Source of the DNA: Paenibacillus lutimineralis
GTDB taxonomy: Bacteria; Bacillota; Bacilli; Paenibacillales; Paenibacillaceae
Direction of reading: 5' to 3'
DNA length: 64,000 nucleotides
NCBI RefSeq assembly: GCF_003991425.1
Contig: NZ_CP034346.1
Span: 4,253,501 to 4,317,500, forward strand
The translations under genes and the position numbers were made by a program. Positions 1 to 64,000 of this stretch are shown in pieces. Position 1 is the stretch's first letter; every line of letters begins with the position of its first letter. The notes beneath the pieces are model-generated. The model searched no databases. It had not been told where the DNA came from and saw only the letters and a program-made list of their open reading frames with translations.

Positions 1-267
1 TCTTGAGAAGGATGAATTGCTCTCATAACCACATTCAAGCGCCACTTCGGTTACACTTTTACTCTCTGAGAGAAGCATTTCTGCAGAGCGGGTGAGCTTT
101 CTCTTTCGTACATACCCTGTCAGACTAATATTGCAGAGATATGTAAAAATACGCTGATAGAGTCCCAATGGAATCCCTGTTAATTGGGCAATTTTCTCAT
201 AATCCACATTCATGATGTCAGCTTCGAGTGAATCTATAACCTGTTGTGTCTTATCTATGACTTCCAT
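1..267 (-). CDS. AraC-family transcriptional regulator, N-terminal part (runs off the window)
   Basis: The first 89 codons of a leftward gene cut by the window edge. ATG at 267 is preceded by AGGAGGGATT. The protein opens almost directly with an AraC-type double helix-turn-helix: a first helix pair around residues 22-45 (YEKIAQLTGIPLGLYQRIF), a linker helix with RKRKLTRSAEMLL, and the start of the second half with VTEVALECGYESNSSFSR. That second motif is the typical AraC signature. Because the HTH lies at the N-terminus, the missing C-terminal part is probably the effector domain, as in Rob/GyrI-like regulators; that part is inference. Confidence 0.8.
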   Translation of the reverse strand, partial: MEVIDKTQQVIDSLEADIMNVDYEKIAQLTGIPLGLYQRIFTYLCNISLTGYVRKRKLTRSAEMLLSESKSVTEVALECGYESNSSFSR

Positions 268-483
268 TCTAATCCCTCCTTTCGAAATGTATTTTACAGG
301 ACATCACGCAAAATTACTTTGCATTTTCTGTACAACTATTGCACAGTCGCTCGCTGTTCCAACATATCATGAAGTCTCGTTCGCAAGAGCAACTATTGTC
401 ATGATTGTATATCAATTAGTGGACTTCTATAATATCCCGAAGGAATATCCCGTCTCGGTAAGCTAACGAAAATGATAGTTATA

Positions 484-521
484 AATAAATGCTACCGCAT
501 CAGTAACGGCAGCATTTATTT
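484..521. terminator. Intrinsic terminator between the PPOX gene and the AraC gene
   Basis: An 11-bp stem (AAATAAATGCT with AGCATTTATTT), extended inside by CCG/CGG pairs, lies just past the stop of the leftward PPOX-type gene and has a T run on the + side. I see no supported gene in 268-541; it should also hold the promoter of the AraC gene. Confidence 0.6.
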
Positions 522-541
522 TTTAATCGATGATTAGTACC

Positions 542-1078
542 TTACACGTTTTTTCCCGGTATGAACATTTTATCAGTTTCAATCGGATTTTCTTTAGCCG
601 TGATATGATACGGATCTATTCGATACACCTGAACCGGACCACCAAATACGGCAGATCGGTATCTGTCCACGTGCTGCTGGGGTAACGGCCGATTATAGTA
701 CCCAGGCACATACTTATTAATCATTTCTTGCAGCATATGTGTAGCTTCATCAAGATCAACGACAGGTTCTGCCTTGCCAAAGATTATAACACTCATATAC
801 GCTGTATCGGTCTTGGCTGGCACCGGATCAGTGATGGTCCCGTACTCTTCACAAACTGTAAAACAGACCTCTGGATTAGCATCCATTACCTGATTCCTTC
901 TTCCCCCTGTCGCTCCATGGAAGTAAAGCTTCTCATTTGTCCAAACAAAATTAAGCGGAACAACATAAGGCAGATGACCATCGACCATCCCAAGATGTCC
1001 AAGTCTTGATTGCTGTAGAAACTTCTCAATCTTGTTCTTGTCCAGTACTTCCCTTGTCTTGTAACGCACTCCATCCAT
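542..1078 (-). CDS. Pyridoxamine 5'-phosphate oxidase-family flavin-binding protein (NimA-like)
   Basis: A 178-residue protein of the split-barrel FMN-binding PPOX superfamily, most like the NimA/nitroreductase-related branch. Residues 25-60 hold the strand pattern LGHLGMVDGHLPYVVPLNF and the W-x-N-E-K-L-YFHGA segment, which is how this family begins its flavin-binding barrel. Residues 60-80 (GGRRNQVMDANPEVCFTV) form the next core element. Start ATG is preceded by GGAGT. It stands alone, between an AraC gene and the zinc operon. Nim proteins can reduce nitroimidazoles, but many relatives have no known substrate, so only the fold and flavin binding are claimed. Confidence 0.8.
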   Translation of the reverse strand: MDGVRYKTREVLDKNKIEKFLQQSRLGHLGMVDGHLPYVVPLNFVWTNEKLYFHGATGGRRNQVMDANPEVCFTVCEEYGTITDPVPAKTDTAYMSVIIFGKAEPVVDLDEATHMLQEMINKYVPGYYNRPLPQQHVDRYRSAVFGGPVQVYRIDPYHITAKENPIETDKMFIPGKNV

Positions 1079-1196
1079 ACGATCACTCCTATAATCTTGA
1101 ATTATTATTGGATAAGTTTATCAACTATTGGAATGAATAGAAATATCCATAACTAACGATTTAGAGCAATCCAAATTCAAACTTACAGAATAAATA

Positions 1197-1235
1197 AAGC
1201 TCCTGAACCTCCTAGCAAGGGAAATTCAAGAGCTT
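1197..1235 (-). terminator. Intrinsic terminator downstream of the COG0523 GTPase
   Basis: AAGCTCCTGAA pairs with TTCAAGAGCTT (one mismatch) around a 17-nt loop; the leftward transcript continues with T-rich sequence. It belongs to a family of look-alike terminators in this window (see findings). Confidence 0.65.
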
Positions 1236-1251
1236 ATATATTCAATTTTTA

Positions 1252-2469
1252 CTAATTATGAAATTCCTCCACCGCCCAAGGAAGCGGGTTATTGAATCGA
1301 CTCCAGTCTTGCTTCATTTCATCGTCACTCAGCAAGCAGCGGGCCAGTCTCTTTTGGATGTCCTCCCGATCCATGTCGATGCCGATGAAGACGAGCTCGG
1401 TCATTCGATCACCCCAGTTATCATCCCAGCGCTCCCGAGCCTCAGGCTCGCTCTCCAAAACTTCACGCTGCTGGTCTACCGGCATTGAAGCCAGCCAGTA
1501 CCCTGCGGGACCGAACTGGATAGAAGTTCCGGCTTGACTTAGGGATGCTGCATAATCACCTTGCGCTGCGATCCATACCAGCCCTTTCGCCCGCACGACC
1601 TCCTCTGGCCAATTGCTGAAGAAATAACTGAGACGCTGCGGATGAAATGGGATCCTGCTACGGTACACAAATGATCCAATTCCATATTCCTCAGTCTCTG
1701 GAGTATGCTCCTTCTTGGTAAGCTCAGCGATCCAGCCCGAGGACATGCTCGTCTTTTCAAAATCAAACAAGCCGGTGTTTAAAATTTCCTTGGGGTCGAC
1801 AATTCCATTCACGGTACGAATGATTTTGGCCGACGGCTGAAGCTTTCGTAACACCGCCTCCAGCTTAACCAGCTCTTCCTCTTCAACCAGATCGCATTTG
1901 TTCAGCAGCAGAACATCACAGGTCTCGATCTGGTCGATGAGAAGATCAACGATATCTCTATAGTCAGCCTCCGTTGCTCCCTGATCCCGATCAAGCAGAC
2001 TCTCTCCCGAGGCAAAATCATGCCAGAAGCGGTTCGCATCCACGACAGTAACCATCGTATCCAAGCGGGACAGAGAGGTTAAATCGATATCCAGATCCGG
2101 GTTGGCATAAGTAAAGGTCTGTGCAACCGGGACAGGTTCACTGATTCCGGACGATTCGATCAGAATGTAATCGAAGCGCCCTTCAGCGGCCAGCTTCTGC
2201 ACTTCGCGCAGCAGATCGTCGCGTAGTGTGCAGCAAATGCAGCCGTTGGACATCTCTACAAGCTTCTCCTCCGTTCTTGATAATGCGTTACCCGACTTCA
2301 CCAGATTGGCATCAACGTTGACTTCACTCATGTCATTCACAATAACTGCAACCTTTAATCCGTCCTTATTGTGCAGGACATGATTCAGCAGTGTTGTTTT
2401 CCCTGCTCCCAAATAACCGCTTAGAACCGTTACCGGGATCTTCTTCCTTGTTCCTTGTTCAGTAAGCAT
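1252..2469 (-). CDS. zagA: COG0523 GTPase, ZagA/YciC-type zinc metallochaperone
   Basis: A 405-residue G3E-family P-loop GTPase of the CobW/COG0523 group. Visible features are the Walker A GYLGAGKTT near residue 20, the metal-binding CxCC motif (GCICC near residue 77), the G4 motif NKCD near 190, and a C-terminal CobW_C domain (about 265-385). In Bacillus the ZagA (YciC) member delivers zinc under starvation and is repressed by Zur. Here the gene follows a zinc-free L33 gene by 20 nt, with AGGAGG before its ATG, and both lie behind a perfect Zur-like palindrome, so the zinc role is well supported by context. The exact symbol is by analogy. Confidence 0.87.
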   Translation of the reverse strand: MLTEQGTRKKIPVTVLSGYLGAGKTTLLNHVLHNKDGLKVAVIVNDMSEVNVDANLVKSGNALSRTEEKLVEMSNGCICCTLRDDLLREVQKLAAEGRFDYILIESSGISEPVPVAQTFTYANPDLDIDLTSLSRLDTMVTVVDANRFWHDFASGESLLDRDQGATEADYRDIVDLLIDQIETCDVLLLNKCDLVEEEELVKLEAVLRKLQPSAKIIRTVNGIVDPKEILNTGLFDFEKTSMSSGWIAELTKKEHTPETEEYGIGSFVYRSRIPFHPQRLSYFFSNWPEEVVRAKGLVWIAAQGDYAASLSQAGTSIQFGPAGYWLASMPVDQQREVLESEPEARERWDDNWGDRMTELVFIGIDMDREDIQKRLARCLLSDDEMKQDWSRFNNPLPWAVEEFHN

Positions 2470-2489
2470 ACATAACCTCCTATAGTAGA

Positions 2490-2639
2490 TTAACGAGTCT
2501 CTCTATGCAGCGTATATTTTCTCAGCCGCGGACAGTATTTGCGCAGTTCCATACGCTCAGGATGCGTCTTCTTATTTTTGGTAGTTGTATAGTTGCGATC
2601 GCCTGTCTCAGTACATGCCAAAGTTATAACAACTCTCAT
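2490..2639 (-). CDS. rpmG: Ribosomal protein L33, zinc-independent (C-minus) paralogue
   Basis: A 49-residue gene. The protein starts [20 protein letters not shown] and ends KYTLHRETR, a clear L33. The two CxxC pairs of zinc-binding L33 are missing: the first is C-T-E-T, and the second keeps one Cys in KYCPRLRK. This is the C-minus form, which resembles Bacillus RpmGC and replaces the zinc-ribbon L33 when zinc is short, freeing zinc from ribosomes. It is the first gene after the Zur-like box and precedes the COG0523 GTPase by 20 nt, so the two should be one transcript. Only weak SD (GAGAGATACTTGAG) precedes its ATG. Confidence 0.93.
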
Positions 2640-2654
2640 CTCAAGTATCTCTCA

Positions 2655-2677
2655 TTAATCGTAATGTTTACGATTAA
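2655..2677. promoter_or_regulatory. Zur-type operator
   Basis: A perfect palindrome: TTAATCGTAA, three bases TGT, then TTACGATTAA. It matches the Bacillus Zur box core (TCGTAAT-N-ATTACGA) closely. It begins 3 nt downstream of the -10 element of the L33 promoter, so it covers the likely transcription start, and Zur binding there would block initiation. Confidence 0.88.
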
Positions 2678-2679
2678 GT

Positions 2680-2708
2680 ATTTTACAGGCTCTTACAGTC
2701 CTTGTCAA
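2680..2708 (-). promoter_or_regulatory. Sigma-A promoter of the L33-GTPase operon
   Basis: On the minus strand TTGACA (2703-2708) and TAAAAT (2680-2685) are separated by exactly 17 bp. The Zur-like box lies immediately downstream. Confidence 0.85.
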
Positions 2709-2740
2709 TCCGCCTGTTTTTTTCGCTGGAATAAAAACAA

Positions 2741-2782
2741 AACAGGGCGCCCCTCACCTTAACAAGTGAGAAGCGCCCTGTT
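2741..2782 (-). terminator. Intrinsic terminator of nrdIEF
   Basis: AACAGGGCGC and GCGCCCTGTT form a 10-bp stem with a second inner stem CTCAC/GTGAG. The leftward transcript then reads GTTTTTAT. It separates the nrd operon from the L33 promoter. Confidence 0.85.
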
Positions 2783-2813
2783 CCTATATAGAATTCATTT
2801 CAAGCGAATAAAC

Positions 2814-3773
2814 TTAGAAATTAAAATCTTCGTCCGTGAGCGGCTCAACGTTCAACGCACGTACGTAGCCGTTACCTTTTTTGGAGAAAAAGTCATGCTG
2901 CTTCGTATCCGTACGGATACCATTGAGTACGATCGGATTGATCTCCTCGTCCTCGAACGGCGGCTCCAGACCCAGATTCATAAACGCCTTGTTGGCATTG
3001 TAGCGCAAGAACGTCTTAACCTCATCCACTAAGCCGATCTTCGTATATATCAGCTCTGTATACTGCTCTTCATTAGCATGCAGATCTCTCAGCAGGCCCT
3101 GCAGTGTATCAGATACATCCTTCTGTTCTTCTTCATCGAGCCTCGCAAAAACTTCCTGCGCCAGTACGCCGACATAGACGCCATGAATGCTTTCATCGCG
3201 CAAAATCAAGTCGATAATCTCTCCGCTGCAGGTCATCTTGCCTTGACCCGCCAGATAGAGAGGATAGAAAAATCCGCTATAGAACAAGTAGCTCTCAAGT
3301 AGAACGGATGACGCCATGGCCAAGTACAGCTCACGCGGAGAATTGATGCTCGTGTAGTATTCGCGAATGGTCGCCGCCTTCGTCTGCAGCATCGGGTTCT
3401 GCTCTACCCAACGGAAAATTTCATCGATCTCTTCATTAGAAGCCAGCGTAGTGAAAATGCTGCTGTAGGACTTGGCGTGAATCTGCTCCATCATCCCCAT
3501 AAAGCCAAGCACCGCTTTGCGCTGCAGCCCCTCTACATGCTCCATAATCTGCGGCATGCCGACGCCGCCCTGTACTGTATCGAGCAGTGTCAGCCCGCCA
3601 AGCACCTTCATATAGGCATCTTTCTCATCTTCATTCAACGTCATCCACGACATTTTGTCATCGGACAACGGGATTTCATCATCGGTCCAGAATTGCATAA
3701 TATTCTGATTCCAGAACATCATCGTAAAATCATCATCCGGACGGTTCCAGTTCACTGCTTGTAATGCGCACAT
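2814..3773 (-). CDS. nrdF: Class Ib ribonucleotide reductase, beta subunit
   Basis: A 319-residue radical-generating subunit of the aerobic class Ib enzyme, which reduces ribonucleoside diphosphates together with NrdE. The ferritin-like helical core is visible, with metal-ligand segments LNEDEKDAY (about 47-55), EQIHAKSYS with the radical-neighbour region (about 96-104), and the later DESIHGVYVG segment (about 191-200). The C-terminal tail ends in LTDEDFNF, the acidic-aromatic tail that docks on NrdE. The length is normal. It is the last gene of nrdIEF, 29 nt after nrdE. Confidence 0.95.
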   Translation of the reverse strand: MCALQAVNWNRPDDDFTMMFWNQNIMQFWTDDEIPLSDDKMSWMTLNEDEKDAYMKVLGGLTLLDTVQGGVGMPQIMEHVEGLQRKAVLGFMGMMEQIHAKSYSSIFTTLASNEEIDEIFRWVEQNPMLQTKAATIREYYTSINSPRELYLAMASSVLLESYLFYSGFFYPLYLAGQGKMTCSGEIIDLILRDESIHGVYVGVLAQEVFARLDEEEQKDVSDTLQGLLRDLHANEEQYTELIYTKIGLVDEVKTFLRYNANKAFMNLGLEPPFEDEEINPIVLNGIRTDTKQHDFFSKKGNGYVRALNVEPLTDEDFNF

Positions 3774-3802
3774 CGCTGTTTCTCATCCTTTCTTCTTCTC
3801 TG

Positions 3803-5887
3803 TTACACCGAGCAGGTCAGGCATTCTTCCACAGACAGCTTCTTCGTCCGCGTATAATACAACGATTTCAGCCCTTTATGTGCGGCGTATAAATAATAGC
3901 GCGCCAATTGCCGAGTCGTCACATTGCTGTTCACATGCAGAACCGTCGAGATACCTTGGTCAATATGCGGTGCAATTTCCGCGATCAGATCGATGACCTT
4001 GAACTGATCCATTTGATAAGCCGATTTATAGAAGAACATATTTTCCGCGCTCAAGTACGGCATCGGGTAATAAGTTGTCGAATTCGCATAAGTACGAGTC
4101 TCGATTTGTTCCACGACAGGCATCACACTGGATGTCGCATTCTGAATATAGGAAATACTTGCGGTCGGCGCGATTGCCAACCTGTAGGCATGATATAGCC
4201 CATTCTTCATCACGGATTGTTGCAACTCTGCCCAATCCTCAGGAGATGGGATATACATACCTTCAAACAGTCCAGCCACCTTATCTGTGCGTGGACGGTA
4301 ATCCGTATCCACATAACGACTGAAATACTCACCTGTCGCATATTCGGACTGCTCGAAACCGGCGAAAACTTCGCCCGTCTGTACAGCAATTTCCATACTT
4401 TTTTCCAGCGAATAATAATTCATCATCGCAAAGAAAGTGCGGGCAAAATCTTTTGCCTCTTCGCTCTCATATGCAATTTTGTTCTTGGCCAGGTATCCGT
4501 GCAAATTCATGACGCCAAGACCAACGGAATGCATCTCCCGGTTCGCCTTGGCAACGCCTGGAGCGTTCGATATGCTCGTCATGTCACTAACACCCGTCAA
4601 AGCTACCATACCTTCATGTACGGATTCACGGACCTTCTTCCGCTCCATCACGTTCACGATGTTCAATGAGGCAAGGTTACAGCTGATGTCGCGGCGGATC
4701 ATATCCTCCTGGCCGTAATCCTTGATCTCCGATGTCTCCTGCAGTTGGAAAATTTCCGTACACAGGTTGGACATTTTGACCTGCCCGATATTTTTCAAGG
4801 CATGCTGGTTGTTCGCGTTGCTCTTGTTCATGATATATGGATAGCCGGATTCCAGCTGAACCATAGCGATCTTCGTCAGCATGTCCCGTGCGCTCATCAA
4901 TTTCTTCTTCTTCACCCGGTCGTCAGCTAGCAGCTTGTCATACATTACGTCCAGATCCATATCATCCAGATGTGTTCCGTAAGCTTTGTATACACTATAT
5001 GGACCGAACACATGAATCGGTTCGTTAGCCTTGGCCAGTTCATAGAAGCGGTTCGGTACAATCAAACCGATCGACAAAGTTTTCAAGCGGATCCGCTCAT
5101 CGGCGTTGATCTTCTTGCTATCCAGAAACTCTGCGACATCCCAGCCGAAAATGTTGTAATACCCTGCGCCCGAGCCTTTACGCTGTCCCATCTGATCTGC
5201 GTAGGAGAAGGCATCCTCCATCAGCTTCAGCACCGGCATAATTCCTTTGGCTGCACCTTCCACGCCTTTGATCGCTTCGCCTCGTCCGCGTAGCTTCGAC
5301 AGGTTAACTGCGACACCTCCGCCGATTTTGGACAACTGCATGCATGTATTTAGCACATAGTTGATTGAATTCAGCGAATCGTCCATTTCCAGTAGGAAGC
5401 AGGAGACCATCTCGCCGCGCCGGCTCTTGCCCGCATTCAGGAACGTTGGAGTGGCTGGCTGCAGCCGTTGCTCCATCATCGATCGTGCCAGCGTGCTGGC
5501 CGTATCTGCATTCCCTCGGCCAAGATGTAGTGCTACGATGGCTACCCGGTCGGGATAATTCTCCAAATACTTGGACTTGTCATTCGTCTTCAACGCATAG
5601 TCCGTATAAAATTTCGATGCCGCCATGTAAGACGGGAATTCAAATGGATAGCTATGGGTAATGGCAAATACTTGATCGACTTCATCAGCCGTATACCGTT
5701 CGTACACATTTTCATAATAGTCATGATCGATCATATACCGTACTTTATCGGCCGTAGTCGGGAAGGTCATCGTTCTACCCGCTACTTCCTTCATAAACTC
5801 AGCGACAGCTTCCAGGTCCTTCTCTAATTGGAAGAACCCGTTCTCATCACGCTGCATTAATTGATTGTTCAGTTCAATATGCCGCAA
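3803..5887 (-). CDS. nrdE: Class Ib ribonucleotide reductase, alpha subunit
   Basis: A 694-residue catalytic subunit. The thiyl/active-site cysteine regions are recognisable (EMVSCFLLEMDDSLNS near 160-175, SNLCTEI in mid-protein), and the C-terminus carries the redox pair C-L-T-C (EECLTCSV) that is re-reduced by NrdH or thioredoxin. The start is a TTG at 5887, supported by AGGAGGTGA six bases upstream; no nearby ATG fits better. Its first 14 nt overlap the end of nrdI, which suggests coupled translation. There is no N-terminal ATP-cone regulatory domain, as expected for class Ib. Confidence 0.95.
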   Translation of the reverse strand: MRHIELNNQLMQRDENGFFQLEKDLEAVAEFMKEVAGRTMTFPTTADKVRYMIDHDYYENVYERYTADEVDQVFAITHSYPFEFPSYMAASKFYTDYALKTNDKSKYLENYPDRVAIVALHLGRGNADTASTLARSMMEQRLQPATPTFLNAGKSRRGEMVSCFLLEMDDSLNSINYVLNTCMQLSKIGGGVAVNLSKLRGRGEAIKGVEGAAKGIMPVLKLMEDAFSYADQMGQRKGSGAGYYNIFGWDVAEFLDSKKINADERIRLKTLSIGLIVPNRFYELAKANEPIHVFGPYSVYKAYGTHLDDMDLDVMYDKLLADDRVKKKKLMSARDMLTKIAMVQLESGYPYIMNKSNANNQHALKNIGQVKMSNLCTEIFQLQETSEIKDYGQEDMIRRDISCNLASLNIVNVMERKKVRESVHEGMVALTGVSDMTSISNAPGVAKANREMHSVGLGVMNLHGYLAKNKIAYESEEAKDFARTFFAMMNYYSLEKSMEIAVQTGEVFAGFEQSEYATGEYFSRYVDTDYRPRTDKVAGLFEGMYIPSPEDWAELQQSVMKNGLYHAYRLAIAPTASISYIQNATSSVMPVVEQIETRTYANSTTYYPMPYLSAENMFFYKSAYQMDQFKVIDLIAEIAPHIDQGISTVLHVNSNVTTRQLARYYLYAAHKGLKSLYYTRTKKLSVEECLTCSV

Positions 5888-6233
5888 CCCGGCTCACCTC
5901 CTGCTTGAAGTCTTCAGCATCCCTCTTCGTCCCGGACAGCTCAAATTTAGCCACAACTGGCACTTGGTAACGCTCGGAGATCAAATCCGCACTCTTCGCA
6001 AATCTCTCTCCCCAATTGCGGTTACCGCTGGCCGCCACGCCGAGCATCCGCCCATGATTATGTTCCAGAAATGCTGAGACTCTTGGTGGTATCTGACCGA
6101 ACCCGGTCGTATATGTAATCAGCACAAACGGCTCCTCCAGCGTCATGCCCTCGTCAATTTGTACAGCAGGCAAGTCGAGCTTCTGAATGAACCGTTTTAC
6201 ATTCCCTGTTTTGGAATCATACGCAATTAACAT
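5874..6233 (-). CDS. nrdI: Flavodoxin-like NrdI, activator of NrdF
   Basis: A 119-residue flavodoxin-fold protein that supplies the oxidant for assembling the Mn(III)2-tyrosyl radical cofactor of NrdF. The N-terminal MLIAYDSKTGNVKRFI phosphate-loop, the YTTGFGQIPP loop (about 46-55) and AASGNRNWGERFA (about 72-84) are the typical NrdI FMN-contacting segments. It is the first gene of the operon. I see no nrdH glutaredoxin in the cluster, so the reductant must be encoded elsewhere. Confidence 0.93.
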   Translation of the reverse strand: MLIAYDSKTGNVKRFIQKLDLPAVQIDEGMTLEEPFVLITYTTGFGQIPPRVSAFLEHNHGRMLGVAASGNRNWGERFAKSADLISERYQVPVVAKFELSGTKRDAEDFKQEVSRVAAY

Positions 6234-6277
6234 CGATACACCCTCACTTCTTTTCTATGAATCTAGTGCTTTCCCCA

Positions 6278-6295
6278 TTCCTATATATGTAGGGC
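6278..6295. promoter_or_regulatory. NrdR-box-like site, promoter-proximal
   Basis: CTATATATGTAG at 6281-6292 matches the AT-rich core of NrdR boxes. Its start lies 64 bp from that of the second copy, about six helical turns, a face-of-helix spacing that fits paired NrdR binding. Confidence 0.55.
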
Positions 6296-6334
6296 AAAAG
6301 CTCTCGAATAAACAACATCTTGTTGCGCTAAATC

Positions 6335-6363
6335 AATTTACCATCTATATATAGTATTGTCAA
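6335..6363 (-). promoter_or_regulatory. nrdIEF promoter with overlapping NrdR-box-like site
   Basis: TTGACA (6358-6363) and TAAATT (6335-6340) are 17 bp apart on the minus strand. The spacer contains CTATATATAGTA (6345-6356), an NrdR-box-like sequence, so a bound NrdR would exclude RNA polymerase. The rest of 6364-6591, upstream of the sigma gene, shows no gene I can support. Confidence 0.65.
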
Positions 6364-6591
6364 TCCGTACAAACGTCCCAAACCGACTGTGAAAAGTTAT
6401 AGATTAGGAGAAAAAGCGCTTAATTCCCGCCTATATCCTGTCCCTCATCAGATCGCCTTTTTAATAAATAATTTTATTGAAGGTTTAACTGAGAAACAGC
6501 CGAATTCATATAAAAATCCAAGGTTCGGTCACAAAATAGATGTCGGCGCTGTTATAAGAGGTAAAGGGGACCCGAATGAAAGGAGTACACT

Positions 6592-7161
6592 ATGGCATCA
6601 GATAATAACCACGAACCGTTAACCGAAGCGGAAATTGAGCGAATCATCACTCAGATTCAAGACGGACGGCAAGAGCCGTTCCGGCTCCTGGTCCAACAAT
6701 ATCAGCGCCGAATTCACGTATATTGCTGTCATATGCTGGGTCAACAGCAGGAAGCGGAGGATGCAGTGCAGGAAATTTTTATCAAGTGCTATCAGCATAT
6801 AGGCCGTTACAGGAAGCAAGCCTCCTTCACCGCATGGCTGTACAGAATCTCCTATAATCACTGCATTAATTTGCTGAAAAAACGAAACGCCTGGTACAAG
6901 GTTTTTAGTTCCTATCGCCAGCAGCAGCTCCATGACGAATGCTCAGCCGATTATAACGCTAACGCTCTTGTCGCCGACGTGCTGGTCCAACTCTCTTCAG
7001 AGGACCGGAGCCTACTTCTGCTAAGGGTTGTAGATGAGCGTAGTTATGAGGAGATCGGTCAAATCATAGGTTGTAAGCCAGCCACTGCACGTAAAAAGTA
7101 TGAACGAATCAAAAAAAAAGCTAAAGGCCACCCGGCCTTGGCAAATGGAGGGATACGCTAA
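6592..7161 (+). CDS. ECF-type RNA polymerase sigma factor
   Basis: A 189-residue sigma-70 family ECF factor. Region 2 spans about residues 25-95, with AEDAVQEIFIKCYQHIGRY for -10 recognition and core binding, and ASFTAWLYRISYNHCINLL. Region 4 spans about 125-180 with RSYEEIGQIIGCKPATARKKYERIKKKA as the -35-reading helix-turn-helix. GAAAGGAG precedes the ATG. The stop overlaps the start of the membrane protein behind it (TAATG), the usual arrangement of an ECF factor with its anti-sigma. The signal it answers to is unknown; the third gene suggests cell-surface glycans. Confidence 0.93.
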   Translation: MASDNNHEPLTEAEIERIITQIQDGRQEPFRLLVQQYQRRIHVYCCHMLGQQQEAEDAVQEIFIKCYQHIGRYRKQASFTAWLYRISYNHCINLLKKRNAWYKVFSSYRQQQLHDECSADYNANALVADVLVQLSSEDRSLLLLRVVDERSYEEIGQIIGCKPATARKKYERIKKKAKGHPALANGGIR

Positions 7162-8084
7162 TGAAACCTAATGATTATTCTCCAGAGACAGGTACGATTA
7201 GCAAAATAAAAGCTTTAATCGACACGACATATATTCCGGAACGGGATTTCTCGGATAAGATCATGAAGCGGATTGATCAAATAGGAGGCCTCTCTCAGAC
7301 TCCTCGTAAAGCCCCTGTTATTACCTTCAAAAAGGCAGTCATAGCCATTTGTCTCATCGGCCTTTTGAGCGGGTTTTCTTATGCGGCGAGCGAATGGTTG
7401 AATTTGCGGGATAAAGAGGGGAACACGGTCATGGAAGTCAAGAAAACGGATATGCAAATTCCCGCTTGGCAATCCAAAGTACTGGATGACGTCAGAAAGC
7501 AAATAATGCCGGGCGAATCTGCTATCGTCTACTTTGGAAGTAAGCAAGAAATCACAAATAAGACGACCGATCAGATTTTATGGACGACGTCACCTATTGA
7601 GTATCTCGACTACAGTACATTTCAGGATGCCATCCAAGGGCCACTTGCAAACAGCCGCCTTAACAGTCAAGTACTTGACGGCTACCACTTTGCAGCCGGC
7701 TACCTATACATGAATTATGAGCCACAAAGCCAGTCTGACAGCAGTCTGATCTTCGCCCGGACGGGGGACGGCAAGGACTATGCCTACGTTACGAGAAAGC
7801 CGGGAAGCGAAATCCAGTCGGTAGCATTGAAATATAAGAACGATAGACAAGAGATCAGCTACAGCGTAAACTTTTTAAGAGGCGTTGAAAAATCAAGGTT
7901 CTATGTCACCAGCCCGTCCAAGAATGAGGTTGTAGAAGTGAACGGCACAGAAGCCTATTATTACGATCATACCTTGAACTGGGTAGAAAAGAGCGCAGAC
8001 GGTTTTCTGGAATACAACATCTCCGGCCCTGCAGCTACCAAAGAACAACTTGCTGTTTTTGCTCAAGCGATACTAGCTCATTAA
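7161..8084 (+). CDS. Membrane-anchored probable anti-sigma factor
   Basis: A 307-residue bitopic protein. The cytoplasmic N-terminus (1-58) is short, a single membrane span follows at about 59-76 (AVIAICLIGLLSGFSYAA), and the remaining 230 residues face outside. The topology and the 1-nt overlap with the ECF sigma gene indicate an anti-sigma sensor. I do not see a clear zinc-binding anti-sigma motif in the short N-terminus, so sigma binding is inferred from gene order. The outer domain is unfamiliar to me; it is rich in charged and aromatic residues and has no cysteine-rich or known ligand-binding signature. Confidence 0.78.
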   Translation: MKPNDYSPETGTISKIKALIDTTYIPERDFSDKIMKRIDQIGGLSQTPRKAPVITFKKAVIAICLIGLLSGFSYAASEWLNLRDKEGNTVMEVKKTDMQIPAWQSKVLDDVRKQIMPGESAIVYFGSKQEITNKTTDQILWTTSPIEYLDYSTFQDAIQGPLANSRLNSQVLDGYHFAAGYLYMNYEPQSQSDSSLIFARTGDGKDYAYVTRKPGSEIQSVALKYKNDRQEISYSVNFLRGVEKSRFYVTSPSKNEVVEVNGTEAYYYDHTLNWVEKSADGFLEYNISGPAATKEQLAVFAQAILAH

Positions 8085-8102
8085 GGAAGGATATCGTTAC
8101 CC

Positions 8103-9536
8103 ATGAAAAAGTTTCTTTCCGTCGAATGGCTTGCCGTGCTGGCAGGTATATGTATCATCGGATATATTCTATTCGCCAAGCCATTTATCGGAGTAGCGGA
8201 CAATGGCGACTTTCTGCGAGTCATGGGGACCGCCGGACTGAATTACGGAGTCCCAGATGAGTCCTATGGTGACCGTTTTTTCGGATATGCGCACCAATAC
8301 TTTGCGTATGATCATTTTTTTCAGCTGTTATATACTTCAACACAAATTATTGTTGTCGCCGTTGCCCGCTTGATTGGGTATGCTGTTCATCCGTCATCCT
8401 TCGATATACGCGTGCTTGGGGCTCTATACTCCCTGCTTCTGCTGGCGGCAACTTATATCATCGTTCGTCATAACAAATATAAATCTACCCTGGTGGGAGT
8501 CGTACTGACCGTTTGTCTACTGTTTATGTTCTACGATGTTGGCTACATCGCTTATTTCAATTCCCTGTATGGAGAACCGGTCTCGCTTGTATTTATGCTG
8601 CTGTCAACAGGGTTCGGCCTATGCCTGCTCAATCAGGAAAAACCTTCAAAACTTGTGCTTTGGCTGTTTTTTATTTCAGTGTTCTTCCTGACCGGCTCCA
8701 AAATCCAAAATGCTCCGGTCGGCATCTTGTTCGCGCTGCTCGGTCTGCGCTTTATGACACTACGTAATAATCTGAGCTGGCGCCGCCTAACGATCGGGCT
8801 GGCGGCTTCGATTTGTATCATTTCGGTTGTCATGTATACGGCCGCTCCTAAAGAGCTGAAGAATATCAATCTATATCAGACCGTCTTCTACGGAATTCTG
8901 AACGATTCTCCCGATGTCAAGGGAGATCTGGAAGAGCTCGGTCTGCCTGACCATTTATCCGTGTTAGCCGGTACGAACTATTTTCAGACGGATACGGCGA
9001 TCAAGCAGGATGACCCCGCCATGAAGCCCGATTTCTATGACCGGGTTTCACATACGGATATTTTATTGTTTTATTTCAAGCACCCGGCCAGACTTATAGA
9101 CAAAATGGAATATGCTGCAAATAACAGCATGAGCATCCGGCCTTATTATCTCGGCTCCTATTTGAAGCAGGAGAACCTGCCTTCAGGCACTCTCGCCTTA
9201 AGCTACAGCGGCTGGAGTCAATTCAAGAATACACATATGCCAAGATCGTTGCTCTCTATCGCCCTATTCTATGCAGCCTACTATGCTGCAGCGATATGGG
9301 AGTACATTCGCCGCCGGGACCGAAACAGCCGGATTCGGACGGAATTAATGATGCTGATCGGCCTTGCGGGAATTATCGGGTTCATGGTTCCCATCCTTGG
9401 CGATGGTCAGGCGGATATAGGCAAGCATCTATTCCTGTTTAACATCTGCTACGATATGATGCTTGTTGTTTCGGTTGTATGGTTGGTCTATCAGCTGGTC
9501 AATCTTCGAAGCCTACGGGCTTCTGTTGACCGTTAA
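8103..9536 (+). CDS. WsfD-like polytopic membrane glycosyltransferase (putative)
   Basis: A 477-residue protein with about ten predicted membrane spans. It resembles WsfD-type 'glycan biosynthesis hexose transferase' proteins described from S-layer glycan clusters, by the N-terminal VADNGDFLRVMG loop just after the first span and the general GT-C-like layout. The acidic first outer loop (D-N-G-D) would be the catalytic-type position, an inference. It follows the anti-sigma gene by 18 nt and ends at a good terminator, so sigma, anti-sigma and transferase form one transcript. No other glycan genes are nearby, so the acceptor is unknown. Confidence 0.65.
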   Translation: MKKFLSVEWLAVLAGICIIGYILFAKPFIGVADNGDFLRVMGTAGLNYGVPDESYGDRFFGYAHQYFAYDHFFQLLYTSTQIIVVAVARLIGYAVHPSSFDIRVLGALYSLLLLAATYIIVRHNKYKSTLVGVVLTVCLLFMFYDVGYIAYFNSLYGEPVSLVFMLLSTGFGLCLLNQEKPSKLVLWLFFISVFFLTGSKIQNAPVGILFALLGLRFMTLRNNLSWRRLTIGLAASICIISVVMYTAAPKELKNINLYQTVFYGILNDSPDVKGDLEELGLPDHLSVLAGTNYFQTDTAIKQDDPAMKPDFYDRVSHTDILLFYFKHPARLIDKMEYAANNSMSIRPYYLGSYLKQENLPSGTLALSYSGWSQFKNTHMPRSLLSIALFYAAYYAAAIWEYIRRRDRNSRIRTELMMLIGLAGIIGFMVPILGDGQADIGKHLFLFNICYDMMLVVSVVWLVYQLVNLRSLRASVDR

Positions 9537-9559
9537 AACAGTTTCATCGAGAAAAAAAT

Positions 9560-9603
9560 AAGGGTAGTCCGCTGAAATGACTTCTGCGCGACTACCCTTT
9601 TGT
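9560..9603 (+). terminator. Intrinsic terminator of the ECF sigma operon
   Basis: AAGGGTAGTC and GACTACCCTT form a perfect 10-bp stem followed by TTTGTTT. The stretch 9604-9730 holds nothing I can support. Confidence 0.85.
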
Positions 9604-9730
9604 TTATCTCTTAAAGTGCATCCAGAGTATGTTCGGATTAAAGAGAGCCACCTCAAACCGACTTATCCCTGATTACTTTAAATTTCCCTCTGTACAGAAA
9701 TATTCCAAATTATTTGCGAGTAAATTACCT

Positions 9731-9764
9731 AAAAAAAACAACGAGGTTTTAATCCTCGTTGTTT
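9731..9764 (-). terminator. Terminator overlapping the 3' end of the 265-residue gene
   Basis: AACAACGAGG pairs with CCTCGTTGTT around a loop holding the stop codon, and the leftward transcript continues with eight U residues. The upstream arm is made of the last sense codons, so gene end and terminator are fused. Confidence 0.88.
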
Positions 9765-10546
9765 CCTGATTTGCGCTTTTGATATAAGTCATATAGCCCA
9801 TATGCGTAACTATAACCATATTCAAGTGTTGTCGTTTTTATTTGTTCTTGTAATGGCAATGAAGAAGTTAACGCCATGGTTTGCAATCCGCTTAATGGAT
9901 TTTGTTTCTTCTTATCCTTTTTCGTTCCAAATTTTTCTTCGGAGTCATTTTCTTGCTTGGAAGGTCCATCACAGACGGTATGATGAAATCCTATCTCACC
10001 ATCTTCTGTAATAGTGACCAATTGGGACATGCTTTTAACAGATTCTGGATCAATAGCCTCATTCAGTTTAATATCGTCTTCAAAGTACTTTTGAATCTTA
10101 GATACAATCTGTTTTGCATATTCCGGATCCTTGTCCATTTTCTCTTGAACAGTAGGGTGAATCATAACAACATGAAGTCCCTTTTGTATTTTTTCAAGAT
10201 CACGTTGTACCCACGGTTCATAGCCAGTAGCCGTTTGTATCTGAGGTTTCCAAGCTCTTAATTCATGGATAGTACTTTTATCGATCCTGTCATCATAAAG
10301 CTTTGAAGTTGGAAAATCCAGCCGATTCCAGTATTTAAATTGAGAAGCATCCAGTACGTGATATTTCAGATCCGGATAAATTTCTTCCAGACTCTGCTCT
10401 GCGCTAACAAACGAAGTTGTTTTCTCTGGCTTTTCTGTTTTCTGTGTTGCGTTACTCCATATTTTTTGAAAATCAAGAACAGCCATCGAACTGGTATTAT
10501 TGTTTTTGGAATAATTCAGCAATGCCGAAACATTCTGTACGTTCAC
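9749..10546 (-). CDS. Hypothetical protein, 265 residues
   Basis: I do not recognise this soluble protein beyond a loose likeness to uncharacterised Bacillota proteins that begin MNVQNVSALL. There is no signal peptide or membrane segment. Residues 35-115 are a mixed region with many aromatic residues (SQFKYWNRLDFPTSKLYDD), and 190-220 is a lysine/glutamate-rich, probably disordered linker (KFGTKKDKKKQNP). The start is GTG at 10546, supported by TAGGAGGT upstream. It is a single-gene unit with its own terminator, transcribed away from the MarR gene. Composition is more AT-rich than its neighbours. Confidence 0.75.
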   Translation of the reverse strand: MNVQNVSALLNYSKNNNTSSMAVLDFQKIWSNATQKTEKPEKTTSFVSAEQSLEEIYPDLKYHVLDASQFKYWNRLDFPTSKLYDDRIDKSTIHELRAWKPQIQTATGYEPWVQRDLEKIQKGLHVVMIHPTVQEKMDKDPEYAKQIVSKIQKYFEDDIKLNEAIDPESVKSMSQLVTITEDGEIGFHHTVCDGPSKQENDSEEKFGTKKDKKKQNPLSGLQTMALTSSLPLQEQIKTTTLEYGYSYAYGLYDLYQKRKSGNNED

Positions 10547-10643
10547 TTATTTACCTCCTAATGAAATTTTTAGGTGCCACATTGAATTCTAGTCCATCGG
10601 GTGTATGCTGAAAAATATGATCTGCCCTGCTTGGTTAAATTGC

Positions 10644-10673
10644 TTGACAAACATTATGTTTAGAAACTAAACT
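10644..10673 (+). promoter_or_regulatory. marR promoter with internal operator; possibly leaderless
   Basis: TTGACA (10644-10649) and TAAACT (10668-10673) are 18 bp apart. The palindrome GTTTAG-AAA-CTAAAC (10658-10672) overlaps the -10. Transcription would start at about 10680, which is the A of the gene's ATG, and no Shine-Dalgarno sequence is present. Confidence 0.68.
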
Positions 10674-10679
10674 ATATAC

Positions 10680-11141
10680 ATGAAAAAAAATCCAACCCCA
10701 CTAACCGAACATGAACAACAAGGTAGCCGTAATCTTGGCAGACTCATTATGCAGCTGCGCCGCCTTGAGCGTCAGCCTCATACGTTTGGCTCAGCCGGAC
10801 CACTGACGCCTAGTGAAATCCATACTATAACCGCAATCGGCACCGAAGGTAATGTGCTTATGAGTGAACTTGCTAGTCGTCTGGGCATCACCAAGGGAGC
10901 GGTTACCCAGCTTATTGCCCGGCTGGAGGCCAAGGAACTGGTCGTCCGTTCACCGCATCCGTATGATGCCAGAGGGATCGTCCTTTCCCTTACAGCTTTG
11001 GGACAAGAAGCCAATGCAGCTCACGATAGGGTGCACCTGGATTTTTACAACCGGCTTCGTACCCAATTAAGCGCCCAGGAAATAGAGATATTCGAAAAAT
11101 GCATCGACAAACTCAATCATTTTTTACAGCAGAATCATTAA
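10680..11141 (+). CDS. MarR-family transcriptional regulator
   Basis: A 153-residue winged-helix repressor. The recognition part is at about 60-85 (MSELASRLGITKGAVTQLIARLE) and the wing at about 90-105 (VVRSPHPYDARGIVLSLT), with dimerisation helices at both ends. It lies just upstream of, and in line with, a DHA2 drug-efflux gene. Copies of a CTAAAC/GTTTAG palindrome sit over both promoters, so the likely job is ligand-released repression of itself and the pump. The ATG at 10680 has no SD, and internal ATGs have none either, which points to a leaderless message. Confidence 0.92.
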   Translation: MKKNPTPLTEHEQQGSRNLGRLIMQLRRLERQPHTFGSAGPLTPSEIHTITAIGTEGNVLMSELASRLGITKGAVTQLIARLEAKELVVRSPHPYDARGIVLSLTALGQEANAAHDRVHLDFYNRLRTQLSAQEIEIFEKCIDKLNHFLQQNH

Positions 11142-11153
11142 TTTTTTTTACCC

Positions 11154-11178
11154 ATTTAGTTTAGTTACTAAACTAAAT
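11154..11178. promoter_or_regulatory. MarR-type operator before the efflux gene
   Basis: Two perfect 11-bp arms (ATTTAGTTTAG and CTAAACTAAAT) separated by TTA. The core TTTAG-N3-CTAAA is the same as in the operator over the marR promoter, so one protein should bind both. Confidence 0.82.
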
Positions 11179-11225
11179 AAACTAACAATATTAACGAAAT
11201 CTATACAAAGCAGGTGAGGAATTAA

Positions 11226-12626
11226 ATGAATCGTTTTCTTATGATGACGGCGTTATGCCTAGGTGCTTTTGTTTCCCATTTTACGGCCGGTGTCATTAAT
11301 GTATCGCTGCCGCAATTTGCCGACCTGTTTAATAGCGATTTGTCCGCTGTTCAATGGATTACAACCGGTTATTTGCTCGTAATCGCCTCCCTCCTCCCTT
11401 TCATGGGCAAACTGGGGGATCGCTACAGCCATCGAACGATTCATAATACCGGGTATGTCGTTTTCGCACTCAGCTCCATTTTGATCGCCTTCTCGCCTAA
11501 TATCATGATTTTGCTGATCCTGCGGGCAGTGCAGGCCGTCGGAGCATCGATGTTCCAGGCGACGAATATTGCGATCATAGCCCTCTATTTGCCTAAAGAA
11601 CAACGGGGGCGCGCCCTCGGTATCGTCAGCACAGCCGTTGCGCTGGGCGCCATGAGCGGCCCCGTCGCCGGCGGATTTATTGCTGAATGGCTTGACTGGC
11701 AGTGGCTTTTCCTGGTCCATGTTCCCGTAACCTTAATTGCTACTCTGCTCGCTTTTCGCTATATTCCCGCTCGCAGGAAGGATATATTGGCAGGACGGGA
11801 ATCTGTAACCGGAAAAGTCCCGCTTGACCGCTTTGGTGCAATCCTGTTCATTATTTCGATTGCCTCCATTGTTTACGCCATCTCAGCCGCTCAGCTTGTA
11901 GGGTTCATCATTGCCATCGCAGGATTTACTGCTTTTCTGCTGTGGGAGCTGCGCCAATCGTCACCGTTTTTGCCGATCAGGCTGTTTCGCATTTTCTCAC
12001 TCTCTGGCGGATTGATTATTAGCACCATGTCGTTCATGATGGCTAACACCGTTCTCGTAGCCCTGCCCTTTTATTTAACGGGTAAGGCAGGATTCTCACC
12101 TTTAATTTCTGGTTATATCATGGCCATTTATCCTATCCTGCTTGGGGTTGCTGGCCCCATTGCCGGGGGATGGTCTGATCGTTATGGGTCCAAGAGGCTA
12201 ATGCTGCTCGGCATCCTTGGCATGGCCCTCTCCCTTCTCGTGCTGGCCCTTGTTCCGGACCAGACACAGGCCAACGTCCTTATGCTGCTTGGCTCGCTGA
12301 GCTTGCTCGGAATCGGGATGGGGTTATTGTCTGCGCCGAATAATAGCTTCATCATGCAGCATGCTCCCAAAGAACATACAGGTTCAATCGGAGGCATGAT
12401 CGCTTTGACACGTAATTTGGGGATGGTTATAGGGGCAGCGCTAGGCCTTGGAGCAATGAAAAATGCAACGGCGGGCTCCGTGGATCAGGAGCATATTTCT
12501 CTGCTTGCAGCGCTGCGGCCGGTCCTCGGAGGTTATATCCTGATTACAGTATGCATACTGGTCATCCTAGGATTGAATCTTCTTCAAATGACACGCCGCC
12601 AACAGACAGTTGACCGTCAGCTCTAA
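11226..12626 (+). CDS. DHA2-family MFS multidrug efflux transporter
   Basis: A 466-residue proton-coupled drug exporter with the 14-span layout of the EmrB/QacA group. Motif A-like MGKLGDRYSHR lies after span 2 (about 60-70). Motif C-like sequence GAMSGPVAGGFIAEWLDWQWLF (about 139-160) follows, which marks antiporters; it starts ALGAMSGPVAGG. A second MFS loop, GGWSDRYGSKR, is in the C-terminal half. GGTGAGGA precedes the ATG. Its substrate cannot be read from sequence; the regulator in front suggests a toxic aromatic or antibiotic ligand. Confidence 0.9.
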   Translation: MNRFLMMTALCLGAFVSHFTAGVINVSLPQFADLFNSDLSAVQWITTGYLLVIASLLPFMGKLGDRYSHRTIHNTGYVVFALSSILIAFSPNIMILLILRAVQAVGASMFQATNIAIIALYLPKEQRGRALGIVSTAVALGAMSGPVAGGFIAEWLDWQWLFLVHVPVTLIATLLAFRYIPARRKDILAGRESVTGKVPLDRFGAILFIISIASIVYAISAAQLVGFIIAIAGFTAFLLWELRQSSPFLPIRLFRIFSLSGGLIISTMSFMMANTVLVALPFYLTGKAGFSPLISGYIMAIYPILLGVAGPIAGGWSDRYGSKRLMLLGILGMALSLLVLALVPDQTQANVLMLLGSLSLLGIGMGLLSAPNNSFIMQHAPKEHTGSIGGMIALTRNLGMVIGAALGLGAMKNATAGSVDQEHISLLAALRPVLGGYILITVCILVILGLNLLQMTRRQQTVDRQL

Positions 12627-12642
12627 GCCCGGGTTAGAGCTG
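12618..12642 (+). terminator. Hairpin at the end of the efflux gene
   Basis: CAGCTCTAA and TTAGAGCTG form a perfect 9-bp stem that includes the stop codon. The following sequence is only moderately T-rich, so it is a likely but weak rightward terminator. Confidence 0.5.
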
Positions 12643-12682
12643 AATAGTCTATTCTATTAACGTTTCAAAATTCCGACTATGT

Positions 12683-12724
12683 AAAAAAAGCCCATGAATC
12701 GTCTCAAAGACAAACTCATGGGCT
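12683..12724 (-). terminator. Intrinsic terminator of the aldo-keto reductase gene
   Basis: AGCCCATGA and TCATGGGCT form a 9-bp stem followed by seven T residues on the minus strand. The loop contains GTCTCAAAGACA, which is shared with other terminators in the window. Confidence 0.85.
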
Positions 12725-12730
12725 AGTTCA

Positions 12731-13573
12731 TTAGAAATCGAAGTTGTCCGGGTCAGGACCTACGCGGCGGTCTTCGTTAAGGCTATCGATCCGATCCATA
12801 TCTTCAGGGGACAGTTCAAAATCAAACAAGGATGCATTCTCAACGATTCGGTTTTCTTTCGTTGATTTAGGAATAGTAATAACACCATGCTGTAGATCCC
12901 AACGAAGAATGACCTGTGCGATAGATTTGCCGTATTTGTCCGCAATCTCTTTCAGAAGAGGATGACCCAGCAGCTCTCCCTGCATCAATGGAGACCATGC
13001 CTCCAACTGAATGTTGTGCTTCTTCGTGAAGTCGCGCAGTTCTTTCTGGTTCAATAGTGGATGGAATTCAACTTGGTTGACCACAGGGATGATTTCCGCA
13101 TCTTTCATTAAATCTTCAAGGTGATGAACTTGGAAGTTGCTGACGCCGATTGCTTTGACACGGCCATCTTTATACAGCTTCTCCAACGCTCTCCAAGCAT
13201 CTTTATACTTGCCTGCTACTGGCCAGTGGATTAAATAGAGATCCAGATAGTCGAGGCCCAGCTTCTTAAGGCTTGTCTCATAGGCAGCAAGTGTCGATTC
13301 ATAACCGAGGTCAGCGTTCCACACTTTCGAAGTAATGAAGAGGTCTTCCCTTTTCAGTCCGGTCTCTGCCAACGCCTCACGAATCCCCTGACCAACACTT
13401 GTCTCATTTGCGTATACCGCAGCGGTGTCGATACTCCGGTAGCCGTGTTTAACGGCAGCTTTCACCGCTTCGACGAGCTCGATTCCTTCCTCCACTTTAA
13501 AGACACCAAGGCCCATCCAAGGCATATCGATACCATTATTTAATCGTGTTCTACTTTGTACATTCTGAGTCAT
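12731..13573 (-). CDS. Aldo/keto reductase
   Basis: A 280-residue NADPH-dependent (beta/alpha)8 reductase of the 2,5-diketogluconate reductase/YvgN group. The catalytic tetrad is complete: Asp49 and Tyr54 in RSIDTAAVY, Lys83 in ITSKVW, His116 in LIHWP. The cofactor-phosphate loop IPKSTKENRI is near residue 235. These enzymes reduce aldehydes such as methylglyoxal. AGGAGG precedes the ATG. It is a single-gene unit ending at a strong terminator, beside an MFS/HxlR pair; HxlR regulators sometimes answer to aldehydes, which may link them, but that is inference. Confidence 0.93.
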   Translation of the reverse strand: MTQNVQSRTRLNNGIDMPWMGLGVFKVEEGIELVEAVKAAVKHGYRSIDTAAVYANETSVGQGIREALAETGLKREDLFITSKVWNADLGYESTLAAYETSLKKLGLDYLDLYLIHWPVAGKYKDAWRALEKLYKDGRVKAIGVSNFQVHHLEDLMKDAEIIPVVNQVEFHPLLNQKELRDFTKKHNIQLEAWSPLMQGELLGHPLLKEIADKYGKSIAQVILRWDLQHGVITIPKSTKENRIVENASLFDFELSPEDMDRIDSLNEDRRVGPDPDNFDF

Positions 13574-13731
13574 TGTAAATTCCTCCTAATTTTGTATATA
13601 TATAAAAATTGATAATGAAATCACATGGTTCATTCGAATACATCTTGCCTATTCGGTTATCATAACCGAAAGTTATTGAACTTATTTGAATTAGATCCGA
13701 TAGTTAGAAAGGCATGAGGGTTGTCCATAGA

Positions 13732-14934
13732 TCAGTTTGCTCGAGCTGCGGACGCCATATCTTTTCGCTCTAAAGATCGGCTCCACAAGGTTAGCAGTAC
13801 GGCGGCCGCGACCATGATCGATCCAATCCAGGCGGTATGAATCAGGCCAAGATGCTCAGTGACAATCCCACCCAGATAAGCACCAAGTGCGATACCTGCG
13901 TTGAAGGCGGCGATGTTAACCGATGAAGCGACGTCAACAGCTTTGGGTGCAAAACGTTCCGCTAACATCACGACATAGACCTGTAATCCTGGCACGTTCA
14001 TAAAAGCCAGAAGTCCCATGCAGAAGATCGTGATTAGTCCGGCCACCTTAAATGGTGCCGTGAATGTGAGAAGAAGCAAAATGACCGCCTGAATCAAGAA
14101 CATATACAGCAAAGCAGTTAATGGCTTGCGGTTGGCCGCTTTGCCTCCGATCACATTGCCGATGGCAATGGCGATGCCATAGAGCAGCAGAATCAGGGCT
14201 ACGGTAGATTCTTTAAAACCGGTAACGTCATGTAGCAGCGGCGACAGGTAGGTAAAGACCACGAAGGTTCCTCCATACCCGAGCGCTGTAATGAGAAAGG
14301 CAAGCAGCAATCTGCCATTGGTAACAATTTTCACCTGGTCTCGGATCGGTGTTCGGACGCCTTTACGAAGATTGCTTGGGACCAGAATCAAATTGGCAAT
14401 CAAAGCGATAATACCGACGATCACGATGGCTATGAATGCGGCTCTCCAGCCAAGCTGTTGGCCGATAAATGTCCCCAGTGGAACACCGGTGACGGTCGCC
14501 ACCGTGAGACCTGAGAACATGATAGATATGGCACTTGCTCTGCGGTCCTCAGCAACTAAATCGGCTGCAATCGTAGACCCGATGGACATAAACACGCCAT
14601 GGGACAAAGCAGATATGATGCGTGCTGTCAGCAGCATGCCGATCCCGGTGGATACTGCCGCTAGGCTGTTGCCAATAATAAACACTAGCATGATGCTGAT
14701 TAGCAGAATCTTGCGCGGTACACCCGACGTGATAGAGGTCAGAATTGGTGCCCCAAAAGTGACGCCCAATGCATATAACGTAACGGTTAATCCTGCGAGG
14801 GTCACCGAAATGTGCAGGTCATTAGCGATCAGGGGTAGCAGCCCCACACTGATAAATTCAGTGGTACCAATCGCAAACGCGCTGATCGCTAAAGCTAACA
14901 AGGCAAAGGTTGCGCGTTTTTTATCTAAAGACAT
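13732..14934 (-). CDS. MFS transporter, DHA1 family (arabinose-efflux/YdhP-like)
   Basis: A 400-residue, 12-span exporter of the AraJ/YdhP type. The N-terminus ALAISAFAIGTTEFISVGLLP is diagnostic of this group; it starts ALAISAFAIGTTEF. The loop after span 2 is degenerate (LTSITSGVPRK), and the motif C-like GVPLGTFIGQQLGWR occurs near residue 155. GGAGTGG precedes the ATG. The gene diverges from an HxlR regulator across a 175-bp gap with a palindrome, so regulation by that protein is likely. The substrate is unknown. Confidence 0.88.
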   Translation of the reverse strand: MSLDKKRATFALLALAISAFAIGTTEFISVGLLPLIANDLHISVTLAGLTVTLYALGVTFGAPILTSITSGVPRKILLISIMLVFIIGNSLAAVSTGIGMLLTARIISALSHGVFMSIGSTIAADLVAEDRRASAISIMFSGLTVATVTGVPLGTFIGQQLGWRAAFIAIVIVGIIALIANLILVPSNLRKGVRTPIRDQVKIVTNGRLLLAFLITALGYGGTFVVFTYLSPLLHDVTGFKESTVALILLLYGIAIAIGNVIGGKAANRKPLTALLYMFLIQAVILLLLTFTAPFKVAGLITIFCMGLLAFMNVPGLQVYVVMLAERFAPKAVDVASSVNIAAFNAGIALGAYLGGIVTEHLGLIHTAWIGSIMVAAAVLLTLWSRSLERKDMASAARAN

Positions 14935-15052
14935 GATTTATTTCCACTCCTATATTTTTCTATAGATTTATTAACCTAACGATTAAGCTGCAGGATAGTA
15001 ATACCGGCCGGTAAGTGTTATTATGTACCCATCGAAGTATTTTGAACAGTAC

Positions 15053-15066
15053 GTACTTTTTAGTAC
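15053..15066. promoter_or_regulatory. HxlR-type operator in the divergent promoter region
   Basis: GTACT-TTTT-AGTAC is a perfect inverted repeat, the common GTACT/AGTAC form of HxlR-family operators. It lies 44 bp before the regulator's ATG. A second small hairpin (GGCAC/GTGCC, 15071-15086) follows. Confidence 0.65.
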
Positions 15067-15109
15067 TATAGGCACCAAAAAGTGCCCATGGATTTGAGGA
15101 GGCATCATT

Positions 15110-15535
15110 ATGGAAAAAAAGAAATACAACATATCGGTTGAAGCTACGCTAGAGGTAATCGGAGGCAAATGGAAGTGCGTGATCCTATGCCATTTAACCC
15201 ATGGCAAGAAGCGGACAAGTGATTTACGGAGGCTGATGCCGTCCATCACCCAAAAGATGCTTACACAGCAGCTCAGAGAGCTGGAGGATGATGGCATTGT
15301 AAACCGATTGATATATCATCAGGTCCCGCCCAAAGTGGAATATGAGCTGACTGAGTACGGCTGGAGCTTGAAACCGATTCTCGACTCGCTCTGCATGTGG
15401 GGAGAGACTCACATTATTAAAGAGTACGGTGACAAATTTGCTGTATTGGAAAATAACATTCTCAACAACAAGGACATCGGCCTCGCGACCGAAGTGGAGC
15501 AATCTGCAAAGGAAAAGGAGCCATCCTTACCCTAA
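15110..15535 (+). CDS. HxlR-family winged-helix regulator
   Basis: A 141-residue protein with the HxlR signature near the N-terminus: VEATLEVIGGKWKCVILCHL (about 9-28), then the recognition helix SITQKMLTQQLRELEDDGIV and a wing with VEYELTEYGWSLKPIL. The two cysteines at about 22 and 26 lie where several HxlR proteins sense reactive aldehydes or oxidants. GAGGAGG precedes the ATG. It is transcribed away from the MFS gene, which it probably represses. Confidence 0.92.
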   Translation: MEKKKYNISVEATLEVIGGKWKCVILCHLTHGKKRTSDLRRLMPSITQKMLTQQLRELEDDGIVNRLIYHQVPPKVEYELTEYGWSLKPILDSLCMWGETHIIKEYGDKFAVLENNILNNKDIGLATEVEQSAKEKEPSLP

Positions 15536-15611
15536 CCATAAAGAAGGGAATGCTACTATTGGAGGCTCGGTTTGTGGACGATCGATACATGGCAAATCCC
15601 CATGATGCAAA

Positions 15612-15650
15612 AAGCTCCTGAAACGTCTCAATGGACAATTTCAGGAGCTT
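15612..15650. terminator. Bidirectional terminator between hxlR and the GH3 gene
   Basis: AAGCTCCTGAAA and TTTCAGGAGCTT form a perfect 12-bp stem with loop GTCTCAATGGACA, usable by the two converging genes. Confidence 0.8.
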
Positions 15651-15700
15651 ATTCATTGTTATATTGGTGCGTCGACAGGGCTCAAACGTCCACGGGGGGT

Positions 15701-17872
15701 CTATGATATACTCAAATTAATATTCTCTCTCAGGAGTGCCTTTTCATCCGAGCTTGGACCCACAAGAAGCACATAGTTGGTATCCTCTAGCACCCATCTT
15801 GCTTCTTCTTCATTGTAATACTCCAGTTCTTTCAAAGCGATCGGAACGACAACCTCTTTGCTTTCTCCGGGGATTAGATGAACTCTTGTAAAGCCTTTTA
15901 ATACTTTGATATGCCTTTCCACTTTGGAGTTAGGAACACTGACATAAACTTGCACAACTTCTTCACCAGCAACGTTCCCTGCATTTCTCACTTTAACCCC
16001 TACATTAACGGAATCGCCTTCCTTCTCGACGTTCAGATCGGAATATAAGTAATTCGTATAACTCAATCCGAAACCGAAAGGATAGGCTGGGGTATGCTTT
16101 TCCTTATCCAATTTACGATAGCCATGATAGAAATCGTAGTGCGCTTGGTGAGAAGAACTATCGAAAGGGTGTAAGTGACTTTCATCGGTTGGAATCACGA
16201 ATGGCAGCTTGCCGCTGGGATTTACATCACCGAACAAAATTCGAGCAAGTGCATTACCGCCTTCCATGCCGGCATACCAACTGTACAGGATGGCTGGAAC
16301 TTTAGCTTCCCATTCTTTAGTCATGATCATACTTCCGCAGACCAGAGATACTACCGTATTTTTATTGATCGAACCAATTTCATTAATTACTTGTATTTCT
16401 TCCTGCCTAAGAGATAAATTTTTTCGGTCTCCTCCTGGAGCAAACGATTCGTTAGACGTGTAGGAAGAGGAAGGAGTTTGTTTCATCATCTCTTTGAATG
16501 CTTCACTTTTCTCAAACATTCCTTGTTGCTCGTAACCTTTAGTGATAAAGTCAACGGCGTTTGTGGAATCCGGCATCACATATTCGCCTTCATCGTTATA
16601 ATCGTTACCGACCACAATCACAACAGCATCTACGTCACTTGCTAGTGCTTTGGCCTTCTCCAACTCATTCTCATGACAATGGATAACTTCTACTTCGTCT
16701 TTAAAATAACTTTGAATTCCCTGTAGTGGGCTTACCGAATAAATTGGATTAATTCTGCTGCTACCATGGTCTCCGAGATTTTCTTTTACAGCCAATCTCC
16801 CGACCAATAAAATTTTCTTCATCTCCTTTTTATTAAATGGTAAAACCTGACCTTCATTCTTGATCAGTACCATCGACTTCTCGGCCGCTTCTCTCGCAAG
16901 TTCAGTGTGAGATTTGCAAGCAATTTTTTCTTTTGAATACGTGACCTTATCTGGTGTGCTTTCAAATGCAATAATGGTTCTGATTACACGAAGTGCAGCT
17001 TGATCAATATAGGTTTCGTCGACCTCTCCCGATTCCACCATTTTCAACAAACTCTCATTGTATTGGACTGGCATGGGCATTTCTACGTCCATTCCAGCTT
17101 CAATAGCTTTTTTCCCATCCCTGATCCCGAATATGAAATCGGATGAAGTAAATCCTTCAAACCCCCATTCATCGCGAAGGATCGTTGTTAACAGATATTT
17201 GCTTTCACATGCATGATCTCCCCTGAACTTGTTATACGAGCCCATTAGAGATGCCGCACCTGCATCCACACATTTCTTGAAATGTGGTAAATAAACTTCT
17301 CTAAGCGTGCGTTCCGACAAATTAACATCCACGTAGAATCGAGTATTCTCAATATTATTTACTGCATAATGTTTTACGCATGCCATCACATTATGATCTT
17401 GCACGCTTTCTGTTAGCGCTTTACCCATTTCTCCAAGTAGGAACGGATCTTCCCCGTAGGTCTCTTGGGCTCGGCCCCATGCAGGATGCATCAAGACATT
17501 AATACAGACACCGGCAAAATAGTTGGCACCGCCCGCTCTTGATTCTATACCAAAAACATCGCCGATACGGCGCTCCAATTCGGTATCAAAGGATGCCCCC
17601 CGAGCCATAGAAACCGGGAAACATGTCGATTGGCCCATAACAACACCCCTAGGACCGTCTGTAAAGGAAACGGGGCTAATGCCTAATCTCTCGTTCCCAT
17701 TGGTTTTGATTGGAATTGGATTATACTGGTTCTCATACTGCACCCCGTTTTCAATTGGATCCCAATTTCCATTCAGCAGCCATACCTTTTCCTTTATGGA
17801 CATCTCTTTTAATAAAGCATTTGCTTTCTCATGAATTTGTTGGTCTGTTAACGTTGATTGTTTATTAAACAT
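15701..17872 (-). CDS. Glycoside hydrolase family 3 (beta-glucosidase type)
   Basis: A 723-residue cytoplasmic enzyme with no signal peptide. The N-terminal TIM-barrel domain has the GH3 landmarks VKHYAVNN (about 166-173) and nucleophile Asp245 in FTSSDF. A C-terminal alpha/beta sandwich follows (about 340-560), then a fibronectin III-like domain (about 620-715). The second-domain acid/base is probably in the KNLSLRQEE region near residue 480. GH3 enzymes of this size usually split beta-glucosides or related oligosaccharides. AAGGAG precedes the ATG. It follows a GPH symporter gene by 71 nt, so imported glycosides are its likely substrates. Confidence 0.92.
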   Translation of the reverse strand: MFNKQSTLTDQQIHEKANALLKEMSIKEKVWLLNGNWDPIENGVQYENQYNPIPIKTNGNERLGISPVSFTDGPRGVVMGQSTCFPVSMARGASFDTELERRIGDVFGIESRAGGANYFAGVCINVLMHPAWGRAQETYGEDPFLLGEMGKALTESVQDHNVMACVKHYAVNNIENTRFYVDVNLSERTLREVYLPHFKKCVDAGAASLMGSYNKFRGDHACESKYLLTTILRDEWGFEGFTSSDFIFGIRDGKKAIEAGMDVEMPMPVQYNESLLKMVESGEVDETYIDQAALRVIRTIIAFESTPDKVTYSKEKIACKSHTELAREAAEKSMVLIKNEGQVLPFNKKEMKKILLVGRLAVKENLGDHGSSRINPIYSVSPLQGIQSYFKDEVEVIHCHENELEKAKALASDVDAVVIVVGNDYNDEGEYVMPDSTNAVDFITKGYEQQGMFEKSEAFKEMMKQTPSSSYTSNESFAPGGDRKNLSLRQEEIQVINEIGSINKNTVVSLVCGSMIMTKEWEAKVPAILYSWYAGMEGGNALARILFGDVNPSGKLPFVIPTDESHLHPFDSSSHQAHYDFYHGYRKLDKEKHTPAYPFGFGLSYTNYLYSDLNVEKEGDSVNVGVKVRNAGNVAGEEVVQVYVSVPNSKVERHIKVLKGFTRVHLIPGESKEVVVPIALKELEYYNEEEARWVLEDTNYVLLVGPSSDEKALLRENINLSIS

Positions 17873-17943
17873 GCTTTCTCTCCTTAGTTTTCTTCTTTCA
17901 TGAACAAAGCGGCCAGCGCTTCACCGCTTCTTCTTCATTGGTT

Positions 17944-19287
17944 TTATTCCTGCATTTTTTTAATTTTTTCCAAGTCCGCAAGCACTCGAGGAAACTCTCT
18001 ATCCAGTTTATAGAACAGGAGGATCCCAATCATGCAAAGACATAAAATTATCGGTAGATAGATGAACATAAACTGTATGGAAGCGATTGCCGATTCGTTT
18101 TGTTGAGCTTGACTACCCACGTACCCACCAACCGCAAGGATCCACCCTACCAAGCCAGCACCGATGCCGCTGCCTGCTTTAAGACCGAAACTGCCGCCGC
18201 TATAAATAAGACCCTCATTACGAATACCAGTCTTCCATTCGCCGTAATCAACCGTGTCTGCAAGCATGGCGAATAAGGTAGCAGACAATGGAACGAATCC
18301 GAAGGACTTAATGACGGTGCTGATGATCACGATAGCCAGCGATGTGGGATCGATAATGAGAACGCAGGAACCGATCATGGAAATGACCAGGCCTGCAATG
18401 GATACATTGCGTTTTCCAAACCGCTTAATGAACGGAGCAATAAGGAAAAAACCAATTAGAACCGGAACCATGCCTGCGAGGCCAAGCGTACCTACTAATT
18501 CAGCATCATTTAGTACATTTTGGGCATAGTAAATGCTTACCCCTGCATTTACGCCGCCGTTAATATAAAAAATGACCATAAGCAAAACGAGTTGCTTCCA
18601 ATATTTATTACGGAACAGAGCTTTAAAACCTCTCTTTATATCTACCTCCTTTCGAACGACAGTCGGCTGAACACGCTCTTTCGTGCTCAAGAAACACACC
18701 AAGAACAGGATGACTGCTATGCCGGAAAAGAGGCCATAAGTAGTAGCCCATCCAGTATTTCCACCGCCGAATGTTTTCACTAACGGCATTGTCAGCATAT
18801 TGACAATAATCGTCGCGACGACAGCGAAAAACATACGGAAGATATTCAAAACAGATCGGTCGTAGGGATCCTGCGTTATTCTCGAATTTAACACACCGTA
18901 TGGAACATTAATTCCGGAATAAACAATATTAACAATAAGATAAGTACAATATGCGAATATTAATGAACCTGCCCCTCCCCAACCTGGATTAGTGAAAAGA
19001 AGGAAGCCCGCGATACCAAACGGAAATGCCATCCGTAATAGCCAAGGACGGGCTTTGCCGTAGCGACTCTTCGTCTTTTCGATCATCACCCCCACCCCAA
19101 TATCTACGAACGCATCAAGTACACGAGCAACAAGCAGCAAAGTACCAACCGCAGCAGCCGTCAGACCCACCACATCCGTGTAGAAAAAAGTAAGAAACGT
19201 ACTAGCTCCTGCCCAAATGAAGTTGCTCGCTAAGTCACCGACACCATAGCCAAGCTTTTCTTTGAAACTAATTTTAATCGTTTCCAT
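17944..19287 (-). CDS. GPH-family (MelB-like) glycoside:cation symporter
   Basis: A 447-residue transporter with 12 predicted spans. The N-terminal KLGYGVGDLASNFIWAGAS is typical of glycoside-pentoside-hexuronide symporters, as are DAFVDIGVGVMIEKTKSRYGKARPW after span 2 (D-x5-G cation site and RxGK(A/F)RPW loop) and the later DTVDYGEWKTGIR signature. These import sugars with Na+ or H+. GGGGGGAG precedes the ATG. It leads the operon with the GH3 glucosidase and diverges from an AraC gene. Confidence 0.93.
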   Translation of the reverse strand: METIKISFKEKLGYGVGDLASNFIWAGASTFLTFFYTDVVGLTAAAVGTLLLVARVLDAFVDIGVGVMIEKTKSRYGKARPWLLRMAFPFGIAGFLLFTNPGWGGAGSLIFAYCTYLIVNIVYSGINVPYGVLNSRITQDPYDRSVLNIFRMFFAVVATIIVNMLTMPLVKTFGGGNTGWATTYGLFSGIAVILFLVCFLSTKERVQPTVVRKEVDIKRGFKALFRNKYWKQLVLLMVIFYINGGVNAGVSIYYAQNVLNDAELVGTLGLAGMVPVLIGFFLIAPFIKRFGKRNVSIAGLVISMIGSCVLIIDPTSLAIVIISTVIKSFGFVPLSATLFAMLADTVDYGEWKTGIRNEGLIYSGGSFGLKAGSGIGAGLVGWILAVGGYVGSQAQQNESAIASIQFMFIYLPIILCLCMIGILLFYKLDREFPRVLADLEKIKKMQE

Positions 19288-19324
19288 TGCCTGCTCCCCC
19301 CGAAAATTCGAATGACAAATTGAT

Positions 19325-19338
19325 TGTAAGGGGTTACA
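19325..19338. promoter_or_regulatory. cre-like palindrome in the symporter/AraC divergent region
   Basis: TGTAAGGGGTTACA differs from the CcpA cre consensus TGWAANCGNTNWCA only at the seventh base. The symporter's possible -10 (TACAAT on the minus strand) lies within it, so binding would repress the operon. An AraC or other regulator site cannot be excluded. Confidence 0.45.
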
Positions 19339-19403
19339 GTATTCAATAATAGGATTTTTCCGGTCTAAATTGTACTTATACTAAAAAATAAGGATATGAT
19401 GTC

Positions 19404-20648
19404 ATGGGATTAATGATTCACGAGGATGAACTTCTTTATGTGTGTGAAATGATGCATCATTATGCAAAAATGCCAATTTTCTCTATTGATCTCATTGGAG
19501 GAACTTTAACATCGTTAGTCTCCAATACAATTGAGAATCCTTTACAGGATAAATGGCTAGAGGATATGCTCCAACATTGTACAAAAAAGGATTTTGACTT
19601 CCCTATTACCGTTATTACGCTTAACAATGTCGAATACTATTTATGCATTCGAGCACGGGAGTCGATGATCAATGATCATATTTTGTTCCTTGGTCCTTGT
19701 GTATTTGATAAAATCACGAAGAATGTTATTTACGATTACATGATTAAGAACAAGGTACCTCGGCAGCTTGAAGAAAAACTGAGAAGCTATCTCCTGTCCC
19801 TTCCACTCTATAACAAATGGACTCTCTCTCGATTTGGTCAAATGTTTTATTATTTGTTGATGAGAGAACGAGTAGGACTTACGGACATTCAATATCTCAC
19901 CCCATTCTCCAGCGACACTGAATCAGAGTTACAGCAACAAGTCGCAAATCAGAAAATAGAGGGATTTCTTCATCATGAAAATAAATATGAAAATATTATA
20001 AGACAACTCATTAAAGAAGGCCGTTTAGATGCTCTCGAAAAGTTGATGGCATCCGTGCCTGAACTACAAGGAAGCGGAACCGTCGCCAGAAACAACCCGG
20101 TTCGTAATGAAAAAAACCTCGCCATTGTATGCGTAACTCTTGCAAGCAGAGCTGCTATGGACGGAGGTTTAAATTCAGAAATAGCGTACACGTTAAGTGA
20201 CATGTTCATTCAACAAATTGAGTCCGATACAAATTTTAATACTTTTGTTGAAACGATAAAGAAAGTGTTCAAGGAATATGCCAAACAGGTTATGCTAGCA
20301 AAGGAGCAACGATATTCCAAAGTAGTTATCAAGGTAGAACAATTTATTTACAACAATCTTTATCAAAAATTGAGTGTACAGGAAATTGCAAACAATGTTG
20401 GCCTGAGTGCTGATTATCTTTCCAAACAGTTTAAGAAAGATACCGGAATAACGATTGTTGATTATATACTTCAGGAGAAAATAAAAGAGGCGAAGAACTT
20501 AATAAACTACACTAATTTATCAATTTCGGAAATCTCGAATTACCTTCAATTTTATGATCAAAGTCATTTCATCCGGGTTTTCAAGCGTATTTGCGGCATA
20601 ACTCCTAAACAATATAAGCTTCAAAATTTAAATTTAGATATCGGTTAG
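19404..20648 (+). CDS. AraC-family transcriptional regulator of the GH3/symporter operon
   Basis: A 414-residue regulator. The C-terminal 100 residues are the AraC DNA-binding domain, with two HTHs: LSVQEIANNVGLSADYLSKQF (about 315-335; first part LSVQEIANNVGLSADY) and LSISEISNYLQFYDQSHF followed by RICGITPKQYK. The N-terminal 300 residues are not a cupin I can recognise; they resemble the sensor halves of other Paenibacillus AraC regulators beside glycoside operons. Only weak SD (AAGGAT) precedes the ATG. Its position, divergent from the symporter gene, makes it the likely activator. Confidence 0.85.
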   Translation: MGLMIHEDELLYVCEMMHHYAKMPIFSIDLIGGTLTSLVSNTIENPLQDKWLEDMLQHCTKKDFDFPITVITLNNVEYYLCIRARESMINDHILFLGPCVFDKITKNVIYDYMIKNKVPRQLEEKLRSYLLSLPLYNKWTLSRFGQMFYYLLMRERVGLTDIQYLTPFSSDTESELQQQVANQKIEGFLHHENKYENIIRQLIKEGRLDALEKLMASVPELQGSGTVARNNPVRNEKNLAIVCVTLASRAAMDGGLNSEIAYTLSDMFIQQIESDTNFNTFVETIKKVFKEYAKQVMLAKEQRYSKVVIKVEQFIYNNLYQKLSVQEIANNVGLSADYLSKQFKKDTGITIVDYILQEKIKEAKNLINYTNLSISEISNYLQFYDQSHFIRVFKRICGITPKQYKLQNLNLDIG

Positions 20649-20711
20649 CCATTGCTTCTTAGGGGTCTATCTGAGCATCCTTACCGAGTTGATTGCCTGA
20701 TTGATAAAAAG

Positions 20712-20949
20712 TTGAAATGTGAAATTGGCTGTGCTACAATGCTACTAATTAATCTAGGGAGATGATGAGAATAATGTAATTTCTTGCTTATTTACGAATG
20801 ATAAAACAAAACTGTTTTATTCTTTGTTAAGTAAGAAAGTTACTTACTCTCTTTACTCAAATAAAGCATCCAATCCATTGGGTTAGATTTTAGTATTTGT
20901 TTATTTGAGCTACAAGGAAGGTAACTTTCTTTGTAGCTCTTTTATTTTT
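20712..20949 (+). promoter_or_regulatory. Promoter and antibiotic-type transcription attenuator (leader)
   Basis: TTGAAA (20712-20717) and TACAAT (20735-20740) are 17 bp apart. Downstream lie AGGGAG and a minimal leader ORF (ATG-ATG-AGA-ATA-ATG-TAA, 20762-20779). Then come three competing structures: AGTAAG/CTTACT (20830-20848), CTCAAATAAA/TTTATTTGAG (20857-20866 with 20900-20909), and an intrinsic terminator GAGCTACAAGGAA/TTCTTTGTAGCTC with TTTTATTTTT (about 20907-20949). AAGAAAGTTAC (20833-20843) is the exact complement of GTAACTTTCTT (20921-20931) in the terminator, so it can act as antiterminator. This layout is known for drug-induced attenuators of ABC-F and erm genes. Confidence 0.78.
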
Positions 20950-20992
20950 CTGAGGTTTTAAAGTGATAACATATCTATGAAGGAGAATGATT

Positions 20993-21055
20993 ATGTCTCG
21001 TAAGAATATTACTATAACCCATGTTCAATTCCATGCAAAGACAGATATTTGGTGA
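20993..21055 (+). pseudogene. Truncated start of an ABC-F-like gene (20 codons)
   Basis: Behind the attenuator, AGGAG precedes ATG at 20993 and an ORF of 20 codons that stops at 21053. Its first residues, MSRKNITITHVQFH, look like the opening strand of an ABC ATPase domain of ABC-F ribosome-protection proteins. The likeness fades after about residue 14, where an 11-bp inverted repeat begins. The simplest reading is a resistance gene deleted after its first codons, leaving promoter and attenuator. A genuine short leader peptide is the alternative. Confidence 0.45.
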
Positions 21056-21068
21056 TATTTGCATGGAA
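21029..21068. repeat. Perfect 11-bp inverted repeat
   Basis: TTCCATGCAAA and TTTGCATGGAA flank an 18-nt loop. There is no following T run, so it is not a terminator. It coincides with the point where the ABC-F-like coding sequence ends. Confidence 0.7.
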
Positions 21069-21136
21069 TAACATCATCACCAATCATGCTGGCTTTGCTA
21101 CTTGAGATCCTACATTTATTCAAGGAGTGAATCTAC

Positions 21137-21400
21137 ATGAGGTATATCAACGCTAATGACATTCTCCCAAAAGAATTGGTTGAAAAATTGCAAGATTTTA
21201 TACAAGGTGAATACATCTACATTCCCGCAATTAAAGATCAACATAAAAATTGGGGAGAATTATCCGGTTTTCGTAAAGAGATTGATAGGAGAAATAGTGA
21301 AATAATACAAGCATATAATTCTGGTAATTCGATTCAGGAACTTGCAGAATCTTACTGCCTTTCTGTTTATGCTATCAGAAAAATAATTTATAACAAATAA
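21137..21400 (+). CDS. CD3324-family small helix-turn-helix protein
   Basis: An 87-residue protein of the CD3324 type, widespread and uncharacterised in Bacillota. The N-terminus MRYINANDILPKELVEKLQ and the core YIYIPAIKDQHKNWGELSG are family hallmarks. The C-terminal 30 residues (SIQELAESYCLSVYAIRKII) form a probable HTH resembling Mor/sigma region 4 motifs. AAGGAG precedes the ATG. It is followed by a strong terminator and lies in the AT-rich segment between the orphan attenuator and the L4 paralogue. A DNA-binding role is inferred. Confidence 0.75.
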   Translation: MRYINANDILPKELVEKLQDFIQGEYIYIPAIKDQHKNWGELSGFRKEIDRRNSEIIQAYNSGNSIQELAESYCLSVYAIRKIIYNK

Positions 21401-21437
21401 AAACGCTGAACTGCGATCCTTATTGTGCACAAATTAT

Positions 21438-21475
21438 AAGATGATCCCTGTACTCACACGGGACCATCTTTTTTT
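21438..21475 (+). terminator. Intrinsic terminator of the CD3324-like gene
   Basis: AAGATGATCCC pairs with GGGACCATCTT (one mismatch) and is followed by TTTTT. The 127 nt after it hold no supported gene and should contain the L4 paralogue's promoter, for which I see no convincing hexamers. Confidence 0.85.
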
Positions 21476-21602
21476 GTCCCCTAATGCAGGTTATACCAAA
21501 CATTACAGAGCCGTTTTGTGTATAGTTTATGTGATTTCTATCTGTTACCTTAATTACTAGCAGTTCTTCTAGAATGTAGCAGGACAAACGGAGGTTAATA
21601 TA

Positions 21603-21692
21603 ATGGATGCTATTGTAAATATACAAAGAACATTTAGCAAGTTATCTAATACAATGAAGTTTTTACTATGGATGTGGGTACCGACATCATGA
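21603..21692 (+). CDS. Leader ORF of 29 codons before the L4 paralogue
   Basis: A complete small ORF with an excellent ribosome site (GGAGG, 8 nt before ATG at 21603). It ends 26 nt before the L4 gene. The peptide is hydrophobic at its C-terminal end (MKFLLWMWVPTS), with two Trp codons and a late Pro, the kind of sequence that can stall ribosomes. It is unlike any ribosomal protein start. CCGTTTTG upstream (from 21512) can nearly pair with CAAACGG (21585-21591) next to its SD. A regulatory leader is inferred from position and SD. Confidence 0.5.
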   Translation: MDAIVNIQRTFSKLSNTMKFLLWMWVPTS

Positions 21693-21718
21693 AAGTTTAG
21701 GATCTGGAGGAAAGAATA

Positions 21719-22342
21719 ATGTTAAATGTTAACATTTTTAATATGGATGGTATTAGTGTTGGTGAAATGGAACTTGAAGAATCCATTTTCGGTATTATTC
21801 CCAATGAATCAGTTATGCATGATGCAGTTCTAAATTATCTGGCAAATAATCGCAGCGGAACCCAATCTGCATTAACACGTGGTGAAGTTAGAGGCGGTGG
21901 TAGAAAACCATATAAGCAGAATAAAATTAATAAATCTAGAGCAGGTTCGATTCGTATGCCTCATTGGCGTGGCGGAGGGGTTGTGTTTGCTCCTAAACCT
22001 CGCGACTACAGCTATAGACTCAATAAAAAGGTGAAGAGACTTGCTATAAAATCTGCATTATCTAGCAAAGTACAGAACAAAGAATTCATTGTCGTCGACG
22101 AAATTAAGTTGGAAAACTACAGGACAAAGTCTATAGTAGCTATGCTTAATGCTCTTGGGGCAGAGAAAAAGGTGCTAATTGTTACACCTATAATAAATAA
22201 CTTTGTTTTTAAAAGCGCCAATAACATTCCTGGTGTAGAAACCACTGTGGCGGATTCACTTCATGTATACAACGTTCTGAATTGTGATAAATTAATAATC
22301 GCCAAGGAAGCTGTCAATATGATTACGGAAATGTACTCATAA
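21719..22342 (+). CDS. rplD: Ribosomal protein L4 paralogue outside the S10 operon
   Basis: A 207-residue, full-length homologue of large-subunit protein L4, the normal length. It keeps EVRGGGRKP (about 56-64), GSIRMPHWRGGGVVF and the KKVKRLAIKSALSSKV helix. The extended loop that reaches the peptide exit tunnel is changed: where typical L4 has WRQKGTGRARQGS this protein has YKQNKINKSRAGS, so six residues in a row at the tip (KGTGRA) are replaced. In ordinary L4, changes there give macrolide resistance. No other ribosomal gene is adjacent, so it is an extra copy. GGAGG precedes the ATG, and a leader ORF and its own terminator frame it. A role as a drug-insensitive replacement is inference. 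Confidence 0.92.
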   Translation: MLNVNIFNMDGISVGEMELEESIFGIIPNESVMHDAVLNYLANNRSGTQSALTRGEVRGGGRKPYKQNKINKSRAGSIRMPHWRGGGVVFAPKPRDYSYRLNKKVKRLAIKSALSSKVQNKEFIVVDEIKLENYRTKSIVAMLNALGAEKKVLIVTPIINNFVFKSANNIPGVETTVADSLHVYNVLNCDKLIIAKEAVNMITEMYS

Positions 22343-22349
22343 CATTTTT

Positions 22350-22390
22350 AACCCGCCAAAAGCCTTGTAAAATCAAGACTTTTGCGGGTT
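22350..22390 (+). terminator. Intrinsic terminator of the L4 paralogue
   Basis: AACCCGCCAAAAGCCTTG and CAAGACTTTTGCGGGTT form a long stem with small mismatches, followed by seven T residues. Confidence 0.9.
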
Positions 22391-22408
22391 TTTTTATTCT
22401 TGCCTATA

Positions 22409-22978
22409 TTAATAGTCTAGCAGACGTCCATTATCGTTCCATTGGCCGTACATTTTGTTTTCTTTCGTGTTTGTTATGAATTTGTCTAATCTGCTCCTAA
22501 ATAATTCTGGCTGATTCTTATTGCTTTGTATCGTGTCGATCCGAATTCTTTTATACAGATCAGGAAATGCCATGAAATTCTCATATACTTGCTCATCTGC
22601 TTTTAGCCTTTGCTCTATCACCCTATCTATACTAAAAGAATCTGGAGTCATATCGGGAAGAACCTTTCTTCCCTCCTCCCTCATGAACCCCAACTTTTCG
22701 AGGCGGCGGACACGTTCTTTATTCAATTCAGTCCATGAACTTTTTTTACTTCTAGGGGACAGCCTCTGTGCCAGATCCGTCTCCGATATTTTCTTTTTGA
22801 CTCCGTCAATCCATCCAAAGCATAACGCTTCCTCTACTGCGTCCAAATATAACAACATATTCGGGGTGGACGTCATACTAACCAAGAACCAGCAAGACTT
22901 TTCAATCTTACAATTGTTCTGCAGCCAAATTCTTAAATCTACTCTTGATTTTACTGGAATTAGATCTCCGATTTCCAT
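22409..22978 (-). CDS. YdeI/OmpD-associated-like family protein
   Basis: A 189-residue protein of the YdeI ('bacteriocin-protection') family. It has VEEALCFGWIDGVKKKI (about 48-64) and QRLSPRSKKSSWTELNKERVRRL (about 70-92; core SPRSKKSSWTELNKERV), the two signatures of the family. The biochemical role is unknown. An in-frame TGA just upstream fixes the ATG at 22978; the nearest SD-like sequence (AGGAGT) is 13 nt away. It ends close to the L4 terminator and stands alone. Confidence 0.82.
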   Translation of the reverse strand: MEIGDLIPVKSRVDLRIWLQNNCKIEKSCWFLVSMTSTPNMLLYLDAVEEALCFGWIDGVKKKISETDLAQRLSPRSKKSSWTELNKERVRRLEKLGFMREEGRKVLPDMTPDSFSIDRVIEQRLKADEQVYENFMAFPDLYKRIRIDTIQSNKNQPELFRSRLDKFITNTKENKMYGQWNDNGRLLDY

Positions 22979-23041
22979 AAATCAAATCCATACTCCTGTT
23001 CTGAATTGATTCATATCGCCTATGTGATACACAATATTGAG

Positions 23042-23506
23042 TTACTGTTTGTTGGAAATAACGTTATTTAGAAACTTGTCTGCGTCACTATTAAACTTCC
23101 AGGAAACTCCGAACTTATCGACCAGCATCCCAAAACACGAAGACCAAGGCGTATTGGATAACGGCATGATAACATAACCACCTACAGACAAATTAGAAAA
23201 ATAATTTTCTAGTGCCTGTTTATCATCATTAACGATACTAATCAGTATATTATTGCCTTTAACCAACTCGCCCGTTACACTCTTCATCGAAGGTAGAATA
23301 TCCGACATCATGATTTCCCCGCCTGCAAATTCTACTGAAGACTCCATGATCATATTTAACTCATTTTCCGGTAACGGGTAGTTTGGATCTTGCGGAAAAT
23401 CCTTAAATTTAACTTTTTTTACTTCAATTGCGTTCAAAGCCTCCGAATAAAAATCAATCGCTTGTTCTGCAACCCCATCAAAGTTTAAATAGACAATAGC
23501 TGACAT
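23042..23506 (-). CDS. PhnB-like VOC-superfamily (glyoxalase fold) protein
   Basis: A 154-residue protein taking ATG at 23506, which has AAGGAGG nine bases before it; a longer reading frame to 23560 lacks a ribosome site. Features of the PhnB/3-demethylubiquinone methyltransferase-like VOC group are YLNFDGVAEQAIDFYSEAL at the start, GGEIMMSDILP (about 74-84) and the ending SSCFGMLVDKFGVSWKFN. The function of these single-domain proteins is mostly unknown. It diverges from a WYL regulator across a perfect palindrome. Confidence 0.88.
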   Translation of the reverse strand: MSAIVYLNFDGVAEQAIDFYSEALNAIEVKKVKFKDFPQDPNYPLPENELNMIMESSVEFAGGEIMMSDILPSMKSVTGELVKGNNILISIVNDDKQALENYFSNLSVGGYVIMPLSNTPWSSCFGMLVDKFGVSWKFNSDADKFLNNVISNKQ

Positions 23507-23552
23507 AAAGCAAAACCTCCTTCTTGTTATAAATGTAGTATAATGAATAAGA

Positions 23553-23572
23553 GGTGACATACGTATGTCACC
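23553..23572. promoter_or_regulatory. Perfect 20-bp palindromic operator
   Basis: GGTGACATACGTATGTCACC lies between the VOC gene and the WYL regulator. Perfect symmetry and position make it the likely binding site of the divergent regulator. Confidence 0.75.
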
Positions 23573-23607
23573 ATTTATAAATAAAGTTTAAAAAAGAAGG
23601 AGAACAT

Positions 23608-24519
23608 ATGGAAAAGGTTGAGAGATTAATATCCATCATCATGATATTGCTGAAAAAGGATGTTGTTTCAACCAAAGAATTTGCACAGTTATTTAACGTT
23701 ACCAAAAGAACGATTCTTCGTGATATGGAAACATTGAGTTTATCAAACATCCCCATCTATTCTGTCAACGGAGTTCATGGTGGCTACGGTATTATGGACG
23801 AATATAAGGTTGATAAACGTCTTTTAAGCAGCTCCGACTTGCAGAATATATTGACGGCGCTCGGCGGATTGGAACAAATTCTAATTAGCGAAGAAGTTGA
23901 AGTGACGATAAAAAAAATAGAAGCCATGGTTAGCCCGTTGTCTCCGAAAGGTTCCATCCAACTGTCATTTTATGATTGGGAGGGTCGGTCCGAAATTCGT
24001 CAAACCTTGAAGATGTGTCAAGAGGCCATATTAGCAAGAAGATTGATTTCATTTGATTATATCGATAAAAATGGCATGATGACGAAGAGAATGGTCGAAC
24101 CATATCAGCTTCATTTCAGTGAAACGAGTTGGTATTTGAAAGGATTCTGTTTGCATCGCATGAGATATAGAACATTTAAATTATCTAGGATCGATCAGTT
24201 TCATATCGATGAAGAAACATTTAACCCTAGGGATTATTCGTTAGAACAAGAACATGAAACAAGTTATCAACCAGAACTAGTCGCTGTAAGAGCGTTGATT
24301 TCGCCCAGCATAAAAGATCATTTTATAGAAAGGTATGGTCGAAAGAGTATTGAAAACTATAGTTCTGAACTTTTATTGGCAACAATCCATGTTCCTCAAA
24401 ACAGTTTTGGATTTCAATTTTTAGCAAGCTTCGGTACAAATCTAGAAATCATAGAGCCAAAAACTTATGTTGAAGATTTTCGGAATTATTTACATGAAAT
24501 GATGAAGAAATATTCTTAA
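23608..24519 (+). CDS. YafY-type HTH/WYL-domain transcriptional regulator
   Basis: A 303-residue regulator. The N-terminal HTH (about 18-50) includes VSTKEFAQLFNVTKRTILRD, the WYL domain (about 130-215) holds the namesake segment in SWYLKGF near 173, and the C-terminal WCX part runs to the end. WYL domains bind nucleotides or other ligands and often control DNA repair or defence genes; here the only obvious target is the divergent VOC gene. AAGGAG precedes the ATG. Confidence 0.9.
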   Translation: MEKVERLISIIMILLKKDVVSTKEFAQLFNVTKRTILRDMETLSLSNIPIYSVNGVHGGYGIMDEYKVDKRLLSSSDLQNILTALGGLEQILISEEVEVTIKKIEAMVSPLSPKGSIQLSFYDWEGRSEIRQTLKMCQEAILARRLISFDYIDKNGMMTKRMVEPYQLHFSETSWYLKGFCLHRMRYRTFKLSRIDQFHIDEETFNPRDYSLEQEHETSYQPELVAVRALISPSIKDHFIERYGRKSIENYSSELLLATIHVPQNSFGFQFLASFGTNLEIIEPKTYVEDFRNYLHEMMKKYS

Positions 24520-24571
24520 GAAGGTAACGCACAAGTGTTGAGCAATACTTATAAACCCCGAATATGCAAAA

Positions 24572-24606
24572 AGCTCCTGAACCGTCTCAAGGACATTTCA
24601 GGAGCT
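24572..24606. terminator. Bidirectional terminator after the WYL regulator
   Basis: AGCTCCTGAA and TTCAGGAGCT form a 10-bp stem with the shared loop GTCTCAAGGACA, followed by GATTTTTT on the + strand and GCATATTC on the minus strand. Confidence 0.8.
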
Positions 24607-24689
24607 GATTTTTTGGGCATGGTAAGATCGTGTCGCAGGCTTGGATGGCCTCCCCCGCTAATTTAGACGATGAACCATTATGGTGTCTC

Positions 24690-25502
24690 TTAGATCGAAA
24701 TGATCTGCAAGCAATCCTGAACTTCCTTCAGCGCTTCCGTCGTTCTCCATTCTTTGCGATAACCGAGACAAGCGCAGATCATCTCCGTGTCCTGTTCCTT
24801 CATTCGCTTGCGGTAATGGACATGGCCCATAATCCCGTAGCGCACCTTGTATTTATGATACAGTCCGGCATACTCATTACTCCCGAGAAAAGCATTAAAA
24901 TACTGCCACTGTGGGTGATCGACAGGCGCCTTAAAATAAGGGTGGGTGAGCATATGGGTAACCATAATGATATTTTGGCCCTGATGCCGCTCCAATTCCT
25001 GCTCTAAATGCCGATAGAAGTAGCGATGAATCTCTTGATTGCTCATGTCCCACTTTACGTAAATGCTGTCCTGCCAGGTTCGGTCCATAGCGTGCATTTT
25101 CTCGAAATCAGCGAAACTGTATTTGGGCTCGCCCATTGTATAGTCGTACCAACCGGAATTGCCGATAATGACCCAATTATCATCAAGCTGAATTGGATTT
25201 TGACTCAAACAGCCTTCATAAGACTGATATTGTCTGTAAATCTCCCAGGTATCGATTATGCCGTTATCCTTGCTCCAATAATCATGGTTACCTGGCACGA
25301 ATAGTACCGGAATGCCTGATTCAGCCTTTAGTCTCCTCAGTACAGCCAAGCTTCGATTCACATCATTGGAAATATCCCCGGCAATGATCAGATGCTGCAA
25401 ATCACTAGCAGCAACGACCTCAAGCAATATATCCTCAATCAGCGGCTGCCCGGATACTTCGTTTAGATCAACATGCAGATCCGATATGACTCCTATTCTC
25501 AT
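24690..25502 (-). CDS. Metallophosphoesterase (calcineurin-like)
   Basis: A 270-residue binuclear metal phosphoesterase. All signature motifs are present: GVISDLHVD (near 4), IIAGDISND (near 42), VPGNHDYW (near 75), IIMVTHML and IMGHVHYRK. The start is ATG at 25502, because AGGAGG lies eight bases before it; a longer frame to 25520 has the SD inside it. It overlaps the end of the OppF-like gene by 35 nt and is the last gene of the peptide-transport operon. The substrate is unknown; candidates are cyclic nucleotides, phosphoproteins or a phosphorylated import product. Confidence 0.9.
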   Translation of the reverse strand: MRIGVISDLHVDLNEVSGQPLIEDILLEVVAASDLQHLIIAGDISNDVNRSLAVLRRLKAESGIPVLFVPGNHDYWSKDNGIIDTWEIYRQYQSYEGCLSQNPIQLDDNWVIIGNSGWYDYTMGEPKYSFADFEKMHAMDRTWQDSIYVKWDMSNQEIHRYFYRHLEQELERHQGQNIIMVTHMLTHPYFKAPVDHPQWQYFNAFLGSNEYAGLYHKYKVRYGIMGHVHYRKRMKEQDTEMICACLGYRKEWRTTEALKEVQDCLQIISI

Positions 25503-26475
25503 GAACTGCTTCCTCCTCATATAAATGACAACTAACGTAATGACCGGCTTCCTGACTGCGTAGTACAGGGGTTGAGTGACGGCACTGCTCTACAGCCAAA
25601 GGACATCTGGGATGGAAAGCACAACCGGGCGGCGGAGAAATGGGATTAGGAACATCTCCGGACAATACGATACGTTCCTTCTGGCGACTTCCTACTTGAG
25701 GGATCGACGAAAATAACGCACGTGTATAAGGATGCAGCGGCCCGCCGCCTGCTTCCACATCGAAAATCTCCACCATTTTTCCCAAATACATCACACCTAC
25801 TCGATCACTCATGTACTGAACAACATTCAGGTCATGTGAGATGAACAGATAAGTCAGGCCGCGCACCCGCTGCAGCTCCTTCAGCAGATTCAGGATTTGC
25901 GACTGAACGGAAACATCGAGCGCCGAAACCGCCTCATCGATAACGATAAATTTAGGGTTCAGAACTAGAGCCGAAGCAATCCCGACCCGTTGTTTTTGGC
26001 CGCCGCTAAGCTCATGAGGATAGCGCTGAAGGTGGCTTTGATCCAATCCAACCTGTTCCAGCACTTCGCTTATGATTTTTTGCCGTTCAGCCTTGCTGCC
26101 GATTTGATGGATGATCAGCGGCTCTTCCAGCAGCCAGCCGATTTTTTTCTTCGGATTAAGCGAAGAATAGGGGTCTTGGAAGACGATTTGCAGCTCCTTG
26201 CGCAGCGCCTTCATCTCATGCTTGGACAGATTGGTAATATCTCTGCCAGCAAAATGGATCTGCCCACCCGTGTGCTGCACTAAATGAACGAGCATTTGCC
26301 CTGTCGTTGATTTACCGCAACCGCTCTCCCCAACTAGTCCAAACGTTTCACCTTCGCTGATGTCAAAAGAAACACCATTTACCGCCCTTACGTACTTCTT
26401 CTCTTCTAACAGTCCCTGTCTCGCTACCTCATAGTGCTTCGATAAATCCTCAACCCGGAGTAGAGGCTGTGTCAT
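25468..26475 (-). CDS. oppF: Peptide ABC transporter ATP-binding protein, OppF-like
   Basis: A 335-residue ATPase with Walker [12 protein letters not shown], signature LSGGQKQR and Walker B FIVIDEAVSALD. It ends with the oligopeptide-transporter C-terminal region, whose cysteines (PPPGCAFHPRCPLAVEQC; about 287-304) can hold an iron-sulphur cluster in this subfamily. It pairs with the OppD-like ATPase, which it overlaps by 4 nt. The Opp/Dpp name is by family; the substrate is not known. Confidence 0.92.
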   Translation of the reverse strand: MTQPLLRVEDLSKHYEVARQGLLEEKKYVRAVNGVSFDISEGETFGLVGESGCGKSTTGQMLVHLVQHTGGQIHFAGRDITNLSKHEMKALRKELQIVFQDPYSSLNPKKKIGWLLEEPLIIHQIGSKAERQKIISEVLEQVGLDQSHLQRYPHELSGGQKQRVGIASALVLNPKFIVIDEAVSALDVSVQSQILNLLKELQRVRGLTYLFISHDLNVVQYMSDRVGVMYLGKMVEIFDVEAGGGPLHPYTRALFSSIPQVGSRQKERIVLSGDVPNPISPPPGCAFHPRCPLAVEQCRHSTPVLRSQEAGHYVSCHLYEEEAVHENRSHIGSAC

Positions 26476-27464
26476 ACGGCTTCACCTACCCCAGAATAAA
26501 GATGGCAACGAACTTGATGCTGCTCGGCTACTTGCTCTAGTTGCGGCACACGCTCCCTACATTCCGGCAGCGCCTGCGCACAACGCCCGGCAAAAGGACA
26601 ACCGCCAGGCCGTTCCGTAATCGGCGGAACTCTGCCAGGTATCGTGTACAGAGGCTGTCCTCGCTTGCCGATATCAGGAATACATTGCAGTAAGCCGCGG
26701 GTATACGGGTGCTTCGGTTCCTCTAATATACGTTGTACCGGTGCGTCCTCAACGATATACCCGGCGTACATGACCAGAACCCGATCGCATACCTCGCGAA
26801 TAACCCCCAAATCATGAGAGATAAAGATAATCGCTGTACCCATCGTTTCATTAATATCACGTAGTAGCTGGAGAATCTGAGCCTGTATCGTAACATCCAG
26901 TGCCGTCGTGGGCTCATCAGCGATCAACAGCCGTGGATTGCAAATCAACGCCATGGCAATCATCACTCTCTGCCGCATCCCGCCGGAGAGCTGATGAGGG
27001 TAGTCACTATACAACTGCTCAACTCTGGATAGACCAACCTTGGTCATCATTTCGAGTGCCTGTTCTTTGGCCTCCTTCTTTGTAACAGCGGAATGTATGA
27101 ATAGCGTCTCAGCAATTTGCTTGCCGATCGGTACTAGAGGATTTAATGCGGTCATGGGGTCTTGAAAGATCATAGAGACCTGTTTCCCCCTGATTTCGCA
27201 CCAGGCCTCCGGGGTTAAGCCACTTACCTCCAGCCCATCCATAACAATTTGGCCTTTTGTCGTCTTTGCCGTACCCGGCAGCAAGCCCATCACGGATAAT
27301 GAAGTCAGGCTCTTGCCACAGCCAGATTCACCTACAATGCCTACTACTTCCTTCTCTCCTACCTGAAAGGAGATATCCTGCAAAGCTGGATTGCTCTTCC
27401 CGTTAACGGAAAAGGCAACCTCCACATTCTCCAAGGCCAATAAAACCGGATTCATGATGTCCAC
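26472..27464 (-). CDS. oppD: Peptide ABC transporter ATP-binding protein, OppD-like
   Basis: A 330-residue partner ATPase: Walker [12 protein letters not shown], signature LSGGMRQR, Walker [13 protein letters not shown]. Its C-terminal four-cysteine region ([19 protein letters not shown]) is of the same kind as in the OppF-like protein. It is packed tightly between the OppC-like gene (3 nt) and the OppF-like gene (4-nt overlap), so the order B-C-D-F is the canonical peptide/nickel importer arrangement. Confidence 0.92.
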
Positions 27465-27467
27465 CCC

Positions 27468-28295
27468 CTAGCTCTTCCTGTCATAAAGATCACGAAGCCC
27501 ATCTCCCAATAAATTGAAACCCAGAACCATGATCGTAATGATCACACCTGTAATAAGAACATACCAGGGAGCATTGATCATAAAAGGCTGCGCTTCATTC
27601 AGCATTCTGCCCCAGCTTGGGTCAGGTGGCTGTACGCCTAGTCCCAAATAGCTCAACCCGGCCTCGGCCAGAATGGAGCCTGAGAATCTCAATGAGGTGG
27701 CAACAATAAGGGACGAAGCAATATTAGGCAAAATATGATACCAGATGACTCGCAGCGGCCCTGCCCCTTTGGCTATTGTCGCCTTAACGAAATCAAACTC
27801 CTTATACTGCATAAAACCGCTGCGGGCAATCCGTGAGAAGGAGGGAATACTCATAATGCCTAAGGCCATAATCGTATTGTTCAGTCCCGGACCAAATACC
27901 GAAACAAGCATGATGGCCAGCAAAATGCCCGGAAAAGCCAGCATCGCATCCATCAAACGCATAATCACTTCGTCCAGCCAGCCTCCGAAATAGCCGGAGA
28001 TAGCACCAATAAGTACCCCCAAGGATAATCCGATCAGCACAGAACTTAACCCTATAAGAAAAGCGGTCTGTGAGCCCTTCATAATCCGACTGAAGATATC
28101 CCGCCCGAAATTATCTGTCCCAAATAAGTGGGACAACTGGGGATGGGATAACCGCATGCCGGAATTCATATCGTTAGGGCCATAGGGAGTGTAGAACAAA
28201 CTGATCAACATCATCAGCAATAACAGGGCAATGAGCGAACTGCCGATAAGGAGCGGCTTGCTTTTAGTTAACTGCTTCCAATTCATAGCTTTCAC
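27468..28295 (-). CDS. oppC: Peptide ABC transporter permease, DppC/OppC-like
   Basis: A 275-residue membrane protein with about six spans. It has the DppC-type N-terminus (one span, then YGPNDMNSGMRLSHPQLSHLFGTDNFGRD, where HLFGTDNFGRDIFSR is diagnostic) and the permease coupling loop EAGLSYLGLGVQPPDPSWG. It overlaps the OppB-like gene by 4 nt. Confidence 0.93.
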   Translation of the reverse strand: MKAMNWKQLTKSKPLLIGSSLIALLLLMMLISLFYTPYGPNDMNSGMRLSHPQLSHLFGTDNFGRDIFSRIMKGSQTAFLIGLSSVLIGLSLGVLIGAISGYFGGWLDEVIMRLMDAMLAFPGILLAIMLVSVFGPGLNNTIMALGIMSIPSFSRIARSGFMQYKEFDFVKATIAKGAGPLRVIWYHILPNIASSLIVATSLRFSGSILAEAGLSYLGLGVQPPDPSWGRMLNEAQPFMINAPWYVLITGVIITIMVLGFNLLGDGLRDLYDRKS

Positions 28296-29236
28296 CTTTT
28301 CAACCGGATCCGGGGATCGATGACTTTATAGAGCATGTCGACGATAAAATTAATACTGACGACAATCACGGCAATATACAGCACCATCGTTTGTACCAGC
28401 GGCAGATCTCGCGCCCCGATGGAGCTGACCAGCAAATTTCCAATACCCGGGAGCGCAAATACATTCTCAACCACAATACTGCCTCCGAGCGTATCGGCAA
28501 TTAATAACCCGACAATGGTAATGACCGGAATCATTCCGTTGCGCAGTATATGGTGGTACATGATTCCCTTCTCATGCAGACCTTTGCTTCTAGCCGTCCG
28601 TACATAATCCATGCGCGATTGATCCAGCAGCGTATTTCTTAAATAACGGATCACCACCGCGAACCCGGGAATAGCGAGGGCCAGAGAGGGCAGGAACAAC
28701 GACCTGATAGCACCAAACGGATTTGTGCTCCATGAAGTATATCCATAGGTCGGGAACAATTTGAACGTGACTGAGAATAATAAGATTAAAATAAAAGCCA
28801 GCCAAAATGAAGGCACCGATACGCCTAACTGCGTAAATAACGACAGGAGCAAGGACGATAACTTGCCGTCTCTTCTGGCAATATAAATCCCCAGGGGGAG
28901 CCCTATGATCAGGGTCAGCCCCAGGGAGAATAAAGCCAAGGATAAGGTAACCGGTAGACGCTCCAATAACAGGTCGGCTACCGGTCTGTTATATCGCACC
29001 GAGGTGCCGAAATCGCCGGATAAGGTATCCTTGATCCACATCAAATAACGTTCTCCGGCCGATCGGTCAAGCCCCATTGCTTCGTGCAAAGCGGCAATTT
29101 GCTGCGGGTCTGCATCCACACCGAGAATAATTTGCGCCGGGTCTCCGGGAAGAACCTGAAATACCAGAAACGTAATGACGGACACAAGAACCAGGGTAGA
29201 TATAAAGGTGATCAGCTTGCGAATATAAAATCTCAA
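28292..29236 (-). CDS. oppB: Peptide ABC transporter permease, DppB/OppB-like
   Basis: A 314-residue membrane protein with about six spans. The N-terminus reads TLVLVSVITFLVFQVLPGDP, ending in the family's LPGDPA motif, and the EAA-type coupling loop YVRTARSKGLHEKGIMYHH is present, as is the C-terminal VVENVFALPGIGNLL. It forms the translocation pore with the DppC-like permease. It lies 14 nt after the binding-protein gene. Confidence 0.93.
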   Translation of the reverse strand: MRFYIRKLITFISTLVLVSVITFLVFQVLPGDPAQIILGVDADPQQIAALHEAMGLDRSAGERYLMWIKDTLSGDFGTSVRYNRPVADLLLERLPVTLSLALFSLGLTLIIGLPLGIYIARRDGKLSSLLLSLFTQLGVSVPSFWLAFILILLFSVTFKLFPTYGYTSWSTNPFGAIRSLFLPSLALAIPGFAVVIRYLRNTLLDQSRMDYVRTARSKGLHEKGIMYHHILRNGMIPVITIVGLLIADTLGGSIVVENVFALPGIGNLLVSSIGARDLPLVQTMVLYIAVIVVSINFIVDMLYKVIDPRIRLKR

Positions 29237-29250
29237 GATATTCCCCTACT

Positions 29251-30855
29251 TTACTGTTCTGTGTAGTACATCTCAGCAAAATCGTATTTTTGCACCGGGT
29301 ACATTTTGAAGCCCTTCAAATTCCCCTTCATCGCAACGGTCCGGTTAGGGTCCATAATAAAGACGGCCGCTGCCTGTTCTGTTAACAGGGTTTGTGCCTG
29401 CTTATATAAATCGGCCCGCTTTGCTTCATTGATTTCTATCTTGCCTTCACTGATTAACTTATCGAAATCAGCATTGCTGAATTTGAAGAAGTTTTTAGCG
29501 TAAGTAGTTTCGTATCTTCCCAATACCTCTTGCGGATCCAGCTTGCCGGTTAGTCCAACAATAGTTGCTTCATATTTGGCGTTATTATAGACATCCTCCA
29601 GCCAGCTGCTCCACTCAATTTGCTTGATTGTTGCATTGATGCCAGCTTTCTTGAGTTGATCTGCGATCACCTGAGCAGTATCTACGTGGAATTGATAGTT
29701 GGATGGAACTGTGATTGCTAGATCAAATCCATTAGGATAACCGGCCTCGTTCAACAGTTCTTTGGCTTTATCAACGTTAGTCTTATAGTAATCTTCCAGA
29801 CCTTCCTGGTAGTACATCTTCATGGCAGGGCTCATATTGGAACCTAATTTCGTGCCATTCCCTTCCGCAACGGTCTGAATAATTGCATCCTTGTCGATCG
29901 CATAGTTGATGGCCTGACGAACCTTTACATCGTTTAACGGCTTCACAGAGTTGTTTAAAGCCATCAGTTGAACCATATTTTGCGGACCGGAGATCACGGT
30001 GTAGCCATCACCCAATTGAAGTACGCCTTGACTGCTGATGCCTGGGATCATATCAATATCCCCCGATTGCAGGGCTAATACAGCCGCGTTGGCGTCCGGC
30101 ATAATTTTGAACTCGACTTTATCTATTACAGGGGTATGGTCCTTGTTGTAGAAATTTTCGTTTTTCTCCAGAACCAGTTCCTGACCCGGTTTGTATTCAA
30201 CAAACTTGTAAGGCCCTGCGCCAATCGGTTTCTCGCTTTGCTGCTCATAATCCTTAGGTACAATAGCGATAATGTTGGCAGCGAGGAAGGCGGCATTTTT
30301 CTCCTTCAATTTAATGACAACTGAATAATCGTCCGGCGTATCTATGCTTTCGATACCCGAGAACTTGGATGATAACGGCTCTTGTCCATTAAGCCCGGAC
30401 AACTTGGCATAGGAATAATACACATCCTTTGACGTCAGATCAGCGCCGTTGTGAAATTTAATGCCTTGTTTCAAAATGAAAGTATACGTCAATCCATCCT
30501 CCGACACTTGGTAGGAAGAAGCAATAGCCGGGACCAAGTCGCTGTCCTCTCCCGCTTCAAATAATCCGTCGAACACATTATCCATCATGGAGTTGGTATC
30601 CGTTGCCGCCGACAAATAAGGATCCAGATTATCCGGCTCCGTGGACATTGCTACTCGGACGGTCCCACCCGCCATGACCTTTTCACCTGAATTCTGCACA
30701 GTTTCAGATGGGTTGGATTCGTTAGATGCTGTTGTGTTTGCTGAATTGCCTACTGAGTTACTTGCCGTACTATTACTGCCACAGCCTGTGATGATAACCG
30801 CCAATAGAGAGAGAGTAGAAATACCAAGAGCCAGCTTTTTCTTCAAAATTGCCAC
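29251..30855 (-). CDS. oppA: Peptide/solute-binding lipoprotein, SBP family 5
   Basis: A 534-residue extracellular binding protein. The signal peptide ends at a lipobox ITGC (Cys near 25), followed by a Ser/Asn/Thr-rich linker to about residue 60. The family 5 core starts at GGTVRVAMSTEPDNLDPYLS and continues with LTYTFILKQGIKFHNGADL, typical of peptide- and dipeptide-binding proteins. It delivers the substrate to the B-C-D-F components behind it. Family 5 includes peptide, nickel, glycoside and opine binders, so 'peptide' is a family default. Confidence 0.93.
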   Translation of the reverse strand: MAILKKKLALGISTLSLLAVIITGCGSNSTASNSVGNSANTTASNESNPSETVQNSGEKVMAGGTVRVAMSTEPDNLDPYLSAATDTNSMMDNVFDGLFEAGEDSDLVPAIASSYQVSEDGLTYTFILKQGIKFHNGADLTSKDVYYSYAKLSGLNGQEPLSSKFSGIESIDTPDDYSVVIKLKEKNAAFLAANIIAIVPKDYEQQSEKPIGAGPYKFVEYKPGQELVLEKNENFYNKDHTPVIDKVEFKIMPDANAAVLALQSGDIDMIPGISSQGVLQLGDGYTVISGPQNMVQLMALNNSVKPLNDVKVRQAINYAIDKDAIIQTVAEGNGTKLGSNMSPAMKMYYQEGLEDYYKTNVDKAKELLNEAGYPNGFDLAITVPSNYQFHVDTAQVIADQLKKAGINATIKQIEWSSWLEDVYNNAKYEATIVGLTGKLDPQEVLGRYETTYAKNFFKFSNADFDKLISEGKIEINEAKRADLYKQAQTLLTEQAAAVFIMDPNRTVAMKGNLKGFKMYPVQKYDFAEMYYTEQ

Positions 30856-30876
30856 GTTGATTTTCCCCTTCCTGAA

Positions 30877-31611
30877 TTAAATCGTCAGTTTCATACCGCA
30901 ATAAGCTAATTGAATTTCACCGTTATAATGAACGGAAGCTTCTAACACCAATTGTTGATGATCATCGTAATGGGGAAGATGCGTCAGGATTAACCTTCCT
31001 GGCTGAGCTATGGCAGCGATTTGACCTGCCTCTCCCGCTGTCAGGTGGCCATGATTCAATCCCTTCTGCCAGTTGTAGAAGCTGCTCTCCAGCACCAGCA
31101 CATCAACCCCCCATGAGAAATCAATGATTTCCTGGCAGTAACCCGTATCACCAGAGTAGACGAGGCTCTTTCCTTCTCCTGAGATCACTTTGACTGCGCA
31201 ACAAGGAACCTCATGAATATTCTCCGAGAATTCCAAAGTTAGTTCGCCAACCGTCACTACACTTTGCGGAGTAATCTGGTGTACATTTACATATTGCGGA
31301 TAACAAAAATCGAGCCTAGCGGAATCCTTGTAATAAACGTACACCTCCAGCGGTTTAAGGCGCCTACCTAATTGCATGGAAATAAGTGTAGCGAACTCCA
31401 GACTGTACACATCCGCCATATGATCCGCATGCAGATGAGTTATAACGACGGCATCCAGTTCCTCCAGCGTCGTGTAATTTTGCAGCTTGGACAGAACCCC
31501 GCTGCCGCAGTCCAATAAAATTTTGCTGCCCTTATGCTCAAGCAAATAACCTGAGGTTGCTTCATTTTTGTCGGGATATGCTCCCCAGTACCCTATAACC
31601 GTAAGATCCAT
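30877..31611 (-). CDS. MBL-fold metallohydrolase, YhfI-like
   Basis: A 244-residue metallo-beta-lactamase-fold enzyme close to Bacillus YhfI and RNase Z-like hydrolases. It begins VTVIGYWGAYPDKNEATSGY (starts LTVIGYWGAYPDKNEAT here) and has the metal motif THLHADH near residue 60, plus VYSGDTGYC and LILTHLPHY. It probably hydrolyses a phosphodiester or ester. It sits between the regulator and the binding-protein gene, so its substrate may be the imported compound. Confidence 0.88.
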   Translation of the reverse strand: MDLTVIGYWGAYPDKNEATSGYLLEHKGSKILLDCGSGVLSKLQNYTTLEELDAVVITHLHADHMADVYSLEFATLISMQLGRRLKPLEVYVYYKDSARLDFCYPQYVNVHQITPQSVVTVGELTLEFSENIHEVPCCAVKVISGEGKSLVYSGDTGYCQEIIDFSWGVDVLVLESSFYNWQKGLNHGHLTAGEAGQIAAIAQPGRLILTHLPHYDDHQQLVLEASVHYNGEIQLAYCGMKLTI

Positions 31612-31632
31612 TGCTATTTCCTTTCCAACACG

Positions 31633-32490
31633 TCACTTCGTTCTGCTCATCCACTCAAAACTATCCTGGAACTGTTCAAACATAAGCTCCATTCGCTCAA
31701 TATTGACCTTGACCCGTTCCTTCTCCAAATAAGAGATTTCATTAATGATTGCATTCACTACGGATAAAGAAGCCGTATACGAGTCAAGAAATCCCTTCGA
31801 TTTGCTCTGCGCCAATAAAGTCAGATCGGCCAGCTTGGCGAAAGGCGATAGATTGGAGTCCGTCAATGCAATTACCGTGGCTCCTTGCTCCTTGGCCAGC
31901 TTCGATACCTTTAGCGTTCTGGAGCAGTATCTTGGAAATCCGCAGACGAACAAGACATCATTAGGCCGAATATAGGCTGAATACTCCGCTACACTGCCCT
32001 GCGGAATTAGCTCGCAATTGCCCAGCATATACTTAAGGACAAAGCTGAGAAAAGAGGTGACCGATAATCCCATTCGCCAGCCTGCTACCCAAATCCGATC
32101 CGCCTTTAGAAGCTCCCTTACCGTCTCTTGAATCTGCATCTTGTCCGTTTGCAGCATCGTCTCCCGAATATTATCCATTTCTTGTGTAAAGTGCTTCTCC
32201 AGCCATGATTCTTCCTGCCGGCTAGTCAAATGCTCAAGATTTTTGACAGCGCGCTGGTCGCGCAAAATATATCGCTGGATATCCTGATGCATCGCCGAGA
32301 AGCTCGGATAGGATAGTGCCTGGGCCAGCCGGTGAACCGTTGCTTCGCTAACGCTGGCTTTGGTAGCAGTCTTATGGGCAGGTTGCAGCGCAACCTCCTG
32401 CATATGCTGCTGAATGTAATGGGCTGCTCTTTTTTGCCCCGAGCTCAAAGTCTCGAATTGCTCCTGAATTTTGTCCTTAATCGTTGTCAT
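31633..32490 (-). CDS. RpiR/MurR-family regulator with SIS domain
   Basis: A 285-residue regulator. The N-terminal HTH-6 (about 1-77) has ATKASVSEATVHRLAQALSY, and the C-terminal SIS domain (about 120-260) has VWVAGWR and VIALTDSNLSPFAKLADL. SIS domains bind phosphosugars; RpiR family members control sugar, amino-sugar and muropeptide catabolism. Its place inside a peptide-import operon suggests a ligand such as a phosphorylated amino sugar or muropeptide breakdown product, but no MurQ etherase is present in the cluster. Confidence 0.9.
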   Translation of the reverse strand: MTTIKDKIQEQFETLSSGQKRAAHYIQQHMQEVALQPAHKTATKASVSEATVHRLAQALSYPSFSAMHQDIQRYILRDQRAVKNLEHLTSRQEESWLEKHFTQEMDNIRETMLQTDKMQIQETVRELLKADRIWVAGWRMGLSVTSFLSFVLKYMLGNCELIPQGSVAEYSAYIRPNDVLFVCGFPRYCSRTLKVSKLAKEQGATVIALTDSNLSPFAKLADLTLLAQSKSKGFLDSYTASLSVVNAIINEISYLEKERVKVNIERMELMFEQFQDSFEWMSRTK

Positions 32491-32505
32491 GATCCTTGCT
32501 CCAGA

Positions 32506-33231
32506 CTATTTAATCTCTTGCGGAATAGATTTAAGTCCCAGATAATCAACCACACCTTGGATACTTGGGATGATATGTGTATAATCCAACTCTTCAATGC
32601 CTTGGTTGTTATACGGATTGATTAGTAGACAATGAATGCCAACCTGCTGACAACCTCTGACGTCATCATAGTAATTGTCTCCTACATATAAGGATTGTTC
32701 TGCCGTCACCTGGACTCGAGCCAAAGCCAGTTCAAATATCGCCGGATCCGGCTTCTCTACCCCTACCTCCGAAGAGATGATGATTTCATCGAACAACTCT
32801 TCTAATTGATTGTGTGATAACACCTCACGAGCGCTCTGATCCCAATTGGAGATCAAGCCGAGCTGATATCCCGCTTCTTTCAAACAATGAAGGGTCGGTT
32901 TAGTAAATTCAAATGCTTTCCACTGTATCGGCTGCTCTTTCGCCAGTTCCAAATGAATCCGAATCAAGTCCTCAATCGGCAGCGACAGCCCCAGGAAATA
33001 ATTCAATGTGCCTACATACCACGGCAAAAACGTCTTGCTGTCCTTACCCAAAACTCCTGGATACTCTCGCATGAACAGTTTGTCTGCCTGATGGTAGGCC
33101 ATAGTAATTTCATCGATCGTTTTCGTCACCGCAAATCGCTCCAGCGTCTTCTGATAGACCTCTTCCCGGTTAGTTGCAACTAAGGTGTAGCCCAGGTCAA
33201 ACCATAAGTACCGAATCATAACCTCATCCAC
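32506..33231 (-). CDS. HAD-superfamily hydrolase (phosphatase)
   Basis: A 241-residue haloacid-dehalogenase-fold phosphatase. Motif I is atypical, WFDLGYTLV, with the first Asp kept and G where the second Asp usually is; motif II LISNWD, Lys in EKPDPAIFELAL, and motif IV VGDNYYDDVRG are clear. The cap domain is helical (about 20-90). The frame can start at GTG 33231 or at ATG 33219; the local SD GGGGAG and GGATGAGG do not settle it. It is the first gene of the nine-gene peptide-import operon. Loss of the second motif I Asp would weaken ordinary phosphatase chemistry. Confidence 0.85.
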   Translation of the reverse strand: MDEVMIRYLWFDLGYTLVATNREEVYQKTLERFAVTKTIDEITMAYHQADKLFMREYPGVLGKDSKTFLPWYVGTLNYFLGLSLPIEDLIRIHLELAKEQPIQWKAFEFTKPTLHCLKEAGYQLGLISNWDQSAREVLSHNQLEELFDEIIISSEVGVEKPDPAIFELALARVQVTAEQSLYVGDNYYDDVRGCQQVGIHCLLINPYNNQGIEELDYTHIIPSIQGVVDYLGLKSIPQEIK

Positions 33232-33553
33232 TTCTCCCCTTTGTAGGATTTCCTTCGTTCTTGCTCAAATGATATTTTCCCTTCACCATCATGATAGAGA
33301 TAAAATATTTGTCGAAAATTAAATGAACTTGTCGTTTTCGTAAATTAGGCAAAGTTAGTTTCGTTTAAGGGAAGAGGCCTGTTAATAATAAGTACACAAA
33401 AAAATACCTCCAAGCTTTATAAAGCAACTGGAAGCATTTTTTGAACGATATTAGTTTTTGACAGGTAAATTTTAATGAACTTTTGTAAACTATATGCTAA
33501 TTTTTTCATCTGTCTCCCGGAATCCCGGTATCTTTATGCTTCTCCTTACTTCT
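33232..33553. other. Intergenic region between the import operon and a lipoprotein gene
   Basis: Both flanking genes are leftward, so this holds the import operon's promoter. TTGTCGAAAATTAA (33309-33322) and TTGTCGTTTTCGTAAATTA (33331-33349) look like imperfect direct repeats, possible regulator sites. A 30-codon leftward ORF from about 33507, with GGGAG before its ATG, is possible, but I cannot support it as a gene. Confidence 0.35.
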
Positions 33554-34408
33554 TCAATTGGATACGACAAGGGGCTTATCGTACACAAGATCATATGAAT
33601 TTATTTTTTGCTGCGTATCCATTTCAATATCGAATTCCCCATTTTGGTTCACATCACTATAAAACGAAATTTGTCCAAAATCATTTGTTGGAGGTTTTAT
33701 TGATATTTTCGTCTTAAATTCTTTATTCTTTTGAAGGACTATTTTTCCGTCAGCCAAAAAACCATGTCCATCCTCAATCAGATAAAAGAAATAATCTTGC
33801 TCCAATCCATCTATCTTACCGGAGATTTCAAATTCTAATTGTGAAATAACCGCAGGCTGTTCATCGATGGTATTTAGAACAATATTTGTGATATAGAAAA
33901 TACCTCCGGTGTTCTCGGATGACTCCATGGTTATTTCATAATACTTACTACTTCCCAGCTTAATCGTAGCTATTGCCGCAATATCGGAAAGGGCCTTGAT
34001 CTTGATATACTCTCTCTTAATCCCATCCCCCTCTTTATATTCATCGGGAACAAGATTTGCCGCCTTAATGCTAATGAAGGTTTCTGCATGCCCTAACCAA
34101 GGGTGATGACCCTCATTGAAGGACTTTACTGTGTCTTCAGTAAGGTATTCGATCTTTCCGGCCGAATAAAATGGTATCTTATTAACGTTCTTACCTGCAT
34201 AGCTGCTCAAATCCATTGAATAAATCGTTGTAGTGAATTGGATTTTTTCAATGGACGTATGGCCTAGCATTTCTTCGCTTCCTTCCTTTCCTTGTACTTG
34301 CGCTGACTGGAACGTTTCAGACTTTTCGGTTGTACATGCAGAAAGTACGGTGAAACCAAAAGTGACGCAAGAAAGTATGAGTATATGATAAACGAGTCTA
34401 ATCCGCAC
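33554..34408 (-). CDS. Secreted lipoprotein of unknown function
   Basis: A 284-residue protein with a signal peptide and lipobox LSAC (Cys near 25). The mature part has an Ile/Thr-rich beta-sandwich look (QFTTTIYSMDLSSYAGK, IKAANLVPDEYKEGDG) and ends with a short segment FYSDVNQNGEFDIEMDTQQK resembling a calcium-binding D-x-N-x-(N/D)-G loop. I do not recognise the family. It is AT-rich and transcribed alone; its upstream neighbour is a transporter remnant. Confidence 0.7.
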   Translation of the reverse strand: MRIRLVYHILILSCVTFGFTVLSACTTEKSETFQSAQVQGKEGSEEMLGHTSIEKIQFTTTIYSMDLSSYAGKNVNKIPFYSAGKIEYLTEDTVKSFNEGHHPWLGHAETFISIKAANLVPDEYKEGDGIKREYIKIKALSDIAAIATIKLGSSKYYEITMESSENTGGIFYITNIVLNTIDEQPAVISQLEFEISGKIDGLEQDYFFYLIEDGHGFLADGKIVLQKNKEFKTKISIKPPTNDFGQISFYSDVNQNGEFDIEMDTQQKINSYDLVYDKPLVVSN

Positions 34409-34471
34409 GATTCTCCCTCCTTTATATATTAAACACTTTTATCCTTCATTAAGTTTCACTTCTGTTGAAAT

Positions 34472-34500
34472 AAAAAAGGCTCTGCCAGAAAAGGCAGAGC
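34472..34500 (-). terminator. Intrinsic terminator after the MMPL remnant
   Basis: GCTCTGCC and GGCAGAGC form an 8-bp GC-rich stem with loop AGAAAA, and the leftward transcript continues CTTTTTTATTT. Confidence 0.85.
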
Positions 34501-34509
34501 AGAAACCTG

Positions 34510-34738
34510 TCATTGATGAAGCTTTTGCTTATAATTGTTTTTCCCCAGTCTTTTCTTCCTTTTACGGAAAAGCACAATCAAGACGGGTAAAATAGTTAAT
34601 GCAGAAATCAACGAATATAATGTGTCAATTACAGTCGTTATTCCGAAATCACGCAGGATAGGGAAACTTACAAAAATCAAGGTACTAAAACCGCCTATAA
34701 CAGTTAACCCGGACGCCGTAATCGCTTGACCAACTTTG
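34510..34738 (-). pseudogene. 3' remnant of an MMPL/RND-type transporter
   Basis: About 75 codons of open frame ending at TGA 34510-34512, with no start; an in-frame stop precedes the Lys-Val-Gly where it begins. The translated GQAITASGLTVIGGFSTLIF, then SFPILRDFGITTVIDTLYSL and a final basic tail, is the last part of the C-terminal membrane domain of MMPL transporters (the ASGLT-x2-GGF segment is characteristic). Its terminator is intact. The 5' edge coincides with a fragment resembling a tRNA-Leu promoter, so a deletion or rearrangement removed the rest. Confidence 0.8.
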
Positions 34739-34742
34739 GTTC

Positions 34743-34768
34743 ATAAGTGAGTCAACCAAAAAATTCTA
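34743..34768. repeat. Fragment identical to the tRNA-Leu upstream region
   Basis: 25 of 26 bases match 62206-62231, including 20 identical bases in a row (GAGTCAACCAAAAAATTCTA). At the other place this is the -35 region (TTGACT on the minus strand) of a tRNA-Leu gene. Here no tRNA follows. Confidence 0.85.
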
Positions 34769-34867
34769 ACTATCTATACTTGCACTAAAGAGGAGAGTAT
34801 CTTCTTGTTTGACGGAATCGCCACAGCCGCATTGACATGCAATGGTCTCCGGACTCTCAGCATGCTT

Positions 34868-36280
34868 CTAAACAACCTGTTTATTGTTTTTATTTTTCGA
34901 TATTTTCCTTACGGCGTTGCCAGCAGCCTCCATAATAACTTCCCCCAAGGTAGGATGGGGATGGATGGTCATCGCTAAATCCTCGACGGTTGCTCCCATC
35001 TCAATTGCCAAAGTAAGCTCAGAAATGAGGGTTGACGCCTCTGCACCCACAATTTGCGCGCCTATAACCATCCCGGATTCCGAATTGGCTATCACTTTTA
35101 CAAATCCTTCCGTAGCTTTTAGTGCCAGCGCTCTACCATTAATCCCGAATGAAGACTTCCCAATGACAACCGGAATCGCTCTTGCCGTACACTCTGTCTC
35201 GCTTAAGCCGACGCTGGCCAGCTCCGGCTCGGAAAAAACGACAAGCGGAATTGCTTTGTAATCGACGACGGAAGGTTGGCCCGCAATCACCTCGGCTGCA
35301 ACCTTGGCTTCATAAGAGGCTTTATGGGCAAGCGCCGGACCGTCTGTAATGTCTCCGATAGCAAAAATATTCGGAATCACCGTTCTGCATTGTTCGTCCG
35401 TCTCAATCAGCCCTTTGCTCGTTGTCGGCAAGCCGATTCGTTCAAGCCCCAGACTACCGTCTGTGTTTGGTCTCCTTCCGACGGTCACTAACGCATACTC
35501 CGCTCTAACAAAATGCTGTTCTTCATTTTTTATATAATGAAGGGTTAGCCCATCCGCATCTTGCTCCGCTTTGACCGCAGTCGCTTCGGTTACCACAGTC
35601 ATCCCGTCGATGTTCATCTGCTTGATAACAGGAGCGACAAGGTCTGCCTCGAACCCGGGAAGCACTTGCCGTCCTCCTTCCAAAATGGTAACTTTGCTGC
35701 CGAATTTGGCGTACATCTGTCCCAACTCAACGCCAATATATCCGCCACCTATCACTACCAAACTGGCTGGAATATGAGATAATGCCAGAGCTTCCGTTGA
35801 AGACAAAATACGTCCACCCAGCGGCAACGCCCGCAACTCAATTGGACGAGAACCCGTCGCCAATATAGCGTATTTAAAAGATATCAATTGCTCCGATTCC
35901 GATTGTTTAATCATGGCAGTATGTTTGTCAATCAAGTTGGCCTCCCCTTCGAGAACCGTTACTCCGGCAGTTTGCAACAGGTATTGAACACCACCGGACT
36001 GTTTGTTAACGACCGATTGCTTGAAAGCCTGAGCCTCAGCAAAGAAATCTGAAGCACCCGAACGGCTCCATTGTCTGTATAAATTATATCGGTGTGATTC
36101 CGCAATCAGCGCTTTGGAAGGAATGCAGCCCACATTTGTGCACACGCCGCCAATTTGACCGCGTTCAATAACAATGGTCTTCATTCCAAGCTGCGCCGAT
36201 CGCACCGCCGCAGTATAACCTCCTGGCCCTGAACCAATGACTAATGTATCTACTTGTTTATGTTGGCTCATTTCCAACAA
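34868..36280 (-). CDS. lpdA: Dihydrolipoyl dehydrogenase-type flavoprotein
   Basis: A 470-residue pyridine nucleotide-disulphide oxidoreductase. FAD motif GSGPGGYTAA (16-25), redox disulphide Cys47/Cys52 in GGVCTNVGCIPSKAL, NAD motif VIGGGYIGVELG (near 178), second FAD motif AIGDITDGPALAHKA and the catalytic HPHPTLGE near the end are all present. The usual lipoamide enzyme reads GGTCLNVGC, so V46 and T48 deviate. The frame can start at TTG 36280, TTG 36277 or ATG 36271. After the amber stop the frame stays open for 33 more codons with a C-x-C-x-C motif (see findings). No 2-oxoacid dehydrogenase genes are near; a TetR gene diverges from it. Confidence 0.88.
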   Translation of the reverse strand: MLEMSQHKQVDTLVIGSGPGGYTAAVRSAQLGMKTIVIERGQIGGVCTNVGCIPSKALIAESHRYNLYRQWSRSGASDFFAEAQAFKQSVVNKQSGGVQYLLQTAGVTVLEGEANLIDKHTAMIKQSESEQLISFKYAILATGSRPIELRALPLGGRILSSTEALALSHIPASLVVIGGGYIGVELGQMYAKFGSKVTILEGGRQVLPGFEADLVAPVIKQMNIDGMTVVTEATAVKAEQDADGLTLHYIKNEEQHFVRAEYALVTVGRRPNTDGSLGLERIGLPTTSKGLIETDEQCRTVIPNIFAIGDITDGPALAHKASYEAKVAAEVIAGQPSVVDYKAIPLVVFSEPELASVGLSETECTARAIPVVIGKSSFGINGRALALKATEGFVKVIANSESGMVIGAQIVGAEASTLISELTLAIEMGATVEDLAMTIHPHPTLGEVIMEAAGNAVRKISKNKNNKQVV

Positions 36281-36296
36281 TACCTCCCACCCTTAA

Positions 36297-36330
36297 ATAT
36301 GATGATCGTAATATATTATAGTCATCATAT
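36297..36330. promoter_or_regulatory. TetR-type operator, first site (inverted pair)
   Basis: ATATGATGA (36297-36305) and TCATCATAT (36322-36330) are a perfect inverted pair. Each arm reads TATGATGAYYRTAAT outward to inward: TATGATGATCGTAAT on + and TATGATGACTATAAT on the minus strand. It covers the dehydrogenase promoter region. Confidence 0.6.
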
Positions 36331-36369
36331 TTAGATCCAGTCAATACCCTGCGAAATTGACGCGTTTTA

Positions 36370-36385
36370 TTATGATGATTATAAT
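36370..36385. promoter_or_regulatory. TetR-type operator, third half-site near the regulator start
   Basis: TATGATGATTATAATG repeats the same element 36 bp before the regulator's preferred ATG, so the regulator can control both divergent genes. Confidence 0.55.
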
Positions 36386-36421
36386 GGCTGAAGATAGTTT
36401 ATGCGTAAGGAGGCGATGACG

Positions 36422-37024
36422 ATGCCATATCCTGAAGGACATAAGATCAAAGTTCGGGGCCGTATCATCGGAAGTGCCGCCAAAGCGTTTCGTTCGAACG
36501 GAATACACGATACAAGCGTCCCGTTCATTATGAAAGGTGCCGGGTTGACGCACGGGGGGTTCTATTCACACTTTGACAATAAGGACCAACTGGTGTCGGA
36601 GACTTGCCGTTATGCCATAAAGGATACAATCGCGCTTTTGCAGAAAGCGGCAGACCAGGCAGTGGAAGAATCCAAGATTCATGCGGTTATCCATTTTTAT
36701 TTAAGCCCGTATCATCGTGATCATGCGGAGATGGGCTGCATTCTCCCCGCTCTTTCCGGTGAAATATCCCGATTATCGGAAGAGGTGCGTCAAGTCTTCA
36801 ATCTCGAGTTGCAACGAATGATCGACTTTGTCTCTGATCTAGGGGGAATCGATCATTCTTCTGGCAGCGCTTTGCTTAGCCTCATGGTCGGCACGCTTAT
36901 GCTCGCGCGATCGGTTAGTAATTCCCAACTTAGCGACAGCCTCCTGGAGGCGGGCAAGCAACAAGCGAAAGAGCTGATTAAGAATAGCCCAGGAGGACCC
37001 ACTTTCGACCAGAATCCGTGTTAA
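36422..37024 (+). CDS. TetR-family transcriptional regulator
   Basis: A 200-residue regulator taking ATG at 36422, eight bases after AAGGAGG; an upstream in-frame ATG at 36401 would include the SD in the gene. The HTH (about 8-50) contains RIIGSAAKAFRSNGIHDTSV and GAGLTHGGFYSHFDNKDQLV, ending with the common YSHFDNKDQL. The C-terminal ligand domain has a MGCILPALSGEI segment like the YxaF/LmrA branch. It diverges from the dehydrogenase gene, with three copies of one motif between them. Confidence 0.92.
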   Translation: MPYPEGHKIKVRGRIIGSAAKAFRSNGIHDTSVPFIMKGAGLTHGGFYSHFDNKDQLVSETCRYAIKDTIALLQKAADQAVEESKIHAVIHFYLSPYHRDHAEMGCILPALSGEISRLSEEVRQVFNLELQRMIDFVSDLGGIDHSSGSALLSLMVGTLMLARSVSNSQLSDSLLEAGKQQAKELIKNSPGGPTFDQNPC

Positions 37025-37161
37025 AAGCCGTGCCCAGGCGATCTCCCACATCTAGAAGTTAAATGATGTTCCTTAAACTCGGGATAATTAATAGAAATTT
37101 GCTTAAAAAGCCAAGTCGGTTTACTGACTCAGGAGCACCAACTTAAAATTTTGAATAACAA

Positions 37162-37205
37162 AGAAGGTTTCCAATCTGCTTAGATAAGCAAATCAGAAAC
37201 CTTCT
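37162..37205 (-). terminator. Terminator of tRNA-Leu (first copy)
   Basis: AGAAGGTTTC and GAAACCTTCT form a perfect 10-bp stem with an inner GCTTA/TAAGC stem; the leftward transcript continues TTTGTTATT. It directly follows the tRNA 3' end. The 137 nt between the TetR stop and this hairpin hold nothing I can support. Confidence 0.8.
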
Positions 37206-37211
37206 TCTTGA

Positions 37212-37295
<84 letters not shown>

Positions 37296-37332
37296 ATTTT
37301 CACTGAAGCCATATTTTGCAACAGGGAAGTAA

Positions 37333-37361
37333 AATATAACATGGATTTCTAGGTGAGTCAA
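37333..37361 (-). promoter_or_regulatory. tRNA-Leu promoter, copy 1
   Basis: TTGACT (37356-37361) and TATATT (37333-37338) with a 17-bp spacer on the minus strand, 38 bp before the mature tRNA. Copy 2 has the same hexamers and spacing. Confidence 0.8.
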
Positions 37362-37368
37362 TCATAAA

Positions 37369-39108
37369 TTACAGCACATAACCGAACCCTAAAATCGTGA
37401 AGCGCTTATCCTCATGCCCTGCTGCCATTTTGATTTCCACCGTATGCTCAATCAAGTGCGGCTCGTCGTACAGGATCACAGCATTGCAGTGCGTCCAATT
37501 CGCGATACGCGGATCCCCCTGCCTCACCAGCTTCCCGTCTACCCATATATTTGCGGTGCCGAAGCTAGGATCTCCGGAGTCTTTGAACACCAGAATAAGC
37601 CGCTTACTCCGAAGTGTCATCTTGAAGCGGTCAGTTCCTGATTCGGTGGTGTGCATCCAGTTATTAGGGAATTGTGGCGTTCCGTAAGTATGATCGTCCA
37701 TATTTGCTGTGTGCAGATCGGTATCTTTCTCCCGGAATCCCCCCGTATCAATCTGAGCGATGCCCTCTCCATTTAGGCGATCCAGCAGTTGAATCCCCAC
37801 ATAATCATTCCCGATGATCGGCGACTTGTCCGTCGAGATATCCTCTTCATCAGAGATGGCCTGATCGGTTACAGTGAAGAGCCAGGCTAAGCAATCGGCC
37901 ATAACCCTATGTCCCGCATTAGTAGGATGATAAATATCGTAGAAAAATTGCTTTTTAGAGATGACCTTGCCCTGATCTGCAGTCCAGCGAAACTGCTCCA
38001 CTACGGCATCCTTCACACTGACCATAGGAAGATCATAATGCCATCCGACAGGAGCAAGACGATCCTGAAGATTCCAGTCATTCATGAACACGCTGAACAG
38101 TAAAATTACCGCAGGCTTGTTATTAGAGTTAAGCGCCTTGAGTACCAGACTCTCGTAACAATTTCCTTCCGTCTCGTCGTTCGCATCGTTAACTGCAAAC
38201 TCCACAATGGCAATATCCGGCTGGGCGGTCCCTTCCTTCAGTACATCTCGATCATAGCGAACGACGCCCAGCTCCGATGGCGTGCCTCCCAGCCCGGCCT
38301 TGATCAGTCGGATCGAGCTGCCATCCTGTGGAGCGAACATCTGTTTAAAGAGATCATAAGAACGATAAGCGTAACAATGGCTATGAATCGGAACTGCCCC
38401 TGCCCCCTGAGTGATCGAGCCGCCGATGTAAGCGATCGTGACGGGCTCGCCTCTTTTTGCCTTCTCGATGGCTGCCTTCAATCTCCTGTTATTGCCTGGA
38501 GACATAAGAGATTTCTTAATCATCTCCCGATAGGCCTGCGACTCGAACTCGACCGGTGAATCATTCACAAGTTCTGGAACCTGGTAACCATCATTCAGAT
38601 AGAAAACAACGGTAGTCGTCGCCAGAGCGCCCACTCGATCGAATTCAAATGCGAATTTGGCGAGAACATCATCATCCGGAGATGCTTCGTAATCACCCAA
38701 GATTAGGAGCGTTTCTGAGCCATCAGCAGAGCATGAGATGCTCATTCGGGATCCTGAGTGATTCATCCCACGATGCTCAAGCGTAAAATTAACTTGGGTA
38801 TCCTCTTCTTCATGCGCTTGAACGGAGATTCCAATACTGTGGACCAGCCTTCGAAACCCGCTAGAGCTCTTCAGAAGTTCAAGAATGGCTTCATCTGATA
38901 CATTGCCCGCAATACGCGCTTTATCAACAAGACGATTGCCGTCCAGGTAAATCTCTTGAGAGAACGTCCCATCCGGACGAGGCGTTGCTTCAATCATAGA
39001 TTCGTGCAATATGTATAGCTCACTGCGCTTGGCTACCGGATCCCGCGGTGCTATTGGACCTCCCGTTCCATTTGCGACATCAGACGAAGGGTTGGTCATA
39101 ATCATCAT
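37369..39108 (-). CDS. SGNH/GDSL-type esterase with N-terminal accessory domain
   Basis: A 579-residue protein without a signal peptide. The first 210 residues are a beta-rich domain of unknown type. The SGNH hydrolase core follows: block I IAYIGGSITQGAG (near 229) with the nucleophile Ser, block III-like VEFAVNDAND and block V FYDIYHPTNAGHRV with the Asp/His pair. A beta domain with DSGDPSFGTANIWVDGKLV closes the protein. Such enzymes deacylate carbohydrates. The start region is ATGATGATTATG after AGGAGAGG, so the second ATG may be the real one. It stands alone with a weak cre-like site upstream. Confidence 0.87.
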   Translation of the reverse strand: MMIMTNPSSDVANGTGGPIAPRDPVAKRSELYILHESMIEATPRPDGTFSQEIYLDGNRLVDKARIAGNVSDEAILELLKSSSGFRRLVHSIGISVQAHEEEDTQVNFTLEHRGMNHSGSRMSISCSADGSETLLILGDYEASPDDDVLAKFAFEFDRVGALATTTVVFYLNDGYQVPELVNDSPVEFESQAYREMIKKSLMSPGNNRRLKAAIEKAKRGEPVTIAYIGGSITQGAGAVPIHSHCYAYRSYDLFKQMFAPQDGSSIRLIKAGLGGTPSELGVVRYDRDVLKEGTAQPDIAIVEFAVNDANDETEGNCYESLVLKALNSNNKPAVILLFSVFMNDWNLQDRLAPVGWHYDLPMVSVKDAVVEQFRWTADQGKVISKKQFFYDIYHPTNAGHRVMADCLAWLFTVTDQAISDEEDISTDKSPIIGNDYVGIQLLDRLNGEGIAQIDTGGFREKDTDLHTANMDDHTYGTPQFPNNWMHTTESGTDRFKMTLRSKRLILVFKDSGDPSFGTANIWVDGKLVRQGDPRIANWTHCNAVILYDEPHLIEHTVEIKMAAGHEDKRFTILGFGYVL

Positions 39109-39134
39109 CCTCTCCTAATAGTAGATCAAAAAGA

Positions 39135-39148
39135 GTATAGCGCTTACA
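39135..39148 (-). promoter_or_regulatory. Weak cre-like site before the SGNH esterase gene
   Basis: TGTAAGCGCTATAC on the minus strand matches TGWAANCGNTNWCA except for the last two bases. It lies 27 bp before the start. Catabolite control is possible, not certain. Confidence 0.4.
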
Positions 39149-39276
39149 TTATGGCGCGGCAAGCTGCATCTATCCCATATAGGAACATCACTTAATCCTT
39201 TTTAATTATTATCCTGTTTTCTCTTCATTCTGCGCAAAGCAGCACCACCCTCCTTTCTGAGGAAGGAATTCGCCAA

Positions 39277-39310
39277 AAAGGGCTTCCACTTTTTAAAGTG
39301 AAAGCCCTTT
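39277..39310 (-). terminator. Intrinsic terminator of the magnesium operon
   Basis: AAAGGGCTTCCACTT pairs with AAGTGAAAGCCCTTT with one mismatch; the leftward transcript continues TTTTGGCG. It ends the operon after the small membrane protein gene. Confidence 0.8.
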
Positions 39311-39379
39311 AAGAGACTCGGATATAGATCAATCTATACTGTCCTTCTCCTGTAGTCTGTCTATCTTATTATTGCCTGC

Positions 39380-39535
39380 TTAATTACTTTTCTTGATAGG
39401 AGTCATTCCCCAAAATACAGCATTCATTATGACCACGGTGATCACGCAGGCAATCATAGAAATCCAAAAGCCTATATCAATTCCAAACCATTCTGTTACC
39501 CCAAAAAGATCCATCCAAAGTTCTTTAAAGTTCAT
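39380..39535 (-). CDS. Small membrane protein downstream of mgtA
   Basis: A 51-residue protein, MNFKELWMDLFGVTEWF... to ...MTPIKKSN, with an amphipathic N-terminal helix, one strong membrane span at about 22-42 (FWISMIACVITVVIMNAVFW) and a basic C-terminus. GGAG precedes the ATG, and the gene lies 24 nt after the P-type ATPase. Small one-span proteins accompany several ion pumps as stabilisers or regulators (MgtS/MgtR in enterobacteria, unrelated in sequence). A role with MgtA is inferred from position. Confidence 0.7.
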   Translation of the reverse strand: MNFKELWMDLFGVTEWFGIDIGFWISMIACVITVVIMNAVFWGMTPIKKSN

Positions 39536-39559
39536 CCTAAAAGCTCCTTTCCATTCATT

Positions 39560-42322
39560 TTAGAGGAGATCGCCATAATGCCGTACATACGCCTTTTTCA
39601 AGCTTGTAGCCAAAGCCATATACAATAAGATGCACGGAATTAGATAGGCGAAGTAGGCACCTGGAAGCGGGAGAAATCCAAGCGTGTCTCCAAATCCGGT
39701 GAACGGAATTGCTGTTACGACTGCAATCCCCGCAAAGGTGAGCAGCGTAAGTGTAGCGGAAGCGCGGCTCTGAATGAACGGAAGCTTCGGTGTACGGATC
39801 ATATGGATTACCAGGGTTTGGCTCCACATGGATTCTACAAACCATCCTGCCTGGAACAGCGCAATATAATTAGCCTGCATCTGTATTAACTCTGTACCGC
39901 TAAAGTGGTTTGCCAGGTCATTGTACAAAATGCCATTGGATACAAACAGCGGACAGAAAATAAAGTACATAAACGCATAAGTGGTCCAGTCAAATATAGA
40001 ACTTGTAGGACCAAGCCACACCATAAAACTTCCAACAGAAGACGAATCCCAAGTGCGCGGTTTCTTCAAGAAATCCTCATCTACGTTATCCCAAGGAATA
40101 GCTGTGCAGGACAGATCATAAATCAGATTGAGAAAGATTAATTGTACGCTAAGCATAGGCAGAAACGGAAGCAAGGCAGAAGCCGCAAGTACAGAGAACA
40201 TATTTCCGAAGTTTGAGGAAGCTGTCATTTTGATGTACTTGTTCATATTAGCGTAGGTCTTGCGGCCCTCTATAATGCCTTCCTCCAATATCATGAGGTC
40301 CTTCTCCAGAAGGATGATATCTGCGGATTCCTTTGCAATATCTACCGCGGTATCCACAGAAATACCGATATCAGCAGACTTCATAGCTGCCGCATCGTTG
40401 ATACCGTCTCCCAGGAAACCAACAATGTGGCCGTTATCGCGAAGGATCGTTACGATTCGTGCCTTCTGATCCGGGGAAAGCTTCGCGAAAACATCTGTTT
40501 GCTCTGCCGCCGCTGCCAGCTGAATATCATCCATTTTGTCAATATCAGAGCCAAGCAGCAAGTTATTAACCTTTAAACCGACCTGTTTGCATATAAAACG
40601 AGTTACTTTATCATTATCTCCGGTCAGGATTTTGGTACTTACACCATATTCCTTAAGAGCTTGGATCGCTGCATGAACGGATTCTTTGGGAGGATCAAGA
40701 AACGCCAGGTATCCGATTAACACCATGTCGGTCTCATCCTTAACACCAAATTTACCAACCGGAGAAGGATTCGTCTTTTGGGCTACGGCAATAACGCGCA
40801 TTCCGTCTTCGTTAAGAAGATCCACGGTCCGAAGGATATTTTCCTTTAATGTTTCTGTAAGCGGCTCGACTTTACCCTGGTATTCTGCGAAAGTACAGAT
40901 GGATAGCATTTCTTCTACTGCACCTTTGGTAACCATTTGCGTCTTGCCATTTTTGTCACTGACTACTGTAGAGAGACGGCGACGCGTGAAATCAAAAGGA
41001 ATTTCATCCACTTTTGCGTAGGCTTCAGACAAATCTATAAGTTTGGAATCGTTGGCCTCCTCCTCTTCTGTTTTACGGATGATGGCCAGATCCATCAAAT
41101 TTTTGTATCCGGTTTGAAAATAACTGTTCAAATAGGCATGCCGGAGCACGCGCGTATCACGGTTGCCCATAACATCCATGTGGTATTCCAGTACCACGCG
41201 GTCCTGTGTCAGTGTTCCGGTTTTGTCCGTACAAAGGATATCAATAGCTCCAAAATTCTGTATGGAATTCAGATTTTTTACGATGGTCTTCTTTTTTGAC
41301 ATAAATACTGCGCCTTTGGCAAGGCAGGTAGTCACAATCATCGGCAGCATTTCTGGGGTAAGTCCTACTGCAATGGAAATTCCAAACAGTAACGCTTGTA
41401 GCCAATCCCCCTTAGTGACCCCGTTGATGACAAATACAATCGGAACCATAACAAACATAAAGCGAATAAGTACCCAGGATACTGCGTTTACACCTTTGGT
41501 AAAGCTGGTCTCGACAGCTTCGCCCGCTATCGATGAAGCCATGGAACCAAACAGGGTGTCATCACCAACAGAAATGATCACTGCGGTAGCGCTGCCGCTG
41601 ATCACATTGCTCCCCATAAATAAAATATTTGAATACTCAGTAACAGAGTCTGCTCGCATTCTAGAGGCTTCGCCAACTTTCTCCACCGGCTCACTTTCCC
41701 CGGTCAAGGCCGATTGGCTGATAAATAAATCCTTCGCATATATCACCCTAGCATCCGCAGGAATCAAATCACCAGCGGAAAGGTGGATAATATCACCAAC
41801 CACTGCATCCGCAAGGGGAATTTCCTGTCTTTTTCCTTCCTCACGGTCAACGGTAAAGGTAGTGGTAATCATACCAAGTAATTTCTCAGCCGCATTCCCC
41901 GAGCGTGATTCCTGTACAAAGCGTAAAGTGCCTGAAATAATAACCATGCTGATAATAATAATGACTGTTGTCCAGCTTATATCCTCCGGTGTGTTCTGCA
42001 CAAACGGAAGAATAATATCCGTAATTGCAGATACGATAGCCAAGAATAATAGGATTGCCGTAAAGGGGTTAACGAATGCGCCGGCCAATCTTTGCGCCAT
42101 TGTCTTTTTCTTTTCATGAGTCACCTTATTGTTGCCATAAGTATTACGGCTTGCCACGACTTCTTTTTCCGAAAGACCTTCCAACGAAGCATCAAATCTC
42201 ATAAAAACCTTGCTTATTTTATTCGTAGCAGCAAAAGCAATCGTCTCATTAGCTTTGTCTCTGCGTGCCTGGATCTCCGAATTTTTTCTTACAATAGCCC
42301 TGTTCTTTAAATTCTTGTTCAT
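39560..42322 (-). CDS. mgtA: Magnesium-importing P-type ATPase, MgtA/MgtB type (first)
   Basis: A 920-residue P3B ATPase starting at ATG 42322, which follows AGGAGG by seven bases; a longer frame to 42379 has a TTG without SD. The actuator motif [10 protein letters not shown], phosphorylation site [11 protein letters not shown], the [12 protein letters not shown] region and the hinge [24 protein letters not shown] are present, with about ten membrane spans. MgtA proteins bring Mg2+ in with its gradient at the cost of ATP when Mg2+ is low. It is the fourth gene of an operon that begins with a second such ATPase. A structured 240-nt leader precedes it. Confidence 0.92.
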
Positions 42323-42356
42323 GTCTATACCTCCTGATTGTATTTGTACTATCGAA

Positions 42357-42472
42357 GGCAAGACATCAGCCTGAGCCAATTTCTTAAAATATCAAGCAAA
42401 ACTAATAACAGGTTTTATACTGTTCGAAGCTTCACCAATATCTTCCTCATCCGGGAGGCTTTATGTCTTGCC
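42357..42472 (-). promoter_or_regulatory. Structured leader of mgtA with long-range stem
   Basis: On the minus strand GGCAAGACAT (42463-42472) and ATGTCTTGCC (42357-42366) are perfect complements 96 nt apart, closing a domain with an inner AACAG/CTGTT hairpin (42407-42424). An 18-codon upstream ORF overlaps the 5' arm, so its translation would prevent the long stem. It does not match the M-box Mg2+ riboswitch that I know. The transcript may start inside 42480-42560, but no clear -10 is visible. Confidence 0.5.
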
Positions 42473-42503
42473 GCTCTGTCCTGCCACACGTATCGGACTC
42501 CAT
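42447..42503 (-). CDS. Upstream ORF (18 codons) in the mgtA leader
   Basis: MESDTCGRTERQDIKPPG, preceded by GGGGAGAG four bases before its ATG. Its codons run through the 5' arm of the long stem. The acidic second and fourth residues and the closing Pro-Pro recall, without homology, the enterobacterial MgtL leader MEPDPTP..., whose translation senses low Mg2+. Regulatory use is inference. Confidence 0.45.
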   Translation of the reverse strand: MESDTCGRTERQDIKPPG

Positions 42504-42560
42504 CTGTCTCTCCCCTTTCACTCACAGATTATCTATGTCAAGCTCTTGGCCTATTTTAAG

Positions 42561-42875
42561 TTATTGTTCAAATTTATACCGGTTGGATTTTGCAATATAG
42601 ACCACATCTATACCGGTCAATATGAACCAGGCAACCATGCACCATGTAAATGCAGCCTCCATAAACGCGGCGTTAACTCCCGATATCAGAAAAATACCGC
42701 TGGCTGCCATAAACACACATCCTATATTTTTGCTGAGTTCACGAATCCTGATTTTACTTTTTTCTTTCTGGGACATTTCGCGCCATTCTTTGATCCAATT
42801 CGGACCCACTCCCATGAAAAAAGCGATGCCTGACACCAAGAAGATCAATCCAAAAGTAATACAATACAAGTTCAT
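42561..42875 (-). CDS. DUF3784-like small membrane protein
   Basis: A 104-residue protein with three predicted spans: about 4-24, 49-67 and 76-96. The loop MGVGPNWIKEWREMSQKEK and the following helix are typical of the DUF3784 family, whose function is unknown. Seven G residues and GAAG precede the ATG. It lies 175 nt downstream of the regulator gene and upstream of mgtA in the magnesium operon, although a terminator (43000-43040) separates it from the regulator. Confidence 0.72.
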   Translation of the reverse strand: MNLYCITFGLIFLVSGIAFFMGVGPNWIKEWREMSQKEKSKIRIRELSKNIGCVFMAASGIFLISGVNAAFMEAAFTWCMVAWFILTGIDVVYIAKSNRYKFEQ

Positions 42876-42999
42876 ACTCTTCCCCCCCTTTTTCTAATCC
42901 TTTGTTCGCCGTTTAATTACACTTCATAAGTTTATTTGCAAATAGAAGCCATTCATATGGCTAAATCCTTGCGATTTTCTGACCAAATGACAAGAAAAA

Positions 43000-43040
43000 A
43001 CGGATTGATTTCAGCCGATTTACAGCCAAAATCAATCCGT
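43000..43040 (-). terminator. Intrinsic terminator after the winged-helix regulator
   Basis: ACGGATTGATTT and AAATCAATCCGT form a perfect 12-bp stem; the leftward transcript then reads TTTTTTCTTG. Expression of the downstream mgtA genes therefore needs read-through or another promoter in 42876-42999. Confidence 0.85.
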
Positions 43041-43050
43041 ATTCATATGT

Positions 43051-43548
43051 TCAATCCGCAAACTTATAGCCGATTCCCCAGATTGTAAGGATATATTCCG
43101 GCGCATCCGGATTCGGCTCGATCTTTTTGCGGAGCTTTCGAATGAAGGCCATGATATTACTGTCAGCCATAAGGTAATTTTCAGCCCAAACCGCTTGGTA
43201 AATTTGTTCCTTAGTGAACACCTCTCCCTTATTTTTAGCCAGAAAATAGAGGATGTCAAACTCCTTAGGGGTTAAATTGACCTCTATCCCCCCATGCAGC
43301 ACCTTGCGGCTCTTTGGATGAATTTCCAGGTCCCCCGCGTAAATGCCATCATCTACAATATGGATTAAATCTTCTCCATCGCGGGTCATTCCCAGCATTA
43401 GAGTAGCCACTTCACCTTTCATTAAATCTTCTAATCCCTGAAGCAGCCCTTCAAAGTAGATTGAATTGGTCTGCAGATCTTTCACGGTATCATACAAGGA
43501 TTTAGCAAGGGAGGAATCCATCATGATAAAGCTTGCATTTTTCTTCAA
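43051..43548 (-). CDS. OmpR/PhoB-type winged-helix regulator with truncated receiver
   Basis: A 165-residue protein. The C-terminal part (about 70-165) is a full OmpR-family winged helix: GIEVNLTPKEFDILYFLAKN, EQIYQAVWAENYLMADSNIM, and the wing YILTIWGIGYKFAD. The N-terminal 65 residues look like half a receiver domain (strand ASFIMMD, helix, strand VATLMLGM) with Gly where the phosphorylated Asp would be, so classical phosphorylation is impossible. No histidine kinase is adjacent. It lies 15 nt after the second Mg2+ ATPase gene, so it likely regulates this operon by another signal. Confidence 0.82.
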   Translation of the reverse strand: MKKNASFIMMDSSLAKSLYDTVKDLQTNSIYFEGLLQGLEDLMKGEVATLMLGMTRDGEDLIHIVDDGIYAGDLEIHPKSRKVLHGGIEVNLTPKEFDILYFLAKNKGEVFTKEQIYQAVWAENYLMADSNIMAFIRKLRKKIEPNPDAPEYILTIWGIGYKFAD

Positions 43549-43563
43549 CGTGATTCCTCCTTT

Positions 43564-46227
43564 CTAAATCAGTTCACCATATTTCGCAATATAGATGCGT
43601 TTTAATGCAGTTGTTAACAGCATATAACTTGCAACAATAATTAACAGGAATCCAAAATACCATATCGGGAGAGGCGTTAAACCTAATACATTGACCATAG
43701 GAGTAACGGTAAGACCCGTAAATACCAATATACCTATGATGGTTATCAGCATTACTGGAGTGGATGGTTTGCTTTGCAGGAATGGTATTTTTTTGGTTCG
43801 CAGCATATGTATGATCAGAACCTGTGTCCACATGGATTCCAGGAACCATCCAGTTTGAAAGAGCGCGATATATCGAGACTGCATATCCGGGTCGGTTAAC
43901 TGCGTATAGACCAGTCCTCCCGTAAGCGATGGGCAAAGCACAAAGTATAAAAAAAGAAAGGTGATCACATCAAAGATTAAGCTGATGGGACCAAAAAAAC
44001 GCATAAAGCGTCCAAGCGCTTTACCCGACCATTCCCTTGGAGAGGAAAAGACCTCTTTGTCCACATGATCCCACGGCAGTACGATACAGAGGATATCGTA
44101 AAGGAGGTTCAGAAGGAGAATCTGTATAGCAGCCATCGGTAAAAAAGGCAGAAAAGCACTGGCACAAACAATGGCAAGAATATTGCCAAAGTTAGAGCTT
44201 GCCGTTATTTTGATATATTTGGACATGTTGGCAAAGGTTTTTCTGCCCTCTAAAATCCCTTCTTCAAGCACATTTAAATCTTTCTGCAGTAAAATGACAT
44301 CGGCTAAGTCTTTTGCAGCGTCAACGGCAGTATCGACAGATATGCCTACATCCGCTTCACAGATCGCAGGTATATCATTCATGCCATCGCCGAGGAAGCC
44401 TACGGTATGCCCGTTATCACGCAATGCCGTTACAATGCGAACCTTTTGACTCGGGGTTAATTCGGCAAATACATCCGTTTTTTCTACGGATAGCTGCAGT
44501 TCCAAATCGGAGAGCTGATCTAAATCGGCTCCGGTTAACATATTCTCGGAAGCGATGCCGATTCTGCTGCAGATGGAGAGAGCAATCTGCTGATGGTCAC
44601 CCGTCAGAATTTTCGTTTTAACCTGTAAATTTTTGAGTTTGGCAATGGACTGGGCAGCCGATTTCTTGGGCGCATCAAAGAATGCCAGATAACCCATCAA
44701 AATCATGTCTGCCTCATCTGTCAGGGATACTGTATTCTGGCTGCCCATGTTCTTCCTAGCCAGAGCAATTACCTTCATGCCATCTTCCAGCATTTCATCT
44801 ACTACAGCGGCAACACTGCCTCTTCCATTGTCTGAAATAGGCTGGATTGTTCCTTGGTACTCGACGAAAGTACAGCGGGAGAAGACAGCCTCCACATCCC
44901 CTTTCATAATGAGCTGATGCTCTCCGTTAACATCTGCAAGAAGTGTACTCACAAATTTACGGCTATAATCAAAGGGGATTTCATCTGCTTTCGAATACTG
45001 TCCAGCCAAATCCTCATAATAATCCCTTTTTTGAGGCATGTTTCGACACTCCAGAATTGAATTATCAATAGGATTTTTCACACCAGAGTGATATAAGCTG
45101 TTCAAATAGGCCCAACGAAGCACTTCATCGTTTTCATTCCCAATAATATCCATATAGTATTCTAATACGATGTTTACATTAGTTAATGTCCCCGTTTTGT
45201 CCATGCATAGAACGTCCATGCTTCCGAACCCTTGCATAGCGTTGATGTCTTTAATAATCGTCTGTTTCTTCGACATAGACATACTGCCCTTTGCCAGGCA
45301 GGTTGTAATCACCATAGGCAGCATCTCTGGGGTAAGTCCAACCGCAACAGATAGCGCAAATAGAAAAGATTCCACCCAATTGCCTTTTGTCAGGCCGGAA
45401 ATAATAAAGACAATCGGAACAAGTACAGCCATGAACCGGAACAACACCCACGCAATAGAGTTTGCCCCTTTCTCAAAGCCTGTGGATGCATGATCATTAG
45501 GCTGAACAAAGTTGCCATATAAAGTATCTTTTCCAACCGCCAATACAATACCTTCGCCTTTTCCGCTAATCACCGTCGTTCCCATAAAGACAAGATTCTC
45601 GTATTGGGAAAAGGCCATTTGCTCCGTATAGTGATGCTGTCTACTGCTTTTTTCCAGAATTCCGCTTTCTCCCGTGATCGCAGATTGCGAAACAAACAGA
45701 TCGGCTGTATTGGTAAGACGCATGTCCGCAGGTGTGCGATCACCAGCGAACAAATAGACGTAATCCCCTACCACCAAATCTTCAGCAGGTATTTTAATCA
45801 GAACACCATTTCTCTTCACATTAACATGGGTATGTATAAGGCGATCCAGCTGGTCATAAGCATGTTTGGAGCGAATCTCCAGAAGAAAACGTACAGAACC
45901 ACTAACAAGAATCATTACGCTGATAATGACAACCGAGGTAGTATTTCTATTGAAATCATTGGCCTGCCACATCTCTGTTGCAAAAGATACCATGGCCAGC
46001 ACGAATAGGATAATAGTAAAAGGATTGATAAACGCCCGGCGCAGCCGAAACCAGACAGTATCTGATTTTCCAGCAGTAGCACTGTTGTCCCCATACTTTT
46101 TCCTCATGGCTTCGATTTGTTCCAGACGGAGTCCGTGTCGTGTAGTGCCCAAATCATCATATAAAATGTCCGTGTTGCTATGAGCATATTTCTTCATACG
46201 CTCATTCAGAGGAGAGAGGTTCTTCAA
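43564..46227 (-). CDS. Magnesium-importing P-type ATPase, MgtA/MgtB type (second)
   Basis: An 887-residue P3B ATPase related to the 920-residue one but clearly diverged. Phosphorylation site CMDKTGTLTNVN, actuator AITGESGILEKSS, hinge VGFLGDGMNDIPAICEADVG. The N-terminus is shorter. The start is TTG at 46227 behind GGAAGGAAG, seven bases upstream. In the hinge, PAI replaces the AAAM of the other pump, and the actuator has GES-GIL instead of GES-EPV, so transport properties may differ. It is the first gene of the cluster. Confidence 0.9.
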   Translation of the reverse strand: MKNLSPLNERMKKYAHSNTDILYDDLGTTRHGLRLEQIEAMRKKYGDNSATAGKSDTVWFRLRRAFINPFTIILFVLAMVSFATEMWQANDFNRNTTSVVIISVMILVSGSVRFLLEIRSKHAYDQLDRLIHTHVNVKRNGVLIKIPAEDLVVGDYVYLFAGDRTPADMRLTNTADLFVSQSAITGESGILEKSSRQHHYTEQMAFSQYENLVFMGTTVISGKGEGIVLAVGKDTLYGNFVQPNDHASTGFEKGANSIAWVLFRFMAVLVPIVFIISGLTKGNWVESFLFALSVAVGLTPEMLPMVITTCLAKGSMSMSKKQTIIKDINAMQGFGSMDVLCMDKTGTLTNVNIVLEYYMDIIGNENDEVLRWAYLNSLYHSGVKNPIDNSILECRNMPQKRDYYEDLAGQYSKADEIPFDYSRKFVSTLLADVNGEHQLIMKGDVEAVFSRCTFVEYQGTIQPISDNGRGSVAAVVDEMLEDGMKVIALARKNMGSQNTVSLTDEADMILMGYLAFFDAPKKSAAQSIAKLKNLQVKTKILTGDHQQIALSICSRIGIASENMLTGADLDQLSDLELQLSVEKTDVFAELTPSQKVRIVTALRDNGHTVGFLGDGMNDIPAICEADVGISVDTAVDAAKDLADVILLQKDLNVLEEGILEGRKTFANMSKYIKITASSNFGNILAIVCASAFLPFLPMAAIQILLLNLLYDILCIVLPWDHVDKEVFSSPREWSGKALGRFMRFFGPISLIFDVITFLFLYFVLCPSLTGGLVYTQLTDPDMQSRYIALFQTGWFLESMWTQVLIIHMLRTKKIPFLQSKPSTPVMLITIIGILVFTGLTVTPMVNVLGLTPLPIWYFGFLLIIVASYMLLTTALKRIYIAKYGELI

Positions 46228-46377
46228 TGAAATACTTCCTTCCTATAAGACAGGTTTTACCCTTTTCTTATCATACTATTTTCATCTAAATAATAAAAAA
46301 TTAGTATCACAGTATGGGCATTTCGTCGGCTACGTTTAATTTTAACATGTTGTCTTAAGGGATTTCCTTGCATTTTC

Positions 46378-46572
46378 TTGCGATTCGCCCATGGTAACTC
46401 TGTTCCTTTATTCTCACAGCTAGAGCAAGCTTTTCAAAACGCCGCTGATTACCAATCCGAAGGTGTAGGATATGCGGGCAAGGAGCAGATCTATCTTTAC
46501 TCCCTTACCTCCTTAGCTGGGTCCGACCACATGAAATTCCAATTAGAGGTACCGGAAGATACACATAAATGA
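46378..46572 (+). pseudogene. Possible 3' coding remnant (64 codons)
   Basis: An open frame from TTG without a ribosome site, ending at TGA inside a terminator hairpin. The composition looks coding (SVPLFSQLEQAFQNAADYQS ... IYLYSLTSL ... MKFQLEVP), and the stop-terminator arrangement fits a real gene end, but I do not recognise the family and see no start. It may be the tail of a lost gene. Confidence 0.3.
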
Positions 46573-46619
46573 CCTGCAAGATGAGCAACTTTTTTCAAAG
46601 TCTTCAGCTTGCAGGTCAC
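46569..46619. terminator. Hairpin terminator
   Basis: TGACCTGCAAG (46570-46580) and CTTGCAGGTCA (46608-46618) form a perfect 11-bp stem. It may stop the leftward HD gene or the rightward remnant. Confidence 0.6.
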
Positions 46620-46668
46620 AGTTTAGTTTCCAAATTCCAGCAAATCGTGTTTTTAGAGAGGGTTGTCC

Positions 46669-47232
46669 TTATTTATCATTTATTTTGCTCTCTGTCTCTC
46701 TATTCAATTCTGCTCTTAATTCCTTTAAAAAAGCTCCCTCTTCAAAGTATTTCAAACCGTACGTAAGATTGAATTCATAGTTAAAGTCTTGAGGATTATG
46801 CCCTTGGTTATGCTGTATAATAGTTTCAGCTTTATCAAGGGCTTTTACGAAAATGGCTTCCTTTGTTATACCTTCCTCGTATTCCTCCCACACGGCTATG
46901 AAATGCTTGCCAACTTCAGAGGGTAGAAAACCTGCCAATCTATCAATTGCAATTTTTTCTTCTTTGGTCTTCTCTGCTTTATCTGACATTAATACTGCAG
47001 ATTGATCTCCAGTGTAAAGTTCGCCAAGATCATGGATTAAACTCATAAATAGCACCTTTTCATAATCTATTTCTGGGATTTGCATGGCTGTAATGGCTAC
47101 AAAAAGTGCTAATCTCCATGAATGCTCGGCCGTGCTTTCTTGCCGTCCTGTCTGCGTCCAAGCCGTCCTTGTGACGGACTTCAAACCTTCAACTTCTTTG
47201 ATAAAATCAAGGTATTTTTTTATTTCAATCAT
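46669..47232 (-). CDS. HD-domain phosphohydrolase (YfbR/5'-nucleotidase-like)
   Basis: A 187-residue protein taking ATG 47232, seven bases after AAGGTG; a GTG at 47241 is too close to the SD. HD-domain metal ligands are visible: TAEHSWRLALF (His near 35), LIHDLGELYTGD (HD near 66) and ALDKAETIIQHN (Asp near 130). This HD subgroup (HD_3) includes dNMP 5'-nucleotidases and related enzymes. Beside it is a nucleoside hydrolase gene in the same direction (53 nt), which fits nucleotide salvage. Confidence 0.87.
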   Translation of the reverse strand: MIEIKKYLDFIKEVEGLKSVTRTAWTQTGRQESTAEHSWRLALFVAITAMQIPEIDYEKVLFMSLIHDLGELYTGDQSAVLMSDKAEKTKEEKIAIDRLAGFLPSEVGKHFIAVWEEYEEGITKEAIFVKALDKAETIIQHNQGHNPQDFNYEFNLTYGLKYFEEGAFLKELRAELNRETESKINDK

Positions 47233-47285
47233 TTTATGCACCTTTTTTATACATATTAATTTTCAATATCGCATCTATCAGAAAC

Positions 47286-48239
47286 TTAACGAATCAATAA
47301 ACTAGATAAACGTTGCTTGTACAACTGATGATCTATTCGCTTACAAACCACCGCATTAGGAAGATTGCTGCCAAATCCATCTGATATCGCTAATTTGCTG
47401 CCATCATTAATTACAACCTGACCATATGTTGCTTCTTCTGTGGTACAGACATAGCAATAACATAATTTGTCCTCAAGAACGATATCACCCCATAGCACAA
47501 CACCCATGGCGACAGCATCAGGTAAATCAACAAAATGCTCCCCTCGTGCTTGCAGATTGTATTCTAAAAGGCACCGGTTACATTGAACAGCATATACAGC
47601 TTCTTCCTTTTGGCTTTCTAATATTAGTTCCATATCTTCTCTATTCCAGGCCGCTTCACCTAAACAAACATCAAAACCGATTATAGTTATAGGAATTCCT
47701 GATTTCATCATAATGCTATAAGATTCTGCATCTACATATACATTAAATTCAGCAACCGGGGTCGTGTTTCCAGGTCCAAATCCAGCAGTCCCCATCGAAT
47801 AAATACGCTTAACTTTTTTCATCGTTTCTGGCTTTTTTAATATGGCAAATGCTATATTGGTTACAGGTCCGATAGTAATAATTTCCACTTCTCCCGGGTT
47901 TTTCTCTACCAAGTCTAAGATCATATCAACGGCGTGTCCGGGCTCAGAATGAAGGATAGGATGAATTAAGTTGCTATCTCCCATGCCATCTTCTCCATGT
48001 ACATTAACCGCTGTGACGAGATCCCTCATCAGTGGTTTGCCCGCCCCTACATAGACCGGCGGCATTTGCGCATGGGTTACTTCTACCGTCATTAAGGCAT
48101 TTTTAGTCGCCAGTTCCAGCGGCACATTGCCACAAACTGTCGTAATAGCCAAAACATCCACTTCCGATGATTTTAAAGCCATGATTAACGCAACTGCATC
48201 ATCACTTCCCGTATCTGTGTCGATAATCAATTTTCTCAT
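47286..48239 (-). CDS. Inosine-uridine preferring nucleoside hydrolase
   Basis: A 317-residue enzyme that splits ribonucleosides into base and ribose. The N-terminal DTDTGSDDAVAL calcium-binding signature, VYVGAGKPL (about 68), TIGPVTNIAFA (about 122) and PVAEFNVYVDAESY are all family hallmarks. The start is ATG 48239, six bases after GGGGGGG; the ATG at 48254 has no SD. It is divergent from a Crp-family regulator across 88 bp. Confidence 0.93.
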   Translation of the reverse strand: MRKLIIDTDTGSDDAVALIMALKSSEVDVLAITTVCGNVPLELATKNALMTVEVTHAQMPPVYVGAGKPLMRDLVTAVNVHGEDGMGDSNLIHPILHSEPGHAVDMILDLVEKNPGEVEIITIGPVTNIAFAILKKPETMKKVKRIYSMGTAGFGPGNTTPVAEFNVYVDAESYSIMMKSGIPITIIGFDVCLGEAAWNREDMELILESQKEEAVYAVQCNRCLLEYNLQARGEHFVDLPDAVAMGVVLWGDIVLEDKLCYCYVCTTEEATYGQVVINDGSKLAISDGFGSNLPNAVVCKRIDHQLYKQRLSSLLIR

Positions 48240-48327
48240 AATAAGCCCCCCCATCTTGGTTGGCCTTATTATATAATTCGATTTATAACGAAAAATAGGT
48301 CAAATGACCAAAAGAAGAAGGGAAAAT

Positions 48328-48966
48328 ATGAATTTAAAAGATATCGTGAATAATGCACCTGCACATATTAAGACAGAATTTATTTATAGAAGACATGAAA
48401 AAGGCAGTCTTATTATTCACCCGCATGAGCAAAACCATCATCTTTATATTCTAACTACAGGTATTGCAGAAGTTTACAGACAAGGCTATACAGGAACAAT
48501 GGTTTCCTTATATATCTATGATTCATATAGTTGTTTTGGGGAGATAGAAATTTTTAATAAAAAAATTAAAACACTTGGTGTTATTGCCCAACAAAATTGT
48601 GAAACGATAGCTATCCATAAGACAAAGGTCTATGAATGGATGAAAATCGACTTTAATTTTAATCTCTACATTATAAAACAACTTGCCTCAAAATTAATTT
48701 TAAGTTCAGATACCGTAGCGCAATTATCACTGTTAACAGTTAAAGATCGAATCTTATTAAGTATACGTAATCATTACAAAATCGACGATTTAGAACATCT
48801 AACAAAGCAAACCTTGTCCAGCGAGGTCTGTACTCCCATCAGAAGTTTAAATCGTTCAATAGCTCAGTGTATAGACGAGGGTTTAATAAACTATAAAGAT
48901 AAAAAGTTCTCTGTCACTTCGATTCATAAAATAGAAGAATATCTGAGAAACTTTTTAGCAAATTAA
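48328..48966 (+). CDS. Crp/Fnr-family transcriptional regulator
   Basis: A 212-residue regulator taking ATG 48328, with GAAGGG six bases before it. The cyclic nucleotide-binding fold covers about 15-125 (GSLIIHPHEQNHHLYILTTG, YSCFGEIEIFN). The C-terminal winged helix has LTKQTLSSEVCTPIRSLNRS as recognition helix. No cysteine cluster for Fnr-type iron-sulphur is present at the start. It faces the nucleoside hydrolase gene and probably controls it. Confidence 0.87.
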   Translation: MNLKDIVNNAPAHIKTEFIYRRHEKGSLIIHPHEQNHHLYILTTGIAEVYRQGYTGTMVSLYIYDSYSCFGEIEIFNKKIKTLGVIAQQNCETIAIHKTKVYEWMKIDFNFNLYIIKQLASKLILSSDTVAQLSLLTVKDRILLSIRNHYKIDDLEHLTKQTLSSEVCTPIRSLNRSIAQCIDEGLINYKDKKFSVTSIHKIEEYLRNFLAN

Positions 48967-48990
48967 ACTCCTCTATGGAGAGATCGAGCA

Positions 48991-49022
48991 AAGCGACTCC
49001 GGACATATGTCCGAAGTCGCTT
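48991..49022. terminator. Bidirectional terminator between crp-like and GH31 genes
   Basis: AAGCGACTCCGGACAT and ATGTCCGAAGTCGCTT pair along nearly the whole length with one mismatch, followed by GGTTTG on + and GCTCGATC on the minus strand. Confidence 0.75.
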
Positions 49023-49032
49023 GGTTTGTGTA

Positions 49033-51291
49033 TTAAGAGTTGACCCTTCGATCCTCTAACTCTACTAACTTCCTCGTAATTGGATGATAAAAAACGCCAG
49101 AACAAGTGGCTCCATCAGCGCTATAAGCCACCGCCTCTACTTCCTCCCAATTCACAAAATCAAGAGAAGCAGCAGGCTCTACCTGCGGAATGATTGCACC
49201 GCTGCGCACCAATACGATAATCGGGATATCACCTGCTGTAATAGTTACCCAGCCACCGCCTTCATAGACTTCACCTGTTTGGTAGTCGATCCACTTGCCC
49301 TTCGGCAAATAAACGTGGCGCTCAGAGGTCTCCTCCAACATAGGAGCTACAAGCAGATCTGAGCCGAATAAATACTGATCATCAACCATCCAGCATGCCG
49401 GGTCCTGCGGATATTCTATGAACATCGCTCTCATCATCGGCAATCCTGCTTCGGATGACAAATAAGACTGCGTATAAATATAGGGCATCAATCTGTATTT
49501 CATTTGTACCGCAGCTCGAAAATCCTTCAAGAACTGCTCACTGTAAGCCCACGGCTCCTTGGGCGGAGCTCCGTGCGCACGGCTGTGTGAGGAGAGCATG
49601 CCGAATGGAAGCCAGCGACGGTATAGAGACTCCGGGCTCTTCTTCACAAATCCGCCAATATCATGACTCCAATAAGTGAAGCCGCTAAGCCCCATCGATA
49701 AACCCGCACGCAAGCTGGCATGCATAGCAGAGTCCGTGTTCTCAGCATCGCCGCCCCAATGAAGCGGATAACGCTGACTTCCCGCCCAAGCACTGCGGGC
49801 AAAAATAATCGTATCGCCCGTTACCTTTTTCGTTATTTCTGCAACCGTTTTGTTATAGCGAAGCGGATAAAGATTATGCTCCAGTCGTCCGCTTCTGCCG
49901 GAATGATAACGTCCATAGATCGGCGCACTTTCGCCGAAGTCTGCTTTGATCGCGGCAACGCCCATATCCAGCAAACCTTCAATTTTCTCTTGATACCATG
50001 CAACCGCCTCTGGATTACTAAAGTCCAGAATAGCATCGCCTGTCGGCAAATTGCCTTCATTATCTGTAATGACCAAGCCCTTCTCAATCAGTTCCTCAAA
50101 AAACAGGTTATGCGGCGTAAAATAAGGAATTTGCCATAAACTGATCCGAAAACCGTCCTTGCGCAAATCGTTAATCATTTGCTGCGGATCATCGAAGCGG
50201 CTGGATGAAAACTGATAGTCGCAACGCCAATCTTGCTCAAACCAACCGGTATCCAAATGAATGACGTCACAGGGAATATCATACTCTCTAAGCTTAGCAG
50301 CCACCTCTCTAGCCTGTGCTTCAGAGTTATACGTAATCCGACTCATCCAAAGCCCAAAAGACCATAGTGGAGGAAGCGGACTTCTTCCTGTTATCGCTGT
50401 ATAGGATAGCAGGAGCTGCTTAGGCTCTCCAAAAAAGAAAAACAAATCAATACTGTCATCATCCACATAAAGAGTATTGGCGGCATCGTAATCCTGACCA
50501 ATATCGAACGTCATCGGAGCACTGGAGTGAATAAACATGCCATAACCTTTATTGCTCATAAAAAACGGAATCGGTTTATACATATCAGGCGACTGCGCGC
50601 TCAATGGGTCCCGGGTAAACAATCGCATACGCTGCCCGCGCTTATTCAATGCCGTGAAGGACTCGCCTGTGCCAAATATTTTCTCTCCAGGAGACAAGGA
50701 AAAGGAGGCCGCCAAGCGATGTGACATATCGGAAATAGAACGCGCATAGGAAAACGGAATAGGGTACGTATTGTTTAAGGACGGCTTATCTTCGTGATGA
50801 TACGTTTGAGTCAGCACTCTACCTTTACTGTCTCTAAAGATCAAACGGAATGGAGCAAGCTCCAGTTCAACAGAGCCGCATTCATTACTCCAACGATAAC
50901 CCTTCTCCATTTTTTCTTCACGCCAAGACTCATCTATGCCAATCTCTCCATCAAGCATAACCGATGGAATAGCGGCGGCCGTTCTAAGGCGTGTCTGAAT
51001 TTGAATCCGCACGGTATCCCGCGCTACAAAGGTAAGCTTAAAGGGCATTTCCGGCGATTGCTCATAGTCAGGAGGAAACTCCCACATCGCCGTCGGCTCG
51101 AAAAAGTAATCTATCTTATTAAACGCCATTCTTGGCTTGCGGCTGGCGCGCACCCATTTCAGCGTGCCCTGCTGCTTGAGAGGAGCAAACGAAGTGACTT
51201 CATGTCCTTGAAAATACTGGCTTTCCAGCGTCCTGAACGATTCACCGACATCGATTGATCCATTCAAGCGATCGGAATGAACTTTTGTCAT
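49033..51291 (-). CDS. Glycoside hydrolase family 31 (alpha-xylosidase/alpha-glucosidase type)
   Basis: A 752-residue cytoplasmic enzyme starting at ATG 51291, nine bases after GGGAGG. The N-terminal beta domain is followed by the barrel (about 300-640), with DVIHLDTGWFEQDW, nucleophile Asp near 451 in IKADFGE, and acid/base region WGGDAENTDSAM. The KADFGE version, with DFGE, is nearest to YicI-type alpha-xylosidases, whereas alpha-glucosidases usually have DMNE or DGNE. It is the last gene of an operon with a sugar ABC importer, so it handles the imported oligosaccharide. Confidence 0.92.
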   Translation of the reverse strand: MTKVHSDRLNGSIDVGESFRTLESQYFQGHEVTSFAPLKQQGTLKWVRASRKPRMAFNKIDYFFEPTAMWEFPPDYEQSPEMPFKLTFVARDTVRIQIQTRLRTAAAIPSVMLDGEIGIDESWREEKMEKGYRWSNECGSVELELAPFRLIFRDSKGRVLTQTYHHEDKPSLNNTYPIPFSYARSISDMSHRLAASFSLSPGEKIFGTGESFTALNKRGQRMRLFTRDPLSAQSPDMYKPIPFFMSNKGYGMFIHSSAPMTFDIGQDYDAANTLYVDDDSIDLFFFFGEPKQLLLSYTAITGRSPLPPLWSFGLWMSRITYNSEAQAREVAAKLREYDIPCDVIHLDTGWFEQDWRCDYQFSSSRFDDPQQMINDLRKDGFRISLWQIPYFTPHNLFFEELIEKGLVITDNEGNLPTGDAILDFSNPEAVAWYQEKIEGLLDMGVAAIKADFGESAPIYGRYHSGRSGRLEHNLYPLRYNKTVAEITKKVTGDTIIFARSAWAGSQRYPLHWGGDAENTDSAMHASLRAGLSMGLSGFTYWSHDIGGFVKKSPESLYRRWLPFGMLSSHSRAHGAPPKEPWAYSEQFLKDFRAAVQMKYRLMPYIYTQSYLSSEAGLPMMRAMFIEYPQDPACWMVDDQYLFGSDLLVAPMLEETSERHVYLPKGKWIDYQTGEVYEGGGWVTITAGDIPIIVLVRSGAIIPQVEPAASLDFVNWEEVEAVAYSADGATCSGVFYHPITRKLVELEDRRVNS

Positions 51292-51321
51292 GATCCATGA
51301 CCTCCCACTACAAAACAATCA

Positions 51322-52659
51322 TTATTGTCTATCATCAATCAGTTTCTGAATTTTCTCATTCATATTTTTCATCGTTGTATCCAAATCCTGATTAGCAAGC
51401 ATCAGGCGGTCGAACTCTTCAATGAAGATTTTCTCAACTTCAGGCTGATAAGAGACCGGCACATTTATTTTGGGTGTAATGGAATTGTTCAGCACATACA
51501 GAAGAGATTCTTTATCCACATGCTCAGGCGTTTGGGTATTGGAAATGATTTTATCTACTACCTTCTCAAGGTCTGCACCTTTCCAGGATGGCAAATACTG
51601 CCCTTGCATCGTTAACCACTCTGTGGTAAACCAGCGGACGAATGTGTAGGCTTCTTCCTTATGCTTCGATCTACCGTATATCGTCAAAATATCTGCGCTT
51701 ATCGGTCCAACCATCGGATCTTCTTTATTCAATTTAGGATAAGGAGCGAACACAGTCTTAAAGTTAGCGGGAACGGTTTCCGTACCGCCAACGTCAACTA
51801 ATATATAAGATCCCGTAATGAGCATGCTTGCATCTTGATTCAAATATTGCGGACGATAGTTCAGCTTTTGGCTGATCACTTCTGCATAAGGAGTTGACGA
51901 TTTATCTTTTTGAGATTGCAAGCGAAGCTCGAGTGATTTTTTCAGTGCCGGATTTAGAATATTGGCTGTTTTATGATCATCCATAACAAGCCCTGTATTT
52001 TCCATCTGACCGTTTAACGCCAGTGACGCATAGTTCGCCCAAGTGTGAAAATAGTTCCCGTACCTCGTTTTACCGTTTTCTGTTTTCGTCATCGCTTTCG
52101 CATATTCCAAGTACTCGTCCCAAGTCCAATCCTTAGGAACTTCAAGACCAGCTTCTTTCAAATGATCCTCATTTATAATAACCAAATTCGTCGTCATCGT
52201 TCCTGGAAGCCCGTAGTATTTGTTGTTTACTTTCAAATCAACTTTATATTCGTCTTCATAAGCAACGCCTTCCTTGGCCATGTAGTCATCAAGCGGCTCG
52301 AACATATCAAGCGCAATTCTAGGTACGAGCTGATTCGTTCCGGGCACCATGATAACATCCATATCTTCATTAGAGGCCGCGGCTAAATCAACTCTTTTCA
52401 TAGCCTCCAGCGAGTTATTGTCGCCCGGCGAGACGAAATCAATTTTAATATTTGGATGAGTGCTCTCAAATTCTTTGATCATAACGTCAAACCCTGCATC
52501 GAGACTGTTCCAAGTATTAAACTTCAAGGTTACAACTTCGTCTTCACTCGTTCCTTCTGGTTTTTCATTCGCTTTGTTTCCCCCTGAGATGGAACAAGCA
52601 GAAAGCAACAAAGTCGATACTAGCAGTCCTGCCATCGATTTTGCCCAAAAATGTTTCAT
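51322..52659 (-). CDS. Sugar ABC transporter substrate-binding lipoprotein (family 1)
   Basis: A 445-residue extracellular binding protein. Signal peptide with lipobox LSAC (Cys near 22), a short linker, then the family 1 pattern VTLKFNTWNSLDAGFDVMIK and FESTHPNIKIDFVSPGDNN, and the mid-protein PKDWTWDEYLEYAKAMTKT. It follows two permease genes and precedes GH31. Oligosaccharide binding is by family. Confidence 0.92.
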   Translation of the reverse strand: MKHFWAKSMAGLLVSTLLLSACSISGGNKANEKPEGTSEDEVVTLKFNTWNSLDAGFDVMIKEFESTHPNIKIDFVSPGDNNSLEAMKRVDLAAASNEDMDVIMVPGTNQLVPRIALDMFEPLDDYMAKEGVAYEDEYKVDLKVNNKYYGLPGTMTTNLVIINEDHLKEAGLEVPKDWTWDEYLEYAKAMTKTENGKTRYGNYFHTWANYASLALNGQMENTGLVMDDHKTANILNPALKKSLELRLQSQKDKSSTPYAEVISQKLNYRPQYLNQDASMLITGSYILVDVGGTETVPANFKTVFAPYPKLNKEDPMVGPISADILTIYGRSKHKEEAYTFVRWFTTEWLTMQGQYLPSWKGADLEKVVDKIISNTQTPEHVDKESLLYVLNNSITPKINVPVSYQPEVEKIFIEEFDRLMLANQDLDTTMKNMNEKIQKLIDDRQ

Positions 52660-52733
52660 AGTAATACCCTCCCTTTATTTGTAAAGAAACGTAATGCTGT
52701 ATCGAAACCGCTGATGCGGATTTCAAACGGGGA

Positions 52734-53564
52734 TTAACCTTTCACACTGCCTGAAGCTACGCCTGCAATGACATATTTTTGCCCAAAAATAAAGATCAGC
52801 AGCAAAGGGAATATCGCAATGACCGTACCTGCCATCATAAGTGAGTAAAACTCGCCATGCATATCCGAAAACTTCCTGATGCCAAGCTGAATCGTATAAA
52901 GGTTCTCTGATCGCAGGAAGACTAGAGGGCCTTGATAATCGTTCCATGTCCAAATGAAACGCAAAATCATATACGTTGCCAGTCCTGGTGTTACGAGTGG
53001 AAGCGCTATTTTGCAAAAAATCGACCAATGATTCGCTCCATCTATTCTCGCCGACTCGATAATTTCATTGTTAATGCCCATAAAGAACTGGCGCAGCATA
53101 AACGTTCCAAGCACACCGGAGGCGCCAAGCAGCATAAGTCCTGTATGACTGTCAAACAGTCCGAACCAACGGTAAATAATAAACTGCGGAACAAGTACCG
53201 CTTGCGAGGGGATCATAAATGTCGCTAAAACGACGAGAAACAAGAAGTCGCGCCCTTTAAAGGCAATTTTCGAAAAGCCATAAGCAGCCATGGATGATAT
53301 GGTCAGCGAAAAGGCTGTTGTAGCTAATGTTACCTTAATGCTGTTCCAATAATAAAGTCCGAAGGGTACCGTACCAAATATCACTTCTCTATAATTTTCA
53401 ATGGCACGCCAGGTTTCCGGAATCCACTGAATTGGATATTTCATAACATCAAGCTCAGGCTTGAAGGATGCGGAGAGCATCCACAGAAACGGCATAATAA
53501 AGAAGATACCTGCGACTGCCATCAGAACCGTGACCAATACACGGTTAACACGAATCGTTTGCAT
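52734..53564 (-). CDS. Carbohydrate ABC transporter permease, MalG type
   Basis: A 276-residue, six-span permease. The coupling (EAA) loop IIESARIDGANHWSIFCKIALP and the start FFIMPFLWMLSASFKPELDV are typical of CUT1 MalG-like subunits (EAA core ESARIDGANHW). It lies 74 nt before the binding-protein gene and 13 nt after its partner permease. No ATPase gene is in the operon, as is usual for CUT1 importers that share an MsmX-type ATPase. Confidence 0.93.
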   Translation of the reverse strand: MQTIRVNRVLVTVLMAVAGIFFIMPFLWMLSASFKPELDVMKYPIQWIPETWRAIENYREVIFGTVPFGLYYWNSIKVTLATTAFSLTISSMAAYGFSKIAFKGRDFLFLVVLATFMIPSQAVLVPQFIIYRWFGLFDSHTGLMLLGASGVLGTFMLRQFFMGINNEIIESARIDGANHWSIFCKIALPLVTPGLATYMILRFIWTWNDYQGPLVFLRSENLYTIQLGIRKFSDMHGEFYSLMMAGTVIAIFPLLLIFIFGQKYVIAGVASGSVKG

Positions 53565-53577
53565 GCTTGATCACTCC

Positions 53578-54468
53578 TTAATAGTTGACCCATTTTTTCT
53601 GTCCAAACCATTGAACAACCGTAACGATCATCAGAGAGAACAATAATAGAATTCCAATTGCAGATGCATACCCCGAGCGCAAATTAACGAAGGCAACCTC
53701 ATACAAATAATGCACGATCACTGAAGTAGAGCCTGCCGGACCACCCTCGGTCAACACCATTACCAGATCAAACACTTTGAAGGAGCCGATGATCCCTGTA
53801 ATCAGCAAGAAAAAGATGGTTGGTGACAGCATCGGAATAGTAACATTCATAAACTGTCTGAATTTCGAAGCCCCATCCATATCGGCAGCCTCATACAAAT
53901 CCTTCGGAATCCCTTGTAAGCCCGCAATAAATAAGATCATATTGAATCCAAGGCCTGTCCAAACCATAATGATCATCACAGCGATTAGTGCATACTGTGG
54001 ATCTGCAAGCCATAGTGGCGGATTAGCAATTCCAATTGATTTTAGAAAACCGTTAATCGGTCCGCTTGTTGGATGATATAGTACTCTCCACAATAATGAG
54101 ACGGCTACAAAGCTGGATATAAACGGCATGAAATAGATTACCTTAAAGAACGATTTGAAATACGTCACGCGATCAATCAGAACTGCCAACACAAGCGCAA
54201 TAATCATACTGAATGGAACAGTCAATATCATCGTCAGATTATTTTTCATCGCCCGCCAAAAATGCTCATCCTTGAATAACTCCTCATAATTGCCAAAACC
54301 AATAAAATGGATATTTCCCAGCCCTGTGATGAAATTCCAATCCGTAAAACTAATTATGCCCGACAGGAAAATCGGTATTATTGTCAGCAGCATAGTCGTC
54401 AGCAACATCGGCAAAACAAATAGGTATCCAGCTATACTATTATAGAAAGACTGCTTGCGTTGCTTCAT
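53578..54468 (-). CDS. Carbohydrate ABC transporter permease, MalF/UgpA type
   Basis: A 296-residue, six-span permease starting at ATG 54468 after AGGTGA; a GTG three codons earlier overlaps the SD. EAA loop DLYEAADMDGASKFRQFMN and the C-terminal GGPAGSTSVIVHYLYEVAF are hallmarks of this family. It is first in the operon and diverges from the sensor kinase gene across 170 bp, which must hold both promoters. Confidence 0.93.
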   Translation of the reverse strand: MKQRKQSFYNSIAGYLFVLPMLLTTMLLTIIPIFLSGIISFTDWNFITGLGNIHFIGFGNYEELFKDEHFWRAMKNNLTMILTVPFSMIIALVLAVLIDRVTYFKSFFKVIYFMPFISSFVAVSLLWRVLYHPTSGPINGFLKSIGIANPPLWLADPQYALIAVMIIMVWTGLGFNMILFIAGLQGIPKDLYEAADMDGASKFRQFMNVTIPMLSPTIFFLLITGIIGSFKVFDLVMVLTEGGPAGSTSVIVHYLYEVAFVNLRSGYASAIGILLLFSLMIVTVVQWFGQKKWVNY

Positions 54469-54647
54469 CTCTATCACCTCTCGCTTACTTCACTATAAGC
54501 CCATTATAGAAGCGGGGTTTGTTCATTACATGAAACGATTTTTTCTATTCCGAAAAAAATATGCTAACTTGCGTAATACCCAAAATCGTATTCGACAAGA
54601 TTCTTTTCGTTCATATATAATCGTAAATAAAGGAGGCATGAGAGCGG

Positions 54648-56477
54648 TTGCATAATTTCTTACGTAAAATGTCGCTTCGCAAAAAACTGATTATGACTTC
54701 CATTTTGTGTTTAATGCTTCCGACGATTCTCATGCTAAACATCACCAATGTTTACTCCCAATGGATTATTCGTGAGCATTCCCAAGAAAGCGCAACCCAA
54801 TCGCTTGCTATCATTCAGTCTCAAATCAGAGCGATTTTGGAAGAAATGATCTCCGTATCGAACTTCATTCAATTTGATGCGGAAATTAAAACTTTGCTTG
54901 ATATAGCCAAAGATGATCCGACTGCAGCGAAACGACTGACGACCCGATTGGAGCAAATTGCCGGAGAGAAAAGCGACCTGAAAATTACTCTGCTGCTAGA
55001 GGATGGAAGGGCTTATTCCGATTATTCATTTTACGATTTTCAGCCTAAGCTGTTTTTTGAAAAGCAATGGTTTTCCGGGATGTCCAAGCTCTCTCCGTTC
55101 GAGACCTTGTTTCTTGGAGCAGAGCAGAACTATTTGCCTCCGCAATCTGCCGATCAGCAATATGTCATCATCACGGCACGCGCGATCATGGAGGATGTGT
55201 CACGTTCACCATATGCCTACCTCATCGTCAGCCGCACCGAAAATACAATTCGCGAGCTGTTTGCTGATTTTAAAGAGGATATTTATTTGCTTGACGGTCA
55301 AAATCGCATTTTATCAAATCGTAAAGACGAGCTGATTGGGCAAAACTTCGATTCTATCTTGGATACAAAAGCGTTGGAATCGCCAAGTATCATTCATGCT
55401 AACGGAGAGAACCAGCTCTACATCTCGATGCCTGTTCGATTTTCCGACTGGCGCCTGGTAAGTGTTGCCCGCTATGAGCAATTAACTGAAAAGCTGAACG
55501 GTATTTCTCGGAGCGGCATCTTGGTTCAAATATTGTTGGCAGTCAGCTTTCTGATTGCACTCACCTATTTGTTACAGCGCTTTACCAAGCCCGTAAAAGT
55601 ACTCGGTCAAGTAGCAAAGAAGGTAGAAGGCGGTAATCTCACCATTCGCTCCAATATCCGCGGTAGTGATGAGGTTGGCAGTCTCGGTCGTTCCTTTGAC
55701 AAGATGCTGGATCAAATTCAGCGCACTTTGGATCAGGTACAGATCGAGCAAGAGTTGAAACGGCGCGCAGAGCTATCACTTCTGCAAGCGCAGATCCATC
55801 CGCATTTTTTGTTCAATGTGCTGAGTTCTATTCGCATGCAGCTTCTGATGAAGCAGGATGAGGAAAACGCCGAACTGATTGGTTCTCTATCCTCATTGTT
55901 GCGGGCAACGATTTCCAAAAAGGATGAGTTTATTACACTCTATGCAGAGCTGGAGACGGTAAAAGATTATATTGAGTTAATGAATTTCACAATGAGGCAT
56001 CCGATCGAAGTCAAGATGAATATAAAAGAGGAGCTATGGCTTGAAACGATGCCCCGCTTTATTTTTCAACCCATTATCGAAAATGCCTATAAACATGCGT
56101 TTAGCAGCAAAGGCGGAATTATAGCTATTCGCATTGAGCAAATCGAGCCAATAGAGCATATGGGAAGCATGAATTGTCATGAAAAAAACAAGGTCATGTT
56201 GAAAATAGAAATCGAAGATAATGGCCGAGGTATGAAGGCGGCGGATTTAGAGGCCTTGCAACAGCGTCTCGAACTGCAAACATGGGAAATTATTAATGTC
56301 TCTCTTGCAGACGATCAACAGCAATCTACTGGCATCGGCTTGTCCAATGTATATGATCGTTTGAAACTGATTTTTGGCGAGCAGTTTGAAATGACTATTC
56401 GTAGTCAGGATCAGCAAGGAACCTGCGTCACATTAATGCTGCCGCTCCAGACCGGGAAGGAGGACTACCATGTATAA
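54648..56477 (+). CDS. Sensor histidine kinase, YesM type
   Basis: A 609-residue kinase. Span 1 (about 14-31), an extracellular Cache-like sensor (about 35-290), span 2 (about 292-312), HAMP (about 312-365), then the His_kinase domain with phosphorylated His384 in QAQIHPHFLFNVLSSI and HATPase with IIENAYKHAF and GIGLSNVYDRL. The annotated start is TTG behind AAAGGAGG at a long 11-nt spacing; ATG 54669 is a second possibility. It overlaps its response regulator by 8 nt and is divergent from the sugar importer it probably controls. Confidence 0.93.
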   Translation: MHNFLRKMSLRKKLIMTSILCLMLPTILMLNITNVYSQWIIREHSQESATQSLAIIQSQIRAILEEMISVSNFIQFDAEIKTLLDIAKDDPTAAKRLTTRLEQIAGEKSDLKITLLLEDGRAYSDYSFYDFQPKLFFEKQWFSGMSKLSPFETLFLGAEQNYLPPQSADQQYVIITARAIMEDVSRSPYAYLIVSRTENTIRELFADFKEDIYLLDGQNRILSNRKDELIGQNFDSILDTKALESPSIIHANGENQLYISMPVRFSDWRLVSVARYEQLTEKLNGISRSGILVQILLAVSFLIALTYLLQRFTKPVKVLGQVAKKVEGGNLTIRSNIRGSDEVGSLGRSFDKMLDQIQRTLDQVQIEQELKRRAELSLLQAQIHPHFLFNVLSSIRMQLLMKQDEENAELIGSLSSLLRATISKKDEFITLYAELETVKDYIELMNFTMRHPIEVKMNIKEELWLETMPRFIFQPIIENAYKHAFSSKGGIIAIRIEQIEPIEHMGSMNCHEKNKVMLKIEIEDNGRGMKAADLEALQQRLELQTWEIINVSLADDQQQSTGIGLSNVYDRLKLIFGEQFEMTIRSQDQQGTCVTLMLPLQTGKEDYHV

Positions 56478-58074
56478 AGTAATTATTTCCGATGATCATA
56501 TGCCCATGCTTAACTATCTCTCTGCTAATATCCCTTGGCAAAGCCTTGGACTTGAGCTGATTGCAACTTGCGCTGACGGTGAGGAAGCGTTAGAAGCCTG
56601 CGTTACGCATCGGCCCGACATATTAATTACCGATATTGGTATGCCAATAATGAACGGTTTGGAAGTCATTCAACTCGCCTGTGCAGCGAACTCTCGACTA
56701 AAAACGATTATCCTGTCTTGCCATGAGGATTTCCAATATGCTCAGCGTGCCGTACAACTGGAGGTCAGTGATTATGTACTGAAAGAAAGCTTGCGGATTG
56801 AGCAGATTACGGAGATTTTAAAAAAACTTCGCGGGAAGCTGGATGCCGAACGCGCATCGCAGCGTGAGCATCAACAGCTACAGGATGTCGTAAAGTCCAA
56901 CGGTTCAACAATCCGAGCCACTTTCCTGCGCTCATTAATTGAGCAGCCCATATGGAATCTAACGGAGTGGGAGGAAAAAGCAGAGTCCATCGGTATTCAT
57001 TTTCATCAAAAAATGCCCTACTTGCCGGTTATGGCGATTCTTGAGCATCCGAATGAATTAGAGGAGCGTTTTGGTGGAAAGCATAATATGCAGTTTGTGC
57101 TCCTTAATGGACTCGATGAACTGATTACTATCGAAGGTTGTGTGCTCCTCTCCTTCGATGAACGCTCTTCGCTGATTATGTTTCCTTTTCCAAAAACGAT
57201 TTCTCGCAATCTGTATGAAGAGATCCAACTACTGCTTAAGCAAATCCAAATTAAAATGATCCAGTATCTAAAAACCGGCATCTCCTTCTATCTGGGAGGG
57301 GTTTGCGAAAACTTGACTGAGTTGAAGACCCAAGCGCAGCAGATTTTAGAATTGGGCTCCTTTCGTTTTTATGCTGGAGAGAATTGTCTCGTCAAATGGC
57401 AAGCTATAAAAATGACGAAAGATGATATTTTCGTTCACTATACCAACATATTGCAAAGCATTCGAAACTGTATCGTCGGCAAAGACAAGCAACTAGCTGC
57501 AACAACGGTCCATCACTGGATCATCCACATAAATCACTTGAAGTATCCTGTCGAGGCTGTGCAAGGCCTGGTATTGAAGCTGGTTACAGAAATTGAGCTT
57601 AAATATACCGTGATGCAAAGCTTTGTTACTAATTTCAACGTCGAGCAATTTCACCGTATCATTTATGCCATAGAAACGCTAGACCATTTGGAACGGTGGC
57701 TTACGCAGTATTTGGAGCAAAAGATTACGTCTCTTGGGGCAATTAAGGACGTCTCACTTCGCAAGGAGGTTGCTGAGGCTAAACGCTATGTGATCATGAA
57801 TCCGGGCGAAAAAATAAGCATGGAGGAAATGGCACAGCGAATCCATATGAATTCCAGCCATTTTAGTCGAATGTTCAAGGTTGAAACCGGGGAAAACTTC
57901 ATCTCTTTTGTAACCAGGGTCAAAATGGAACGTGCGCAAGAGCTGCTAGATCAATCCGATCTCACTGTTCAGGAAATAGCAGAGCAGCTTGGCTATGAGC
58001 ATACAAGCTATTTCATCAAGCTATTTCGCAACTATTCCGGCCATTCGCCGAGCGAGCAGCGCAGAAGATTGTGA
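56470..58074 (+). CDS. AraC-type response regulator, YesN type
   Basis: A 534-residue regulator. Receiver domain 1-120 with acidic pair Asp8/Asp9, phosphorylated Asp55 in LITDIGMP and Lys105. A long middle part (about 130-430) of unknown fold follows, typical of YesN proteins. The C-terminal AraC domain (about 435-534) has ISMEEMAQRIHMNSSHFSRMF and LTVQEIAEQLGYEHTSYFIKLF, ending PSEQRRRL. With the upstream kinase it should activate the divergent sugar-import/GH31 operon. Confidence 0.94.
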   Translation: MYKVIISDDHMPMLNYLSANIPWQSLGLELIATCADGEEALEACVTHRPDILITDIGMPIMNGLEVIQLACAANSRLKTIILSCHEDFQYAQRAVQLEVSDYVLKESLRIEQITEILKKLRGKLDAERASQREHQQLQDVVKSNGSTIRATFLRSLIEQPIWNLTEWEEKAESIGIHFHQKMPYLPVMAILEHPNELEERFGGKHNMQFVLLNGLDELITIEGCVLLSFDERSSLIMFPFPKTISRNLYEEIQLLLKQIQIKMIQYLKTGISFYLGGVCENLTELKTQAQQILELGSFRFYAGENCLVKWQAIKMTKDDIFVHYTNILQSIRNCIVGKDKQLAATTVHHWIIHINHLKYPVEAVQGLVLKLVTEIELKYTVMQSFVTNFNVEQFHRIIYAIETLDHLERWLTQYLEQKITSLGAIKDVSLRKEVAEAKRYVIMNPGEKISMEEMAQRIHMNSSHFSRMFKVETGENFISFVTRVKMERAQELLDQSDLTVQEIAEQLGYEHTSYFIKLFRNYSGHSPSEQRRRL

Positions 58075-58228
58075 TTCTCGCCATCTTTTTTGCTAAGGGC
58101 ATGGCCTCTCTTTTATAATAAATCGCACACTCCCAGCGCACGGTGTGGCGTATGATGGCTGTCAACTACATTAAGGCGCAGTAACAGTCCTGGTTTAATT
58201 AAGGAGGGAGGGTTGCAACTTAACTCTA

Positions 58229-58298
58229 GCTCTTTGCTCTTTGCTCTTTGCTCTTTGCTCTTAGCTCTTAGCTCTTAGCTCTTAGCTCTTAGCTCTTA
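58229..58298 (+). repeat. Heptanucleotide tandem repeat (GCTCTTT)4(GCTCTTA)6
   Basis: Ten perfect 7-nt units in a row, four GCTCTTT then six GCTCTTA, with a further partial unit (CTCTA) in front. The region 58075-58228 before it has no gene I can support. Confidence 0.95.
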
Positions 58299-58331
58299 AT
58301 CAGCTTGCCGCCCTTGCCGTTGTACCGCCAA

Positions 58332-58524
58332 TCATTGGTAAGCAACCTCTATGGAATCCGTTCGCATCCGCTTTTGTCCATCTTTTTCAGCAGAGCCAAC
58401 TTCAACTCCAAATTGGAAGGTTTCCAATGAAGGGTTCGCTTTTTTATCTGGAACAACATCGATCACTACAGTGCCTTTGCCGCCCCCGATTGGTTTATAG
58501 GAACGATCTCTTCCTATTGATCTT
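58332..58524 (-). pseudogene. 3' coding remnant of an unknown, probably secreted protein
   Basis: About 60 codons of coding-like frame ending in TGA (58332-58334), with an in-frame stop before it. The translation has SYKPIGGGKGTVVIDVVPDK and FQFGVEVGSAEKDGQKRMRT, alternating strands like the last beta domain of a large secreted or carbohydrate-active protein. I cannot name the family. It is the only coding trace in this repeat-rich gap. Confidence 0.5.
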
Positions 58525-58594
58525 CAAGCAAGACACTGGAGCGTTTTAATAGTGATTCTGAACCATGTGCATCACATGGTGCGCAGCAGGAAGA

Positions 58595-58641
58595 GGTTGT
58601 CTCCAAAGTTGATTATCCGACTTGGGGACAACCCTTTTTTC
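58595..58641 (+). terminator. Terminator-like hairpin
   Basis: GGTTGTCTCCAA and TTGGGGACAACC pair with one mismatch and are followed by CTTTTTTCG. It has no obvious gene to end, consistent with a decayed region. Confidence 0.65.
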
Positions 58642-58767
58642 GCGTCAAAGACGGGGACAAAGCGGGGATATGGGACATCCCCATGTTGCGTCGGATCACT
58701 CTAACATTATTGACCGTTAGCATTGCTTCCCCGTACGCCGCCCCTGTAACGGGCAATAATGTCCATT

Positions 58768-59135
58768 GGGAGTTGATGACGCGAATTTCATTATGCGGCT
58801 AACGGAAATCACAGCCCTTATTTCGGTAAAATAAGGCCATTTGAATTTCTAACGGAACTAGAAGACGTTATTGGACCAAAAATGAGGGACCTTAGTCGGT
58901 TCTAGCCCGAATAACGTCCCTCATTTCCGTTAGGATTTGCAACCTACTAATTTCAACCATATAGCGGACCACATTTCCGTTAGCACTCCGAACTTCACTC
59001 TCATGCTCAGTTTTAACACTTTGGCTCTGCACCTTGTTTCTACTCTGTGCTCTACACCTAGCTTTTGTACCTCAAGCCTCTATTCTAACCTCTGCGCCTA
59101 GCTTTTGTACCTCAGCCCCTACTCTAACCTCTGCT
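58768..59135 (+). repeat. 368-bp tandem repeat, unit A
   Basis: Starts at GGGAG(T/A)TGATGACGCGAATTTCAT. It contains four copies of the 9-mer CTAACGGAA: forward at 58799 and 58849, reverse at 58925 and 58975. Between them lies the perfect pair AATGAGGGAC/GTCCCTCATT. Each landmark recurs exactly 368 bp later in unit B. The end of the unit is a degenerate minisatellite rich in CTCTGCACCT and TTCTACTCT. No open frame of note. Confidence 0.92.
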
Positions 59136-59503
59136 GGGAGATGATGACGCGAATTTCATCATACGGCTAACGGAACTCACAGCCCTTATTTCGGTAAAAT
59201 AAGGCCACTAGAATTTCTAACGGAACTAGGAGTCGTTATTGGACCAAAAATGAGGGATATTAGTCGGTTCTAGCCCGAATAACGTCTCTCATTTCCGTTA
59301 GAATTTGTAACCTGCTAATTTCAGCCATATAGCGGACCACATTTCCGTTAGCACTCCGAACTTCACTCTCATGCTCAGTTTTAACACTTTGGCTCTGCAT
59401 CTTGTTTCTACTCTAGGCTCTGCACCTCGTTTCTACTCTAGGCTCTGCACCTTGCTTCTACTCTATGCTCTGCACCTAACTTTCGTACCTCTGCCTCTAC
59501 TCT
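59136..59503 (+). repeat. 368-bp tandem repeat, unit B
   Basis: Second copy, with CTAACGGAA forward at 59167 and 59217 and reverse at 59293 and 59343. The first 260 bp are over 90% like unit A by eye, including ATAGCGGACCACATTTCCGT. The last 100 bp are a diverged minisatellite of roughly 21-bp units (CTCTGCACCT-TGTTTCTACTCTA), which continues to about 59520. Confidence 0.9.
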
Positions 59504-59529
59504 ATGCTCTGCACCTAGCTTCTAAAAAT

Positions 59530-59559
59530 TTGAAAATATAGCTTGTATAGTGCTACAAT
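59530..59559 (+). promoter_or_regulatory. Sigma-A promoter of the small membrane protein gene
   Basis: TTGAAA (59530-59535) and TACAAT (59554-59559) with an 18-bp spacer, 35 bp before the ATG. Confidence 0.7.
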
Positions 59560-59593
59560 TCCTGAAACCACGTTATAAAGAGGTGTGTTGTTT

Positions 59594-59818
59594 ATGACTA
59601 ACTCGGATAATGGAGAAAGTAATAAAACACAGGAGGAAATATCCTCCTTTAACTCCGTAACCGATCACTATAGAAACATTATGGGTGTACCAACGCAAAA
59701 GATTGATATGGAAAAAATGCCGCGTATTCTTCGCTATTTTGGGTATTTTGTTTTCACTATCATTGCAGTAGGTACACTTCTTTATATCGTGATGTATATT
59801 TTGCAGTTTTTTCGTTGA
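59594..59818 (+). CDS. Small membrane protein, 74 residues
   Basis: Start ATG 59594 after GAGGTG; a TTG at 59585 lies too close to that SD. The first 45 residues are polar and probably cytoplasmic (NSDNGESNKTQEEISSF, VTDHYRNIMGVPTQKID), and one membrane span covers about 48-70 (YFGYFVFTIIAVGTLLYIVM) before a short basic tail. I do not recognise the family. It has its own promoter and converges on the desaturase gene. Confidence 0.65.
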   Translation: MTNSDNGESNKTQEEISSFNSVTDHYRNIMGVPTQKIDMEKMPRILRYFGYFVFTIIAVGTLLYIVMYILQFFR

Positions 59819-59867
59819 AAAAGGGAAAAACCCTTGGACCTCGAGCATTACCAAAACTGGGAATAAA

Positions 59868-59903
59868 ATAAGGCAGATCGCAAGAAACTACGATCTGCCT
59901 TAT
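59868..59903. terminator. Bidirectional terminator between small membrane protein and desaturase
   Basis: ATAAGGCAGATCG and CGATCTGCCTTAT form a perfect 13-bp stem with a 10-nt loop and T-rich flanks on both strands. Confidence 0.85.
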
Positions 59904-59905
59904 GT

Positions 59906-60898
59906 TTATTCTTTCAGACCCCGAAACCCCACAAATCGTTTGCTGCTCTCGTCCCACAGTCGGTATCGAAGCGCCTGCAGGCTCAAGCGAATTCCGATGG
60001 CAGGAACGCCCTGCATGGCGGCGTTGCTATCGTGCATTAACTGCAAGTTATAGTTCGACACCTGAGGATCCAGGTGATGAATATGGTGGAAGCCGATATT
60101 CCCCGTCATCCATTGCAGGATTTTGGGTAGCTTATAATAGGAGCTGCCGTTCATAGCCGCGCTAACGAAATCCCACTCATCTGCACGCTCATAATAGGTA
60201 CCCTCAAATTGATGCTGCACGTAGAAGAGCCATATGCCCGCAACGCCAGACAAGTAGAGAATCGTCCCCTCCACCAGTAGGACCTCCTTCCAGCCTAGCA
60301 ACCAACAGAGCAGTCCCATCAAGCCTGCTAACGCTGCGTTTGTGAGGTACGTATTCATGCGCTCTTTGCGCCTGGCACTCTTCCGGTTCAAGCGGTATAC
60401 ATACAAGAAGATAAATATCGGTCCAAGCCCGAACATGACAAATGGGTTGCGGTATAAGCGGTATCCCAAACGCTTCCATGGGGAGAGTGCCACGTATTCC
60501 TTCGTAGTCAGCGTCCAAATGTCACCTGTGCCTCTACGGCCTAAATTGCCGCTAGTCGCATGATGAATGGAGTGCTCATTTTTCCATTGCTCATAAGGGA
60601 AGAAAGTGAGGATTCCCGTCATCGTTCCGATGATCGTATTCGCCTTCTTCCCAGTTAAGAACGACAGATGGCAGCAATCATGGAATATAATGAAGATTCG
60701 GATCATGAATCCGGCTGCCGGAATTGCAAGCAACAGTGAGATCCATATTGAGATAGACAGCGTTTCATAGGCAAGACCCCACAGCAAGAGGAAGGGAATA
60801 ATGCTATTAACCAACTGCCAGACGCTCTTCCGCAAATCCGATTTACCGTGAAGAGCCATGTCCTTCTTCCAACGGGTGTATTCTTGAAGTGATTTCAT
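59906..60898 (-). CDS. des: Membrane fatty acid desaturase
   Basis: A 330-residue integral membrane di-iron desaturase. All three histidine boxes are present: HDCCH (near 73), HSIHH (near 109) and HHIHH (near 274). Four to six membrane spans surround them. Such acyl-lipid desaturases, like Bacillus Des, restore membrane fluidity in the cold. GGGGAG precedes the ATG. HU and a cold-shock protein gene lie just upstream, in keeping with temperature adaptation. I see no DesK/DesR system here. Confidence 0.93.
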   Translation of the reverse strand: MKSLQEYTRWKKDMALHGKSDLRKSVWQLVNSIIPFLLLWGLAYETLSISIWISLLLAIPAAGFMIRIFIIFHDCCHLSFLTGKKANTIIGTMTGILTFFPYEQWKNEHSIHHATSGNLGRRGTGDIWTLTTKEYVALSPWKRLGYRLYRNPFVMFGLGPIFIFLYVYRLNRKSARRKERMNTYLTNAALAGLMGLLCWLLGWKEVLLVEGTILYLSGVAGIWLFYVQHQFEGTYYERADEWDFVSAAMNGSSYYKLPKILQWMTGNIGFHHIHHLDPQVSNYNLQLMHDSNAAMQGVPAIGIRLSLQALRYRLWDESSKRFVGFRGLKE

Positions 60899-61022
60899 AG
60901 TACTCCCCTTTTCGTGGGAGTCACTCGCAGCAATGAAGAAAAAACGCAGAAAATCGTTATCAACAACGAACTCTTCTTAATTGTCCATACTGGTCGGTTG
61001 TAAAGAATCATTTCTCCAATTA

Positions 61023-61205
61023 TCATTTATCATCCCTTTCGTTGCTTGTGTCATTCTTTAAATTGCTCAGATTGGCTGCTTTTCTCTCCAAACTCTGTTT
61101 GGAGTAAAAATTAATAATATCATCAATGGTAGAAAATCCGATACTAACGTTCGAATCATGTGTAGTTGTTTTGATAAAAAACCGCTTTCTGATGTGGTCA
61201 CATCT
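61023..61205 (-). pseudogene. Possible coding remnant between HU and desaturase genes
   Basis: About 60 codons of open frame end at TGA 61023-61025 without any start codon in frame. Segments such as NVSIGFSTIDDIINFYSK and NLSNLKNDTSNERDDK look protein-like. The family is not recognised. The rest of 60899-61233 shows no gene; it should include the desaturase promoter. Confidence 0.25.
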
Positions 61206-61233
61206 TTTTTTATATTAGCATTTGGCGTTAAGC

Positions 61234-61506
61234 TTAATTTAAAGCCTTTTTCAGAGTGACTCCTGCCGTGAATACAGGAACTTTACCCGCCGGAAGTTCC
61301 ACCTCTTCACCCGTTCTGCGGCTTCTTCCCATACGTGCTTCGCGACTACGGACATTAAATCTTCCAAAGCCAACTAGTTGAACTTCTTCGCCTTGCTTTA
61401 GAGCTTCAAAAATCGAGTCCAACACATGTGTTACTGCCTTTTCAGCATTCTTTTTTGAAAATCCACTAGATTTCGCCACTTCTTCAATCAATTGTTCTTT
61501 GTTCAT
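61234..61506 (-). CDS. hup: DNA-binding protein HU
   Basis: A 90-residue HU/IHF-family nucleoid protein. The start MNKEQLIEEVAKSSGFSKKN, the beta-arm segment GFGRFNVRSREARMGRSRRT with the GRNP-like turn, and the ending FTAGVTLKKAL are diagnostic. The usual GRNPQTG arm is here G-R-S-R-R-T-G, a more basic variant. GCGGAGGT precedes the ATG. It is transcribed alone. Confidence 0.95.
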   Translation of the reverse strand: MNKEQLIEEVAKSSGFSKKNAEKAVTHVLDSIFEALKQGEEVQLVGFGRFNVRSREARMGRSRRTGEEVELPAGKVPVFTAGVTLKKALN

Positions 61507-61584
61507 TACAATACCTCCGCTTATATTATTTTAATCACGAAAATGACAGTCCTCGTGTATGGATGTAAAGCATAAATAAAAAAA

Positions 61585-61604
61585 CTGCCCCACATTTAGG
61601 GCAG
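61585..61604 (-). terminator. Intrinsic terminator of the cold-shock gene
   Basis: CTGCCC and GGGCAG (61585-61590 with 61599-61604) make a compact stem followed by seven T residues on the minus strand, 11 nt after the stop. Confidence 0.85.
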
Positions 61605-61614
61605 CTCGAATGAT

Positions 61615-61818
61615 TTAATAAAGTTTAGAGACGCTTTCAGCCTGCGGTCCACGATTGCCTTGGGTCACATTGAACTGGACGCGTTGACCCTCATCCAACG
61701 ACTTGTAACCATCACCCTCAATCGCGCTGAAATGAACAAACACATCGTTTCCGTCTTCGATTTCGATAAAACCAAAGCCTTTTTCAGCATTAAACCATTT
61801 AACTGTACCTGTTTGCAT
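61615..61818 (-). CDS. csp: Cold-shock protein CspA/CspB family
   Basis: A 67-residue OB-fold nucleic acid chaperone with both RNA-binding motifs: KGFGFIEI (RNP1, about 13-20) and DVFVHFSAI (RNP2, about 25-33). GGAGGAAT precedes the ATG. Its 5' leader is about 115 nt long with a TGACCACTAA/TTAGTGGCCA hairpin, a feature of cold-induced csp messages. Confidence 0.96.
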
Positions 61819-61938
61819 AGGATTCCTCCAAAAATCAAATTATTTAACACAACTATTTCAATGGCCACTAATAAAGGTTAGTGGTCATTAGGTATTTTTA
61901 GAATTCCGTACTTGATGTCCGCTAATGTATTAAAGATA

Positions 61939-61967
61939 AGAATACCATATCCGATAATATAAGTCAA
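61939..61967 (-). promoter_or_regulatory. Promoter of the cold-shock gene
   Basis: TTGACT (61962-61967) and TATTCT (61939-61944) with a 17-bp spacer on the minus strand. The resulting long leader contains a hairpin and may be temperature-responsive. Confidence 0.78.
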
Positions 61968-62009
61968 TATTTGGAGCTCTCGCTAATATCTCGCCGACCC
62001 CAAGCATAC

Positions 62010-62054
62010 AAAAAGCCTCCGAACTATCACAAGGATAAATTCAGAAGCTTTTTC
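62010..62054 (-). terminator. Terminator of tRNA-Leu (second copy)
   Basis: AAAAAGCCTCCGAA pairs with TTCAGAAGCTTTTT with two mismatches. It begins 14 nt after the tRNA and belongs to the shared terminator family. Confidence 0.75.
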
Positions 62055-62067
62055 TTTGTTAAGATAA

Positions 62068-62151
<84 letters not shown>

Positions 62152-62189
62152 GTTTTTCGTTGATGCAATGTTTTGCAACAACGAAATAT

Positions 62190-62218
62190 AATATACCATG
62201 TATTTATAAGAGAGTCAA
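62190..62218 (-). promoter_or_regulatory. tRNA-Leu promoter, copy 2
   Basis: TTGACT (62213-62218) and TATATT (62190-62195) with a 17-bp spacer. Part of it (62206-62231) recurs at 34743-34768. Confidence 0.8.
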
Positions 62219-62248
62219 CCAAAAAATTCTATAAATGATTTTCGAAAA

Positions 62249-63421
62249 TTATATTCTTGAGACCCCCGTCTTCCGGGCGATTCGGATTACCGCTTCGCTA
62301 ACGGCAATACTCGGTCTCTTGTCGAAGGCATCCGGAACAATGTAATTTTCATTAAGTTCCTCATCGTTCACCAGGTCTGCAATGCCTTGAGCCGCGGCAA
62401 GCTTCATCTCGTCCGTAATATTCCGTACTCTTGCGTCCAAAGCACCTCGGAAGATGCCTGGGAATACCAGAAGGTTGTTGATCTGATTGGGGTAATCAGA
62501 TCTACCTGTGGCTACTATTCTTGCTCCACCTTTAATAGCCTCCTCCGGCATAATCTCCGGCACGGGGTTGGCAAGAGCGAAGATGATGCAGTCTGGATTC
62601 ATGGTTTGCACCATTTTCTTCGTCAGCACTCCTTCAACCGACACCCCGATGAATACGTCCTTGCCTTTAATAATATCTTCAAGGGTTCCTGTCTCGAAAT
62701 CCCTATTCGTAACTTTTGCGATTCTTTGATGGGCCTCGTTCATTGAGCCAGTATTCTCCGAAATTGCTCCGTTAATATCGCATAGTACCATATGCCTTGC
62801 CCCTGCCGCGAGCAGCAATTTTGCAATAGCAATACCCGATGCACCCGCGCCGTTGATCACGATACGCATACTGTCCAAAGATTTATCAACAATCTTCATA
62901 GCGTTGTGCAGACCCGCAAGCACGGCAACGGCCGTTCCGTGCTGATCGTCATGGTATACGGGAATATTTAGAGTTTCCTTCAGCTTATCCTCGATGTAGA
63001 AGCATTCAGGCGCCTTTATATCCTCCAGATGAATACCTCCGAAGCCGGGTGCGATAACTTGAATGGTTCTTACAATTTCATCCGGATCAAGGCTGTCGAT
63101 ACAGATCGGGAATGCGTTCACGTTGCCAAACTTCTTAAGAAGCAGCGCCTTGCCTTCGATAACGGGCAATCCCCCCTCGGGGCCGATATTGCCAAGCCCC
63201 AAAACGGCTGTCCCATTCGTTACAATGGCTACAGTGCTACCTTTGATCGTGTACTCATAGGCCTTTTCTTTATCTTTGGCAATTTCTTTGCAAGGTTCCG
63301 CTACCCCCGGCGTATATGCCAGCTCCAGATCGTGTTTGTTATTAAGCGGCATTTTAGTCGCAATTTCGAGCTTACCGTGTCTCACCCTATGTGCCTGTAA
63401 TGCCTCTTCCTTTATGCTCAT
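62249..63421 (-). CDS. NAD(P)-dependent malic enzyme (oxaloacetate-decarboxylating)
   Basis: A 390-residue enzyme turning malate into pyruvate and CO2. The start is taken as ATG 63421 ([13 protein letters not shown], the usual family start), as the ATG at 63439 has no SD; the SD here (GGGGG) is modest. Malic signature [15 protein letters not shown] (about 68-82), catalytic YTPGVAEPC and [13 protein letters not shown], then the NAD domain with [15 protein letters not shown]. It is of the short bacterial YtsJ/MaeA type without a phosphotransacetylase tail. A cre-like site just before its promoter suggests CcpA control. Confidence 0.94.
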
Positions 63422-63487
63422 TGTCCCAACCCCCGGCATAATTGATAGATCTGTACGGCTCTTATTATTCCTTGCTTAACCTAACGG

Positions 63488-63533
63488 ATAACATTAATGA
63501 CCTACCTGTCTTTCAAATTTGACAGCGCTTACA
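63488..63533 (-). promoter_or_regulatory. Malic enzyme promoter with cre site
   Basis: TTGAAA (63511-63516) and TGTTAT (63488-63493) are 17 bp apart on the minus strand. Immediately upstream, TGTAAGCGCTGTCA (63520-63533) is a full match to TGWAANCGNTNWCA. A cre just upstream of -35 usually activates, so CcpA may stimulate overflow metabolism here. Confidence 0.72.
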
Positions 63534-63544
63534 AATTATCCCCC

Positions 63545-63685
63545 CTACTTCATCGACTCAGGATTGCCAACGACCCGAGTCACCAGAACATCTACCTTAT
63601 ACCCCGTGTTATGATTGTATTTCACCAGTGGACATTCATATAATAACACGCGCTGTCCTTCATGGGAATTGATAATGGCGGAATC
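63545..63685 (-). pseudogene. 3' coding remnant upstream of malic enzyme
   Basis: A 46-codon open frame ending at TAG 63545-63547, bounded upstream by a TAA and without a start codon. It includes SHEGQRVLLYECPLVKYNHN and VDVLVTRVVGNPESMK, clearly protein-like. The family is not recognised. It lies next to the malic enzyme promoter. Confidence 0.4.
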
Positions 63686-63815
63686 TTAAAAATCCCATGG
63701 GAGTAAGCATTGGTAAACTCGACTCTTTGTCCGCCCTGTTCCTATTATACGGACATCACTGTTCCAAATATGCCTTCTTAGGTACTTATAACGCCCTTTT
63801 TTTCTACTATGTAAA

Positions 63816-63853
63816 AAGCTCGCAAATCCCCTTAGATGGGAATTCACGAGCTT
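63816..63853 (-). terminator. Intrinsic terminator of the gene at the right edge
   Basis: AAGCTCG/CGAGCTT with an inner AAATCCC/GGGAATT stem; the leftward transcript continues TTTTTACATAG. The segment 63686-63815 has nothing I can support. Confidence 0.75.
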
Positions 63854-63913
63854 ATTCGTTCTTAAGTACGGTGCCACGTTTGGGTTCAAATCCTAACTTG
63901 TAAATTCAGAGCC

Positions 63914-64000
63914 TTACTTCAGTTTAGCTACACTAACAGCGACCTGCTCGATTTGGCTGTTGCTCAAGGAGCCGTCAGGGGAGCTAATCGTCACCGTCCG
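63914..64000 (-). CDS. C-terminal end of a protein whose gene starts beyond the window
   Basis: 28 codons and a TAA stop of a leftward gene: TISSPDGSLSNSQIEQVAVS and a final AKLK. A terminator follows 60 nt later, which supports a real gene end. The family cannot be told from so little. Confidence 0.6.
   Translation of the reverse strand, partial: RTVTISSPDGSLSNSQIEQVAVSVAKLK

Follow-up and report, generated by a model that had tools for sequence, protein, structure and literature searches.

A second ribosomal protein uL4 with a rewritten loop tip in Paenibacillus lutimineralis, linked to cfr in most relatives examined

L4' and the Ordinary rplD

The window, the whole 64,000-nucleotide stretch that we analysed, is C1:4253501-4317500 of the 6.50-Mb single-contig genome of Paenibacillus lutimineralis; plain positions below are window positions. 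An ORF at 21719-22342 (+) reads as a complete uL4 of 207 aa, which we name L4'. It scores 220.9 bits against Pfam Ribosomal_L4 (cut-off 25.8) and 222.7 bits against the NCBIfam equivalog rplD_bact (TIGR03953, cut-off 130.1), and by ORF, profile matches and alignment is an alternative uL4 whose tip, at residues 68-73, is N-K-I-N-K-S. A search of its own genome with L4' at E 1 or better gave a single further match, with 51% identity between the two aligned copies: the ordinary rplD at G000:C1:5702413-5703021 (-), 1.4 Mb away in the S10 operon, preceded by S10 and L3 and followed by L23 and L2 (neighbours recognised from their translations). Because that other L4 sits between L3 and L23/L2, L4' is the second L4 of the genome, a separate gene outside the S10 operon. 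GC content is 37% in L4', 44% in the window and 47% in the ordinary rplD.

A preliminary description of this DNA had presented L4' as a complete L4 homologue standing alone. The ORF, the Pfam and NCBIfam scores and a reading by eye of the ORF translations from 14000 to 32000, where no other ribosomal-protein gene was recognised, agree with this as far as ribosomal-protein genes are concerned; L4' is, however, part of an eroded multi-gene cassette. The refuting case that it named, a genome in which this is the only L4, does not apply, since the S10 operon has its normal rplD.

Elsewhere in the window, an L33 of 49 aa that has just two cysteines (zinc-free type by eye) is encoded at 2490-2639, adjoining a CobW-like GTPase ORF (1252-2469), and two tRNA-Leu genes, both with the CAG anticodon, lie 25 kb apart on the minus strand (37210-37296 and 62068-62151).

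Cassette Remains in the Window

Upstream of L4' the window keeps part of a cassette from which cfr and an ABC-F gene are missing; the attenuator, the regulator gene, a leader and the intact L4' remain. The stretch 20709-20949 is the leader that precedes a Lsa ABC-F gene in one relative (locus L132) and cfr in other loci. A sigma-A-like promoter (TTGAAA, 17 nt, TACAAT) is predicted for this retained attenuator at 20714-20740 (+); the hit, listed at 20712-20740, scores 10/12 in a scan that found 6 such sites against 7.7 in shuffles and is weak alone, and its position is kept in 16 aligned relatives. Reading of the sequence further predicts a short leader ORF of five codons, MMRIM, ahead of the attenuator (20762-20779, +); across the 16 aligned loci its ATAATGTAA end is strongly conserved, and its start codon is missing from some. 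The 20709-20949 leader closes with a terminator stem and T tail, found by scan and alignment (20907-20949, +). Thirteen of its 14 pairs are formed in 16/16 sequences, with double changes at two pairs, and by our reading an alternative pairing could make this terminator an attenuator.

Blastn alignment of the window with its relatives breaks at 20950-20965, and in most relatives the sequences flanking this break are separated by some 0.4 to 1.8 kb or more. We infer a deletion scar, the junction lying where relatives hold cfr (in L132 also ABC-F). The window leader runs almost directly into the sequence that follows cfr elsewhere, so that the next gene, of the CD3324 family, may now follow the old attenuator.

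That gene is preceded by a leader ORF, predicted by reading the sequence, that ends THVQFHAKTDIW and has a stem-loop (20993-21055, +); a leader ORF with this ending and a strong stem-loop precedes CD3324 in many loci. The gene itself (21137-21400, +) encodes an 87-aa Mor-type helix-turn-helix protein, a candidate regulator by its profile matches (NF040785, 114.2 bits, cut-off 65; Pfam Mor, 27 bits, cut-off 24.9). Between it and the L4' unit the scan predicts a terminator (21447-21470, +). The L4' unit has a promoter element recognised by conservation (21493-21525, +), with the dyad ATAC.AAAC ... CGTTTTGTRTAT, a -10 TATAGT and no clear -35. There follow a predicted 29-codon leader ORF, MDAIVNIQRT..., which has a strong ribosome site and was likewise recognised by conservation (21603-21692, +), L4' itself, and a terminator (stem CCCGC...GCGGG, T run; 22350-22395, +) that was seen by eye and is absent from the scan list.

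The Loop Tip

A K-x-T-G tip is typical of bacterial uL4, with no formal family criterion attached to it, and the tip lines the exit tunnel at the site of nascent-chain sensing. The window L4' has KQNKINKSRA there, against (R/K)QK(G/D/S)TG(R/H/N)(A/H)R in the ordinary protein; the alignment requires no gap, so the loop has been rewritten at constant length. For comparison we assembled 171 ordinary Bacillota L4s (104/104 loci for which tblastn was the sole means of selection, together with the 67 proteins P0057-P0122 and P0045) and 48 L4' proteins (of 120 listed matches, those ranking above P0057, minus P0045 and minus those of fewer than 205 residues, plus P0001). N-K-I is present in 48/48 L4' and K-x-T-G in 171/171 ordinary L4s; the border between the two sets was drawn after the loops were known, and a tree made without the loop columns recovers the same group (21 of the 48 members sampled). 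The tip consensus across all 48 is K-(Q/N)-N-K-I-(D/N/G)-(K/R)-S-R-A. The preliminary description was right that the tunnel loop is rewritten, and the N-K-I proves to be subfamily-wide and not free to vary among homologues; the NKINKS that it emphasised is a minority form (2 of 48), the usual one being NKIDKS or NKIDRS.

Columns were counted as conserved when at least 95% of the ordinary L4s agree (74 columns), and as switched when at least 80% of L4' have a different residue. By this measure 66 of the 74 are unswitched and eight are switched: W65Y, K68N, G69K, T70I, G71D, A73S, Q75A and Q82H. The switches fall at seven of the nine conserved columns at 65-75, against one of 65 elsewhere (Fisher p = 1.6e-7); this value and the 48/48 vs 171/171 split place the tip pattern beyond chance. 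According to the portion of PMC8614978 available to us, K63E in E. coli L4 gave erythromycin resistance, and E. coli Lys63, a classical position for such resistance, aligns with N68 of L4'. The AlphaFold model of L4' has the L4 fold and is matched best in the PDB by L4 chains of ribosomes; pLDDT is below 50 at residues 53-88, tip included, and the model of the tip was left unused.

The cfr-L4' Cassette in Relatives

We surveyed 23 distinct L4' loci: the window, L132-L152 and L033 (L032, L034, L035 and L036 are duplicates). L4' is full length in 22 and truncated in L141. A full-length Cfr gene lies upstream of L4', starting at most 2.5 kb away, in 19 of the 23; the Cfr gene is split in one (L147) and absent from three (the window, L150 and L152), of which L150 retains the cfr leader ORF. 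Four of the 19 full-length cassette Cfr proteins were scanned, and all exceed the TIGR04432 cut-off of 550 (617, 638, 633 and 616 bits). A CD3324-family gene is present in 22/23 loci. Lsa ABC-F is intact in one locus (L132, where with 754 bits it narrowly passes the NF000167 cut-off of 750) and is found as fragments upstream of cfr in three (L149, L133 and L134); these fragments, in differing decay beside the intact L132 copy, argue for stepwise loss of cassette members.

Cfr anywhere in the genome (E 1e-110 or better) accompanies L4' in 17 of 18 family genomes, against 55 of the 376 family genomes lacking L4' (p = 8e-13). In the window's genome the Cfr that enters this count is a different one, away from L4'. 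The resistance link proposed in the preliminary description thus takes the form of genomic linkage to Cfr, seen among the neighbours of homologues with this loop, and once to Lsa ABC-F, together with the leader ORF before L4'. Since cfr lies close to L4' in most of the relatives examined, L4' can probably be regarded as a mobile spare, one that would help ribosomes to go on working under antibiotics.

The same linkage, above all to Cfr, would suit a fitness partner of Cfr that is not itself a resistance factor and would tune the tunnel so that m8A2503 ribosomes cope normally with nascent chains and leader peptides. We regard this as unlikely. Close Cfr (at least 88%) occurs in 14 family genomes where no L4' was found (for G255, one of these, the contig stops shortly after cfr), which makes L4' an accessory of the cassette, dispensable with Cfr. 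Conversely, L4' is intact where its neighbour cfr is gone, as in the window, L150 and L152. The window locus weighs less against a Cfr partner, because its genome has another Cfr elsewhere (G000:C1:3424590-3425609, L154), a stand-alone gene whose product is 58% identical to the cassette type and above the Cfr cut-off.

Promoter Element and Possible Leader Control

The promoter element is found within 5 mismatches in 21 of the 23 L4' loci, and the MDAIVN-type leader ORF before L4' is conserved in start and peptide type in 20, a conservation of moderate strength since few synonymous changes were available. A [VI]VN[VI] run, in the cfr leader (MFEVVNV...) as in the L4' leader (MDAIVNI...), is common to most loci. 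A nascent-chain sensor would be expected to look like this, its start conserved with synonymous changes in places and its tail free to vary.

A model in which stalling on the leader opens the ribosome site of L4' was examined by folding. Predicted accessibility on stalling goes up in 9, down in 9 and is equal in 1 of 19 loci (L034, L035, L036, L139, L140 and L141 were excluded beforehand as duplicates or leaderless, and L134 failed the start pattern); with no consistent direction, simple translational attenuation is unsupported. For leaders of the P. lautus type, a consensus fold made from 6 of 7 loci (the leader region of the excluded L144 is shortened) places a stem 3' of the leader, with double changes at 3 of 52 pairs, too small a number to speak for or against it. 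We would guess that CD3324, as a Mor-type activator, acts on the L4' promoter lacking a -35.

The many leader ORFs of the cassette, and a rewritten tip that lines the tunnel at the site of nascent-chain sensing, might also speak for L4' as a regulator on or off the ribosome, altering leader-peptide stalling or competing with L4 in S10-operon control. This seems to us quite improbable: that 66 of the 74 conserved columns are unswitched is a better fit to a full ribosomal part.

A Second RqcH Gene

Apart from the L4' site, a pattern derived from the L4' promoters matches the genome at a single place when 2 mismatches are allowed (this site has 1; the backward control gave 0). A longer version, designed with knowledge of both sites, finds no further place at up to 3 mismatches. 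The second copy of the element sits 120 nt before a gene for a 545-aa RqcH homologue, with a terminator-like hairpin in between. This second RqcH/NFACT gene (G000:C1:1064484-1066118; locus L189:2185-3822) encodes a protein that scores 245.8 bits for NFACT_N and matches the solved RqcH 7as8 at E 3.6e-71; it stays under the cut-offs of EfbA (294.9 of 1025) and archaeal RqcH (93.8 of 400). Another RqcH-like gene in the same genome is 37% identical over the best stretch.

The second RqcH was found in 4 of 22 searched genomes with L4', the remaining 18 being without it, vs none of 32 genomes lacking L4' (p = 0.023). Among 295 family genomes it occurs in three, all with L4' (p about 2e-4, taking 18 of these 295 to be L4' carriers; 3e-3 when the window's genome is left out). 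Its distance from L4' is 2.4 kb in G443, 11 kb in G285 and 13 kb in G354, and 3.2 Mb in the window's genome. The element lies upstream, within 2 mismatches, at all four second RqcH copies. Between element and RqcH, G354 has an MDAIVN leader and a C-terminal fragment of L4' (E 2e-21 against P0050; the reversed-protein control was empty), and G285 has a shorter, weak candidate fragment of L4' (E 0.01). Because element, leader and L4' fragment precede the second RqcH, an ancestral L4'-RqcH operon appears to be the best explanation. Outside this group, among the matches listed, the second RqcH has one taxon-named relative, a 45% identical protein of Clostridium/Erysipelotrichaceae.

At L034:953-1768 (P. 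albiflavus), a gene for a 272-aa SpoU/TrmH-type RNA methyltransferase lies ahead of both the cfr-L4' cassette and the second RqcH. Its best match is RlmB, at 130 bits under the cut-off of 160, and it is perhaps a further rRNA-modifying member of the cassette.

Selection, Ancestry and Spread

L4' is under purifying selection, with pairwise dN/dS of 0.08-0.16 between the window copy and 21 distinct other copies. We give very little credence to L4' as a decaying, functionless passenger of a resistance island: the cassette does erode, with the window lacking cfr and ABC-F, L141 carrying a truncated L4' and L195 an L4' fragment before the second RqcH, but 22 of 23 L4' genes are full length and the low dN/dS and universal N-K-I of L4' argue for function.

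In the tree made without loop columns (58 sampled rows), the 21 L4' rows all come out together as a single clade (100/99), which groups with three Clostridia-type L4s (100/95), one of them (P0060) named Oscillospiraceae, while 11 Paenibacillaceae L4s form a separate, starred clade. Counting its own genome each time, L4' is present in 2 of 40 genomes of the genus, 18 of 394 of the family, 8 of 392 of the order (5 of these 8 are also in the family count) and 2 of 398 of the class. Identity between families is up to 92%. A pattern search of genome contigs gave at least five L4' loci. By tblastn, no L4' was found in the plasmid collection (62 records, 20 of them listed, all below 60% identity) or in the phage collection (14 records, all below 60% identity). 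Sporadic presence, Clostridia-like kinship, between-family identity and low GC together make the pattern of a horizontally transferred gene, pointing to acquisition of L4' by horizontal transfer. The donor is only indicated, the tree being unrooted and thin in other Bacilli.

Proposed Role

Our main reading, to which we give a probability of roughly 60%, is that L4' is a second uL4, likely made under drug stress, which is predicted to replace uL4 so that an antibiotic binding the tunnel or the peptidyl-transferase centre no longer stops the 50S subunit. The drug or a stalled ribosome would be sensed via the leader ORF, CD3324 or both, and drug-stalled ribosomes would turn on L4' and related units. 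L4' would then assemble into new 50S subunits through its unchanged body, where the new tip would alter drug contact and lower drug action, or would suit the Cfr-methylated A2503 pocket. Where present, the second RqcH would clear 50S subunits that are already stalled. The loop position suggests macrolides as the target drug, as one option only. The spectra of Cfr and Lsa centre on drugs of the peptidyl-transferase centre, and a macrolide role of L4' would fill a gap beside them.

More tentatively, and with somewhat less than even odds in our view, the whole may be a mobile refit of the ribosome, in which drug stress brings out the alternative uL4 and, in some lineages, RqcH from the same kind of promoter, beside Cfr and ABC-F. 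Stalled 50S subunits would then be cleared, new ones made with a drug-tolerant tunnel, and rRNA methylated, a transferable antibiotic response by swapping a core ribosomal protein. Such a system would tie ribosome rescue (RqcH) to the drug response. L4' would also offer a natural, conserved tunnel variant for the role of the L4 loop in drug binding and nascent-chain sensing.

Comparison with Known Systems

Known resistance to ribosome-targeting drugs comes from rRNA methylation, ABC-F protection, efflux, drug modification and point mutations. With a transferable second tunnel protein, the exchange of a ribosomal component would join these routes. Both alternative ribosomal proteins and spare drug targets have precedents. 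In the open-access literature (subscription papers were outside the scope) we found no L4 gene with cfr; no spare tunnel protein of a transferable, cfr-linked kind was found in the available portions of PMC5155152, PMC11047308, PMC12186496 and PMC8614978, and the term 'ribosomal protein' is absent from the main text of PMC5155152 and PMC11047308. L4' copies would escape resistance catalogues because the sources name them simply 50S ribosomal protein L4.

L4' is like ordinary uL4 (rplD, TIGR03953) in fold, length and 66 of the 74 conserved columns, and differs from it as an extra copy outside the S10 operon, with N-K-I for K-x-T-G and its own leader and promoter. Like other paralogous ribosomal proteins, it accompanies a normal copy in the genome and is kept by purifying selection. 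Zinc-independent paralogues (C- L33 and the like) are also second copies of ribosomal proteins, and by analogy L4' may likewise be conditionally useful; their trigger is zinc loss, whereas L4' is linked to drug-resistance genes. Macrolide-resistant rplD alleles (K63E, loop deletions) affect the same loop and, by alignment, the same lysine (PMC8614978, portion available); these are mutations of the sole L4, however, and L4' is a second gene with its loop fixed across species. The cassette methyltransferase belongs to the Cfr family; an orthologue of the Cfr-like ClPa is described for Paenibacillus LC231 in the available portion of PMC5155152. That portion also lists a second IleRS (mupirocin) for LC231. 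Such spare resistant targets share with L4' the idea of an extra copy of the target, but they are single enzymes, whereas L4' would be one part of the ribosome.
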